64,000 bases of DNA from the NCBI GenBank assembly GCA_016647705.1, contig CM028330.1, positions 28,724,649-28,788,648 on the forward strand, given 5' to 3'. The notes under the pieces were generated by a model. It was not told the DNA's origin, did no database searches, and saw nothing but the letters and a program-made list of their open reading frames with translations. This DNA is from Eucommia ulmoides (taxonomy: Eukaryota; Streptophyta; Magnoliopsida; Garryales; Eucommiaceae). This document shows, piece by piece, positions 1-64,000 of the stretch. Numbering within the stretch: the first letter of the stretch is position 1; each line of letters starts with the position of its first letter. Both the position numbers and the translations under genes were made by a program.

Positions 1-1817
1 TTTTAAGTGGGGTGATGAGCAAGAAAAGATATTTAATTTGATTAAGGAAAAATTGATTAATGCACATTTGCTTGCTTTACCTAACTTCACAAAAAAATTT
101 GAGATTGAATGTGATGTTTCAGGAATAGGTATTAGAGCTGTTCTAATGCAAGAAGAGCGTCTACTTGCCTACTTTAGTGAAAAACTAAGTGGCTCAGCCT
201 TGAATTACTCAACATATGACAAAGAGATGTATGAATTGATTAGGGCATTGGAGACTTGGCAACACTATCTTTAGCCAAAAGAATTTTTGATTCACGCGGA
301 TTATGAATCTTTGAAGCATTTCAAGGGTCAACAAAAGTTGAACAAGCAACATGCAAAGTGGGTGGAGTTTATCGAAATGTTTCCTTATGTGATCAAGTAC
401 AAGCAAGGTAAGGAAAATGTTGTGGCAGATGCATTATCTCGAAGGTACGTCTTACTTTCTACCTTAGATGCCAAATTGCTTGATTTTGAGTACATTAAAG
501 ATTTGTATGTTGGTAATGTATTCAATGCATGTGAGAAAATGGCATTTGGTAAGTTCTTTAGGAATAATGGGTTTTTGTTTAGAAAAAATAAATTATATGT
601 GCCTAAATGTTCATTGCTTGACTTGCTTCTTAAAGAAGCTCATGGGAGTGGTTTAATATGGCATTTTGGCATATCTAAGACTTTAGATGTTTCATGAACA
701 CTTCTTTTAGTCTCATATGAAACGTGAAATAGAGAGAATTTGTGAGAAGTGTATTATTTGTAGGCAAGCTAAGTCTAAGGTTAAGCCTCATGGTTTGTAT
801 ACTTCTTTGCCTATACCTAGTGAACCTTGGATTGATATTTCTATGGATTTTGTGTTAGGTTTTCCTAGGTCAAAAGGAGGTCGAGATTCTATATATATGG
901 TTGTAGATAGGTTTTCTGAGATGACTCATTTTATTCCATGTCATAAAACTGATGATGCATCACATGTTACTGATTTGTTCTTCAAGGAAATAGTTAGGTT
1001 GCATGGCATGCCTAAGACTATTGTTTCGGATAGAGATGCTAAGTTCTTAATCTATTTTTGGAAGACTTTATGGGGTAAGCTCAGAACTAAACTTTTATTT
1101 TTTACTACTTGTCACTCACAAACTGATGGTCAAACCGAAGTAGTTAATAGGACTTTATCTACTTTATTACGTGCTATAATACAAAAGAATTTGAAAACAT
1201 GGGAATATTGTTTGTCGCATGTAAAGTTTGCATATAATAGGAGTGTGCATTCTATAATTAAGTTTTTACCATTTGAAATTGTGTATGGTTTTAATCCATT
1301 GACTCCTTTGGATTTAACTTCTTTACCTATGCATGATCGTGTCAACTTAGATGGGAAGAAGAAGACTAATTTTGTTAAGTAGATCCATGAGAAGGCTCGA
1401 CAAAATATTGAGAGGAGAACTGAGCAATATGTCAACCAAGCTAATAAGGGGCGCAAGAAGGTTGTATTTGAACCTGGAGATTAGGTTTAGTTGCGTATGA
1501 GGAATGAGCGGTTTCTCCAACAAAGGAATTCTAAGCTACTTCTAAGAAAGGATGACCATTTTCAAGTGATGGAACGAATCAATGATAACACCTACAAATT
1601 AGACCTTCCAAGTGAGTTTAAAATAAATGCTCCTTTTAATGTGTCAAACTTGTTTCTGTTTGGTGTAGGTGAAGATTTGAGGACAAATCCTTTTCAAGAA
1701 GGAGGGAATGATGAGAATATATCAACTGCACCAAGAGATCCATTGCATGTTCCAGTTGGCCTAATAATACAGGCAAGGACAAAAAGATTCAAAGAAGCAC
1801 TTAATGGACTTATTTGA
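1..1817 (+). pseudogene. gypsy pol remnant: RNase H and integrase
   Basis: Residues resembling gypsy RNase H run from the window edge to about 470, including a DVSG motif and the closing [11 protein letters not shown] motif. Cysteine pairs of the integrase head fall at about 735-775 (CEKCIICRQ). The integrase core follows: [41 protein letters not shown] and [14 protein letters not shown], with two aspartates and the region of the glutamate visible. The last stretch (1490-1817) matches the usual C-terminal tail of this family (KLDLPSEFKINAPFNVSNL). The reading frame is broken several times. The lineage within gypsy is not assigned. Confidence 0.85.
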
Positions 1818-1889
1818 GAGACTAGAGCCGAAACACAATAGTGAAGCCTAAATTACACCCATCGGACAGTCAAGACCTAGTTCACCTCA

Positions 1890-2600
1890 TCAATAAAAGT
1901 GAATGGGCTTAAAGCATGATCATGAACGGGCCAAGAATGAGACCCACAAATTTTATTTTATTATATTATTTTAAGTCTTTTAATTATTTTTTAGGCTGAT
2001 TTGTAAGGCTTGATTGCCAAGTAAATCATTTCCTTTTCCAACTAGGAATGTAAGGCAAATTAGGAAGCTTCTTTATTCTTTATTTAGCAAATAAATTTTA
2101 GGATTTCCTTTTTCCTCCATGTAGACTCACGAATTTCCAAGTGTATTAGGGTTTTTTTCTTATTCTCTTAGCCGCCTATTTAAAGGGCTTTGTAAACCTA
2201 CGAAATTTACACTTTTGATATTGATTAATATATTTTGGGAGGGTTTTCTCTTGAATTCTTCAAAGAACTTTTCTGAACTTATCAAGTGTTCTTGTGGTGT
2301 TCAACCTCTTTGGTTCGTGATTCACTTATAATCATTGGGTCAATGATTCTCTTATACTTTTAGTTGGCGTTTCATTTATAAACATTGGATCGAGGTCATC
2401 TATCTTTCAATTTCTATATATTTTTTTTATTTCGTTACAAATCTAATTTTAGTTCAATCCTTGCGAAGAAACCCTAAGTTGGTTTTGGGTCTCACTAATC
2501 CTCAGTGAGATTCTTATTACGGTCGACCAATGGGTGTTGGTTAGTCAATCGATAGTCAGTTTCAGGATTTGTGGAATTTCTAGATTTATTCAATTACTAG
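1890..2600 (+). repeat. Putative 3' LTR of the gypsy element
   Basis: AT-rich non-coding stretch directly after the pol tail. It contains a TATA-like CTATTTAAAGG near 2168-2180 and no open frame. Position and promoter-like content suggest the 3' LTR, but both ends are estimates because no second copy is in the window. The first tens of bases after the stop (1818-1890) may be 3' untranslated sequence or already LTR. Confidence 0.45.
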
Positions 2601-2639
2601 CCGTTTTATGGTTATGATATGAGAGATATCTTAGGGATC

Positions 2640-3215
2640 TAAATTTAATTGAGATATAATTTATGTATTCTATTATCCCTATTAATTTGATCTATTTAAT
2701 TAAATGTTATTTTAATTAAAGTGCTTTAATACTTTCTATTTTGATGAATTTCGATTTAAAAATGTTTAAGGACCAAAATGAGATTTTTTCAAGAATATTT
2801 ATAAATGAAAAAGATTTATTTTGATTATATATGATGTATGGGGTCTTGGTGTGTCATTTAATGACATAATATTTGAAAAATAGCTATTAAAAGATATTTT
2901 TGAAATTCCTATATTTAAACCTGCGAATTTTGAGTTTAAATATTGCTATTTTAGTGGAGAATATTTTGGGCCTAAAGTATGGAAGAGATTTAAGTGATTT
3001 TATTTTGATCTTACGATTTAGTACATATATTTAAATATAATTCTTTCTATACTTTCATTGATTAAGATCAAATTATTTTGGAGACTAAATTGAGAGCTTT
3101 AGAAATTATATTATTAAGTTAAATATACTAGAATTGAAAGGAATCAATATATGTGATCTATAGGTGATTTTAAATGACATATTTTGTAAAAACTAGCCGT
3201 TGTAAGATTTGTGAA
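2640..3215 (+). repeat. LTR fragment of the copia family found at 46-55 kb
   Basis: Its sequence runs antiparallel to parts of the LTRs at 46015-48109 and 50901-55116. Shared landmarks are ATCCCTATTAATTTG, a GGACCAAAATGAG stretch, ATGGGGTCTTGG followed by TGTCATTTAATGACAT, and AAAACTAGCCGTT. Similarity is patchy, with middle parts (about 2890-3170) hard to align by eye. It lacks clear ends and looks like an old truncated LTR. Confidence 0.6.
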
Positions 3216-3800
3216 AATTGTGCATTAACATTAACGTAAACCCAACTCAAACACACATTCACCTCAAAAGGACAAAATACCACATATGATAATTAACGTT
3301 GATATACACAAGACAAAAATATACAGCAGGACGTTAACTTAAATATTCAAGCAAAATACGTTAACGCACAAAACCTCCCAAAACAAAATTCGTTAACGTT
3401 AAAATCTACAGCTCGATGATAAAAAATGCGTTAATGTTTAATGCATACAAACAGATGGAGAAAGATGTGATAATGTGAATTCACGCACACAAAAAATAAA
3501 AATAAAATTGAAATGTGTTAGTGTTAACGTAAAATTCAAATCGTAGTTTTGTAATACAGACAAAGTTTGACAAAAAAATAGGCAGATGTCTATTGCTGAA
3601 AATGAGTTAATGTTAACGTACACAAAACATATAAGGAAGATGAGTTAACATGAATACAAAAAAAAAATATATATATATATATATATATGAAATACAATAA
3701 CGTTGACGTGAAATTCAAATGTAGTTTTTTAATATAAGCAAGGTACATTGCTTGAACATTTAAGTTAATGTTAATGTCATGTGTGTAGATTTTTTCTTGT
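3216..3800. repeat. Degenerate repeats rich in GTTAACGTTAAC
   Basis: The hexamer GTTAAC and one-base variants (GTTAATGTTAACGT, CGTTAACGTTAA, ACGTTGACGT) recur about ten times over 600 bases. At least two longer copies align: GTTAACGTAAAATTCAAATCGTAGTTTTGTAAT (in pieces, 3532-3556) and a variant at 3702-3732. An AT dinucleotide run lies at 3667-3690. This looks like a decayed tandem repeat or small palindromic transposon cluster just upstream of the PIRL gene. A promoter role cannot be told from sequence. Confidence 0.5.
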
Positions 3801-4000
3801 TACATAAGACAAAATGACAGAATTGTAAATATGAGTGAATAGGGGTCAAAATGTAAGGATTTTTTTCCTAAAGTTTCAGGGTCCAAAATGTAAATTCAAT
3901 TGAAAACCAATATTGAAGGCCAATCGTATATTATGCAATTGCCCGGAGTTCTCCTTTCACTCCTCTCTTCAATTTCTTCACCACGAAATTCGACTTAGCA

Positions 4001-5956
4001 ATGGCTCCAATACACAAAGAGGACCCATCTCCAGCCTATGCAGAAACTGTGAACGAAATCATGAAAACATACAAATCTCTGCCGCCCAGACCTTCCATTG
4101 AAGAGCTTGAAGCTGCCATAGCCGTTGTCAAAACAGTGACCACTGAAGAACAGCTCAGGCTAGATGAAATCTCCAAGCAAATTCCACCACAAGACGTTCC
4201 ACCGGAGCTTTTCTCCGTGCTTCTTCAGGTGAGGAAGTCCATGGTGTTGTTCATGAGCCATGAACAGAGGAAAGAGGCTCTGAACTTGATTGAAACCGAT
4301 GAAATTTTTCAGAGATTCGATGAACTCATTCGGAGAGCTTCCGATTTGCTTTCTGGGGTTGATTCCAGTGACGCAATTGAAGAAATTGAAATAAAAATTG
4401 TGGGCAGTGACGAGGGTTTGATCAAAAAAGAAGAATTCAAAGAGCCAAAGGCTCACGAATTCAAGGGTTTGGCAAGCAGTTCTTCCTCATCTCAAGGTCT
4501 GCATAATTTTATTTTTATTTTTTATTTTTTATTTTTTTAGTCATAATTGTGATGTTTGTTAGAAGTAAATTTGCAAATTTTCTTAATTTCAGTCTTACTT
4601 TCTATTTACAGTATAAGAAGAAAATAGAAATTTTGATCAGACACAGACTATAATTCATGTGAGATGTCTAAAATTTAATTTAATTCAGCTGATGATTGTT
4701 TATTGATTGAATTTATAGGAGGGGAGAGCATGGAGAAGATGAATCTAATGGACGTGGCATCACTCATTGAAAAGACGGCAAAAATTGGAGCAAAAGTTGT
4801 TGATCTTGAAGCCAAATTGATGGACAAAATCGAGTGGCTTCCCCTATCACTTGGAAAATTATTGAATATCACCGATCTAAACCTCTCCAACAATCGAATC
4901 ATGGCTCTTCCCTCCACCATTGATGGTCTCAGGGCCTTAAAGACGCTTGATATCCACTCAAACCAACTCATAAACCTCCCTGAATCAATCGGCGAACTCC
5001 AAAATTTGTCCGATCTAGACCTCCATGCCAACATGTTAAAATCACTCCCAAATTCCTTCCGAAGCTTGAAAAATTTACTCAATCTTGACTTGAGCTCAAA
5101 CAATTTCACCCATTTGCCGGATTTAATTGGAGAACTTGATTCATTGAAGAGATTGATTGTTGAAACAAATGACCTTGAAGATGTTCCTTCTACGATTGGA
5201 TCATGTTCTTCGCTTGTGGAGTTGAGGTTAGATTTTAATCAAATTAAAGGTCTTCCGGAGGCAATAGGGAAGCTAGAATGCTTGGAAATTCTAACTCTGC
5301 ATTATAATCGAGTGAAAAGGTTGCCAACAACTATGGGTAATCTTTTGAATTTAAGGGAGCTTGATGTTAGTTTTAATGAAATCGAGAGCATACCCGAAAG
5401 CCTTTGCTCTGCGATCAGCTTGGAAAAGTTGAATTTGGGAAAGAATTTTGCTGATTTGAGAGAACTTCCAAAGTCGATCGGGAACCTTGAGAAGCTTGAG
5501 GAGTTGGACATAAGTGACAATCAAATTAAAATTTTGCCAGATTCTTTTGTGTTCTTGTCCAAATTGAGAGTTTTTCGTGCGGATGAGACTCCGTTGGAGG
5601 TGCCGGCAAGGCAAGTCGCCAAATTGGGGGCTCAGGTAACATTTGTTTATAACTTATGCTTCTTGCGTTTGAGTCTTTTATCCTAAATTTTTTTCGGCAA
5701 GGTCAGTGTGACCAATTAGACATGAAAAATAAAGTTTGAAGAGGAATGTACAAAAAATGTGACTTTTGAGAGCAATAAACAGCTGCACATAAACTTCGTT
5801 ATTTTTTACAATAACTTCCTCAATTTTTTGATTCATTAGGCTGTTGTTGAGTACATGGTCGATTTTGTCGCTAAGAGGGATATGAGATCTCAACAGCCGA
5901 AGAAGAAGAAAGGGTTCTACTCCCGGGTTTGCCCGTTGTTCTGTTTGTTGGGATAA
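4001..5956 (+). CDS. PIRL: Plant intracellular Ras-group LRR protein (PIRL4/5-like)
   Basis: Exons I read: 4001-4496, 4719-5635 and 5840-5956 (introns GT-AG at 4497-4718 and 5636-5839), giving 509 codons, a usual PIRL length. Residues 1-165 are the helical PIRL N-terminus (ETVNEIMKTYKSLPPRPSIE; VPPELFSVLLQVRKSM), closest in memory to PIRL4/5. A short coiled stretch follows (about 181-200). About ten or eleven leucine-rich repeats of roughly 23 residues cover 203-465, each of the form LxxLxLxxNxIxxLPxxIGxL, the SHOC2/SUR-8 type. Exon 3 encodes KRDMRSQQPKKKKGFYSR and ends in CPLFCLLG. No signal peptide or membrane segment is seen, as expected for an intracellular scaffold. PIRLs are plant-specific; some Arabidopsis members act in pollen and gametophyte development. 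The ATG is the first in frame after a short CT-rich leader. The paralogue assignment is tentative. Confidence 0.9.
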
Positions 5957-6890
5957 ACATATTTCTTTTTGTTTCTGTTCTTCTTAGTTTTCTGAGAACA
6001 GAACATAGAAAACAGAAATGAAAACGCTCAAACAAACAGGGCCTTCGGGAGTCTATGTGAGGTTCTGAGGTTATATTTGTAAAGAACACGTCTTACATAA
6101 AATGAGTGTATGTAAATATAGACATTTTGGTTGATATAGCCTTTCTTTCCTGTTTTCACGAAGTTAATTTTGATCTCTTTTGTATAATTTTATCACGACA
6201 GAGATCTCATTTGTAATAAAATTTTGGGAATTTGATGAGAATTTTTATGTAATAAGTCCATATTTTTGTTAGGTCTATTGACTTGTTCAAACTTGACCAA
6301 GTTTTTTTTAGGGATAAGGATGCATCCTTGTTAATCATGGGGAGTGTATATTTTCACGGGTAAAATTGGATTACGAGGAGTCGAACTCCAAAATATCCGA
6401 TTGTATATCAATTTTATTATTTGTCTCTTTCATAACGGCAGCGTAATTAAAGTTTAAAAATCGATGAGCTTACAACTTGTTGATAATTAGGCCAGAAAAA
6501 TGATAAACGGGAAAAACAAATTGAAATAAATAGATTTATCATTTTAAATTGCATACTAAAGAATTAAAATACATCTAGTGGCAGTTTAAAAACATGAATG
6601 CATATATTTGAGACAATTTGAATATGGATAAAAAAAAATCAGTATTTTAATAAATAACAAATTTTAATATGTATATATATATATGTGTGCGCTAGTGTCA
6701 ACTTTTATTTAATTAAAATTTAAATGGTAATATACAAACCATGCTCCGCAGGCTGATTATCCCTAAACCAAATGTGAATTTGTTATATAGATCTCATTTT
6801 CTGTCACAATAATCCGTAAATAAAATATTTAATAATCATTTCAAATTATTATTCATGGACTTATATGCACCCCAAACTAGGTTATATAAA
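5957..6890 (+). other. PIRL 3' UTR and AT-rich intergenic DNA
   Basis: After the stop codon a plausible polyadenylation hexamer AATAAA lies at 6215-6220, about 260 bases downstream, in T-rich context. From about 6430 the sequence is AT-rich with a short TATATATATATATGTGTGCG run near 6670-6690. I see no further gene here. Confidence 0.45.
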
Positions 6891-6899
6891 TAAATATAT

Positions 6900-7060
6900 G
6901 AGTTAATTATTGATTAGATCGAATTGTACTTTGCACCCCTGTGTTATATTCGTCAGCACTTACACTCCCTGTACTTATGAATTAAGTGCAATGGTTAAAA
7001 TTTTAACAGAACTAAAGGTAATTGGGTCATTTTACTTAAAAACTAAGGGTAATTTTGTCA
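6900..7060 (+). repeat. Left inverted terminal repeat
   Basis: Starts near GAGTTAATTATTGATTAG and contains AATTGTACTTTGCACCCC at 6931-6948. It matches the reverse complement of 25800-25962 over most of its length with scattered differences and one insertion of about 20 bases in the right copy. Confidence 0.6.
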
Positions 7061-7143
7061 TTTCATTCTAATTAATTCAATAGGATTTATGTTGGATTAT
7101 GGAGCGGCTCAGGTCGACCTGTAGAGCGTCCATAAGGGCCCCA

Positions 7144-7494
7144 TGTTTCATAGAGAGTCATCATGTGAATGGGTGCACCTCTTGGTCTTAAGGATCTCGT
7201 TTTTTCGATAGACACCTATTGGAACGGACATACCCTTTCGGTATGTACCCATTGGAATGAATACATCCTTTGGGATGTTCTCTATAAATATGCGTTGATA
7301 TTTCTAAGGTCTCTGTCCCCATCAAATTACAGATAATTTGAGTGACTTTGGTTAGTGAGTGTGTGGATATTATCGAAAAATGCTCTAACAATATTTTTCT
7401 TACCGACGAGAGAAGAAATGAGGAATGAGTTGTAACCGAATCTTTCAAATCCGAAAGATATGCTTTCGTTTTTATGTTTCTGCATTTGTTTATA
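7144..7494 (+). repeat. 5' LTR of copia element
   Basis: Aligns with 23398-23747 through GGGTGCACCTCTTGGTCTTAAG, TTCGGTATGTACC, TTCTCTATAAATATG and GAGTGTRTGRATATTAT, ending at GCATTTGTTTATA. TCTATAAATATG near 7280 serves as a TATA-like element. The left edge is estimated where the alignment fades. Confidence 0.75.
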
Positions 7495-7495
7495 T

Positions 7496-7508
7496 TGGTA
7501 TTAGAGCC
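7496..7508 (+). promoter_or_regulatory. Primer-binding site of copia element
   Basis: TGGTATTAGAGCC, one base off the usual plant copia TGGTATCAGAGC site complementary to initiator tRNA-Met, one base after the LTR end. It fixes the element's orientation and 5' end. Confidence 0.8.
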
Positions 7509-8474
7509 TTATAGACTCGTTTCGCCAAATTATGTCGTTGTTGTGCATGAATAGTAGTTTCATGGTTTCTTCATTAATGGTCGAAAATATTTGTTTTCTG
7601 AAAAGTTATATAATTTTGGAAAAATTTTATATAGAAAAATTATACGTTTCATTACGAGTTCAATGATATAAATTTCATAAATTTAGACGTATGATTAATT
7701 TTATAAGTTTTTTAGAAGATTGAAAAAAAACGTAGATTGAAAAAAAACGTAGAATTCGTCTCACCATTCATGGCCACTATTCTGATTTTGTAATGGTGAA
7801 GGAGATGACTCAAAACGACGTCATTTCGTTTTTGTCTTACGAAACGATTAGGTGTGGAGTTATAATTTATTCAGACAGACATTAACTGATAAGTAGTACT
7901 GTTGGTTCATTGGCACCTCTTGGACGTATAGTGCAGAGAACTCTTGGGTTCGAATCCTGCCAAACTTTATTGTTTTTTTTAAAGGGAAAATTATTTCTTT
8001 AAATGGCGAAAAGGACTTCGAACCCAGAACCTGTAACATTGGAACAGAACCTAGAACCACCAAGACAAACTTGCTCAGTGGTCGCATTATCACATTGTTT
8101 TTATATAATCTCGCATATTTTTATTACAATGCATCAATTACATTCTTTATTGTATACCATGAAATATGATTTTATTTAAATTATGAAAGTGAATTATGTG
8201 TGAAAATTTCATGTTAGTTAATTTTGGTATACGATATACATATCATGTTCATTTAGAAAAACGTGAAATTAAAATTTGTGGGCAATAGTGAGTTAAAATA
8301 TGTTTTCCTCATTTTTTGTTTTGCGCATAATATATCTAGAAATGATATTTAAATCTATAAATACAAGAAATAATTATGAACATAGCGAAATTTTCGATCT
8401 TATACTATAGAAATAAGTATTATTTTTAGATTTGATTATTGCGGCAAAATAATTAGTGTGTACTAATATCCTAA
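7509..8474 (+). other. copia 5' leader, non-coding
   Basis: Untranslated leader between the primer-binding site and gag. It includes two short tRNA T-arm-like stretches (GGGTTCGAATCC near 7948 on plus, and its like near 8020 on minus) but no full tRNA. No gene seen. Confidence 0.5.
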
Positions 8475-10907
8475 ATGTGCATAAAATATAGTGAAATGAC
8501 TTTAACAAATATAGTAGCAGATCTTGCTAAAGTTGAGAAATTTGATGGAAATAACTACGATATTTGGCATCATAAGATCCAGTATCTCCTACATGAGCGA
8601 GAAGTTCTGGAAACACTAACACATACACCTCCCGAAGGTAATTCTTCCCAACATCGGCGTGATATGGAAACCTATCAAAATTGGGCCAAGAAAGATCGTA
8701 GTGCAAGATTCACTATGTTAAGCTATATGCACGATGATTTGATTGGTGATTATGTTACGCTAGTGCACTAGAAATGTGAAATGCCTTAAAGTTGGCATTT
8801 GTCGGTACATTAGCAACTAAGTTGTGAGCCTTGACACTTAAGTTTGAAACTAATAAGATGTCTCCCAAAACAAGTATGGTTGAGCATCTTCAAAAAATAT
8901 TGGCTATAATACGCAACCTAAAGCCAGCTGGTAACAACTTATCTGATGAGTAACATATCCTAGGTGTGCTTTGCTCTTTGTCTGATTCTTGGGAGCAAAT
9001 GAAGTTCACAATAACGCACAATGAAAATATCAAAATTTTTACCCAATTTCATCGTCATTTGGAATTAGAGGCAAAGAGGTTGGAGACACAAGGTAATACT
9101 TCTATATTTATCGTTGAGTCTAGTCATCGCGAGACATTTGGATCTAAGCGAAAGTGGCAAAACAAAGCACGACAAGGAGGAAAAGAAGGATTTGCTTATA
9201 AAAAAGGAAAAGGCAGAAAGTTTAAAAAAGACAAGCGTAGATGAAAGAAGGACAAGTCTAAGCTGAAGTATTACAACTGTGATAAACTTGGTCACTTCGC
9301 TCGTGAATGCACTAGGCCAAAGAAGGTACAAACCAACTCCATCTTTAAAAAATGACGCCTATGTGTGCAGTCATGTCTTGGTTGCTTATTCATTTCCTAA
9401 TTGGATTGTAGATACTGGAACAACAAGACACGTCGTAAAAGATCGAGTAAGGTTCATTGAGTATTGTAGAATTCTAATTGGGAGTCAACGTATTTACATG
9501 AGGAATAACACTAGCGAAGATGTGATAGGAATTGATACCTATCAATTAAAGATGCGTTCTGGACACACCGTGCTTCTCTATGATGTTTTTTATGCTCCTA
9601 GAGTTTGATGAAACCTGATGTCTATTGCAACCATGGCCGGACTAGGTTTTTCTTTCAGTTTCACTATCGACACTTTTCAATTTTATTTAAACTCCGTGTT
9701 TTATGATAGTGGACACATAGTAGATGGATATTATGTACTAGATATTAATGATTCTTTATATTTTGATACATATTTAACTTCTACTAATAATGATTCTATT
9801 ACATCTACATCTGTTACATGACATGCAAGACTTGGTCACATTGGGCAAGAAAAAATGACAAGGTTAGCTTGAGAAGGACTTTTAGGTCCACCCTCTAGAG
9901 TTAACTTATCTGTCTGTGAATCTTGTTTGGCTGGAAAGGCCACAAGAAAGCCTTTTGATAAGGCTAGAAAGACTACATCTCCCTTAGAGTTAGTCTATTC
10001 TGACATTTGCGGACCTATGAATGTTAATGCACGACATGATGCTAATTATTTTATCACATTCATTGATGATTACTCACATTTTGGTTATATTTATCTCATT
10101 TCTCACAAATTAGAGGCATTGAAATGTTTCCAAAGATTTGTTCATTTAGTTGAGAATCAAAGAGGTTAAAATCTTAAGATTTTACGTACTGACCGAGGAT
10201 GTGAGTATTTGTTTGAACAATTCAAGGACTTATGTGATAATAGAGGTATAATTAGATAATTGATGATTCCTAGTACTCTACAACAAAATGGAGTAGTTGA
10301 GCGTATGAATCGAACTTTATTAGATATGGTTAGGTTAATGATGCCATATGCTAATCTACCAATCAATTTCTGGGGAGATGCTTTATTGACAACAACCTAT
10401 ATCCTTAATATAGTGTCCTCCAAGTCAGTATTATCTACACCATATGAGTTATGGATTGGTTTCAAACCAGAATTAAAATATTTCAAACCATGGGGATCTG
10501 CAGATTATGTTTGTGTTACATTACATACACATGGAAAATTGAGCCCTAGAGCTCAAAAGCGCACATTCGTTAGACATCCTGATCACTCCAAAGGATATGT
10601 GATGTTACATGAACGTTCTGATGGCATACTGACTGAGATTAAGTCACACGATATCGAATTTATGAAAAATAAATTTCCAAGTAGAGGTGAACTAAGAGGT
10701 AGTAAAGAACTTTATGAGTTGAATGAGTCAAATGATAACTCTACACCATTACTCGGCGAGGTTAGGCAAATTAATCTTCGTCCTTCTACAAGTATACCAA
10801 TGATTGCTGAGAATAGTGGGAAAGATTTAGAGAATAGTGGGAGTATACCACAAAATAATTCTCAAACTCTTCAGCTGCGTAAAAGTCAACGTGAAAATAT
10901 TCCTTGA
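8475..10907 (+). pseudogene. copia gag, protease and integrase remnant
   Basis: Gag opens with FDGNNYDIWHHKIQYLL (copia gag motif KFxGxNYxxW). A CCHC zinc knuckle lies at about 9268-9318 (YYNCDKLGHFARECTRP). Protease is shown by WIVDTGTTRHV at about 9400-9435. The pre-integrase zinc segment (ARLGHIGQEKM ... CESCLAGKA) is at 9820-9945 and the integrase core follows: YSDICGPM, FITFIDDYSHFGYIYL, then QQNGVVERMNRTLLDM near 10280. The reading frame has multiple breaks. The 3' end is cut by the nested element at 11004. Confidence 0.85.
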
Positions 10908-11003
10908 CGTCTATTTGATATTGATAAGGAATTTTTCTTGTGTTCTTCACTAGAGGAAGATGAGCATTTCTCTTATCAAGAGGCCTTATCATCGCTTACC
11001 GTA

Positions 11004-12640
11004 CGACGAGCGTTTGTTATATACTCGCGTATTGACTACTCCCAAGTGTACGAGGTCAAAGTTTTAGAATAATATGATCTTTAAGATCGGGTATCGTATC
11101 TACATGGATTGGTTGTCGTTATTATCGAGTACCATAATTGTCATGACCTAACTTTATCTAGGATAAAAAGAATGACTTTAAATTAATTAATACTAATACT
11201 AATATAACCTAATTTAATCTATACTAATTATACTAATACTAGATGGTTAGGGGATGGATTATCTAGGGATTAACTTTATTTACTTAAATGCATTTGATTT
11301 CATTTAGTTTACAATAATGGTGTTCGACCTATTCGACAATCTCAGTTCGTAAACTCCCCCTCCACCTCTCCTGAGTATAAGACGAGGGAATACATGACTT
11401 CGTGTCAACGAAGAAGTCTCCCTCAACGTCTTAACGACCCTAGGTCACATGAGTCTCATCCCAATATCATTGAGTGCACAAAATCCAACTCCCTCTCGGG
11501 TTATTGGATCGTCACGTTATGTTTACCCTATCGATAATCTTAGTTCGTAAACTCCCCCGCCACCTTTTCGGAGTGTAAGACGAGGGAATACGTGACTTCG
11601 TGTCAATGAAGAAGTCTCCCTCAACATCTTAACAACTCTAGATCACGTGAGTCTTGCCCCAGCGTCATCGATTGCCCACAATCCAACTCCCTCCCGGGTT
11701 ATTAGATCGTCGCGTTGTGTTTACCTTAATCTGAATCCAGGGTTACCTCTTTCGAGTGTCAAACCCCGAATTCTCAATATATCTATCTAAGCATAATAAA
11801 TAAACAATACGGAAAACACAATCAAAATAGCGAAGAACAATCATTAAAAAAACAAAAACTCAAACAAAACTACGTTTTAATAAATAATGTTAATCCCATA
11901 GATAATCTACGTTTAACTTGTGGTCATAACCATTTATACATTGAAAACCGAGCTAAACATTCTCAAACAAATATAGAAGTTAAGAAATAAAAGGAAAAAC
12001 GGATGAACTTAGCCGTAGTCCGAAGATTAGCCACTAAAACCGTTCACCGATCATTTCTCATTCTCCGCGTCGTAATCTTATCATTCGGATTTGTTTGAGC
12101 ACTCCCTATACTTTCTCTTTATTCTATATTGCCTTAAGGGCTCTAATGGCTTGAGAAAGAAAGAGGATAGGAGAGAAGAGGAGAGAGGATTAAATAGGCA
12201 AAATATCTCAAAAAAAATATCTAATCTAGTGCAGAGGTCACCACCGTGGCGGTGAGTAGGTCGGTTAAGTGATTGCCACAGCGGTGGAGTTGGTGACCAT
12301 CCTGTAGTTTTACCACCGTTGTAGTGGATTTCACCGCTGCGGTGGTGGATGTCCAACAAGATTTGGTCGTCTCTGCATTTTCACCGCCGCGACAGAGGTC
12401 TGGATGCTGCAGCGGTGGGCTTCTTTTCAGCATTTTGCCCTCGTGCTTATTTTTCCACCGTTCTTCAACTGTTTTTGGTTTGATCTGATTGTTTACGCTC
12501 TGTTTTTCTACATTTTCACCCCACACACTTGATTTATACAAAAAGAATAAAACCTAACTAAAACGTAATAAAATACTATAAAAATACTCTAAAACTTAAC
12601 AAAACTGGTTTGGAAATATATAGGTAGATGACACCTATCA
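11004..12640 (-). repeat. 3' LTR of LARD-like element (two-block class)
   Basis: On plus it reads from CGACGAGCGTTTG to ACACCTATCA. It contains a roughly 200 bp block twice (about 11320-11520 and 11521-11720), each with CAGTTCGTAAACTCCC, GAGTGTAAGACGAGGG-type and GGGTTATTGGATCGTC-type landmarks. A GC-rich stretch with CACCGC/GCGGTG palindromes lies at 12235-12420. Confidence 0.8.
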
Positions 12641-13278
12641 AATACCCCAAGCTTATAATTTTTCTAGTCCTCAAGCAAAACACTCACACTAAAATGAAAA
12701 ATACAACTAAATTAAATAACAAACAACCTAAAAAAAATCTAAACATAATGATATGCGAGTTTTAAATTCTTCTAATGGCCAAATCATTTTTCCCTCAACA
12801 ACTGCCAGTCATATCGAGTTCAGGTGGTAAAACACATCATGTGATTTTCTAGAATTTCGACATGTAATAATGGTAAACGCCATTCTAGATCCTATAAACG
12901 TGTTTGTGCGAGACTCAATAATATAACTATACAATGACCAGATTGGATTATCCACTAACGAAACTTATGACTTAGACCGTATAGGACTAGGATTTCTATA
13001 TGCCTAATTGGGGTCCACTCTCCACAAATGTAGGCTTGGAAGTTTATAGAGATCAGAAGGATTTGGTTTGGTTATGGAATATTTGGCCGATGGTATTTTG
13101 GAATAGAAAACAGGTTATAGTTGTTAACGTAATGTTACCCAAGGCTCAACGCTTGGCACATTCACTCTCGAACCCCCATAGATAAATTGGAAAACAATTC
13201 CAAACTAACATTTAAGAACAAAGTACTTAATTGTTAAAAAAAAAAACGTATTTTTTTTTCTTTTGATACATACCACTC
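12641..13278 (-). other. Internal 3' part of LARD-like element, with polypurine tract
   Basis: Minus-strand AAGCTTGGGGTATT directly before the LTR (12641-12654) is the likely polypurine tract. The remaining 620 bases are non-coding and AT-rich, with no recognisable domain on either strand. Confidence 0.6.
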
Positions 13279-16200
13279 TAATAGGTGTGATTTACCTATG
13301 TATTTCCAAACTGAATTAAGTTGGTTTTAGAGAGTTTATATAATATTTTATTACATTTTAATTAGTTTTTATCTCTTTGTATTAAATCAGGTGTGTGGGG
13401 CAAAAAAATGGGAAACTGGAGCGAAAACGATAAGATTGAACAAAAAGCGATCAAAGAACGGTAGACAAACGAGCTAGGAGGCAAAATTGTGGAACAAGCC
13501 CACCTTCGCGGCGTCTAAACCACCGCCGTGGCTGTGAAGAAGCTGAGAAATACAAAAGGCTACTGATAGCCCATCGCTTAGGCGGTGAATTACACCGCCT
13601 AGGCAGAAATCCAGCAAAAATATTTCCTAAGCCACCACTGTCTTCATCGCTGCAACGATCAGCCAAAACGACCTACCATCGCTGCAGCGGTGAATCCCAC
13701 GGTCGTTGTGGTGACCCTCTGCACAATTTAGATATTTTATTTAGATATTTTGTTATAAATACCCCTCTCCTTCCCCTTCCTGAAGACCCCCCGGCCATTT
13801 GGGCACCTTAAGCTATATTTAGGCTAGGGTTTAGGAGTTTTAGAGGTGGAGCTCATATCCCGAAGTGGAGAAGATGATGAATCGATCGTCGAGCGTTCTT
13901 AGCGGTTTATCTTTGGACGACGCTAAGTTCTTTGATTGTTTTTCCTTATTTCTTTAACTTAGGAAATTGTGAGCATGTTTACCTTGTTATTTCATTGTAA
14001 ATATAGCTATGGCCTTAGCTAAACATGGATTGTAGTAGGGATTAACGAATAAATTTATGAATATGTGTTTGGATGATTTTGGTGTTGCGTTTGTGATTGT
14101 TCTTCGTATTTTGATTGTATTTATCGTATTGTTTGTTTATCATACTTAGTTAGATAAATGGAGAATACGGGGTTTTGACAAACCCTGGATTCAGATTTGG
14201 GTAAACAAACATCACGATTCTATAACCCGGTCGGGATTTGAATTGTGGATAATCGATGACGTTGGGGCAAGACTCACGTGACCTAGAGTTGTTAATATGT
14301 TGAGGGAGACTTTTTCGTTGACACGAAGTCGCGTTATATCCCCCGTCTTACACTCAGGAGAGGTGGTGATAGGTGGAAATAACCTATCTACTTTTAAACT
14401 GAATTTGTTAGTTTTTGAGCATATTAGTTATATTTAATTTCATTTTAGTTTGTTTTAGTGTAAAACAGGTGAAGGGATGAAAAGAAGTGATAAGCAAGCG
14501 AAAACGGTGGAGAAACAGTGAACAAAATGTAAAGAATAAGGTTTTGGTGCATAAAGACCACCGCTTAGGCGAAAATTCCACCGCCCAGGCAGAGAAGAGG
14601 CAGGAAGTTGGGTTGCTGAACCACCGCTTAGGAGAGAAAACTACCGCCTAGGCAAAGATCCGTTAGAATGTTTGTGCCAGCAACCACCGCCTAGGCGAAA
14701 ATTCCTCCCCCTAGGCGAAGATCCGTCAGAACCTAAACCGACTCAACCATTGCCTAGGAGGTGAACCACCTCCTACGTGTTGACACTTTATGAGAAATAT
14801 CTAATTTTAGATATTTTGAAGATATTTTCCGAACCTTTACTTTAACCCCTTTCTTCCTCATTTTTTGTCTTATGCCCAATGATATTTGGAGAGCCCTTTT
14901 CACCTTAGATAGGATTAGATAATTTCGGAAGTAGATTAGATTAGTTTTAGGAAGTGATTTTGGCTAATTCTTGAAGAGCTAAAAGAGGATGTTCATAAAT
15001 GGAGAAGAGGAAGCTCGGGAGGATCATTCTTTGGCAAAAGTGGAGTACTCCACTTTAAGATTTGGCTTTTCTTTCCTTGTTTCCATTTTTTTAATTAATG
15101 TTTATTATTGATGATGATGATCTCCTCTTGATTTAATATTGTAATGGCTAAGATCATGTTAATTTAGTTAGATATTAGTTAGGGTTAGATGTAATTCATG
15201 TAAATATCTCTTTGGTTGAATATAAGTTATTCTAATGGTTTGTTATCCAATTCCAATTGTGCTTACTGTTATTTCACATTTATTATGCTTATTACGATAA
15301 ATTGAGAATACGGGGTTTGACACTTGGGAGAGGTAACCCCAGATTTGGACTAAGGATAAACACAACGCGACGATCCAATAACCTAGGAGGGAGTTGGATT
15401 GTGTGCAATCCATGAGGTTGGGTCAAGACTCACGTGGCTATGTGTTTGGAAAGGCGTTCGAGGGGGACTTCGGCGTCAATACGAAGTCATGTATTCGCTC
15501 ACTTTTCACTTGGAAGAGGGAGTGAGTGAGTTATGTATGCGAAGTGATAATAGTTTAATTAGTGTAATTAGAATACTTGCGAGATAGGTACTAAGTGAAT
15601 GAAATCGATCCCTAGTTAATTAGTGTAATTAGAATTAATCCTTAGGAGTAGTTTAAATTAGTTTAATTTAAATAATTAATTGAATCGTCAGGATAATATG
15701 AGACTACATAAATTGTGGTATTCAATTATTCACACTTTCCTCGTGGGAACGATATCCGATCTTCAAAGATCCATTATATTAAAACTTAGACTTCGTATAC
15801 TTGCAAGAGTAAGTAGCGGCGTATTCCACCCACTACCAACTGGCTAGGGAGTTTTAGAATGAAGATTGTTGATAGGGTGAATACAACGCACGATCCAATA
15901 ACCTGGTCGAGAGTTGGATTATGTGCAATCAATGACACTGGCCGAGACTCACGTGACCTAGGGTCATTAAGACATTGAGGAGGACTTCTTCGTTGACCCA
16001 AAGTCATGTATTACCCCGTCTGACACTCAGGAGAGGTGGCGGTAGAGTTTACGTATCGAGATTGTCAAATAGGCCGAACATCGTAAACGTGAGTAAATCA
16101 AAATCAAACACATATTTGTAAACACGTTAATCCCTAGGAAATTCTTTACCCTAAAACATATTAGTATATTAATGTAGTTAATTTAGGTTATAGTAGTATT

Positions 16201-16396
16201 AGTTTAATTAATTAAATATATTTATTTTTAGCCTAGATAAAGTTAGGTCATGACAAACGTGGTATTCGATAGTAACGACACCAATCCCTATGGATATGAT
16301 AACCCGATATTAACGATCACACTATACTAAAAATTTGACCTCGTACACTTGTGAGAAGTCAGATACATCGAGGGTGCAAAATCCTCTGCACATACA
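13279..16396 (+). repeat. 5' LTR of inner LARD-like element, split by a solo LTR
   Basis: Starts TAATAGGTGTGATTTACCTA (the family start is TGATAGGTGTGA) and ends CTCTGCACATACA. Without the inserted 14367-15840 unit it is about 1.64 kb, matching the two-block class. A TATA box GTTATAAATACCCC lies near 13753. A GC-palindrome stretch lies at 13500-13725. Confidence 0.75.
14367..15840 (+). repeat. Solo LTR, one-block class, inside another LTR
   Basis: Starts TGATAGGTGGAAATAACCTA and runs to about 15840, where the host LTR resumes with GGCTAGGGAGTTTTAG. It carries the 200 bp block only once (about 15320-15540). The palindrome stretch at 14555-14775 uses the variant CCGCCTAGGCG. It is closest in class to the solo LTRs at 40175 and 60593. 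The right edge is approximate. Confidence 0.7.
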
Positions 16397-16402
16397 AGTT
16401 TT

Positions 16403-16422
16403 TGGCGCCATTGCTGGGGATT
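16403..16422 (+). promoter_or_regulatory. tRNA-Asp-like primer-binding site
   Basis: TGGCGCCATTGCTGGGGATT is two bases from the tRNA-Asp complement TGGCGCCGTTGCCGGGGATT used by many plant gypsy elements. It sits seven bases after the LTR end and shows that this copy faces right. Confidence 0.8.
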
Positions 16423-17433
16423 TGTTGTGAGGCGAATTCAGTTTTTGGCGATCGTCACCAAGTTTTTGATAATGATTGTCGGAGATTGTGTTTTGTCGTT
16501 TATTGTCGATTTTGTGAGTAAATGACCTAATTTTACTTTTGGTATTTCTTTTGTATATAATTTTTGTTTGTAATTTTGTTTTTGTTTCTTATGTAGGGTA
16601 CTGGCTGATGTTAGATCGATAGGTATTTATGCATCATATTCGACGGGATTCCAAGTTGTTTTATGGTGCGGGGCCACACACATAATCCGATGAGGTGTTT
16701 CGTTGAAAGATTGAGCCATCCAAAGCAAAATCTCACCAAGCTTGAGGGCGTTATGAAAATGTCGAGCCGAGGACATTAAACCACACGCTTCTTGGGAGGT
16801 AACCCAAGGTCAAATAATCTAAATCCGTTACATCCGACTTGATTAGGAGGCGAGATCCTCTCGCTTCCCAGGTAAGTGTTCTAAACACCCTTCATCAGCA
16901 TGCTTTAAATTTCATATGTTGAGAATGATGATTGGGATCACTGAGAATGCTATCCGTTTTAAGTTCGAAAGTGATGTGTAGTATAGTATGTTAGTTTATG
17001 TGTTATTGTTTTCTTGTGTGCATGTGTGTTTAGGTTAGAATGTGTTTATGTTTTTGTGTTGTTATTTGCATGTTGAGTTTTGCGTTCATCTGGACCGTTA
17101 CCCAATGATGATAATTACCCCTGGTTGTTTTCGAGATCAAGGGTAATACCCATGCATGTGTGTTCTGTGTGCTTGACTATGCATTTTGGTCAAAATTATT
17201 ATAGATCCTAATTTGCACGAACACACAGACTCAATATATTTCTATTCAATTGATTTGAGGACTATTATCGATTAGCCAAACTCATGACATATTAAGGATT
17301 CTAGAACTTGATTGAGGGGAAGCTTGAGGTGAAATCCTAGGTGAGGTAGTTCAGGAGACGTGATTTAGGCAGTCGTTTTGTCGCTTGAGCCTTTTGAAGC
17401 CTACCATGCAATATCATTATCCCTCATTATCCT
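16423..17433 (+). other. Internal region of inner element, arm 1 of an inverted repeat
   Basis: Non-coding. Reads antiparallel to 18480-19411: GTTACCCAATGATGATAA here against TTATCATCATTGGGTAAC-like sequence there, and also the GCTTGAGCC/GGCTCAAGC, CTAGGTGAGGTAG and TCCTAATTTGCACGA landmarks. No open frame of note. Confidence 0.7.
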
Positions 17434-18314
17434 CTAAGCCACAACTATCTTCATCATCACAGCGATCAGCCAAACCAACCTACCACCACCACAGCGGTGA
17501 ATCCCACGGCCGTGGCGGTGACTCTCTGCACAGCCTAGATATTTTATTTAGATATTTTGCTTATAAATACCCATCTACTTTCCCATCCTGAAGACCCCCC
17601 GGCCATTTGGGCACCTTAAGCTATATTTAGGCTAGGGTTTAGGAGTTTTAGAGGTGGAGCTCACATCCTGAAGTGGAGAAGACGACGAATCGATCGTTAA
17701 GCGTTCTTAGCAGTTTATCTTCGACCGAGGCAAAGTTCTTCGATTGTTTTTCCTTATTTGTTTAACTTAGGATATTGTGAGCATGTTTATCTTGTTATTT
17801 CATTAAAATGTGGCTATGGCCTTAGCTAAATATGGATTGTAGTAGTGATTAATGAATAAATTTATGAATATGTGTTTGAATGATTTCGGTGTTGCGTTTG
17901 TGATTGTTCTTCGTAGTTTGATTGTATTTATCATATTGTTTTTTTATCATTATTAGATAGATAAATGGAGAATAAGGGATTTTGTTAAACCATGGATTCG
18001 TATTTGGGTAAACAAACACCACGATTCTATAACCTGGTCGGGGTTTGAATTGTGGATAATCAATGATGTTGGGGAAAGACTCACCCGACCTAGGGTCATT
18101 AAGACATTGAGAGGACTTCTTTGTTGACACGAAGTAGCGTTATATCCTCCGTCATACACTCGGGAGAGGTGGTGGTGGAGTTTACGTACCGAGATTGTCA
18201 AATAGGTCGAATACCGTAAACGTGAGTAAATTGAAATCAAACATGTATTTGTAAACTTGTTAATCCCTAGGAAATTCTTTAGCCTAAAATATATTAGTAT
18301 ATTAATGTAGTTAA
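17434..18314 (+). repeat. Partial LTR of the LARD family
   Basis: Matches the middle of the LTR at 13279-16396 from TAAGCCAC to GTAGTTAAT, including GAAGACCCCCCGGCCATTTG and the adjoining ACCTTAAGCTATATTTAGG. It lacks both LTR ends and holds only one 200 bp block, unlike its partner. Deletion or recombination after insertion would explain this. Confidence 0.7.
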
Positions 18315-19441
18315 TCCAACCGCTCACATCAAGAAGCATTTGCAACTGCTAACTTGATTCACTCAAATGTGCTTTCAATTTAGCGATATAGGTTTGAAAA
18401 AAAAATCAACTGGCCAGGGTATTTTTTTATGTTTTCAGAATTGAATTGGCATTAAGGTTTCGACAGGGTAACGAGGGATAATGATATTGCAAGGTAAGCT
18501 TCAAAAGGCTCAAGCTACAAAAAGAATGCCTAAATCATGTCTCCTAAACTACCTCACCTAGGATTTCACCTCAAGCTTCCCCTTAATCAGGTTCTAGAAT
18601 CCTTAATTTGTCATGAGTTTGGCTAATCAATAATTGGCCTCAAATTAATTGAATAGAAATACATTGAGTCTATGTGCTCGTGCAAATTAGGATCTATAAT
18701 AATTTTGACCAAAACGCACTGTCAAGCACACAGAACACACATGCTTGGGTATTACCCTTGTCCTCGAAAACAACCACGGGTAATATCATCATTGGGTAAC
18801 GGCCCAGATGAACGCAAAACTTTGCATGCACACAACAACAACACTAAAACATTCTACACTAAACAAACATGGAATACTGTAAAAACAAAACAACATAAAC
18901 TAATAATACTAAATACTACACATCACTTTCAAACTTAAATTGGACAGTGTTCTCAACGGTCCCAATCATCAATTTCATCATATGAAATTAAAACATGCTG
19001 ATGAAGGGGGTTTAGAACATGTACTTGGGAGGCGAGATAATCTCACCTCTGAATTAAGTTGGATGAGATGGATTTAATTTATTTTTGACCTTGGGTTGCC
19101 TCCCAAGAAGTGCATGGTTTAATTTCCTCGGCTAGACATACTCAGAATGCCCTCAAGCTCGGTGAGATATTGCACTGGATGGCTTAATCTTTCAACGACA
19201 TGCCTCACCGGATTATGTGCGTGGCTACGCACTATAAAACGACTAGGAATCCCGTTGAAAGGAATTCATCAATACCCGTCGATCTAACATCGCCAAGTAC
19301 CTTGAATAAGAAATAAAAACAAAACTACAAAACAAAAATTATATACAAAAGAAATTCCTAAAGTAATATCGGGTCATTTACTCACAATATCGATAATAAC
19401 GAAAAAAACACAATCCACGGCAACGACACCAAAAACTTGTA
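18315..19441 (-). other. Internal 5' part of outer LARD-like element with primer-binding site
   Basis: Minus-strand sense. TGGTGTCGTTGCCGTGGATT (19412-19431) is the tRNA-Asp-like primer site. Most of the rest (18480-19411) is the mirror copy of 16423-17433. The first 165 bases have no match in the window. Non-coding. Confidence 0.7.
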
Positions 19442-21053
19442 TGACAAGCGTTTGTTACACGCTCGCGTATTGACTACTCGTAAGTGTACGAGGTCAAAGT
19501 TTTAGTATAATGTGATCTTTATGATCGGGTATCGTATCCACAAGGATTGGTTGTCATTATTATCGAGTACTGTAATTGTCATAACCTAACTTTATCTAGG
19601 CTAAAAAGAATGATTTTAAATTAATTAATACTAATACTAATATAACCTAATTTAATTTATACTAATTATACTAATATGAGATGGTTAGGGGATGGATTAT
19701 TTAGGGATTAACTTTATTTACTTAAATGAGTTTGATTTCGTTTAGTTTACAATAATGGTGTTCGACCTATTCGATAATCTCAGTTCGTAAACTCCCCCGC
19801 CACCTCTCTCTAGTGTAAGACGAGGGAATAAGAGACTTCGTGTCAATGAAGAAGTCCCCCTCAATGTCTTAACGACCCTACGTCACGCGAGTCTTGCCCC
19901 AACGTCATTGATTGCACACAGTCCAACTCCCTCCCGGGTTATTGGATCATCGTGTTATGTTTACCCTATCAACAATCTCAGTTTGTAAACTCCCCCGCCA
20001 CCTCTCCCGAGTGTAAGACGAGGTAATATGCAATTTCCTGTGAATGAAGAAGTCCCCCTCAATGTCTTAACGACTCAAGGTCACGTGAGTCTTGCCCCAA
20101 CGCATCGATTGCCCACAATCCAACTCCCTCTCGGGTAATTGGATCGTCGCATTGTGTTTACCCTAGTTTAAATCTGGGGTTACCTCTTCCGAGTTTCAAA
20201 CCCCGAATTCTCGATTTATCTATCTAAGCATAATAAACAAACAATACAGAAAACACAATCAAATAGCGAAGAACAATCATTAAAGAAACAAAAAGTCAAA
20301 CAAAACTACGTTTTTATAAATAACATTAATCCTATAGATAATCCACGTTCAACTTGTGGTCGTAACTGTTTATACATTGAAAACCGAGCTAAACATGCTC
20401 AAACAAATATTGAAGTTAAGAAATAAAAGAAAAAATGGATGAACTTAGCCATAGTCCGAAGATTAGCTGCTAAAACTGTCCACCGATCGCTTCTCCTTCT
20501 CCGCATGGTAATCTTCTCCTTCGGATTTGTTTGAGCACACCCTATACTTTCTATGTCTATTCTATACTAAGCCCTAAGGGCTCTAGTGGACAGAGATAGT
20601 AAGACGAGAGGAGAGGGGGGGGATTAAATAGGCAAAATATCTCAAAAAAATATCTAATCTTGGGTAGAGGTCACCGCCGTGGCGGTGACTAGGTCGGTTA
20701 AGTGATCGCCGCAGTGGTGGAGTTGGTCACCATCCTATAGTTTCACCGCTGTGGCGGTGGATGTCCAGCAAGATTTGGTCGTCTCTGCATTTTCACCGTC
20801 ACGGCGGAGGTCTGGACACCGCGGCGGTGGGCGTCGTTTCAGTATTTTGCCTTCGTGCTTGTTTTTCCACCGTTTTTTCGACCGTTTTTGGTTCGATCTG
20901 ATCGTTTACGCTCCGTTTTCTTACCTTTTTACCCCACACACCTGATTTATACAAAAAGAATTAAAACTAATTAAAACGTAATAAAATACTATAAAAATAC
21001 TCTAAAACTTAACAAAATCGGTTTGAAAATATATAGGTAGATCACACCTATCA
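19442..21053 (-). repeat. 5' LTR of LARD-like element (two-block class)
   Basis: On plus reads TGACAAGCGTTTGTTACAC to CACACCTATCA. The 200 bp block occurs twice (about 19760-19970 and 19971-20165). The GC-rich palindrome stretch lies at 20670-20840 (TCACCGCCGTGGCGGTGA and relatives). CCTAC follows directly, matching the altered left flank. Confidence 0.8.
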
Positions 21054-22584
21054 CCTACTGCTAAAGAATAGATAACTGCAATGGAAGATGAGATTAGTTC
21101 TATGCAAAAGAATCAAGTATGGGAACTAGTTGATCTTCTGCTTAGACGAAAATTTATTGGAAACAAATGGGTTTTAAAGATTAAACATTAGGCAGATGGA
21201 TCTATTGATAGGTACAAAATTCATCTCGTGACAAAATGTTACACTCAAAAATAGGGTGTAGACTACGAGGAAACTTTTTCACCTATTGTTAGGTTTGCCT
21301 CCATTCGCTTGATCCTAGCCATCGTCGCCCATTTGGATCTAGAACTTTTTTAAATAGATGTTAAGACTGCTTTTCTCAATGGAGAACTAGATGAGGAGAT
21401 CTACATGGATCAACCTATTGGTTTTGTGGCCAAGGGACAAGAGCACAAAGTGTGCAAGGTAAAACGTTCTATTTATGGCCTAAAACAATCATCTAGATAA
21501 TGGTACCTCAAATTTCATCAAGCCATAATTACTTTTGGATTTATCATGATTGAGTAAGATCATTATATTTATATAAAGTGGTTGGAGAAGGGTTTCATTA
21601 TCCTTACTCTATATGTAGACGATATTTCATTAGCATGAAATGACATAGGGATAATTGTCTCCACTAAAGAGTGGTTGTCTTTTACTTTTGATATGAAGGA
21701 CATAGGTGAAGCAAATTATGTACTTGGTGTAAAATTATTTGAGACCATTCTAAGAAACTTTTTGCTTTATCTCAAGAGAGTTATATCAAGAAGGTACTTG
21801 AACGATTTCGAATGCATAATGCTAAGCCTATAGACACTCCTTTCAGAAGGGTAGTACCTTGAGTCTTGATCTTTGTCCTAGAACTAATGTTAAAAAAGAA
21901 GATATATCCCGTATACCATATGCAAGTGCAATTGGAAGTCTAATGTATGCCATGATGTGTACACAACCATACATATATTATGTTATGGGGTTAGTTAGTC
22001 GTTTCCAAAGCAATCTAAGAATTATTCATTAGAGAGCAATTAAAAGGATCTTGCGGTACCTTCATAGAACCGTAGACTATATGCTTTCCTATCGTGATGG
22101 AAATATACATTTGGAAGGATATAGTGATGTAGATTGTAGTAGTGACTTGGACGAACATAAGTCAACATCAGGATATGCTTTCATACTCAGCAACGGTGCT
22201 ATTTCGTGGTCTAGCAAAAAGCAATCGTGCATAACACTATCCACTATGGAAGCAGAATATGTTACTTGTGCTTCAGTAGTTCAAGAGATTGTTTGGTTAA
22301 AAAGAATTTTAGAAAATCTTGAGATAGGAACACATTCTGCAGATCCCTTAACCATACATTATGATAGTATGGCTGCTCTCGCATATATCAATGATCCTAA
22401 GTATCATGGAAAGACGAAGCATATTCAAACTCGATATCACTACATCCGAGATAGAGTCTCACATGGAAAAGGGGTACTCAAGCATATTTCTATGAGTAAA
22501 ATGGTGGCTGATCCCTTAACGAAACCTATTTCTAGAGATTTGTTCCAATCTCATGTCAGGTCTTTAGGTCTTCGTAGATTGTAA
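21054..22584 (+). pseudogene. copia reverse transcriptase and RNase H remnant
   Basis: Continuation of the copia host right of the nested element. Reverse transcriptase motifs: [43 protein letters not shown] and LTLYVDDISL (YVDD catalytic box). RNase H at 22051-22584: GYSDVDCSSD, STSGYAFILSNGAISWSSKKQ (in two pieces), STMEAEYV and GKTKHIQTRYHYIRD. Several breaks disrupt the frame; the RNase H part is the longest open stretch (177 codons). Confidence 0.9.
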
Positions 22585-23397
22585 AAGATATGTTTGATTT
22601 ATTGACTTCATATATGTGTACCACAATGAACATTTATAATTTCATATTTTATTTGCATTTATTAAAAGTATGATAAATGATTTAGGATAGTTTTCTATAG
22701 CACACATTGTACCATAGGATAGTTTGCTATGGCACACATTTTACTATGATGGTAGATGTCACTAGGCTAAATGGCTGGCTACTTACACAGCAACCAGTCT
22801 CGACACTGAGATAACGTGCCAGATGAGACTTTAGAATTCTGAAGATTGAGTAAGAGAATTATTTACAATGTCGCCTTGGATGACCAAAGATGGGGTTTAT
22901 GAAAAATCGAACATGAAAGTTTTCCACACTTCATGTAGCCTGAGAATAGCCGAATGTGAGATTTCAAGTGGATACTCGAGGAGATATCAGCTTGAAGTTC
23001 TTAAGTTAATCAGTTATGTAGTGATTGGACTTAGATTTGTCTTGTAATTTAGATTAACGTCCTCATTTTATTTTGTGAGTACAATACCGTAATATGTAAA
23101 TCATACTACATGTGCTTTAAGACGACTACATAGGGAGTGAGAAATGGATCCCTACTTTTTTACTGTGTGAGCCCTATATATGTAGATCATTAATAAAGAT
23201 GTAATTGTTCCCTTATGACTTTGAACTATGTTACGATTCAGAAATTTAATGTTGCTACATTGGCTTGTTATCCTATGGTCATGAATGATGCGGTTTAATG
23301 GAACATGTCTAGGAAAGTAGTCAAATAGAAGTTGAGTAACATGATGATTAAAGGAAGACAATTTAGTACCACATCTTGTTAAAGCTGCAGTGTACAG
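22585..23397 (+). other. copia 3' untranslated region
   Basis: Non-coding stretch between the RNase H end and the 3' LTR. A 32 bp tandem duplication (TAGGATAGTTTTCTATAGCA and neighbours) occurs at about 22682-22745. No gene seen. Confidence 0.6.
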
Positions 23398-23747
23398 TGC
23401 TTAATGGTGGCCACCACATATATGGGTGCACCTCTTGGTCTTAAGGATCGCATCTTTTCAATAGACATCTATTGGAACGAATATACTCTTTCGGTATGTA
23501 CCTATTGGAACGAACACATCCATCATAATTTTCTCTATAAATATGTATTGATACCTCTAAGGTCTTTATCCTTATCAGATTACAGATAATTTGAGTGGTC
23601 TTGGTTAGTGAGTGTATGAATATTATAGAAAAATACTCTAGTATTATTTTTCTTGCCGTCGAGAGAAGAAACGAGGAACGGGTTGTAAACGAGTCTTCCA
23701 AATCTGAAAGAAACATTTCTATTTTTATGTTTCCGCATTTGTCTATA
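23398..23747 (+). repeat. 3' LTR of copia element
   Basis: Counterpart of 7144-7494, from TGCTTAATGG to GCATTTGTCTATA, sharing GGGTGCACCTCTTGGTCTTA and TTCTCTATAAATATG. Divergence from the 5' copy is considerable, so insertion was old. Confidence 0.75.
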
Positions 23748-23767
23748 GTTTATTTAAAAAAATCCAT

Positions 23768-23918
23768 AATTTTAAGGGTCAAAGTGTTATTGTTTCCTTT
23801 TCATTCCTCACTCTTCCTTCCCGGGTCTCTTCTACTCCGCAAAACACAACCCCCACCCCTCTTCCTTTATCCCTTGCTACTTTCCGGCGAACAACCCACT
23901 GACCTACCTCCACCAGCA

Positions 23919-23972
<54 letters not shown>

Positions 23973-24183
23973 CTTTCTCCATCTCTTCTCTCATCTCATC
24001 TATTTCTACATACTAAATTTTAAAGATCAAAGTGTAATAATTTCCTTTCTATTTCTCCCCCCTTTCTAGGTCTCTTACACTTTGCTAAACACAACCCCTA
24101 CCCCTCTTCATTCGTTCCTTCCCACTACTCTTCGATGGACAACCTACTGGCCTTACGACCAACAACATGTTTTTTCTATTTAT

Positions 24184-24220
<37 letters not shown>

Positions 24221-24280
24221 ATTTCTCTCTTTATCGCGCGCGCGCGCGCACACACACACATATATACATACTCATATATA
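23768..24280. repeat. Tandem duplication of about 245 bp with CT runs
   Basis: 23768-24010 and 24013-24240 are two copies: AATTTTAAGGGTCAAAGTGT versus AATTTTAAAGATCAAAGTGT, AAACACAACCCC(C/T)ACCCC in both, each ending in a CT dinucleotide run (about 23925-23962 and 24187-24220). A GC then CA dinucleotide run (24235-24260) follows. Internal part of the DNA transposon; the open frames through it are low-complexity and not genes. Confidence 0.7.
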
Positions 24281-24479
24281 ATAAAACAGAACAGATATAA
24301 AATCCTCTAGATAAATTTCAAACGTTATTTGTCTCCAAAGATAAAAAAAGGTCCAGATTAACCCAAAATATAATATAAATATAAAATGTGTATTTATATA
24401 AAACCTTAGATATCTTATATAAAATTGAGAAGATAATTTATTTTTTTTTGTATTATTAAGGATTAAGAATATATTTTTT

Positions 24480-25500
24480 GAAATATATAAATCTATATAT
24501 AGACATTACTTTGATAATAATACCAAAACATCAAATTTACCAAAATTAAAGAAATAATATAAAAGATAAAATATAATAATAATAATAAAAAATATGGACA
24601 TTAAATTTACGAAAATTATAAAAATAAAATATTTACATTAAATTTAATAATAATTCTCAAACATTAAATTTATGTAAATTACATTAAAGAAGTAATTTAA
24701 AAGAGAAACATAATATACGAAAATTATGGACATTAAATTTACAAAACATTAAAGAAATAATAAATGCATATTAAATTTATGGTAAATTATAGAAATAATA
24801 AATACATATTAATTTTTTTGACAATATTGAAATAGAAACTGTACATTAATTAAATTAAAAAAAATAATATAAAGAGAATATAATAGACAAACATTATGGA
24901 GATTAACTTTATGAAAATTATAAAAAACAAAATGGACATTAAATTTAGTAATAATAGTAAAATATTAAATTTGTATAAATTTAATTAAAAAAATTAAAGT
25001 GGAAATATAATATAAAAAAATTATGGACATTATTTTTATAAAAAATATAGAAATAATATAAGGAAATTAAATTTAATAATAACAGGGAAAAATATTGAAT
25101 TTACCGAAATTGAAAAAATAAAAAAGATAATTTGAAAGAGAAAATATAATATACGGAATTTATGGACAAAATGATAAAATTAATATATGGACATTAAATT
25201 TAATAATAATACATAAATATTAAATTTATTGAAATTAAATAAAAGAAATAGTAGAAAAGATGAAATATAATATACGACATTAAATTTATGAAAATTTTAG
25301 AAATAATATATGGACATTAAATTTAGTAATAAGACACAAATATTAAAGTTACAGAAAATAAATTAAATAAATAATATAAAAGAGAAATATAATATACATA
25401 AATTATGGATATTAAATTTATGAAAATTATATGTGGAGATTAAATTAATAATACTGAACCTTAATTTATAAAAATTAAATTAAAAATAATAATATTAAAT
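24480..25500. repeat. AT-rich tandem array, period about 130 bp
   Basis: GGACATTAAATTTAYGAAAATTAT-type motifs recur near 24595, 24727, 24898, 25023, 25150, 25273 and 25405, alternating with GACATTAAATTTARTAATAAT and AAAGAGAAAATATAATATACG. This gives about seven decayed units of 125-170 bp. The array fills most of the right half of the DNA transposon. No coding content. Confidence 0.6.
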
Positions 25501-25799
25501 TGAGTTCAATTTTTTTTACACCCGTACCTTCAAGTACTAGCCATACGATAGTGTCTGTTAGTGTGTGTGTGTGTGTATATATATGATAGAGAGAAAAGAA
25601 ACGAGGGAAAAAGATGGTGTTGGGAGCTAGTTGTGGTTCGGTGTGGTAGTGGTGTAGCGTGGTTGGTTGGTGTAACTGAAGAAGAAGATGGATTGAAAAA
25701 AATAAAATAAAAAATATACCACTAACCCATAAGTTTTGAATTAGTGTTAAAATAATTCATATTGAAATTTAGAGGATATAAATGTTATTTAACACTAAT
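25501..25799. other. DNA transposon interior, no gene
   Basis: Contains a GTGTGTGTGT/TATATATATA run near 25561-25583 and a GT-rich, GGTTGG-like stretch at 25620-25680. No open frame or recognisable domain. Confidence 0.4.
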
Positions 25800-25962
25800 A
25801 ATATAGTTTTTATTGAATTTTACCCCTTAACTGATAAAGTTAACAGAACATTAACCATTGTACTTAAATTTTAAGCACAGATGGTGTAAGTACTCATAAA
25901 AATAATATAGGAGTGCAAAGTACAATTTGGTATAACTATAGGGTGCAAAGTGTAATTAACCG
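25800..25962 (-). repeat. Right inverted terminal repeat
   Basis: Reverse complement reads GGTTAATTACACTTTGCACC, then CAAATTGTACTTTGCACTCC and AAGTACAATGGTTAA, matching the left terminus. The TTTGCACYCC motif occurs twice here and once on the left. Confidence 0.6.
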
Positions 25963-26244
25963 TAAATATGGGACTAATTGAACTTGTGAAATTTTCTATT
26001 TAATCATCTGTTCTATGTTTGAATGGGGAGAAATGTCAGTGAATGGCAATTGAATCATTGATGATATAATCATTTCTATTGAGCCTTCCAAGTAAATTTT
26101 CAATGTGATATTGATATTTAGTGGTTTTTGGGAGTGGTATTTATTTTTGATTTTTTTATTGGTTACCTCGGGATTAAAAGACATGTTAATAATAATAAAA
26201 ATTAATATTTTTTTTTTAATAAAATTATTGTAGTACATAAGTCA

Positions 26245-27180
26245 GGAGTTGTTTACCGAATAAATAGTATTTACAGAACACAGACTACCTGGGATTGGTA
26301 ACCCCGGGTACTTAAACCCGGGGTTACCAACCCCTGGGTATTAAAAAAACCAAATTTCGTATACCTAGTGTTCATAACATTGAGTATACAGTTATTTTTT
26401 TTAAACGTTAGACCTGGGGTTCGTAACCCCGAGTACATCTCGTTTGAATTTCAAACAGTAATATTACCGCTTGAAGCTACAAAGTTGAAGCTTTGCAGTT
26501 ATGCGTTGGATTGCAAAGCTTTGTAGCTTTGGAGTCTGCAAAGCTGGACCCAGGGTTCGTTTTAAATTTTAAATTAGGACCCGGGGTTTCTAACCCCGGG
26601 TCCTTAAGGGCTATAAATACCCCTAGGTTTTCGTTTAGTTTATGAAAAAGACTTTCCTCTCCAACTTATTCTTCTCCCAACTTCCTACCTTCTCTTAGCA
26701 GTTCTTTATCTTCAAAGGATTTCACAACTTGTTCTTTCTACTATAAAGGTAATTTCATTTTAACTTTGTTTGTTTAATTTATTTGTTAATTTAATTAGTA
26801 TATTTTTCACTTGTTTAATTATTTAATTATTTAATTTAGTCATTTAATTAAAATATGTGCACTTTCACTCTCAATGTTAGTTAATTAGTTTAATTTGTTA
26901 ATTTAGTTGTTAGTTAGTTTATTTTTCTCATATACACTTTGACCCTTAAAGTTTGAGCAAATTACACATCATGTGAAAAAATATAAATTATAATATATTA
27001 TTTAAAAAAAAAATTGTTAGTTAATTAATTTAATTTGTTAATTTAGTTGTTTAATTAAAACATGTGGACTTTCGCCCTCAAAGTTAGTTAATTAGTTTAA
27101 TTTGTTAATTTAGTTGTTAGTTAGTTTATTTTTTTAATGTGTTTGAAAAAATTATTTTATTATTTAAAAAAAATATATTT
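26245..27180 (+). repeat. Left terminal inverted repeat of MULE with hairpins and promoter
   Basis: Matches the reverse complement of 37460-38335 with gaps: AATAAATAGTATTTA, hairpin blocks with CCCGGGGTT, a TATA box CTATAAATACCCC (26613-26625), GGATTTCACAACTT, then AAAGGTAATTT as a likely splice donor near 26747. About three subterminal repeat units with TGACCCTTAAAGTTTGAGCA-type motifs follow (26850-27180). Confidence 0.75.
26295..26330. repeat. Perfect 15 bp hairpin at MULE terminus
   Basis: TTGGTAACCCCGGGT (26295-26309) and ACCCGGGGTTACCAA (26316-26330) are exact reverse complements around a 6-base loop ACTTAA. Related but weaker hairpins follow at about 26410-26435 and 26580-26605. The opposite terminus has degenerate counterparts near 37807-37830, 37910-37940, 38055-38120 and 38198-38255. 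Confidence 0.85.
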
Positions 27181-28137
27181 TAGCCGTTTAATGTTTTAAA
27201 ATAAATTTTAGTCTTTCAATTAAAACCAAATTAATTGAATCTATCGAATTGATATTAACTTGATGTGGAATTTATATTCCATTGAAAGTTAAAGTTAATT
27301 AAATAATTACCTAAATTGAAAATAAATAAAATGATAAGGATTAAAAAATATACATGACGGGACATTTGTATCGTTCAATGGGATGTCACTGGCTTTTGGA
27401 AGATGAATTCTTGTACTCTTTAGATCTAAGAGTTCGTTACTTTTTATGGTGGGTTGCAAGGATGCGGGTAGAATAAACTTATCGTGGGAAACAAGCACAG
27501 GTTATGGTGGATGGATGCAGGCAACACAATATTCCTATAGTGCATCAATTTGCCCAAACAATACCAATGTACATGCTACATGATCTTTAGATGGTATTAT
27601 ATCGCTACCACAACGAAAATAATCGAATGCAAATTCGAAAGCATCGACATGAACTTCAAATGACGGTATATGAGTATCTCCAAAAAGGTTTAGTTGGCGA
27701 AGTGTGTACTTACATGAGATTCTTAAGGAAATCTGAATATCAATCAAATATTGAAATGTCTGATGATGAGAGTAATGTATAATATTTTGGCGTTAGTGAA
27801 TTGCAATTTAACTATGTATTTCTTTTTAAGTTTAATGTATCGTTTCTACACTAGATTATACTAACGCTACTTCTACCAAACAATACACTTTTTCTCTTCA
27901 TTTAAATTTGAAAAACATACATACAATAAGAACGGTTTACAATACTAGGACAATACGTAGAAAAAAACACATAGTCCATTACAAACACAACTAATAGAAA
28001 ATATGAGTTTGATATAAAGTTTGTTGGATGAGCGGATTAGCAAACATTCATACTCAAATACCTTCAAGGGCACTCAGGTATTCCATGAATATACAATCAA
28101 GAAATTCTACAAACTCTTTAAATTCAAATAAATAGTT
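27181..28137. other. MULE interior, unrecognised sequence
   Basis: Plus-strand open stretch of 63 codons at 27591-27782 (ending KSEYQSNIEMSDDESNV) looks mildly protein-like (acidic end), but I do not recognise it and see no start context. The rest is AT-rich and non-coding. Confidence 0.3.
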
Positions 28138-28680
28138 CTAACCCTTTGAATCCATCCTAATTGTCAAGTTGTTCATCGATTTAGGTAAGTACTTCACCGT
28201 GCTACCTGTCTCTTCTAGGATTTTTGTGAACTTACCAGTGTTTATCATATTCTCCACAGAAGCCTTATAGTCACAGTAAATTACGCAATTTGTGAACAAT
28301 GTGTTCTGCAACATAAAAAGTATTGGCGAATACTTCGTACACCAGCACTTCTTTGGCGCTTCGGTAAAGTGTCGCCGCATATCAACTTTTTCCTATTCTT
28401 GTTCTAATTTTCCCCTCTAATGTGGTCCATGCTGACCAGTTATGTGACCAATAACATTTAGCAAGTACTTGCTTGCAAAAAAATAAATTGTCAAATTAGG
28501 AAATAATGAAAATAAAAAGAATATATATATATATATATATATATATTCCAAAACATTTACCATAATCTTCTTCGTAAAATTTATCTATTGTTTTTGGGAA
28601 CAAAACGAAATAAGGTGGATACTACTAAACCAAGATTGATTTCAATAATACATGTTCCTAAGTATGAGAACTGAGGTTGT
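28138..28680 (-). pseudogene. Unrecognised minus-strand gene candidate in MULE
   Basis: An 80-codon open frame (28138-28380, starting MRRHFTEAPKKCWCTKY) lies downstream of a minus-strand TATA box at 28683-28691 and a T-rich leader. It contains three cysteines and no motif I know. A short AT run (28520-28545) lies between the TATA box and the frame, perhaps in an intron. It could be a captured host fragment or chance. Function unknown. Confidence 0.3.
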
Positions 28681-28682
28681 TC

Positions 28683-28870
28683 CTATTTATAGAAAAACCT
28701 AAGGCGGGAAATCAACAACAAATTGGCAAGAAATGAGAAACAAAATGGTGGGAAAGACTTTGGTGGGAAAAAAAAAAATGAGGAAATTTTTTTGGGCGGG
28801 AATTCTGTTGGCGAGAAAGTAGTTGGCAAAAAATGCGAAAGGCGCAAAAAATTGCCTATATATACATCTA
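28683..28870. promoter_or_regulatory. Putative divergent promoter with E2F-like motifs
   Basis: Minus-facing CTATAAATA (28683-28691) and plus-facing TATATATACATC (about 28857-28868) bound a 165-base interval. It contains four GGYGGGAA motifs at 28703, 28747, 28762 and 28795. The first and last (GGCGGGAAAT, GGCGGGAATT) fit the E2F consensus WTTSSCSS on the other strand. A leader rich in CT and the ATG at 28943 follow on plus. Inference from motifs only. Confidence 0.45.
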
Positions 28871-28942
28871 TACTTTCAGAATAATCATTCACACCACATT
28901 CATTTCTCTTCTCTATTTTCTTTACTCAGAAAATTAGTTCAA

Positions 28943-29700
28943 ATGGCAAGCAAGTTAGGAAATGATAAGGGTAAGGGCAAATGCAAGAAAAAAATGAACA
29001 CCTGTTGCACCGGTGAGGGTTCAGGGACAAGGGACCATGCTAAGTACCAAGATGAGATAACTACGTAGTGTGGAATCCAGATACACCTGTTAAAGATTAT
29101 ACATTAGAGTGGAGACAAACCGCGGTGCCCACTATTATGGTATGATGCCTGAAAGAGGTTGTGTTACCCCAAGATGTGTGCGGTCCATAGAATGTTATTA
29201 TAGATTGCACTGGTATTAAATAATAGCTAGATCTCTCTAGCACATGGCTGAATCCCATCACAAGAAAATGATTTTTTTCAGTACATGGTGATCCTTTCAA
29301 ATAAACTGTTCGATGGGTCAATCGTCGTTACCACGAGAGTTACAACTACACCAAATGGGGCAAGGATAATGAAGAGGCAAAGAATTTACAATGATCAACA
29401 CTAATGAAAAAAAAGAACCTTTATGAGGCAAGGTCTCATATGTACCACCTCAAGATTCCAAAATTATGGTCTTTCGAAATATTGAAAAACAAACTGGATA
29501 ACATCGACAAAATTTGCTACGCATTAAAATGAGAAATAAAAAAAAATGGAGAAACAAATTCATGTCAAATAGAGACTCCGCCAGATGTCGTTAAAGTACT
29601 TTACTGATCCCAAATACACGAATGACCTAGAACTGTCCGATTACAAAAACAGAGATATTCACTATGAATGGTTTGATAAAACTAGGTAGTTATCGATAAT
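28943..29700 (+). pseudogene. Unrecognised plus-strand gene candidate in MULE
   Basis: ATG at 28943 opens a 41-codon lysine-rich frame (MASKLGNDKGKGKCKKKM) that then closes. Protein-like fragments continue in other frames, such as KDYTLEWRQTAVPTIMV near 29090-29140 and LWSFEILKNKLDNIDKICYA near 29470-29525. They suggest a decayed gene of several hundred bases downstream of the divergent promoter. I do not recognise the family; it could be an extra transposon gene or a captured host gene. Confidence 0.3.
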
Positions 29701-30822
29701 AGAAAAGTTCAATTATGGGTATTATTTTATAATTTATCTAATGTTTTTTTTCTTCTTTTTATGATTAATTATACTTGTTAACGCGTTTAGTTTGAGTATG
29801 ATGTTTTTGATTATTTTAAGTTGTTTCACCTTTAAGATTAAACTCTTTCAATGTGATCTAATATATTAGGTGAAAGAAATGAAATGATCCATTATTTAAA
29901 TGATGTGATATTTCAATTGATAGGTGGTGTTGGGTTAGGTCTTTTTTTTTTTTTTTTTTAGCAGCTAAGCCTCGTGTAAATAAGTTCTAAAACATCATTT
30001 TTAAAAGCTAATTTGTTTTGTAAACAACTCATAATGTGCAGTATAATAATTGTAAAGAAACTATTCATCCTATAATTTTTGTGATGGCTTCAAATATTAA
30101 TTCAAGTGAAGAAAACTCATATGGTATTTCAAGTGAGGAGAACTCATATAGTGTTTGGGGTTAGCTTAGACCTTGGGATCACTATAGATGTTGGATTCTA
30201 CAACTATATTATGATGGATACTAGAGTGATCAAGACACCAATTCGATAGAGTATTGCATCGATCTACGCCACGAATAAGAATATAGGGTAAAAGAGTCTA
30301 ACAACCTTGTATCTTGTTTTAGAGCTCTTAATGCACCAGTTCTGCATCATCGAAGTCTTTAGACGCCTCGATAATATCAAGTTGATGATACAACCAAGAT
30401 TGAAGATGATATTACATGCATTTGCCTAGAGAATAATCGGATATTGTTGCGAAAGAAACGATATTATCCACTCCAACTAGCCAATGAAATGGTTGCGGCA
30501 AGTAATAGAGCACTCTTTCCGAATGAATACCATAATGTGATAACCAACAATGATTATTTGTCTGAGGGATACATGTCCAATGAAGAATAAATAAATTTAG
30601 GAAGTTGTATTGTCTTTTTAAGTATTTTCTTGTGACTATTTTCCTGATGTTATATACTATATTTCTTATGTATTGTCTTTGTTGTGTGTTTTGTAACAAA
30701 CATTATTAAATATGTTTGTTATGTATTGTCTTCATTATGAGATTTTCAGTGATTATGTACTCGCTTAATGTATGTATAAGGGATACATGTTTAATGATGA
30801 ATAAATATGGATATACACGTAT
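29701..30822. other. MULE interior, no recognised gene
   Basis: Contains a T run at 29942-29959 and scattered short plus-strand protein-like pieces (LANEMVAASNRALFPNEY near 30477-30530) that I cannot place. No RNA gene seen. Confidence 0.3.
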
Positions 30823-31872
30823 ACGAGCGGGAGGATTTCGCACCCTCGGCGTATCTGACTTTTTACAAGTGTACGAGATTAATGTTTTAGTATAGTGTGA
30901 TCATAAAAGATCGGGTTATCATATCTACAAGGATTGGTGTTGTTACTATTGAATATCGCATTTGTCGTGACCTAACTTTATCTAGGCAAAAAACAAATAT
31001 ATTTAAATAATTAAACTACTACTAATATATCCTAAATTAACTACAATAATATACTAATATGTTTTAGGGTGAAGAATTACCTAGGGATTAACATGTTTAC
31101 AAATACGTGTTCGATCTCGATTTACTCACATTTACGGTGTTCGACCTATTTGACAATCTCGGTACGTAAACTCCACCGCCACCTCTCCCGAGTGTAAGAC
31201 GAGGGAACACATGACTTCGACAATGAAGAAGTCCCCCTCAATATCTTAACGACCCTAGGTTATGTGAGTTTCGCCCAGCGTCATTGATTGCACACAATCC
31301 AACTCCCGATCGGGTAATTGGATCATGCGTTATATTTACCCTATCGACAATCTCCATTCTAAAACTCCCTCGCCACCTCTCCCAAGTGTAAGACGGGGGA
31401 TATAACGCAAATTTGAGTCAACGAAGAAGTCCTCCTCAATATCTTAATGACCCTAGGTCGCGTAAGTCTTTCCCCAACATCATCTATTGTCCACAATTCA
31501 AACCCCGACCGTGTTATATAATTGTTGCATTTGTTTACCCTAATCCAAATCCGGGGTTTTTCAAAATCCCAAATTCTCCATTTATCTATCTAAGCATGAA
31601 AAACAAACGATACAATAAACAGAATCAAACTACGAAGAACAATCACAAACGCAACACCGAAATCAACCAAACCACATATATATAAATATAGTGTTAATCC
31701 CTACTACAATCCATGTTTAGCTAAGGCCATAGCTACATTTACAATGAAATAATAAGCTAAACATGCTCACAATATCCTAAGTTAAAGAAATAAGGAAAAA
31801 TAATCGAAGAACTTAGCCTCGTTCGAAGATAAACACTAAGAATGCTCAATGATCGATTTACCGTCTTCTCCC
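30823..31872 (-). repeat. Truncated LARD-family LTR inside the MULE
   Basis: Matches the minus-sense LTR of the two-block class from the CGCACCCTCGGCGTATCTGAC end (compare 16360-16396 read backwards) through both 200 bp blocks (about 31135-31330 and 31331-31530). It continues to GATCGATTTACCGTCTTCTCC, where the match stops about 500 bases short of a full LTR. It postdates the MULE insertion. Confidence 0.75.
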
Positions 31873-32189
31873 TATATAGTAGGCATCACAAGTCTAAGGT
31901 TGATGAGAAGATTGAGGAGATGGAGAAACGTCAACTGGAATTTGGTGCGGTACCTAACGGTACACTACCGTTGAACATGTATCGCGGACGACAGGACAAG
32001 TCTCATGGTATGACTCAGGAGTTTCTGTCCACAGAGAAAGCCTACTCAAGCGTATCTGCTGCGATACATTTGGATCCTATGAAACACATATGATCGCTAA
32101 GTTAATACATGAATAATAAAAAAAATATTCAAACTCATATAAGTAAATAGATGATATACTCAATGTGGTCATACCTCTAATTGCGCTCG
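31873..32189. other. MULE interior next to LTR fragment
   Basis: A plus-strand open stretch to 32093 has a charged, coiled-coil-like beginning (HKSKVDEKIEEMEKRQLEFG). I do not recognise it and its start lies in the LTR fragment, so it is not called a gene. Confidence 0.25.
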
Positions 32190-33600
32190 TCCTCCTGCTG
32201 CTAGATAACCGAACTCAGGTTGGTACCTTAGGTTGACCAAAAACCTTTATGTGATATTCCAATAATAGTCCATGTATTCATGGTCAACCCCTATTCCTTT
32301 TTCAAAGCTGCCCAAATCTGGTGCTCACTGTCTATTCCACGTAACTATATGCTGTTGGTGCTTCATAGTCCAGTTCGCACTTTAGTGTCCTCGCTGACTA
32401 GTGTTATGAAACTTCCCATCCATAATAAACAATTGAGGAATCCATTTTTGATAACCAAACTATTGTAGCACGCGAAGGGGATACATGTATTCAACGATCT
32501 CGTAGCAAATAAAAGAGAGCATTGCCATCCATATATCTTCTCTATCTCTAGTATATGGAGGCAAAGTCAACAAGAGATAGGGCATCCAAACGATATGTCC
32601 AAAAATATATATAAATAAATAAATAAATAAAAAATTGACTTAAATAAATAACTAACCTCGTTATTCTGTAACCGATCTAACTAATTGTGATAGACCACCA
32701 AATTATGCATTGACACGTTTTCTAAATTGAATTTAAGGGTCCACCTGTACACGAAAAATATAAATTATAAGTTTAACTAAATATTAATAAATATCCATTA
32801 CATCATAATGAAATAAAAAAAAAATTACTGATTACTTACCAAGCACCCCTAGGAGTGGCTAGGAACCAAAAGTCCCCAATCTCCAACTCTTCGAATGATT
32901 GATTATAATTGGAGAGAGGGACAACGGTGGGTTAAAGCCTCGGGAACTGCTCCTAAGCCCAACATTCCAACAAAAATAGGTAGTCGGCTATGTCTTTCAT
33001 CGTGCCCTTCAACGCCTTTCATAGCTCGCGATAGAGGATCGCTAGTGTCGTACTGCCCCAACTGTATTTGAGGGGTGGTGTCAAGTCACAGAGCAGCGAG
33101 AAGTAGGCTAGCTTGATGCTGTTCTACGATTTATATGGAAGCAACATCATGCCAAGCAGAATCAAGTAATACGCACGTGCGTAGCAATGCATGACCTCAT
33201 TGCCAGCATCCTTAGGAACTTCGTCGAAGGTTTTTCGTAGCCAATTGAGCTTCAAACAATCATTTCTTATCTTATCCTTTGGAGGTGCCACTCCAAGGAG
33301 ATCATTGCAAAGTTCCTGCCAACTAGATACTGGTCGTGTGTCCTCAGGGTCGATAACCAGTTACCTGTGCACGGGTAACCCCAACTGGATGGTCATGTCC
33401 TGTAACTTGATGATCATCTCCCTAACGGGTAGATGGAAAGTGTGCGTCTCCAGACGCCATTTCTCTACCAACGCGGTTATGAGGCACCTATCAAATTGGT
33501 TCAACAATAGCCTAAAAAGGCTGTACAAACCGGCTAATTCTATCAGGTTTATAACTCGACCGAGGGTGTTTTTTCTCCATCCCCTACATCAAATCCAGCA
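32190..33600 (-). pseudogene. Plant mobile domain (PMD) protein remnant carried by MULE
   Basis: Minus-strand translation from about 33580 reads LYSLFRLLLNQFDRCLITAL, then VEKWRLETHTFHLPVREMII, KLQDMTIQLGLPVHR, NDLLGVAPPKDK, LNWLRKTFDE, CYARAYYLILLGMMLLPYKS and YSWGSTTLAILYREL. After an interval with plausible splice sites (donor CTTG/GTAAGT at about 32850, acceptor TACAG near 32745) it continues as MPYLLLTLPP, MAMLSFICYEIVEYMYPLRV and NRQ. These follow the plant mobile domain order known from MAIN and MAIL proteins (ALVERWRxETHTFHLPxGEMTITLQDVxxLLGLPV; RAYxLxLIG; YSWGSAxLAxLYREL; PLICFxIVExHxPxRV). PMDs occur in host silencing and growth proteins and in some MULEs and gypsy elements. Several in-frame stops and a GEMTIT-to-REMIIK change suggest decay. 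It lies about 380 bases downstream of the transposase on the same strand. Confidence 0.8.
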
Positions 33601-33975
33601 CAGTCGAGTGAACTAGTATCCTGAAACATTAATTAAGACACAATAAATGACATAAAAATTTAAAAATTAAAAATATTAATGTAATAGCTTAAATATTTGT
33701 CTGTCCTATCCAGACTAATGCGGACCTGTGCTTAAACTGTGAGTGTAGAACTGAAGGATCTACAGGCCCAGGCCCAGACAAACTGAAATTTTTTCTCCCA
33801 ACACTTGTGTCAAATTTATTAGTAGGAAATTAAAATTTAATCACATTTATAAACAAAAAATAATATTCATTACAAATAAATGTGTGCAACAAGTGCATGA
33901 AATTTATGATACATAAAATTTGGCCTATGAAACAAATAAAGTCGCATAAACATTCATTATAATGTATTGAAAAGA

Positions 33976-34846
33976 TTAATTGAGTGTATAGAGGGGTCGG
34001 GATGTACACTTCTGCCTATCATGTCCAGTCGGGGAAGACAAATTGCACCAATTTGTCATTGTTCTTCGCCACTTATCCATCTCGTTTTGAATGCGTGTGG
34101 ATTTTGGTCGACCACGCTGTACAACTTGAAGCCTATTATAGCTTGGAATAAGGTTCAAAAAATTAGTCTATGGCCAGTAGTCTTCGTGAATAATTGGCTG
34201 AAACGATGATTCCCACATCATCAATTGATTTGTCATTTTGTACTCAGTTGCAATATAGCGGAACACATCAACGCCACTATACTCGATGGCTACAAGCATA
34301 TGGGAGCATGAATATTGATAAATTTTACAATTCTCACATGTGCAATTAGCGTTATCCACTAATGTGACTTGGTGAACAATAAGGCCCCCAATAAGAGTGT
34401 TTTAGTTTTGATATGATAGATTGCATTCTCTTTAAAAAAAAAATCATATTTAATTAAATTATGTATGGAAAAAATTATATGTAACATAAAAAAAAAAAAG
34501 GTAAATAATAAATAGTAACTTATCGATTAAATATTTGAATCTCGTATGTTTTGGATTTGGTTTGAAATTTCTGCATTTTTTCAATGACGTGTTTAGCGTA
34601 TAGGTAACCGTCGACTGAGACCTTTAGAGCTTCTTGTCGATTAATATCAAAGTGTTTAACCATCCTACACAAAATACTCTTCACGGATGTAGTAATTGGA
34701 GCATTTTTTGCACCCTTCTAGCAGTTGTTAAATATCTTAGCGTAATTAGTCGTGATCACTCCCCAATGATTACCAGCGTCGTGGACCCTGATCCATTTTT
34801 CCACGTCAATACTGTCCAACCACCTATGCGTCAGAATATCTAGTTT

Positions 34847-34881
<35 letters not shown>

Positions 34882-36240
34882 CACTTCCATGATTGCATCG
34901 TATTTTTGAATTTGTGTCACAACACCCGCATTCTAAGCAAGATCTTTCAGTTGCTTATTTTTAACTCGCTTGTTGAAATTGTTGCAAAGGTGCCGCAAAC
35001 AAAATCGGTGATATCCGACGGGCTCATTCTATTGATTAAGCCATAGGTTGTCAACTGCATTAGTAATGCCCACGTGTCTGTCAGATATCAATGTCACCTC
35101 AAGATGATCTCTAACAATATAGTTCTTAAGCGTGTAGATGAACTATCGCCAGCAGCGATAGTCCTTATTTAGTATGACGACGAAAATCAAGTGGGTCTCG
35201 TTAATTTTGAGGACAGGCCGACAATAACTCCATTCGTTAAATAAAGGTTTGAATGCCCAAAACACCATGTCGAACTTCCTGTAGGAAGGTATATCTGTCA
35301 GAACAATGCTCCACTCAACAATCGTACCCAGATTGTACTACTACAAGGCGACCATAAACTTTGAAAACTTTCGATATGATTCATCCTATTCTCTAAACAA
35401 GGTCTCGATGACTTTAGCTCCAGCCAACCAAATGTTTTGGTAGGAGATGGTGAATCCCTGAGACTCCTTCACCGAAGCCAATAACGCCCATCTTCTATTC
35501 TGGATCCTCTTCAAATTATCTAAATATTAAGTTTGAAATGACACCAAAACCCAAAATTTTATGATCTAAAGCCGCATGATTATAGAAACATGTGTGTTGC
35601 CCATTGTAATGCATTATTTGAAACATACAATGATTTCTCCAAACATGGTATGGGAATACTGTGGGAGTAATATTGTTCTGGAATGTAGGAGGGTTGGACA
35701 GTGTAATTAGACTAGACTGCTTAGGGGTACGACATGGGAATATTATAGCTGAAAAATTATTCGTCAGATTGGGTATTGTACGTATTAAAACTTTGAGTCA
35801 TTAAGTGGGTGAAATAACAACTTTGGGAAAACAATTTGGACCATGATCAAATGCTCGTTCTACTTCTACATACACCTCAACAGTAAGAAGCGAGGGTATG
35901 TAAAGAGGTAACTCAAGCACTTGGTCTAATACTGAGTCGTCCCCGATAGAAAATAAGGTATATTTAAAATTTCCCCGAAAAGAGCCATCGGCATCATACA
36001 CTTTAATTTTAAATTCCCATTAGCACCATCCTTAAGAACACACTGTCTTAGCATCTCAATTTATTCGTTTAAGGTTAGTCCCCTTCGGACAATCAAAGAT
36101 TTTATAGATGTGGTACTGTAAAAAACTCTGAACTCGGTACCTTTTAATATTCTACCACCCCAATACAACAAGAACCTGACGTCATCCAATTCAAGTGGCT
36201 ATCATTTGACATGCCAAAACAGAGCAAGAAAAATATTGTC
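33976..36240 (-). pseudogene. MULE transposase, decayed
   Basis: Minus-strand order from the right: N-terminal segment DVRFLLYWGGRILKG (about 36165-36200), then the transposase core at about 35390-34890. The core has GTIVEWSIV, FDMVFWAFKPLFNEWSYCRP, VLKINETHL, LISDRHVGITNAVDN and YHRFCLRHLCNNFNKRVKN. The SWIM zinc finger follows near 34300-34359 (CTCENCKIYQYSCSHML), then HEDYWP, RGRPKSTRIQNEMD and a zinc-knuckle-like end GHDRQKC before the stop at 33976. Families like this normally have IDGTHL; here the first catalytic aspartate reads as asparagine (INETHL), while the second (LISDRH) is kept. Several in-frame stops are present. No intact copy is possible from this locus. Confidence 0.85.
34849..34879 (+). 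repeat. T homopolymer run
   Basis: About 30 consecutive T bases within the decayed transposase (minus-strand A run). It may be a slippage expansion and interrupts the coding sequence. Confidence 0.7.
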
Positions 36241-36289
36241 GTCCACTAAGACTAAAATATATTTATTTAAATGTAACTCCTAACAAATT

Positions 36290-37620
36290 AAACAATTAAA
36301 CTAACAAATTAACCAATAATTTTGTTAAAACAATAAATTATAATTTATATTTTACTACATAATGTGTAATTTGCTCAAACTTTGAGGGGCCAAAGTGCAC
36401 ATTTTTAATTAAATATTTTTTTTATTAAACAACTAAATTAAAAAATTAAACATACAAACAAATTAACTAACTAACAATTCATTTTAAAATATTATATTAT
36501 AATTTATATTTTACCACATAATGTGTAATTTGCTCAAACTTTGAGGGGCCAAAGTGTACATTTTTAAATTAAGAAACTAAATTAAAAAATTAAATTAACT
36601 AACTAACTAAGAAATTTATTTAAAATAATATATTATAATTTATATTTCCCCACATGATATGTAATTTGCTCAAACTTTGAGGGGCCAAAGTGCACATTTT
36701 TAATTAATTTTTTTATTTTATCAAACAACTAAATTAACAAATTAAACAAACTAACTGACTAATTAACTAACAATTTATTTTAAAATGATATATTATAATT
36801 TATATTTCACCACATGTATAATTTGCTCAAACTTTGAGGGGGCCAAAATGAATATTTTTAATTAAATATGTTTTTATTAAACAACTAAATTAACAAATTA
36901 AACAAACAAACTAACTAACAAGCACTTTATTTTAAAACAATATATTATAATTTATATTTTAATTTATATTTCCCACATGTGTAATTTATCCAAACTTTGA
37001 GGGGCCAAAGTGCATATTTTTTTAATTAAATAACTAAATTGACAAATTAAACTCAAATCAACTAACTAACTAATTAACAATTATTTTAAAACAAAATATT
37101 ATAATTTATATTTTTCCACATGTGTAATTTGCTCAAATTTCAAAGGGCCAAAGTGCACATTTTTTAATTGAACAACTAAATTAACAAATTAAACTTAACC
37201 TAACTAACTAACTAACAAACATTTTTTTTTAAAACAATATAATATAATTTATATTTTTTCACATGTGTAATTTGCTCAAATTTTGAGAGGTCAAAGTGCA
37301 CATTTTTTAATTAAATAATTTTTAATTAAACAACTAAATTAACAAATTAAACTTAAACTAACTAACTATTTTTTTTTAGTACAATATGTTACAATTTATA
37401 TTTTCCACACATGTGTAATTTGTTCAAACTTTGAGGGGCCAAAGTGTACAGTTTTTAATTGAACAACTAAATCAACAAATTAAACTAACCAAATAACTAA
37501 CAAATTAAATAACTAAACTAACAAATTAAATTAACTAACTAACTAACAAATTAAATAATTAAACGCGTAAAAAACATACTAATCAAACTAACAAATAAAT
37601 TAAACAAAAGAAACTAAAAT
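36290..37620. repeat. Subterminal tandem array of MULE, about eight units
   Basis: Units of about 138-170 bp each contain TTATAATTTATATTT, CCACATGTGTAATTTGCTCA, AACTTTGAGGGGCCAAAGTG and TTAAACAACTAAATTAACAA. The CAAACTTTGAGG landmark or its variant occurs near 36376, 36535, 36674, 36823, 36991, 37133, 37273 and 37423. Only about three units exist at the other end (26850-27180), in inverted sense. It lies between the terminal promoter and the transposase, perhaps in a 5' leader intron (donor AAAGGTAAGTTT on minus near 37628). Confidence 0.85.
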
Positions 37621-38335
37621 AAACTTACCTTTATTGCAGGAGGAAGAAATTATGAAGTTGTGAAATCCTTGATGAAGAAACTGCCAAGAGGAAGGAGGAA
37701 GAAAAATGTGTCTGCTGAAGGAAGGAAGAAGGAAAGAGGAAGGATGAAGAAATTTTTTGATTGCTGTAAGAAACATTTTATTGTTGAAGGGTATTTATAG
37801 GCCTTAAGGACCTGGGGTTCTGAACCCCGGGCCCTTAAGCTATCAATTTTTTTTTGACTGTTATGCACTTTGCACAGAACGATACAAAAAAATTGATCGT
37901 TCCCTTAAGGACCCATGGTTCACAACCCCGGGTCCTTAAAGGAGACTGCACTGCAATCTGTTCGATTAAGAACGCAAATTTTATTTGACCATTCTCGAGA
38001 ATTTGATGGTTGTTTCCTCAGGAACAACAGTCAAATTTTAATAATTTAACAGTTATGGACTCGGGGTTCACACCCCAGGATCCTAATTTGTACCTAGGGT
38101 TACGAACCCTGGGTCTTACTTTAAAAAAAAAAAAAAAAAAAAAAAAAGTCCGTATACTCGGTGTTGCGATCATCGGGTATACAAAACTTGTTTTTTTTTA
38201 TACCCGGGGTTTGTAAGCCCAGATTTAAGTACTCTGGGTTACCAACCCCGGGTGGCCGGTGTTGTGTAAAAAAATTGAGAAAGACCCGTTTTCAGATTTT
38301 TTTTTTTAAATACTATTTATTTGGTAAAGAACTCC
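37460..38335 (-). repeat. Right terminal inverted repeat of MULE with promoter
   Basis: Reverse complement opens GGAGTTCTTTACCAAATAAA and carries degenerate CCCGGGGTT hairpins, a TATA box CTATAAATACCC (37789-37800 on minus), GGATTTCACAACTT and the donor-like AAAGGTAAGTTT. An A run (38119-38145) adds local length difference. This end most likely starts the transposase transcript, as in MuDR-like elements where termini act as promoters (inference). Confidence 0.75.
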
Positions 38336-38655
38336 ATAAGTCTTAATTTATTTTTGAGGTAGAATGTGGTATTCTTTTGTGGGGGCTCTTGGTGCCCAAT
38401 GCGCACATTTAATAGGAGATCAAAATTTATTTAACCCACTCTTCAAAAGGAGGTTAGTAGTAGGACTATTTGATTTGCAGGACCAAAATATTCTTTCTTT
38501 CGTCTTCGGTAAAAATGCTAGAGATTCAAGCATTCAATACTTGATGTGATACAAAATTTGTAGGATCATTTTATGAAGTCTTATGTTTTTCTTCAAAACA
38601 CACACAATATATTTGGTTTATCTTGTCTATTAAATAATTATGATATGAATTGAAG

Positions 38656-39420
38656 TGTATTCTAACAACACAATAATAATTTAAAAGTAAAAAATACAAA
38701 AAATTCACGAACAATGAGATAAACAACGAAAGAATTTAAAGTGGTTTGACATAAGACTAATACATGCCACATAAAGAAATTACAATATTGAGAGAAAGAG
38801 AGATTTATAAGGAAAGATATACAAGTGAGATTATTGTTTCTCACCTCACTTCAATAAACATAACTGACACTACTACTGAACCCTCTATTTATGGGAAAAG
38901 AGTTCACTAACCTATGACCTCATTAATAATACTAGCCATCGACTCATTAATGATGTTAGCCATCTACTCCATTAATGATGTTAGCCAACGACTCCATTAA
39001 TGATGTTGGTCAATGGGATACATAAGTTTTAGACTCCAACTCTTAACAAGAGGCTAAAACATGATTATCCATAAACTTGTCATCTTCAACTGCTACTTGT
39101 CGGGAAAACCTCTCCCTGTCACAGTAATTCATCTCGTGGCCCGCTTTGAAGCTACCGTTCGAGGTCAATTGAGATTATACACAACCTTAGTTTGTCAATT
39201 GTCACCTTCTTCGTTAACATGTCCGCATGAATTTCTTGATTATGGATATTCTCAAGTGAAACTGCACTTTCCTCCAACAAAGACCAAATAAAGTGGAACT
39301 TGATGTTGATGTGCCTTGTCTATGAATGGCAAGTGATGAGAAAGAATTCATCCAAAAGATACCAGGGTGCCATGTGATCTTGGATCTTTTGAACCGACTG
39401 GTCAGATGGGCCCCATGGTA
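38656..39420 (-). mobile_element. copia element tail with 3' LTR, minus strand (fossil)
   Basis: Minus-strand end of copia RNase H at about 39330-39135 (ENIHNQEIHADMLTKKVTID, then KLRLCI) is followed by a likely LTR from TGTTTTAGCCTCTTG (39062) to GTTAGAATACA (38656). The LTR has a TATA-like CCATAAATAGAGGG near 38895 and four 26 bp direct repeats with ATTAATGATGTTAGCCA (38925-39015). The rest of the element is absent; broken and truncated. Confidence 0.7.
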
Positions 39421-40169
39421 CACTCACTCCAGGTCACAATACTCGGTCGAGTCTCTACATCCAACAAGGGTCAATACGCCTAGGTCATGAACACTATCAT
39501 GTTCTCGCTTCAACAGGCGATCAGAGACGCTTCTCCCTCTAAGGAAAGTGCCATTTCCATAACGGTCCCTCGATCTTCGCCAACGATTCTACCACCTCAT
39601 TGGAAAGGAGGCCGAGATCCACGCCACTTGCCATTCTAGTACCTAGAGAATTAAGGAAGGCTTGCCAAACGGGGTCTTCCACCACATCCTATATAAATGT
39701 TGGAACCCCAGCGGTTCTAGGCATATGTTGTAATGTACTGTGTGATATACACTGCTGCACACACTTAGCTATATTACACTACTTTTATTTTAAAAAATAT
39801 GTACTAATTCTCACACTAGAGATGCAACATCGGTAGGCCCACTCGTAGGGCATTATTTTGTAGGAACCAAACAGTGACAAAGTGAGTTAACCTTCGCCGC
39901 TAACCACCATCTCCAATCTCAAGAGCCGACGTGTCTGGTGATTTATTTCTAGGCATCATCAGATTGATGTTGTCTGTAGGAATGACTTAATGTTGTTATT
40001 ACGCTCTCAATTGAATGGTTAATCTGAGATTGAGACTCATGACAAATGACCATGAATGTTTGAGGCAGCCGACTCAAATGGCCACCCCTAAGAATCACTA
40101 ACGCTTTTGGGAGAAATCATGAATAAAGTCCAAAACTATGCTCAGGATTTTCGAAGTCTCATTGAGTAG
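39421..40169. other. Unassigned stretch, possibly 5' leader of the Tat element
   Basis: No coding domain seen. TCCTATATAAATG near 39687 resembles a TATA box. GATGTTGTCTGTAGGAATGA near 39967-39986 loosely resembles the gypsy primer-site sequence GGCGCCGTCTGTGGGAA. Together they might mark a decayed LTR end and leader of the gypsy element to the right, but this is weak. Confidence 0.25.
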
Positions 40170-40174
40170 ACGTG

Positions 40175-41565
40175 TGGTGGCCGTAATTACGCGTCACCAC
40201 TTTCACCGCAAGCATACGGGTTAAGTTTTAATATAATGGACCTTTCGGTTGGGTATCGTATCCACAGGGATTGGTTGAGATTACTATCGACTACCATGAT
40301 TATCATAACCTAATTTTATCTAGGCGCTTAAAAATCGAATTTAATTTATACTAATACTAAACTAAAATACTAATTTAATTAACTATACTATAAATACTAA
40401 TTTGAGATTGTTTAGGAGAGTAGATTGCCTAGGTATTAACTTTATTTACTTAAATGTGTTTTATTTCGTTTTAGTTTACATTAACAGTGTTCCGCATATC
40501 TGATAATCTCGGTTCGTAAACTCCCTTGCCACCTCTCTCGAGTGTAAGACGGGGGAATATGCGACTTCGTGTCAACGAAGAAGTCCCCGTCAATATCTTA
40601 ACAACTCTAGGTCATGTGAGTTTTACCCCAACGTCATTGATTACACACTCTCGAACTCCCTCCCGGGTTATTGGATCATCTCGTTGTGTTTACCCTAGTC
40701 CGAATCCAGGGTTACCTCTTTCGATTTTCAAACTCCGTATTCTCAATATATCTAAACTAGCATATAATCATAGAAAATACGGAAACACAATCGAAATTAT
40801 AAGGAAGAACTATAAACGAAATACAAACTCAACCAAATCATATTTTTATAAATAATATGTTAATCCCTATTACAATCTATGTTTAACTCATGGTTATAAC
40901 CGGTTATAGATTAAAACCCGAGCTAAACATGCTCAACAATCAACCAAAGTTAGGAAAGTAAAGAGAGAAACGAAAGAACTTAGCCGTAGTCCGAAGATTT
41001 AGCGCTAAAACCGTCCAACGATCGCTTCTCCTGTATTGCAACGCGTTCTTCTCCTTCAGAACTGGTGGAGTACACACCGAAACATTCTCAAAACCATAAG
41101 AACCCTAAGGGTTCTCTTATAGTCAGGTGAAGGAAGAGGAGAGGGGAGGAGGGTTTCAATAAGGCTCAAAATATCCTAAAAAAATATCTAATTTGTGCAG
41201 AGCTGACCGCCACGGCGGTGAGGTAAGTTGGTTTGATGGTCGCCTAGGCGGTGGAGAAGGCGGTGGATTAAGGACCATCCTGTAGTTTCACCGCTGTGGT
41301 GATGGTTGTTCAACAAGAATAGCCCACTCTGCATTTTCACCACCACGGTAGAGGGTATCTATTCAAAATCTTGCCTCCTTGCTTGTTTTTCCACCGTTTT
41401 TGGTCTAAATTGATCGTTTGCACTTCAATTTTATAGCTTTTCACCCATACACCTATTTTAATACAAAAAGAATAAAAATATATTAAAACGTACTAAAACA
41501 TACTAAATGTACTTGAAAACTAACAATGTTTGATTTGAAAATATATAGGTAATTTACACCTATCA
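40175..41565 (-). repeat. Solo LTR of LARD family with perfect ACGTG duplication
   Basis: On plus reads TGGTGGCCGTAATTACGCG to TTTACACCTATCA, flanked by ACGTG at 40170-40174 and 41566-41570. It is 1391 bp, one-block class, with the palindrome stretch at 41205-41360. A single LTR with intact target duplication means that the full element was lost by LTR-LTR recombination. Confidence 0.85.
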
Positions 41566-42089
41566 ACGTGCCCTCGTCAGGCCCCTCCACCTTAGCCGGC
41601 ATAGCAAGAGGCTCTGTCGCCCGTCAACGAAACATAGCCTGTAGCTTGCCAAGGATGAAGGGTGAAACACGAATGAAACTAGGAAGAAAATTGCTTCCTA
41701 TGCGCCAAGACCTACGAGAAAAGCAGGACAGGATCTGCACAGACCAAGAAGAGGTGCGATAGTAAGCTAGAAATCATAGATGTGACACTGAACCCCCGAG
41801 GTTGAACCAAACCCCTAGCGTCCACTCTCGATTGGGACCACGAGAATTCTTAGAAGAATGAGGTGATAGAATCCAAAAATATCCATCTCGAAGGGAAGAC
41901 GCACAGCTCAACCATGCTGTGGGCGAAACTCACGGGGCATTTAGGCGAACCTCGTCGCATTCCGAAGAAACTTCCTCGATATTAGTTCGAATCCCCAACA
42001 AGGCGACCTAGGCCATTGGTCTGATAAAGACTTGTGATAGAAGGTTAGGGCTATACATGAGAAGTTGGGGAAAATTGGGACAGAGGAGC

Positions 42090-43860
42090 TAAACTTCTAC
42101 GACATAGTAAAGCGAAATGCTTTCCTGTTCAATTCCTACGTGTTGCGGGGAGCCAGTTCTGCTTAACTTCAAAATGCCATCCCAAATCGGGACCTACCTG
42201 AGAGATTCAGATCCCACAGATCACCTTGATGCCTACCACACATAGATAGACCTCTGAAGAGCATTGGATTTAACCAAGTACCAAGCGTTTTAAGCCAGTT
42301 TGGTCGAAGCTGTGAACAAGTGGTAGAAAACTCTAAAACCAGGCAGTTTTAACTCTTTTGAGTCGTTTAACCTTTTTTTTTCCCCATAGGTTTGTTAGCA
42401 GCAAAAGGCAGGCCAATGACCCATCGTACCTCATGTCGATCAGACAGATAGAACGTAATAGGCTAGAGACCTACATTGAAAGATTCTGCCACCAGTTGGA
42501 CCAAGTCATGGAAAAAAATGATGGAGTGGCCGTCACTAACCTCATGTTTGGATTACGATCAAGACAGTTCCTGTACTAAATGGCTCGTGCCCTTCCTAAG
42601 ACCATGGTCATGGCTTTCACCATCTCGATCGAGTTCACTACCGCAGAGGACGTCTGTAATGCCTGAGGCTAAGAAGAGGGGGAAGCCAGGGGAAAGAGAA
42701 AAGCTGATGAGCCCGTAGTTACAAACCCAAGCGGAACGATTCCCAGTCGAAGAAAAAATACGACGAGGCTGAAAAGAACTCAGTTGACTGGGGATAGATG
42801 AGAAAAATATACCCTTAGTGCTATCCCAACTAGATGCCCCTCAATGCCCCAATAACCACTATCCTGATGTAGATCAATGGCAAGAAGCTGCTTAAATGGC
42901 CTTATTTGATGAAGTCGCATAAGAAGAATTACCAAGATGATAAGTGGTGCAACTTCTATCGAAGTGCTGGCCACCATATTGAAAACTACATTGAGTTGAA
43001 AAAATAAATCGAGAAACTGATTCGAAGAAGGTACCTCAGGAAGTTCATTGCCAAATGAGGTTAGGGCGATCAAAGCCCCGATGAAGAGAGAGGAAGACTG
43101 GAAGTCCGAGGTAACATCCACACCATCTATGGTGGGTTTGCTTCTAGAGGAGCTTCCCATGCCAATTACAAGGCCCATGCCTAACGCAATAAACACCTGG
43201 CCGAAGAATATGTGTTCAAAGTCTTAAAAAAGTCGACTGCACTAGAGGAGGAAATTGCTTTCACGGATGAAGATCTCCGTGGACTGCACATGCCCCACGT
43301 TGACGTCTTGGTGGTCAACTTAAAAATTGCCAACTATAATGTGGGTCTCATGCTGGTCGATAGTGGATGCTCATTAGATATTCTCTACCTGGTCACCTTT
43401 TATAAGATGGGGATTGACTAAGAATGGATGAAGCCGATGACGATCTTACTGGTCAAATTTAGAGGAGAAACTATGAAGCCCCTCGATTGGATTATGGTAT
43501 GGACCATGGCTGGCAAGGAGCTAATGCAAGCCATAGTCGATACATGATTCATGATATTAGACTGCCCATCGGCCTACAACACCATCATCTGAAGACCGTG
43601 CCTCAATAACTTAAGAGCCATTACCTCAACATACCACCTCATTTTAAAGTTCTATTAGAAAAATGACATGGGAGAGGTGAGTAGAAGTCAGAAGGTGGCT
43701 AGAGAATGCTTTATGGCCTAAATGAAGTTCCCCGAATCGTTGTCCACTAAATAGGAATCAAAGATTGGAGGGGTTAACGAAGACTTCATACCTGGGGACA
43801 TCACCAAGCACCCTAGAACATGAGACATCCTAGACCCCTGGGTCAAGCAACAAAGGTAGC
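42090..43860 (+). pseudogene. Tat gag and protease remnant
   Basis: Gag motifs: GTYLRDSDPTDHLDAYHT near 42205-42250 and PHRFVSSKRQANDPSYLMSI near 42385-42445, followed by IERNRLETYIERF. A zinc-knuckle-like WCNFYRSAGHHIENY lies at 42945-42995. Protease is shown by FTDEDLRGLHMPH and LVDSGCSLDILY (43349-43392), where the family usually has LVDTGSS. Multiple breaks are present. Confidence 0.75.
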
Positions 43861-45660
43861 TGTACCTCTGTCTCGTTTAAATCCACTCGACAGAGCTAAA
43901 CTGAATGGTCTAGATTGGAAGAGCCCCAACTGGGGGCATGAGGGACCAACTGGTTGTGCTCCTAAAGGCCAACCATAATATGTTCTCTTGTTCGTATGCA
44001 AACCTACTTGGGATAGATTCGAACATCTCTATGCACCGACTATATATGAACCCGACCTACCTTCCTGTCCGACAAAAGAGGAAGAAGTTTAGCCCGGATA
44101 GGTAAGTAGTGATCGAGGAAGAAACAATGAAGCTCCTGGATGCCGAAACCATCGAGGAGATCAACCTTACCCTCTCATTGGCCAATTTAGTCCTGGTAAA
44201 GAATAAAATAGAAAAGTAGCGCATGTGCGTGGATTTCATCAATCTAAACAAGGTATGCCCCTAAGTTTGTTTTTTTCTCTCGAAGATTGACATGATCGTG
44301 GATGTTACACCCGGCTACGAGTTGCTCAACTTTATTGATGTATTCTCCGGATAAAACCAAATCAACAAGTACCCACCTGACTAAGGGAAGACAATATTTA
44401 TCACCGACAAAGAACCCTACTATTATAGGGTCACACCTTTCAGTCTGAAGAACAGTAGGGCTATTTACCAAAGACTGGTGAATAAAATGTTCGTTGAAAT
44501 GTTAAGAAGAGTTGTGTAAGTGTTCATCAATGACATACTTGTTAAGTATAGAAAGGTTGAAGATCACCTCGTTGACCTACAAGAGTGCGTTGATATAATA
44601 AAAAAACACCGAATGAAGTTGAACCCTAGCAAGTGCATCTTTGGAGTTAGCGCTGGCAAGTTCCTAGGTCACCTGGTGACCAAGAGGGGGAATTGTGGCT
44701 AGCCTAGAGTAAATTAAGGAAATCCTAGACATGGAAAAAATATGTGTTGTAACAAGACTTTGGAGTGGATCGACGAATGTGAAGCCACCTTTCTGGCACT
44801 CAAAAAATACATCTCCAAACCTTTGATACTCACCATCCCAAAGCTTGGACAAGAAATAATCATCTACCTGGCTGCTTCAGCCACCACTGTGAGCTCGGCT
44901 CTAGTAATTGAGGAACACGGGGTCTAGAAGCCCTTGTACTATATAATACATGCTCTGAATGAAGTTGAATCTTGTTTCCCTCGTCTAGAATTGATCGCGT
45001 AAATATCTTCTTGGAAGCTCCGATACTACTTCCAAGCTTATACCATAGTGGTGCTTGCTAACCAGCCGTTGAGGGTTTTCCTATATGAACTAGAGACTTC
45101 TGAATGATTGCTATAATGGTCCATCGAGTTGGGAGAATTCCACATTGAGTATTGACCACGAACGACCATAAAAGGTCAGGCGTTGGCCGATTTCTTCTTA
45201 AAGTTCACATTCCCTAATGGACCAACCTTCGAAAGCACAGATAACACAAAGGTCATGGACTAGCATTCGACCAAATGTTAGACTGCAGACGTGGACGAAT
45301 ATTCAAACTACAACGACTTGGGGGTTGGAGTTGTGATCCGAACTCCCAAAGAAGACATCCTAGAGTATGCCCGGTGTCTTGCCTTCAAATCAACCAACAA
45401 CAAGGCCAAAAATGAAGCGCTACCTCCCTAAGGATCCTTAAAGAGTTTGGGACTGCTGAAGCTAAAATCTTTTGCGAATCCCTCCGGATAGCCAATTAGA
45501 TCAACAAGGAATATACTGCCAAAGAAGCCAAAATGGCGCAATACATAATAAGATCTATGCTCCTACTGTAAGGGTTTAAGAAAGTCACTATCAAGTAGAT
45601 CCCATGGGAAGAGAATTAGCATGCTGATTCGTTGGCTAGCTTAGGTCTTAGGTTTTGCCT
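43861..45660 (+). pseudogene. Tat reverse transcriptase, RNase H and archaeal-type RNase H remnant
   Basis: Reverse transcriptase: PVRQKRKKFSPDR, RMCVDFINLNKVCP, GYELLNFIDVFSG, YQRLVNKMF and the active-site region VFINDILVKYRKVEDHL (YIDD box in relatives), then KLNPSKCIFGVSAGKFLGH. RNase H: CEATFLALKKYISKPLIL, LAASATTVSSALV and CFPRLELIA. The second RNase H shows GVGVVIRTPKEDILEYAR and FKSTNNKAKNEA, the signature of Tat-lineage elements. Heavily broken. Confidence 0.85.
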
Positions 45661-46014
45661 TCAATTCCTTGGGACCTTGGAATATCACGGTCGAGAGCAT
45701 TTTGCAGCCTAGCTGTGACGAGCCAAAAGAAGAAGTGGAGATGATAATACACAAGCCTAGTTGGATGGATCCAATTTACAACTACCTCCACAGTAGAATC
45801 CTCCCGGAGCAGAAGAGTGAGGCTAGGAAAGTTCTCTATCGAGCATCCTGGTACACTTTCCTGTAAGGCATCTTGTACAAGAGCTTATTTGGGGCAGTTA
45901 CTATGATGCCTATGCCCGAACGAGGGCCACCTAGTTCTCCTGGATATCCACTAGGGACTCTGCAGAAATTACTTGGGAGCATGATCTCTCACTAGGAAGG
46001 CGTTTCGACAAGGA

Positions 46015-48109
46015 TGTTGGCCTAAAGAGCTACCCAAGAAGGGGGTGACTTAGGTAGTTACAAAATTTAAATAATTAAACTCTTAAAGACAAATAATCAA
46101 TTTCCCAAAATTAATTATTATCTTGTTACACAATGAAAATGTGTTTAACTCTAAATGTACACCCAAATACAATATAAAGAAGTAATCAATGCAGCACACA
46201 AGAATTTAATCTGATTCGGTAAGATACTCTTGCCAACGTCTAGTCCCACGAGCTCCACGGAGATTCGCAATCCACTAAACCCCTTGATTCATTTACCAGG
46301 TAGGAATCAAACCCTTACAATTTTAAATGTTTTTCACAGTCTCAGAATTAACCTTTACAACCATTGATTCTTTTCACATGATAAAAATTAACCTATCACA
46401 ATATCCTTTTCACAGGTTTAGAACAAATCTTTACAATCACACTGCTATTCAATTATAGGATGAATAAAAACATTGTTCTTTTCAAGATAAAAGAATAACC
46501 CAACCTTTTGTAGGATAAAGATTATACCCCAATCTTTTTCACAGAAAAAAGATCGAAACCCTAGCTACCCAGATTAGACACATACCCAAACGTGTCTAAC
46601 CTACTCAAACTCGCAAATACAAAAAATGCAAAGTTTTGTCCCACAAGGAGTTTCTACCACATTATACAAATATACTCGATCAATGGCCCAAATAAATATT
46701 ACATGATAAATATAATGTAAGACAAGTTAAATATGATTAAATAATAAAACGGGTAGCACACAAGAAGCACTTAATCAGATAATTAATAAAATTCGTTTAA
46801 AAGATTTTTAGGACTTAATTTCAAAAAATGATTTTTTAATAATCCTTAACCGAGAAATCAAAACTATATATAATCTTAGAAAGCAAATGAAAAGACTTGG
46901 AATGATCTCATCAGGATTCACCAAAAGCTAGAATGATTTCGCAATAAGAACATAAACCAGTGACTCAAATAGCAAGTGCTTTAGACCAAGAACTTGAAAG
47001 TAATCTCTCGTAGAAATCTCAATAATAATGTCACTCTTAGAAAGCTTAAATATAATAGTTCTTGATGTATAAACTTAATCCCGCAGGTCTCTAGTAGTAG
47101 ACTTAGAACTAAACCTCTAACGGCTAGTTTTTAAAAGATATGTCATTAAATGACATCCCAAGACCCCATATATCCCATCTACTCAAAATATATATGTTTA
47201 TTTAAAAATACTCTCGGGAAAACTCATTTTGGTCCTCAAAATGTTTTTAATTCGAAATCCATCAAAATAGGAAGAATTAAAACACTTTAATTAAAAGAAT
47301 ATTTAATTAAATGGACCAAATAAATAGGGATCATAAAATATATCATGTATATTTGAACTAAACCTAAATTCCTCAAAAGCCTCTCTTGGAATCATAAAAA
47401 TGAGATGATTTGACCAAAAAATCAAAACAGTCAAAATGCTGATTAATTCAGTCGGTTGATCGGCCATATGCCTCGGTCGACTACCCCATGCCAAAGGCTA
47501 TTTTTATTCGTTGGCCTTAACCTTGTCGATTGACCGACCCTCATTGTCGATTGACTGATTGGATCAATAGTGTTTTCCAATTTCTCAATCTGGCTACTAT
47601 TTGATTCGGTTGACCGACTCCTTCTCTCGGTTGACTGATTAGATCAGAATGTCTCCCAGTCTTCTTCTAAAACACATTATTTTAATTAGTTGACTGACCC
47701 CTATTGCCAGTTGACCGAATTAACCCCAAAATACAATCATTTATGCTTTCAAACACATTTTCACTTAGGTCATTAACTAAAGCCATTTGATATATGGAGC
47801 ACACACTACATCACATTTTAGGATATTAAACTTATCACTTCTTACTACGATACACATAAAATTAATTCATTTTAACTGACGTGCGTGATTCTAAGTCGAG
47901 TTGCATTAAGAGTATATAGGTAAAGAGTATTTTTTCATCTAGTTTTCTTCAACTTCTTCATCATTTTCATCTTGCACCTGTCACATTTTATTCGATGACT
48001 CATCTTCTTAATCAAATACATGGAACTTTAAATCTGAAACACTTAATAAAACCATTAGTTTTACAAAAATATCAACAATTAATTGTTAATTAAAATCTTG
48101 GATTCAACA
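46015..48109 (-). repeat. 3' LTR of the SIRE-like element
   Basis: On plus TGTTGGCCTAAAGAGCTACC to TTGGATTCAACA. Pairs with 50901-55116 through CTTGTTACACARTGRAAATG, GCAGCACACAAGAATTTA, ACCCCATATATCCCAT and several GGTTGACCGAC-type motifs at 47455-47720. Confidence 0.8.
47450..47730. repeat. Clustered GGTTGACCGAC motifs in the LTR
   Basis: TCGGTTGATCGGCC, GTCGATTGACCGACC, TCGGTTGACCGACTC, TCGGTTGACTGATT and AGTTGACTGACC recur at short spacing, partly alternating in strand. The same cluster lies at 54380-54715 in the other LTR. This is an LTR-internal minisatellite-like block; TTGACC/TTGACT are W-box-like sequences, so a regulatory role is possible but unproven. Confidence 0.55.
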
Positions 48110-49319
48110 ATCTTTTTTTTTTTTTATGATGACCATTAATTTTGATATTTTCTCACAAATAATATAATCACTCTCTCCCTAAATCCGAGGATGGGTGTTT
48201 TCAACTCATTTAAGAACCATTAATGAGAAACATAAACTATAATCACAAAGATTTGCAATTTAAGCAAAAAATATTATTTCTCTTTCTTTCTAATTATACT
48301 AATGAATTCGTGTTAGGAGAATACATAAATAACTTCTCTCCCTTAATATCATATTCTCTCCCCAACGAGTTAAAAAAAAAAGGTGTTCGAATTTAGGGGG
48401 GAGCGTGGTTATATTATTTGTGATAAAACATCAAAGTTAATTACAAAGATTTTTAATTTAAGCAAAAAATATTATTTCTTCCTCTTTCTAATTATACTCA
48501 TGAATTCACACTAGGAGAACACACAAATAACTTCTTCCCTTTAATATCATATTCTCTCCCCTAATAATATTAGAACGGAAACATTAGATTCTCTATCCCT
48601 TTGTCACATAAAAAAGTGGGGATCATGAAGAGAACAATTTTTAAGACGAATATGAATCATTTTGAGACAATTCATGAGATTATCAAAACGTTTCAATGCA
48701 GTATGAAATTATATAATTTCAATTAAGTCAACTTACTTTATTTCATGATAACAATATTTTCTCTTTTTATAGAATAAAAAAAACATGTAATCTTTAATTT
48801 ATGAAACTATCTCAATGATAATTTATGAAACTATCACCATAAATCTAATGCATGCTTTAAACATGAATAAATGCATATTTATCGCATAATAGTTTAACTC
48901 CATTCTTCAATAATAATCATTTAAAAAATAGGAGACATTAGATGTATGTTAGACATGTAATGCCAATAAGAATATCCACATACAATCGTATCAACATATT
49001 GATATACCTACAAATAATATCATACTTGGCAGTGATTTTATCAAACATCTCTTAATAACATGTGATACAAGGAATAATGATTACATGACTCAATTTTCGT
49101 CAATAAACCATCATTATCTAACAATAAAGTTCCAAGTGGGTGTATAATCAAAGTATGATATTCATAATGATGCGAATCAATTTCTGTCAATAAGATTTTT
49201 TAGTGATAATTTCACATCACATAAATTTCACATATTTTCAAATATAGCATTTATCTGGTCATCATTCAATAATTCTAAGACAAAAAAAGAACATGTAAAA
49301 GAACACGTCTTAGAAATTC
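48110..49319. other. Internal non-coding part of the SIRE-like element
   Basis: Contains a T run just inside the 3' LTR (48113-48125; a purine run on the element's strand). Two tandem copies of about 125-190 bp share CAAAGATTTGCAATTTAAGC-like starts (48246-48365, 48439-48560) and AATATCATATTCTCTCCC ends. No gene seen. Confidence 0.5.
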
Positions 49320-50841
49320 TTACCAGCTTATTTAAACTAATTTCTTACTCATGGTATAGTCTCTGAAAATCACATAACTTTCGTCTTTAGGTGTCAAAGA
49401 CATAAATTTTACTTTATCCCCTGTCACGTGTTGAGAACAACCATTTTCTAGGACCAATTTGTCCTTGCTCATATATGTTTATTAGATTAACTAGCAAGGA
49501 GCACCTCAAAAAGTTCCTAGATAGTACTTCTATGTGGGTCTGATTTTGCTAGTTGGAGCTTTCTTCGTTCCTTTAGGAACCTATACCTTCTTTTCTTTAT
49601 ATTCTGATTGAAAATAATTTCTTATAGTGTACCCCAAAATGTTACAGTTAAAACATTTCATAACTTTCTTAGTTTCAGAAAAGAATTTTTGAAATATCTT
49701 TTGTTTAATATTTTTATGAAAACCAAGACCAGATTTGTTGAAGGCACCTCACTTCCGAAAATAATTTTAAAATTATTTTCACCATTTATGAACTTGAAAA
49801 CAATAGAATTAAAATTCCCAACTTTTGATTTTAATTTGTTGTTTTTCTTTTCTACAGCACATGAGGTATTTTTTGAAATCAAATTTTTAAAAGAAGTTTT
49901 CTCAGCCTCATAATTCTCAATCTGTTTGTGTGATGAAATCACAGTACTTTATAGGGAACTAATTTGAGCATACTGATATTTATAATCATGCAGCAGTTCT
50001 TGATAAATATCAAATAATTCATCAAAATTTAAAGGACAAGAACTAGACCATTTAGGTACCTTATTTCCTTTGGCTATTAAGGCAAACGTCGTAGTTTCCT
50101 CATTATTGGTTGACGTACTAGAACTGTTAGAATTCGAATCAACCCATGTTTTTTTCATAGATAACTTTTTTTTCTTTTTGAATACCTCCTTTATCTATCA
50201 TTTTATCCACGGATAGTTGACTCATGGGTCATTAGGTTGCTAATGAGTTCATCGATGGTGGGTTTGGTGAGTTCCTCAACTTCCTCAATTGCATTCACTT
50301 TTGGTTCCCAAACTTTGGTCAACAATCTCAAAATCTTTAGTACTTTATCCTCCATGGAATACGATTTTCCGAGTTTACCAAGATTGTAACATATGTTGTT
50401 GAATCTCGTATACATTTTCAGGAATATTTCTGCATTACCCATTCTGAACAATTGGAATTGATGAGTAAAGGCATTGATTTTTGATTGTTTTACTTGATTA
50501 GTCCCCTCATATGTGACTTGTAATGTATCCCATATTTCTTTACCCAACCCATAACCTGAACCTCTACTATATTCATTTGCATCAAAAGAACAAAACATAA
50601 TATTAATAGTTTGAGAATTAATAGATAATTTCCATTTATCTGAGGGAGTCAGCTGTTATTTCTTCTCAATCACTCCATTTTCTTTATGAATGAATGGACC
50701 ATTTTCAATGGCCAACCACACATCGTAGTTAGTGGCTTGAAGAAAGACATTATATCCTTCCAAAATGTATAGTTATCATGTGTGAATAACGGAGGACGAT
50801 ACATTGATTGTCTTCCATCTAGAGTGTTTACGTGGTGTGCC
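49320..50841 (-). pseudogene. copia gag and protease remnant
   Basis: Minus strand opens MAHHVNTLDGRQSMYRPPLF near 50841, the usual start of SIRE-like gag, followed by NYTFWK. The central part includes EIWDTLQVTYEGTNQVKQSK, FTHQFQLFRMGNAEIFLKMY, KILRLLTKVWEPKVNAIEE and LISNLMTHE. A zinc-knuckle-like CFNCNILGYTIRNYF lies near 49655-49610, and a protease-like LVLENGCSQHVTGDKVKF near 49455-49400 (relatives: WYLDSGCSRHMTGD). Broken; nothing of pol beyond this was found. Confidence 0.75.
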
Positions 50842-50880
50842 ATGTGATCTTTTTAGCTAGGATGTTAAGCCAAATAAGAT

Positions 50881-50900
50881 AAACCAGTTATGATATCAAT
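50881..50900 (-). promoter_or_regulatory. Primer-binding site of the SIRE-like element
   Basis: Minus-strand ATTGATATCATAACTGG adjoins the LTR end and resembles TTGGTATCAGAGC(CT)GG, complementary to initiator tRNA-Met. It fixes the 5' LTR as the right-hand copy. Confidence 0.65.
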
Positions 50901-53900
50901 TGTTGGCCCAAAGAGCTACTCAAGAGGGGGGATGAATTAGGTAGTTACAAAATTTAAACAATAATACTCTTCAACACAAATAATCAATTACTCTAAATCA
51001 ATTATTATCTTGTTACACAGTGGAAATGTGTTTAATTCTAAATGTACACCCAAACACAATATTAAGAAGTAATCAATGCAGCACACAAGAATTTATCCTG
51101 ATTCAATAAACTACTCTTACCTACGTCAAGTTCACTAAGCTCCACAGAGATTCGAAATCCATTAAACTCTTTGATTTCTTTACCAAGTAGGAACTAAACA
51201 CTTACAATTCTCGATTATTTTCACAGGTTCAAAATCAACCTTTACAATCCCTGATTCTTTTTATAGACTAAGAATCAACCTACCATTATATCATTTTCAC
51301 AGGTTTAGTGTAACGATCTGGTTTCTCACGACCACCACTCGAGTTCTCATTTTTATGTTTATGGAGAAATAGAGGTAAAAGACAAACCACTCCATTACTA
51401 TGCTTCAGTTGCGCCACTATGATAAATAAAATAACAAGAGATGTGACCTAAACTTGCTATTACCCAAACAATAACATATATGAACTAACATTCAACTGAT
51501 ATAACTTTTAAAATTTACTAACTTAAAATTCAAATATACCTATCCAACTTTTCTATAACACTACAAAAGTTTGAATCACTGATTACCGACAATTGCCTCG
51601 ATTGCCTGAAATGTAACACCACCCTCTGACACTACATAAAGCTAGTAGTTTATCCGTCTCTACTTGGAGTATCTAAGACAAAATATTTTATCGGTGTACT
51701 ATCATCAAAATATATAAAAAAAATTATGGATCAAACATATTTATCAAACACCACTTTTTAGAATATAAATATAATCACATACTGAACAGTATCAAATCCA
51801 CACATATCATCAAAATATAGTAACTAAATATAAATCAACCAATCAAATCACATTTATATGATAAAATACAAGAAATATATTTCCCTACTAGCCACAAGAT
51901 CATTTTACCTCAAGATCAGGAGTTATAATGGTACCATAACTTGTCCAACTGTGTAATCTATGGTTACCATTAGTGTCAGTGCCATTAAATATCTCCATTG
52001 GAAGAAGTCAACACTTGGTATAAACTATCATATCATGATGATAATCATCATTGTAAGAATCAATTTTAATAAACCTTTTATTTTCACATTTCAGTATGAA
52101 AATATAATTTAGCAATTTACACAGGAGACAATACACTCACCTCAATAATTGCGCTGTTAATAGGCTATCGTTGAAATATTGTCGTAGTCTGCATTGCTTG
52201 TTAACCTAATAACGACAAGGCCTCAACTAAAAATTTGACTAAATAAATCTAATATAGCATGCAATGCGTGACACTAAAATGCAATTTTTTTTCATTCCTA
52301 AATTTTCCTAATTATATAAAATTTACTATAATTAAACGTTTTTATTTTTACAACCCAATATTAATTTTACAACTAAAATATTATAGTTACATTTATAAAC
52401 TTTATCAATTATTAATTTTACTGCAAAGAAAATTTTTAATTAACTATTAACAATATTACAAGGTAATGAAATACCAAAAATACTGTTCGAGTCAAATTTA
52501 TAAATTTTTACTTTAAATTAAATTCTTCACTAATTAAATATCTATATACAAATATAAACCCATTATATGTTTTAAACTAATACATATACATATAGATTTT
52601 GCATATATATATGTGTGTGTGTATGTGTGTGTGTGTATTCATGTGTTGCATATGTGTGTATCTAATCCTGCCCACTTAACACACACATATAAATGTAGAA
52701 AAGAGAAAGAATTACCTTAGTCTTAAACACTGGAGAGGAAGTGAGAGCTAGAGAGAGAGAGAGAGAGAGTTACCAAAATAAAAGGAAAAAAAAAATTACG
52801 TATATATTTATAATATAGAGAGATCACCGCCACCTTTCAAACTTTTTTTTTTTTTTTTCTTTCTCTTGCTTGTTGGCTTGATGTAAGGATGACACATCGT
52901 CCATTTTCTTTGCAACCATGAAAAGGATAAGGGTGAATTGATATATGTTTTCTTTCATTACACATATGACCCTATGTAAATAATTACACATATAACCTCA
53001 CATATATAATTACACATATAATTCTAAAGATTATAAATATTTACTCAAATCCCAAAATTTGTAAAAATATTTTATTTATTTATTTATTTATTATTATTAT
53101 TTTTTTTTTATTATTATTATTATTAATTTTTTTAATCGTATAATACCCCTAAAAATTTTAAAATGAAATCGAAATGGAAATTAACATATTAATATTCTTA
53201 AACCTAAGTTTTAAATACCATGATAACCTTTCTAAGATTTAAAGTGAAATTTAAATAACATAATAGACGCAAATATTTCTAAATGTTATTAAATGCAACA
53301 AAAAATATGCATATAAAATTGGGTCTTATATTTAGGACGAACCTTTATAATCAAACTCTGATTTAATTGCAGGATACATCAAAACCTAATTATTTTCACG
53401 GGAAAGAATAACCTAACATTTTTACATGATAAAGATTAAACCCTAATTTTTTTCATAGAAAAAAGATCGAAACCCTAGCGACCTTGATTAGACACCGACC
53501 CAATCGTGTCTAACTTACTCGAAATCGCAAATACAGAGAAGCAAAATTTCTTCCCACAAAGAGCTTCTACCATCTCTATACAAATATACTCGATTAATAG
53601 CCCAAATAAATACTATGTGATAAATACAATGTGAGGCAAGTTAAATATGATTAAACAATAAAGTGGGTAACACACAAGAAGCACGCAATTAGATAATTAA
53701 TAAAAAATCGTTTAAAAGATTTTCAAGACTTAAGTTGAAAAACGATTTTCTAATAATCCTTAACCAAGTAATCAACGATATATATAATATTAGAAAGCAA
53801 ATAAAAAGACTTGGAAGCATCTCACCGGGATTCACCGAAAGTTAGAATGATTTAGCAATAAGAACTCAAAAACCGATGATGCAAATAGCTAGCACTTTAG

Positions 53901-55116
53901 ATCAAGAAGTTAAAAGTAATCTCTCATAAAAATCTCAGCAGTAATCTTACTTTTAGAAAGCTCAAATATGATAGTTCTTGATGTATTAACTTAATTGCGT
54001 AGGTCTCTATTAATAGACCTAGAATTAAACCTCCAACAACTAGTTTTCAAAAGACATGTCATTAAATGACATCTCAAGACCCCATATATCCCATATAGTC
54101 AAAATATATTTGTTTTATTTAAAAAATAATCTTTGGAAAACTTATTTTGGTCCTTAAAACATTTTTAATTTACATTTTTAATTTAAAATCCATCAAAATA
54201 GGAAGAATTAAAACACCTTAGTTAAAAGAATATTTAATTAAATGAACCAAATAAATAGGGATCATAAATTATATCATGTATATTTGAAATACACCCAAAT
54301 CCATTAAAAGTCTCTCTTGGAATTATAAAAAATGAGATGAGTTTACAAAGAAACCAAAACAGTCAAAATGTTTACTGATTCTGTCGGTTGACCAGCCATA
54401 TACCTCGGTTGTCCGCCCCATGCCAAAAACCATTTCTAGCTGTTGGCCTTAACCATGGCAGTTGATTGATAGGATCAATAGCCTTCTTCAATTCCTCAAT
54501 CTGGTTACTGTTTGATTCGGTTGACCGACCCAAACGTTTTGATTGACCAAATTGATTTGAAGCTCCACTCATTTTACTCGTTTTGGTCACTGTTTCCATC
54601 AACTGACCGACTTATTCTCTCAGTTGATTGATTGCATTAGAATACCTTCCATTCTTATTCCAAAACACACTATTTGGATTAGTTGACGGACCCCTTTTGC
54701 CGGTTGACCAAAATAATCCAAAAACACTACAATTTATGCTTTAAAATCCATTTTTCACTTAGGTCATTAACAAAAATCATTTGACATATGGAGCACATGA
54801 TAAATCACATTTTAGGATTTTAAATTTATCAATTCTTACTAATACACACATAAGATTAATTCATTTTAAGTGTTGTGTGTGATCGTAATTCAGGTTGCAT
54901 TAAGAGCATAGGTAAAGAGTTGTTTTCACCTACTTTTCTTCAACGTTGTCAAAACTCTTCTTGTCTTCATAATTTCCATCCTGCACCAATTACATTTTAT
55001 TCAATGATTCCTCTTCTTAATCAAATACAAGAAACTTTAAATCTGAAGAACTTAGTAAAACCATTAGTTCCACAAAACATCAACACTTATTGTTCATCAA
55101 AACCCTAGATTCAACA
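50901..55116 (-). repeat. 5' LTR of the SIRE-like element, containing a solo LTR
   Basis: On plus TGTTGGCCCAAAGAGCTACT to AGATTCAACA. Without the 51309-53330 insertion and its 5 bp duplication the length is about 2.19 kb, close to the other LTR. By eye roughly 80-90 percent of positions match in aligned parts, so the insertion is old. Confidence 0.8.
51309..53330. repeat. Solo LTR of another gypsy family, TTTAG duplication
   Basis: Starts TGTAACGATCTGGTTTCTCA and ends GGGTCTTATA, flanked by TTTAG at 51304-51308 and 53331-53335. TGTAACGACCC...GGGTCTTACA ends are common in plant gypsy LTRs. About 2.02 kb, AT-rich, with GTGTGTGTGT (52613-52636), GAGAGAGAGA (52750-52769) and ATTATTATT runs. No coding content. 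Confidence 0.75.
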
Positions 55117-56085
55117 AGGTTACTTTTGGCAAATGATGGAGGCCATGGCTAAGGAATTGGTGAAGAAATATGAGAAGTGCTAAAGGTTCAGGCTAGCTAT
55201 CAACACCCCGGCTATGGATTAATTGCCAATGACCAGACCATAGCCATTCGCCTAGTGGGGAATTGATATCCTCGGGCCTTTTCCTATCGTCGCAACTTAA
55301 AAGAAGTTACTCGTCATCTCCATTAACTACTTCACCCAGTGGGTCAAAGCTGAAACCGTAGAAAATATCACTGATGCTAAGATTAGAGATTTGACCTAGA
55401 AGTACATAATATGCCAATTTGGGGTCCCACAGGCCATTCTAAGCGACCATGGCTGGCAATTGGGTTGTACCCTATTTGAAGACCTCTGCACTGACTTAGG
55501 AATCTGGAACCACATGTCGACTCCGGGCCACCTACAACTAATGGAAAAGTTGAGATAGAAAATTGAACTATCCTCCATACGTTGAAAACTCGGGTGCAAA
55601 AGTCTAAAGCTAAATGGGTAGAAGATCTTTCCTCAGTACTGTGGACCTACCACACAACTTCAAGGGTCTCAATTGGGGAAACACCATTAGCAATGACATT
55701 CGGATCAAAAGCAGTAATCTCAATCAAGTAGGCCTACCAACCTATATGGTAGACTTCTACAATCTCGATGAAAATTAGCACAAAGTAGCACTGAGCTTGG
55801 ATTTGCTGGAGGAAAAATTAAAACATGCCAATATCCAGTAGACTACTTATAAATGGCGGATGGGGTGATACCATGATAAGCACATTAGAACATTCACATT
55901 CAAGAAATATGATCTTGTGTTACAGAAAGTTACCCTTACCACGTGAGACCAAACAAAAAAAAAGTTGGAATCGAACTTGGAAAGACCCTTTTGCATCACT
56001 AAAGTCGTTAGCCCAGGCACCTACGAAATCGAAATGCTTGAAGGAAGACCACTGAAGAATCAATAAAATGTAGAGCACCTAAAGC
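55117..56085 (+). pseudogene. Tat integrase remnant
   Basis: Motifs in order: YQHPGYGLIANDQTIA-like head, AKWVEDLSSVLWTYHTTSRV, SIGETPLAMTFGSKAVIS and a WKDPFASLK-type C-terminal end. The zinc-binding head begins left of the nested copia element (about 45890-46014). Multiple breaks. Confidence 0.75.
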
Positions 56086-56214
56086 AATATTTTCACTAAC
56101 ATGTGCAATCAATGTTTTTCTCAATAAATACTTATCTTTTACTCGAAATATTTGCAAGTATCTACATATGTCGAGACACAATAGAGGATTAAATCGATAA
56201 GACAACCCTATCCC

Positions 56215-56890
56215 TTGACCTAATGATCCCCTACGCTATGCTTGGAAAGGGAGTCACCATTGACCAATGGCAAGACTAACTCCATAGGACGACCTCGGGC
56301 CCTGACTCGATAACAGGCCCTCAAAAGCCTGAATTCGATTCTGGACGGGTACGTTCCATCAATAGCCTAGTTCACTAGATGGCTATGACCTCACGTTGAG
56401 ATCCGATTCCTAGCGCTCCACGTGGGAAGGAAGTCACCGCCGACGGATGGAGAAACTAGCTCGATAAGGCAGCCTTGGCCCCTAACTCAACAACAAGCCC
56501 TTAATAAGGCTAAATTCGAAAACTCCTCAGGCCCTTAGTGGTCTGGTCGATATTCAATCCTTGAGCTCTATGTGGGAAGGGAGTTGCTACCGACTAATGG
56601 TGGGACTAGCTCCATAGGGTAGCCTTAACCCCTGACTCCACAATAGGCCCTTAAAAATCCTGAATTCGAAAACTTATCAAGCCCTCAACGGTCTGGTCGA
56701 TATCCAATCCTCACACTCTGTGTGGGAATAGAGTTACCATCGACCAATTGCGGGACTAGATTGATAGGGTGGCCTTAGCTCCCACTTGATAATAGCCCAT
56801 AACAAGCCAGAATTCGAAAACTCATTAGATGGAAACAACCTGTAGTTGAGATTTGATTCCTCATGTCAAGCATGGGAAGGATGATGGGAT
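56215..56890 (+). repeat. Tandem repeats in the 3' region of the Tat element
   Basis: About four and a half units of roughly 150-185 bp. Each holds GTGGGAAGGGAGT(C/T)(A/G)CC, GACYAATGGCGGGACTAGCT-like, AGGCCCTTAA, CCTGAATTCGAAAAC and GGTCTGGTCGATATCCAATC or variants. Unit starts are near 56234, 56419, 56572, 56722 and 56871. Tandem repeats between integrase and 3' LTR are known in Tat/Ogre elements. Confidence 0.8.
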
Positions 56891-59687
56891 AAAATACTCT
56901 TTTGTATATTTCGGTCAAGTTTGATAACTTGTTCCCACTTTAATAGGGGGCCGATAAAGAGATGGAGAATTTTATCGTTAGAAGCACTGAAAAATCCCTA
57001 AACTCAAGCCGCAATTATGAGGAAGGTTGCGAAGGAGCGGAGGCCATCGGTAACCATCTGAGTTTCTAACAAACTCTGAATTCAACATCAAGTTTGCACA
57101 TGGATGAAAAACCTTCCATATACTTAGGCCAACCTGATAAGCTATGTCCATCCTAGTAGGGGCGCGGTGAGAAGCGATTTCTTTGTCTTACCAATTTAGG
57201 TCAACCATTGGACAATCCATCACAAAAGGATCCTTAACGCCAATCTACTATCTCCTACAATATTGCAAAGTTTTTTTTCCATTTCATGGATCAGATTCGA
57301 CTATTTGTGACAATAGCTAAAAAGGTTTTATGCTATACACAACAAACAAAGCAAGTTGATAAGCAAAAAAAAAAACTATTCTTTTATTCATATGAGTAAA
57401 CTTTCTATATAAGTTCTCTTGTGTACACCTTTACAAAAGTTATCCGATGCAATACATAAAATGCCATACGGGAAAGATGGATGAAGGAATATAATGTTGA
57501 AGAATCTATGGAATACACGGTTGGAAATTACCCCAAAAGAAACAACGCCAAGAAAAAGAATCCCCTTGGGTCCGACAAGTTTCAAAAAGAAAGACCTTTC
57601 ACTAAACAAAGGGTTGGAGCAAGTCCTATGAAGATTCACTCATCTTTTCACCTATGGAAGGAGAGTTGTCTCTCAACTAGTAAGGAAAAGATAGAGATTT
57701 AAGCCAAACGACTGGAATCATGGGAGATGACACAACTACAACTCAAATATCCTAAAGTATGATAACAAACTATCATATCAATATCGATTAACCAACATCA
57801 AGATAAATTAAGGTTTCCCAGTCCCAAAACCAAAAAGCTCAGGGAAAAATCATTCCCAGAACACTCCATGCAGGAATTCAGGGCACAAGCCGCCAAAGAG
57901 CCAACTAGAAGAGACCCCTTGTAGGCTCCACGCCCCGCAGATAAAAAGGATTTGGATTTATCCACAAGAAAATGGATGGAAAGAACTCTGAATTTTTTTG
58001 GATAACAACAGAATCGAAGCTATTAAACAGATGCTGAACAAAGACTTTCGTCTTATGAAACTTGTCGCCATAATCCACTTCAGAGCTTATAAGAAAGCTC
58101 ATTGTACAGATCCATAAGAAGCAGGAGGAATGATTCAAGGATAAATAAGTAAGATAACCAAGCTCTCCTTAAATAAGTATCCCAGATAAAACGCCAAGAA
58201 ACATATGTCATTAATCACAATAATTAAGCACACGATATTAAGTGCTGAGGGATGAAAAGATCAGCAAATCCACATAAAGCTTACATGTTGATACATTTCA
58301 TGAAGATTGTGCCTAGAGATACGCTCAGACTAGTCATGCCTTAAAAACATATGAAATTTGGTGCCAGTATTGATACTAAGTGGGCTCCATCCTGGATCCA
58401 CCTGGTTGAAAGCTTCACATGGGAAATAGAAAGAGACAAAAAATAGAGCGGACAAGTAAATGAAGTAGCAAAAATATAGCTTCATTGAACAAGTCTTGTA
58501 CAAGCCAGGGGGCATACCTCTTTGGTTTAAAAGGAGAAAAAATAGAAGAAATTAGGACCTCCTAGGTCAGAGGTCTCCTCGACAAAAAAGACCTTCTCCT
58601 TTTCTCCCTGTATTTGAAATAAAGTGTCCATGCATATCTCTTCCATTGTAGTGTCTTGCTGCTGACTCAGGCTCAGGAGACAGTCGGAGCTATTGCTTCA
58701 GGGACACAATCATTTCCACGTCCTCAACAAATCTTTACTGAGTGGTAGAAACTTTATTTCTCAATCTCTTTGCATTATGGAGAGCCTTAGAAGCTGTGCG
58801 TTCAGCTTTAGTACCCTATGCTCCTATTTTTCTAGACGGGTTGTGCTTCATCTCCTTCTCTCTCTAGGACGTTGAGTCGGGATATGATTTTCCTCCACTC
58901 CTCGAGCAAAGGAATACATCACACCACAGCATAGAAAACACTAGATAACTTTAGACAATTCTCAAAAGATCATCAAAGTTAAATGAAAAAGTGATGTATT
59001 CTTACTGAAACGTTCAAATTCAACAAGGTCAACACTGGATCATTGCCCAGTTCTACAACAATTGTCTTGATATTCTTCGGGGAAAATATAAATCTTGAGC
59101 CCACCTCACTAAATCCTTCAAGAAGAGAAGAGTCTCCTCATGAACCATCGACCCCTTGACCTTGAGAGATCGCATCACGGGATGACAAGATGGTGGCATC
59201 TCTCTAGAAGGCTCACCCATCTTCTCTTTTCCCTTCCTAGAAGCATCTAGAAAGGACCCTCATGCTTTCTTCACTGTCATTTTATCACGAATCATAACAC
59301 CAACAGTAGGACTGCACCTTCTCTTGATAGAGTTGAGGCCCGAGCTAGGAGTTACCCTAGGAGAAATAGTGAATGGGACTATCGCCGTCGTTGTTCCCTA
59401 GCCAGTTGTCGACAAATCCACTAGAGGAAATAAAGAAATTATGCTATCTTTGGTGTCTGACAAGACCTCTAGCTCGGCATCCAATAGTTCGGCACCAACA
59501 AAATTGTTAACCATTGCTAAAAGACAAAGCAGAAAGCAATTTCAGAAAAAGAAAAAACACATAGAATCTAACCTCCTTCCTTAGAGGATGCGTGCGACAA
59601 AGACGGTTCAAATCCCGATAGAGAATTCAAAATCGGGTGATCATCAGATCTAGCAGGGGCTATAAAGAAGAGGTCAAATGGTGTAGT
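56891..59687 (+). other. Long 3' non-coding region of the Tat element
   Basis: No domain recognised on either strand. Open stretches at 57388-57639 (minus) and 57481-57702 (plus) overlap each other and look like chance. Related elements (for example Grande) can have an antisense gene here, but I cannot confirm one. A purine-rich AAAGAAGAGG at 59664-59673, shortly before the LTR, may be the polypurine tract. Confidence 0.4.
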
Positions 59688-60592
59688 TGTAGACACCGTA
59701 TTTTGTCTCGCCCAGTTAGTGTCAAATTAAATATAAGTTTAGATAAACATTAAACTCATGTTTAAAGGGAATGAATTTCTACCTGAGAACACGCTATGCA
59801 ACATACAAAAACAACCAAAAAACATGAAAAAAATGCAAAAATATTGAATTTGATAAAACACAACTAGGCAAAAGTTTTGGGTCAAAATCGAAATTCCCGT
59901 GATTTAAGGAGGTCTAAAATGACTTTATTGACGTTTGATATTTCATCAAATCATATTTAGTACAGATATATCTTAGTCACTACCCTTAAATCATAGGACA
60001 TTTTAAACAATTAACTCGGGTACCCCACCCCTACTTCGAAACATTTACTTTTCATTAATCTATTCAAACTTAAAACTGAAAACATTTATTTCCCTCATGC
60101 ATATCACATCACATACCACTAAGAAATAATTCAAGACACCTTAATCAAGTCTTGGAAAGGTCATGACAAAGCCCAAAATCACAAGGTGATTTAAGGTGTG
60201 GACTTGACTTAGATTTTTACCAAATTCAAGTAGTCTTGACAAACTACCCTAGGCCCAAGCAATCAAAGGGATTAGCCATCATTTAAGGCCCATAAACCAA
60301 TCCTTATAATGAACTTGGATCCTTCCAAGAAGTTTCCTAACCAAATGGTAAAGGAAGAGGAAAAGACACTTAGGGCACAACTAACCGTTATCGAAACAAA
60401 ATTGATTCAATTCTCCACCTAAGTAAGGCATTCAATGAGCATTGAATTCCCATCCTATAAAGAATTAAATGTTTGGGATGATATGTCAAGACCATATTCA
60501 AGGTATCTAGATATTTTAGGCAAAATATCATAGAAACCAACCGAAAGCCTGAATAATGTTGATCCGTTACTGTAACTAAAACATATGAGTAG

Positions 60593-61969
60593 TATACGAT
60601 AAGGTTTTTTACACGCTTGCGTATTGACTACTCGCAAGTATACAAGGTCCAATTTTAATATAGTGGATCTTTAAGATCGGATATCGTTCCACAGGGACAA
60701 TATGAATAATTGAATACTGCAATTTGCATAGTCTTGTATTATCCCAACGGTTCAAGAATTATTTAAAATTAAACTAATTAAAACTAAGCTAAACTACAAT
60801 TAGTGGGTTAATCCTAACTAAGTTGATTACCTAGGAATTAATTTCATTCACTTAATACATGTTTGATTTCGTTTAGTTAACAATAACGGTGTTTAGGTAT
60901 CCGACAATCTCGGTTCGTAAACTCCACTACCACCTCTCCCGAGTGTAAGACAGGGGAATACGTGACTTCGTGTCAATAAAAAAGTCTCCCTCAATGTCTT
61001 AACGACTCTAGGTCGCGTGAGTCTTGCCCCAACGTCATCAATTGCACACTTACTAACGCCCTCCCAGGTCGTTAGATCGTCGTGTTGTGTTTACCCTAGT
61101 TCGAATCCAAGGTTACCTCTTCTGAGTGTCAAACCCTGTATTCTCAAATTCAACCCTAATACCTTAACAAGCATACTAAGATTGTCATAAAATGATAAAC
61201 GCAATCAAAATTAAAAGCAAACAACCGTTAAAGAAACATGTATTAAACCAAACAAGTATTTACACAACTACATCAATCCCTAACTAATATTTATCTAATC
61301 TGACATGATCTTGGCTATATAAGCATTAATACAAGAGGTATTAATCATCATTTACAATAAAACATTAAGTTACAAAAAGAGAAACAAAGAAATAAAGATC
61401 AAATCTTAAAGTGGAGTGATCCACTATCGCCAAAGATTCATCTGCCAATGTTTCCTCTTCTTCGATTGATGAATCTCCTCTTTGAGCTCTTCAAGAATGG
61501 CCAAGGATCACCTCCTAAGGTTAGGGATGTTCTAGCCTTCTAATGAAAGTGGGAGAATGGGTATTTATAGGTGTAAGGCTTCAAAATATTTGAAAATATC
61601 TATTTTGTTGTGCAGAGATGACCACCGTGATGGTGGGTAAGTTGGTTAGCTCACTATTGCGACAGTGAGATCACGCTATGGCGGTGGGCCAAAATCTTAA
61701 CTCTTGGATCTTTTACCACCGCGGTGGTGGGACTTTCTACCGAAAAACCCCTTCTCTGCATTCTTACCACCGCGGCGGTGGATTCTCACCACGGCGGTAA
61801 GTCTTGTGCCTTTGAAATCTTGTTCTTCCAACGTTTCTTCACCATTTTCACTCGTTTATCCCTTTTTTGCATCCCTACGCCTGAATTACATACATACTAA
61901 CAAAAACACTAATTCACTCGAAAACGACCAAATTCGACTTAGAAGTAGATAGGTTATTTCAACCTATCA
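60593..61969 (-). repeat. Solo LTR of LARD family with AGTAG duplication
   Basis: On plus TATACGATAAGGTTTTTTACAC to TTTCAACCTATCA (shown in part), flanked by AGTAG at 60588-60592 and 61970-61974. 1377 bp, one-block class (block about 60890-61095). TATA on minus near 61565 (CTATAAATACCC). GC palindromes at 61620-61800 (ACCACCGCGGCGGTGG). Confidence 0.85.
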
Positions 61970-63659
61970 AGTAGCATCTGAGCAAATCATTTAATGCAAA
62001 TCCCATCAAGCATTAAATTCTTGGGATAACATGGCATGACTAGCTTCAAAGGATCTAGATATTTTCACAAAAATATCTAAGGGTTACTAGCTAACTTCGA
62101 AACCAACCGACGATTACAAGGAAAGTTCATCTGATTCCATCTAAAATGAACTGAATGTATGGCCTCCAAGTCATGACTCATCACTTTGCATTAAATGAAA
62201 AGTGACACCTAAGGGCTAGGTTCAATGCATCTTGGGAGCATTTATGACAACCAAATCGAAATAGTAGATTAAACCGATGTTTAGCCCCTAAACCAAACTG
62301 GATTCATCCCATCAAGTTATAAATGTACCCATGTGCAAGGACAAGATAGAGAATCTAGCCTTTTTTTCCTAAATTCTCTCCAAGCTAAATCAAACCAAGA
62401 CAAGATAGCAAGTCCCCTAAGCTAAACACACCTCAAGGAAAAGGCTGGTGTTGCTTGCGCATTGCCAATACGCAGACCCCAGCTTATAAATAGGGGTACC
62501 TTCTTCTCATTTTTTTTCACAATTTGAATTCCTAGTTTCTCTTTCAAAAATTGAGCACATATCTTGGGTCCTAGGCCTCTAAAGTAGATTTATCAAAAAA
62601 CACGTTGTTATTCTGTCAAAATCCAGCCGTGGAAGGAATTCTTGAAGTTCTTAGAATAAGAACTTCAAGGATCAATGATCACCGATTAACACTAAGCCAA
62701 AGAGGATATGAGGTAGGCTACTTAGGGACGACTACATTCCCTAAGTAAGTTGTTGTTCTTGGCCAGGAATTCAAAGAACTACGACCACCGATCAACCACC
62801 GGCTAACCACCGATCAAGGAGATGGAGATAAACACTTAGGGAAGACCACATCCCCTAAGTAGGTATGTTCCTACCAAACACCCTATGATTCTTAGTTGAT
62901 TTTATGCACATTGTTTTGTATATAGTAGGATATTGTACGTAATACAATTTCTTTCATGTTCTTAACACATAAAACCCATGAAAATCAGATAAACCTTAAG
63001 AAGAACCTAACAACCATTTGATTTTTATCATAAACATCAAGCAAACACCTAATCTTAGCCATAACAACCAAATTAAGGTTAAATCATACAAAATTCATTC
63101 AACAACTTTCAAAACACGCCAAGACATTAAAAAACATCGACTTATTCAACCACGTGGTAAGAACACATGTGGATTCAAGCAACATGACTATTCACACCGT
63201 AAGTTCTGCATAGTCTATATGATTCTCCCCAAGAACATTGTATTTATTTTTTCCTTTTTAGCTAAACAAACACACATATGTATACATATATACTTATATA
63301 CTATACTGACAGACCCTTGTGGCTAAGAGCTTAGGATAAAAGGACGGCCTCTATTCCTTCGAGGATATGTGTGATTCTTCTTCAGAAACCTTCCCGTTTT
63401 CCTTATTTATGAGAAGGACTGGCATAAATATATAGTGTTTCATTTCACTTTTTAAATCACAACTTACAGACAAACACTAAACTAATCAAAGCAAAGGAGT
63501 TTCGTTTGAGGTTCTTCAGAAAATCAAAGCTTTGTTTCAAGGTTGTGATTCAGGTTCGTTTGACCAAAATTAACTAATAATCAACCAAAATTAACTAATA
63601 ATCAACCAAAACCTAACTAAACTAACTCAGATTTAACGAAATCCAACCCATCTTTTCAA

Positions 63660-63960
63660 ACATAACAAGATTGAACTACGTTCGACCTGATCTTTGGTAA
63701 ACACCCAAAGTATGTTGGCAACCCATAAAGGTTTGGTCACACCTCTAATAATTAATAAAGTTTTCAACCGTAACAAGATTGAACTACGTATGACCCAATA
63801 ATTGCTAACCACGCAAAGTATATAGGCAACCCATTAGGGTTTGGTCACACCTCTAATAATAAACGATGTTCTTTCCCAAATTAGAATGAACTAATTGATG
63901 ACCTGATTCTCATTTGTGATACGTAGGAAACCCACTTGCGGGTTCGGTTTCATATCCAAA
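63660..63960 (+). repeat. Tandem U5 motif block of the Tat LTR
   Basis: Two clear units of about 107 bp start near 63666 and 63773 (AACAAGATTGAACTACG; AAAGTATRTWGGCAACCCAT; GGTTTGGTCACACCTCTAAT). A third, more diverged one starts near 63885 (GATGACCTGATTCTC; GATACGTAGGAAACCC; GGGTTCGG). A short ATTAACTAATAATCAACCAA duplication precedes them at 63570-63610. Confidence 0.7.
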
Positions 63961-64000
63961 CAATTTAGTCTTAGTTTGCATTTCATTTAGTATTGCTTAT

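Follow-up and report, generated by a model that had tools for sequence, protein, structure and literature searches.

A bounded Mutator-like element carrying remnants of a transposase gene and a plant mobile domain gene on one strand

Plant mobile domains (PMDs) occur in Gypsy elements and in Mutator-like elements (MULEs), and the PMD proteins MAIN and MAIL1 have a role in transposon silencing (passages of PMC5418596 and PMC9289625). The consulted passages of Ikeda et al. (2017; PMC5418596) describe MULE-PMD fusion proteins of the PMD-C clade in grasses and Amborella, propose that MULEs captured host PMD-C genes, with two captures counted (grasses and Amborella), and speculate that MULE-borne PMDs are used against host silencing, an idea repeated in a passage of a 2021 review (PMC8616336). 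Eudicots are reported to have mainly genic PMD-C (excerpt of Nicolau et al., 2020; PMC7156037). Table 1 of Dupeyron et al. (2019; PMC6446971), in the part at hand, lists “PMD” for at least seven plant MULE groups, namely MULE-Solanaceae_1, VANDAL, MuDR-9_OS, MULE-Monocots, MDR, MUDRAVI2, and MUDR, and for most members in four of them; MUDRAVI2 contains many dicot sequences. We read “PMD” there as plant mobile domain, the words “mobile domain” having no match in the text retrieved from that article. Given the published fusions (PMC5418596) and these seven groups (PMC6446971), a MULE with a PMD is unsurprising in any host. No match to “mobile domain” was found in the retrieved text of a grapevine transposon survey (PMC2528002), and a detailed MULE-PMD element was absent from the excerpts of this and other open-access articles that were consulted (PMC9289625, PMC9899485, PMC10673657, PMC3946583, PMC5240378, PMC4583175, and PMC11152179).

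The region examined here, positions 26245-38335 of a 64,000-nucleotide stretch of DNA (the window), is a real, bounded MULE that holds the remnants of a transposase gene and of a PMD gene (Table 1). Like the grass and Amborella elements, it brings a MULE transposase together with a PMD, but those elements are stated to encode fusion proteins of the PMD-C clade (passages of PMC5418596), whereas here a fusion is a possible reading. With the groups listed in the consulted part of PMC6446971 it shares a transposase with a SWIM finger, putative in the present case, accompanied by “PMD”, several of these groups also having terminal inverted repeats (TIRs) of tens to hundreds of base pairs; in several of them, however, some or most members carry the PMD in antisense orientation, whereas it lies in sense orientation here. 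The combination of MULE and PMD is already published, and the element is well bounded but ordinary. The initial annotation expected it to fill a gap in knowledge of how the domain moves, an expectation overtaken by the host PMD-C capture proposed in 2017 (passages of PMC5418596). Since MAIN and MAIL1 act in transposon silencing while PMDs ride in MULEs and Gypsy elements, each bounded PMD-bearing copy can help reveal the direction of domain movement between host and transposon; a single decayed copy without relatives for comparison adds little to the published record and serves mainly as a bounded example.

Table 1. Features of the element and its immediate flanks, in window positions
Feature	Position	Strand	Evidence or remark
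Left target-site duplication ATAAGTCA	26237..26244		7/8 bases identical to right copy
Left extended TIR	26245..26721	+	gapped end alignment
Palindrome CCCGGGGTTnnnAACCCCGGG, left end	26288..26600		five matches, some overlapping
TATAAATA in left TIR	26612..26619	+	sequence, pointing inward; candidate promoter
Donor-like GGTAATT	26748-26754	+	136 bases after left TATAAATA; candidate 5' intron donor
Possible second decayed gene	28943..30590	+	read by eye; strand opposite transposase, downstream of promoter-like left-TIR sequence
Repeat of about 1 kb, later insertion or fragment	30841..31871	+	matches at least 7 other places in window
PMD gene remnant, intron-bearing	32186..33781	-	Pfam PF10536 and reading of frames
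PF10536 match, profile 238-346 of 347	32597-32262	-	E 2.6e-9, 37.2 bits
PMD intron GTAAGT...TACAG, 95 bp	32839-32745	-	removal keeps reading frame
PF10536 match, profile 1-194 of 347	33531-32923	-	E 3.8e-41, 141.8 bits
Decayed MULE transposase gene, in frame pieces	33979..36195	-	Pfam PF10551 and PF04434; N-terminal part and zinc-knuckle-like end by eye
SWIM finger remnant, PF04434	34279..34374	-	E 0.0052
MULE transposase domain remnant, PF10551, profile 32-99 of 99	34978..35190	-	E 8.7e-5 and 3.7e-5
Subterminal tandem repeat array, periods 143, 295, 449	36281..37509		inverted relatives at 26721-27144
Right extended TIR	37616..38335	-	gapped end alignment
Donor-like GGTAAGT	37629-37623	-	170 bases after right TATAAATA; candidate 5' intron donor
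TATAAATA in right TIR	37792..37799	-	sequence, pointing inward; candidate promoter
Palindrome CCCGGGGTTnnnAACCCCGGG, right end	37811..38252		five matches
Right target-site duplication ATAAGTCT	38336..38343		7/8 bases identical to left copy

The boundaries rest on the two ends and on the bases that abut them, and here the initial annotation, which had described matching inverted termini between ATAAGTC flanks, was borne out. Read inward from 26245 and, reversed, from 38335, the outermost 28 bases of the two ends are identical at 26 positions in an ungapped comparison, and the inverted similarity extends inward, with end-versus-end local alignment scores of 48, 56, and 127 at 30, 120, and 400 bp. 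As controls, the left end was compared, at each length, with 2000 random draws from the rest of the window, draws touching the element being removed; none of those retained (n = 1592, 1590, and 1579; maximum scores 23, 25, and 28) reached the scores of the true ends. A gapped alignment of 476 left bases with 720 right bases gave 363 matches, 88 mismatches, and 294 gap columns, and the element thus has the long TIRs expected of a MULE, although the inner limits of both extended TIRs in Table 1 are our choice. The 7-mer ATAAGTC is itself common in the window (9 occurrences against a shuffle mean of 11.51, that is, not above chance), and the flanks carry weight because they abut both termini. MULE target-site duplications measure 8-11 bp, 9 bp being the commonest length in the rows of Table 1 seen in PMC6446971; the duplication here fits this range marginally, being 8 bp long with one mismatch and exact over 7 bp, and the 9-mers adjoining the two element ends do not match in register.

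To examine the coding content, all six frames of 26245-38335 were scanned against Pfam with X in place of stops (E up to 0.1, 0.5, and 0.5), followed by rescans to E 10 of 27150-30840 on both strands and of 31500-33800 and 33900-36300 on the minus strand. The matches were confined to MULE, SWIM, and PMD, all on the minus strand and in that order, together with a weak NUP match that we took as chance. The transposase domain, though decayed, is recognizable as that of a MULE, and the putative SWIM finger lies 3' of it in the right position and on the right strand. Both domains named in the initial annotation, the MULE transposase and the SWIM finger, were thus matched, each below its Pfam curated cut-off (24.5 versus 27.6 bits for PF10551; 16.8 versus 19.6 bits for PF04434). 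In-frame stops number 14 in 696 codons, as opposed to 39/692 and 60/691 in the shifted frames (piece edges included), a count biased low since the reading needs several frame changes and its pieces were picked by eye after looking. The stretches 34884-34838 and 34525-34399 and the putative introns were omitted from this count.

The PMD gene remnant has the stronger Pfam matches. Both PF10536 matches exceed the curated cut-off of 34.9 bits, which places the gene in the family, and the domain is nearly whole. Besides the intron in Table 1, a further donor GTTAGT, seen by eye, and a possible last intron GTATGA...CATAG are less sure. The proposed last exon (32085-31872) has no frame preference, with 3, 3, and 5 stops in the three frames, so that the 3' end of the gene is placed tentatively. 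With piece edges included, the PMD reading has 12 in-frame stops in 462 codons (shifted frames, 31/462 and 30/458), a density with no detectable difference from that of the transposase (Fisher p 0.55). A wider count led to the same result (18/738 for the transposase and 15/527 for the PMD, p 0.72), as did a first count trimmed at stops (9/667 and 11/453, p 0.25), which the edge-inclusive count superseded. The two remnants share the minus strand, as first noted, but the spacing of about 380 bases given at the time needs correction: about 200 bp separate the last transposase codon (33979) from the first PMD exon (33781), and about 450 bp separate it from the Pfam-matched domain.

Taken together, we consider it likely that 26245-38335 is one old, once autonomous TIR-MULE in which a promoter at the right end drove the PMD as well as the transposase, the two possibly joined in a single spliced protein. 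The copy seen here is dead. Transcription would have begun in the right TIR, crossed a 5' intron enclosing the tandem repeats, and continued leftward over the transposase and the PMD gene in turn. The ends, where the GGGGTT/AACCCC palindrome is repeated, would have been bound by the transposase or a partner, which would thereby have mobilized the element. The element may have acquired its PMD part from a sister element or a host gene, and this part would most likely have helped it against host silencing, the role speculated by Ikeda et al. (passages of PMC5418596). That the two genes formed one transposon programme, as proposed initially, is the simplest reading because the element is bounded, its two genes lie on one strand, no retrotransposon family was matched around the PMD, and the stop densities are alike; the proposal is partly supported overall. 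No separate termini of the PMD segment were noticed along the way.

Whether the two genes made one protein is less certain. A fusion is suggested by the first PMD exon, which begins just after an acceptor-like TTTCAG, with no in-frame ATG between the upstream stop and this exon; such a start argues for splicing onto an exon further upstream, the pattern of the published fusions, which are known from grasses and Amborella (passages of PMC5418596), although decay could explain both features. The competing view, which concerns only this part of our reading, is that transposase and PMD were two separate element genes, and we give it a substantial, if less than even, chance. It draws on the stop at 33978-33976, directly after the zinc-knuckle-like end of the transposase, and on the antisense PMDs listed for other MULE groups, which show that separate genes exist (consulted part of PMC6446971).

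Both ends carry further motifs. With up to 3 mismatches allowed, the palindrome CCCGGGGTTnnnAACCCCGGG has 10 matches in the window, all within the two element ends, against a mean of 0.00 in 100 shuffles; single GGGGTT/AACCCC half-sites reach at most 2 per kb elsewhere in the window versus 7, 3, and 3 in the terminal kilobases of the element. This array, restricted to the ends, is a candidate protein-binding or hairpin motif; a collection of viral contigs held 0 exact matches to it. The TATAAATA sequences and the donor-like sites that follow them could represent a promoter and a 5' intron enclosing the tandem repeats, and inverted relatives of the right-side repeats (36281-37509) are present on the left at 26721-27144. 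Maize MuDR has promoters in both ends. The present element likewise has promoter-like sequence in both TIRs and, as in MuDR (named in the consulted part of PMC6446971), a transposase gene accompanied by a further gene. An arrangement of convergent genes transcribed from promoter-bearing TIRs is conceivable, in which a transposase-PMD fusion would run leftward and a second protein, from 28943-30590, rightward, one of the two binding the palindrome array; we regard it as unlikely. Scanned to E 10, the plus-strand stretch 28943-30590 matched no Pfam family. If this arrangement were true and the plant a eudicot, the element would represent a sense transposase-PMD arrangement beyond the two captures of Ikeda et al.

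The single-element reading also has to be weighed against a later, separate arrival of the PMD gene, as a host gene copy or a Gypsy-borne PMD, in a MULE that made no use of it. The element does contain at least one further repeat (30841-31871), situated near the 3' end of the PMD gene, and PMDs are known from Gypsy elements too (passages of PMC5418596 and PMC9289625). However, the six-frame Pfam scans of 26245-38335 matched no retrotransposon family inside the element and no Gypsy polyprotein domains around the PMD, as a Gypsy-borne PMD-A would have; the PMD retains an intron, its stop density is similar to that of the transposase, and a transposase with a PMD is a published MULE arrangement (PMC5418596, in the passages seen). 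We therefore judge such an arrival quite improbable. Host gene fragments are known in some MULEs (consulted part of PMC6446971), but packing of a host PMD gene by a non-autonomous MULE (Pack-MULE), with an unrelated transposase remnant, is very improbable, as the transposase remnant is enclosed by the same two ends as the PMD, shares its strand, and sits directly upstream of it, so that the element does not lack a transposase of its own.

The element had also been described as dated, which we do not uphold, the divergence of MULE ends being no clock. The 88 mismatches among 451 aligned bases correspond to a Jukes-Cantor distance of 0.226, from which assumed substitution rates would give 8.7-16 My; this figure was not accepted as a date, since the two ends of a MULE may already differ at insertion and the alignment is heavily gapped.

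Relatives of the two genes were sought in several collections. Five query pieces found no other transposase or PMD relatives in the window (E up to 1), and a PDB search with the PMD piece had no match up to E 10. In collections of viral and prokaryote records, the PMD piece had no confirmed relative among 8 pattern-matched stretches in viral contigs and 41 in genome contigs, and neither did the transposase piece, a weak query in frame over the SWIM region only, at 1 pattern-matched stretch in viral contigs. The motif CATGCAGTTT, linked to MAIN/MAIL1/PP7L and used here in its MORC1-promoter form (excerpt of PMC9899485), has no match in the element even when one mismatch is allowed, and so nothing ties the PMD of the element to that pathway; at that tolerance the window as a whole has 2 matches, neither of them within the element, against a shuffle mean of 4.98.

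The repeat at 30841-31871 has at least seven counterparts elsewhere in the window, at 11027-12056, 13867-14369, 15841-16386, 17675-18199, 19458-20463, 40251-40998, and 60826-61114. Repeats of this type measure up to about 1 kb, occur in both orientations, and include a 170-bp stretch in two related versions. No Rfam family reached its gathering score in the window, and a sigma-70 promoter scan was set aside as meaningless for plant DNA. Plus-strand open frames at 275-1382, 10260-10907, and 22033-22584 look by eye like fragments of Gypsy and Copia polyproteins. GC3 of a leucine-rich repeat (LRR) frame in the window is 0.43, a value suggestive of a host other than a grass. Another plus-strand open frame (4679-5686; 335 codons) encodes LRRs and presumably resembles plant intracellular Ras-group-related LRR proteins.
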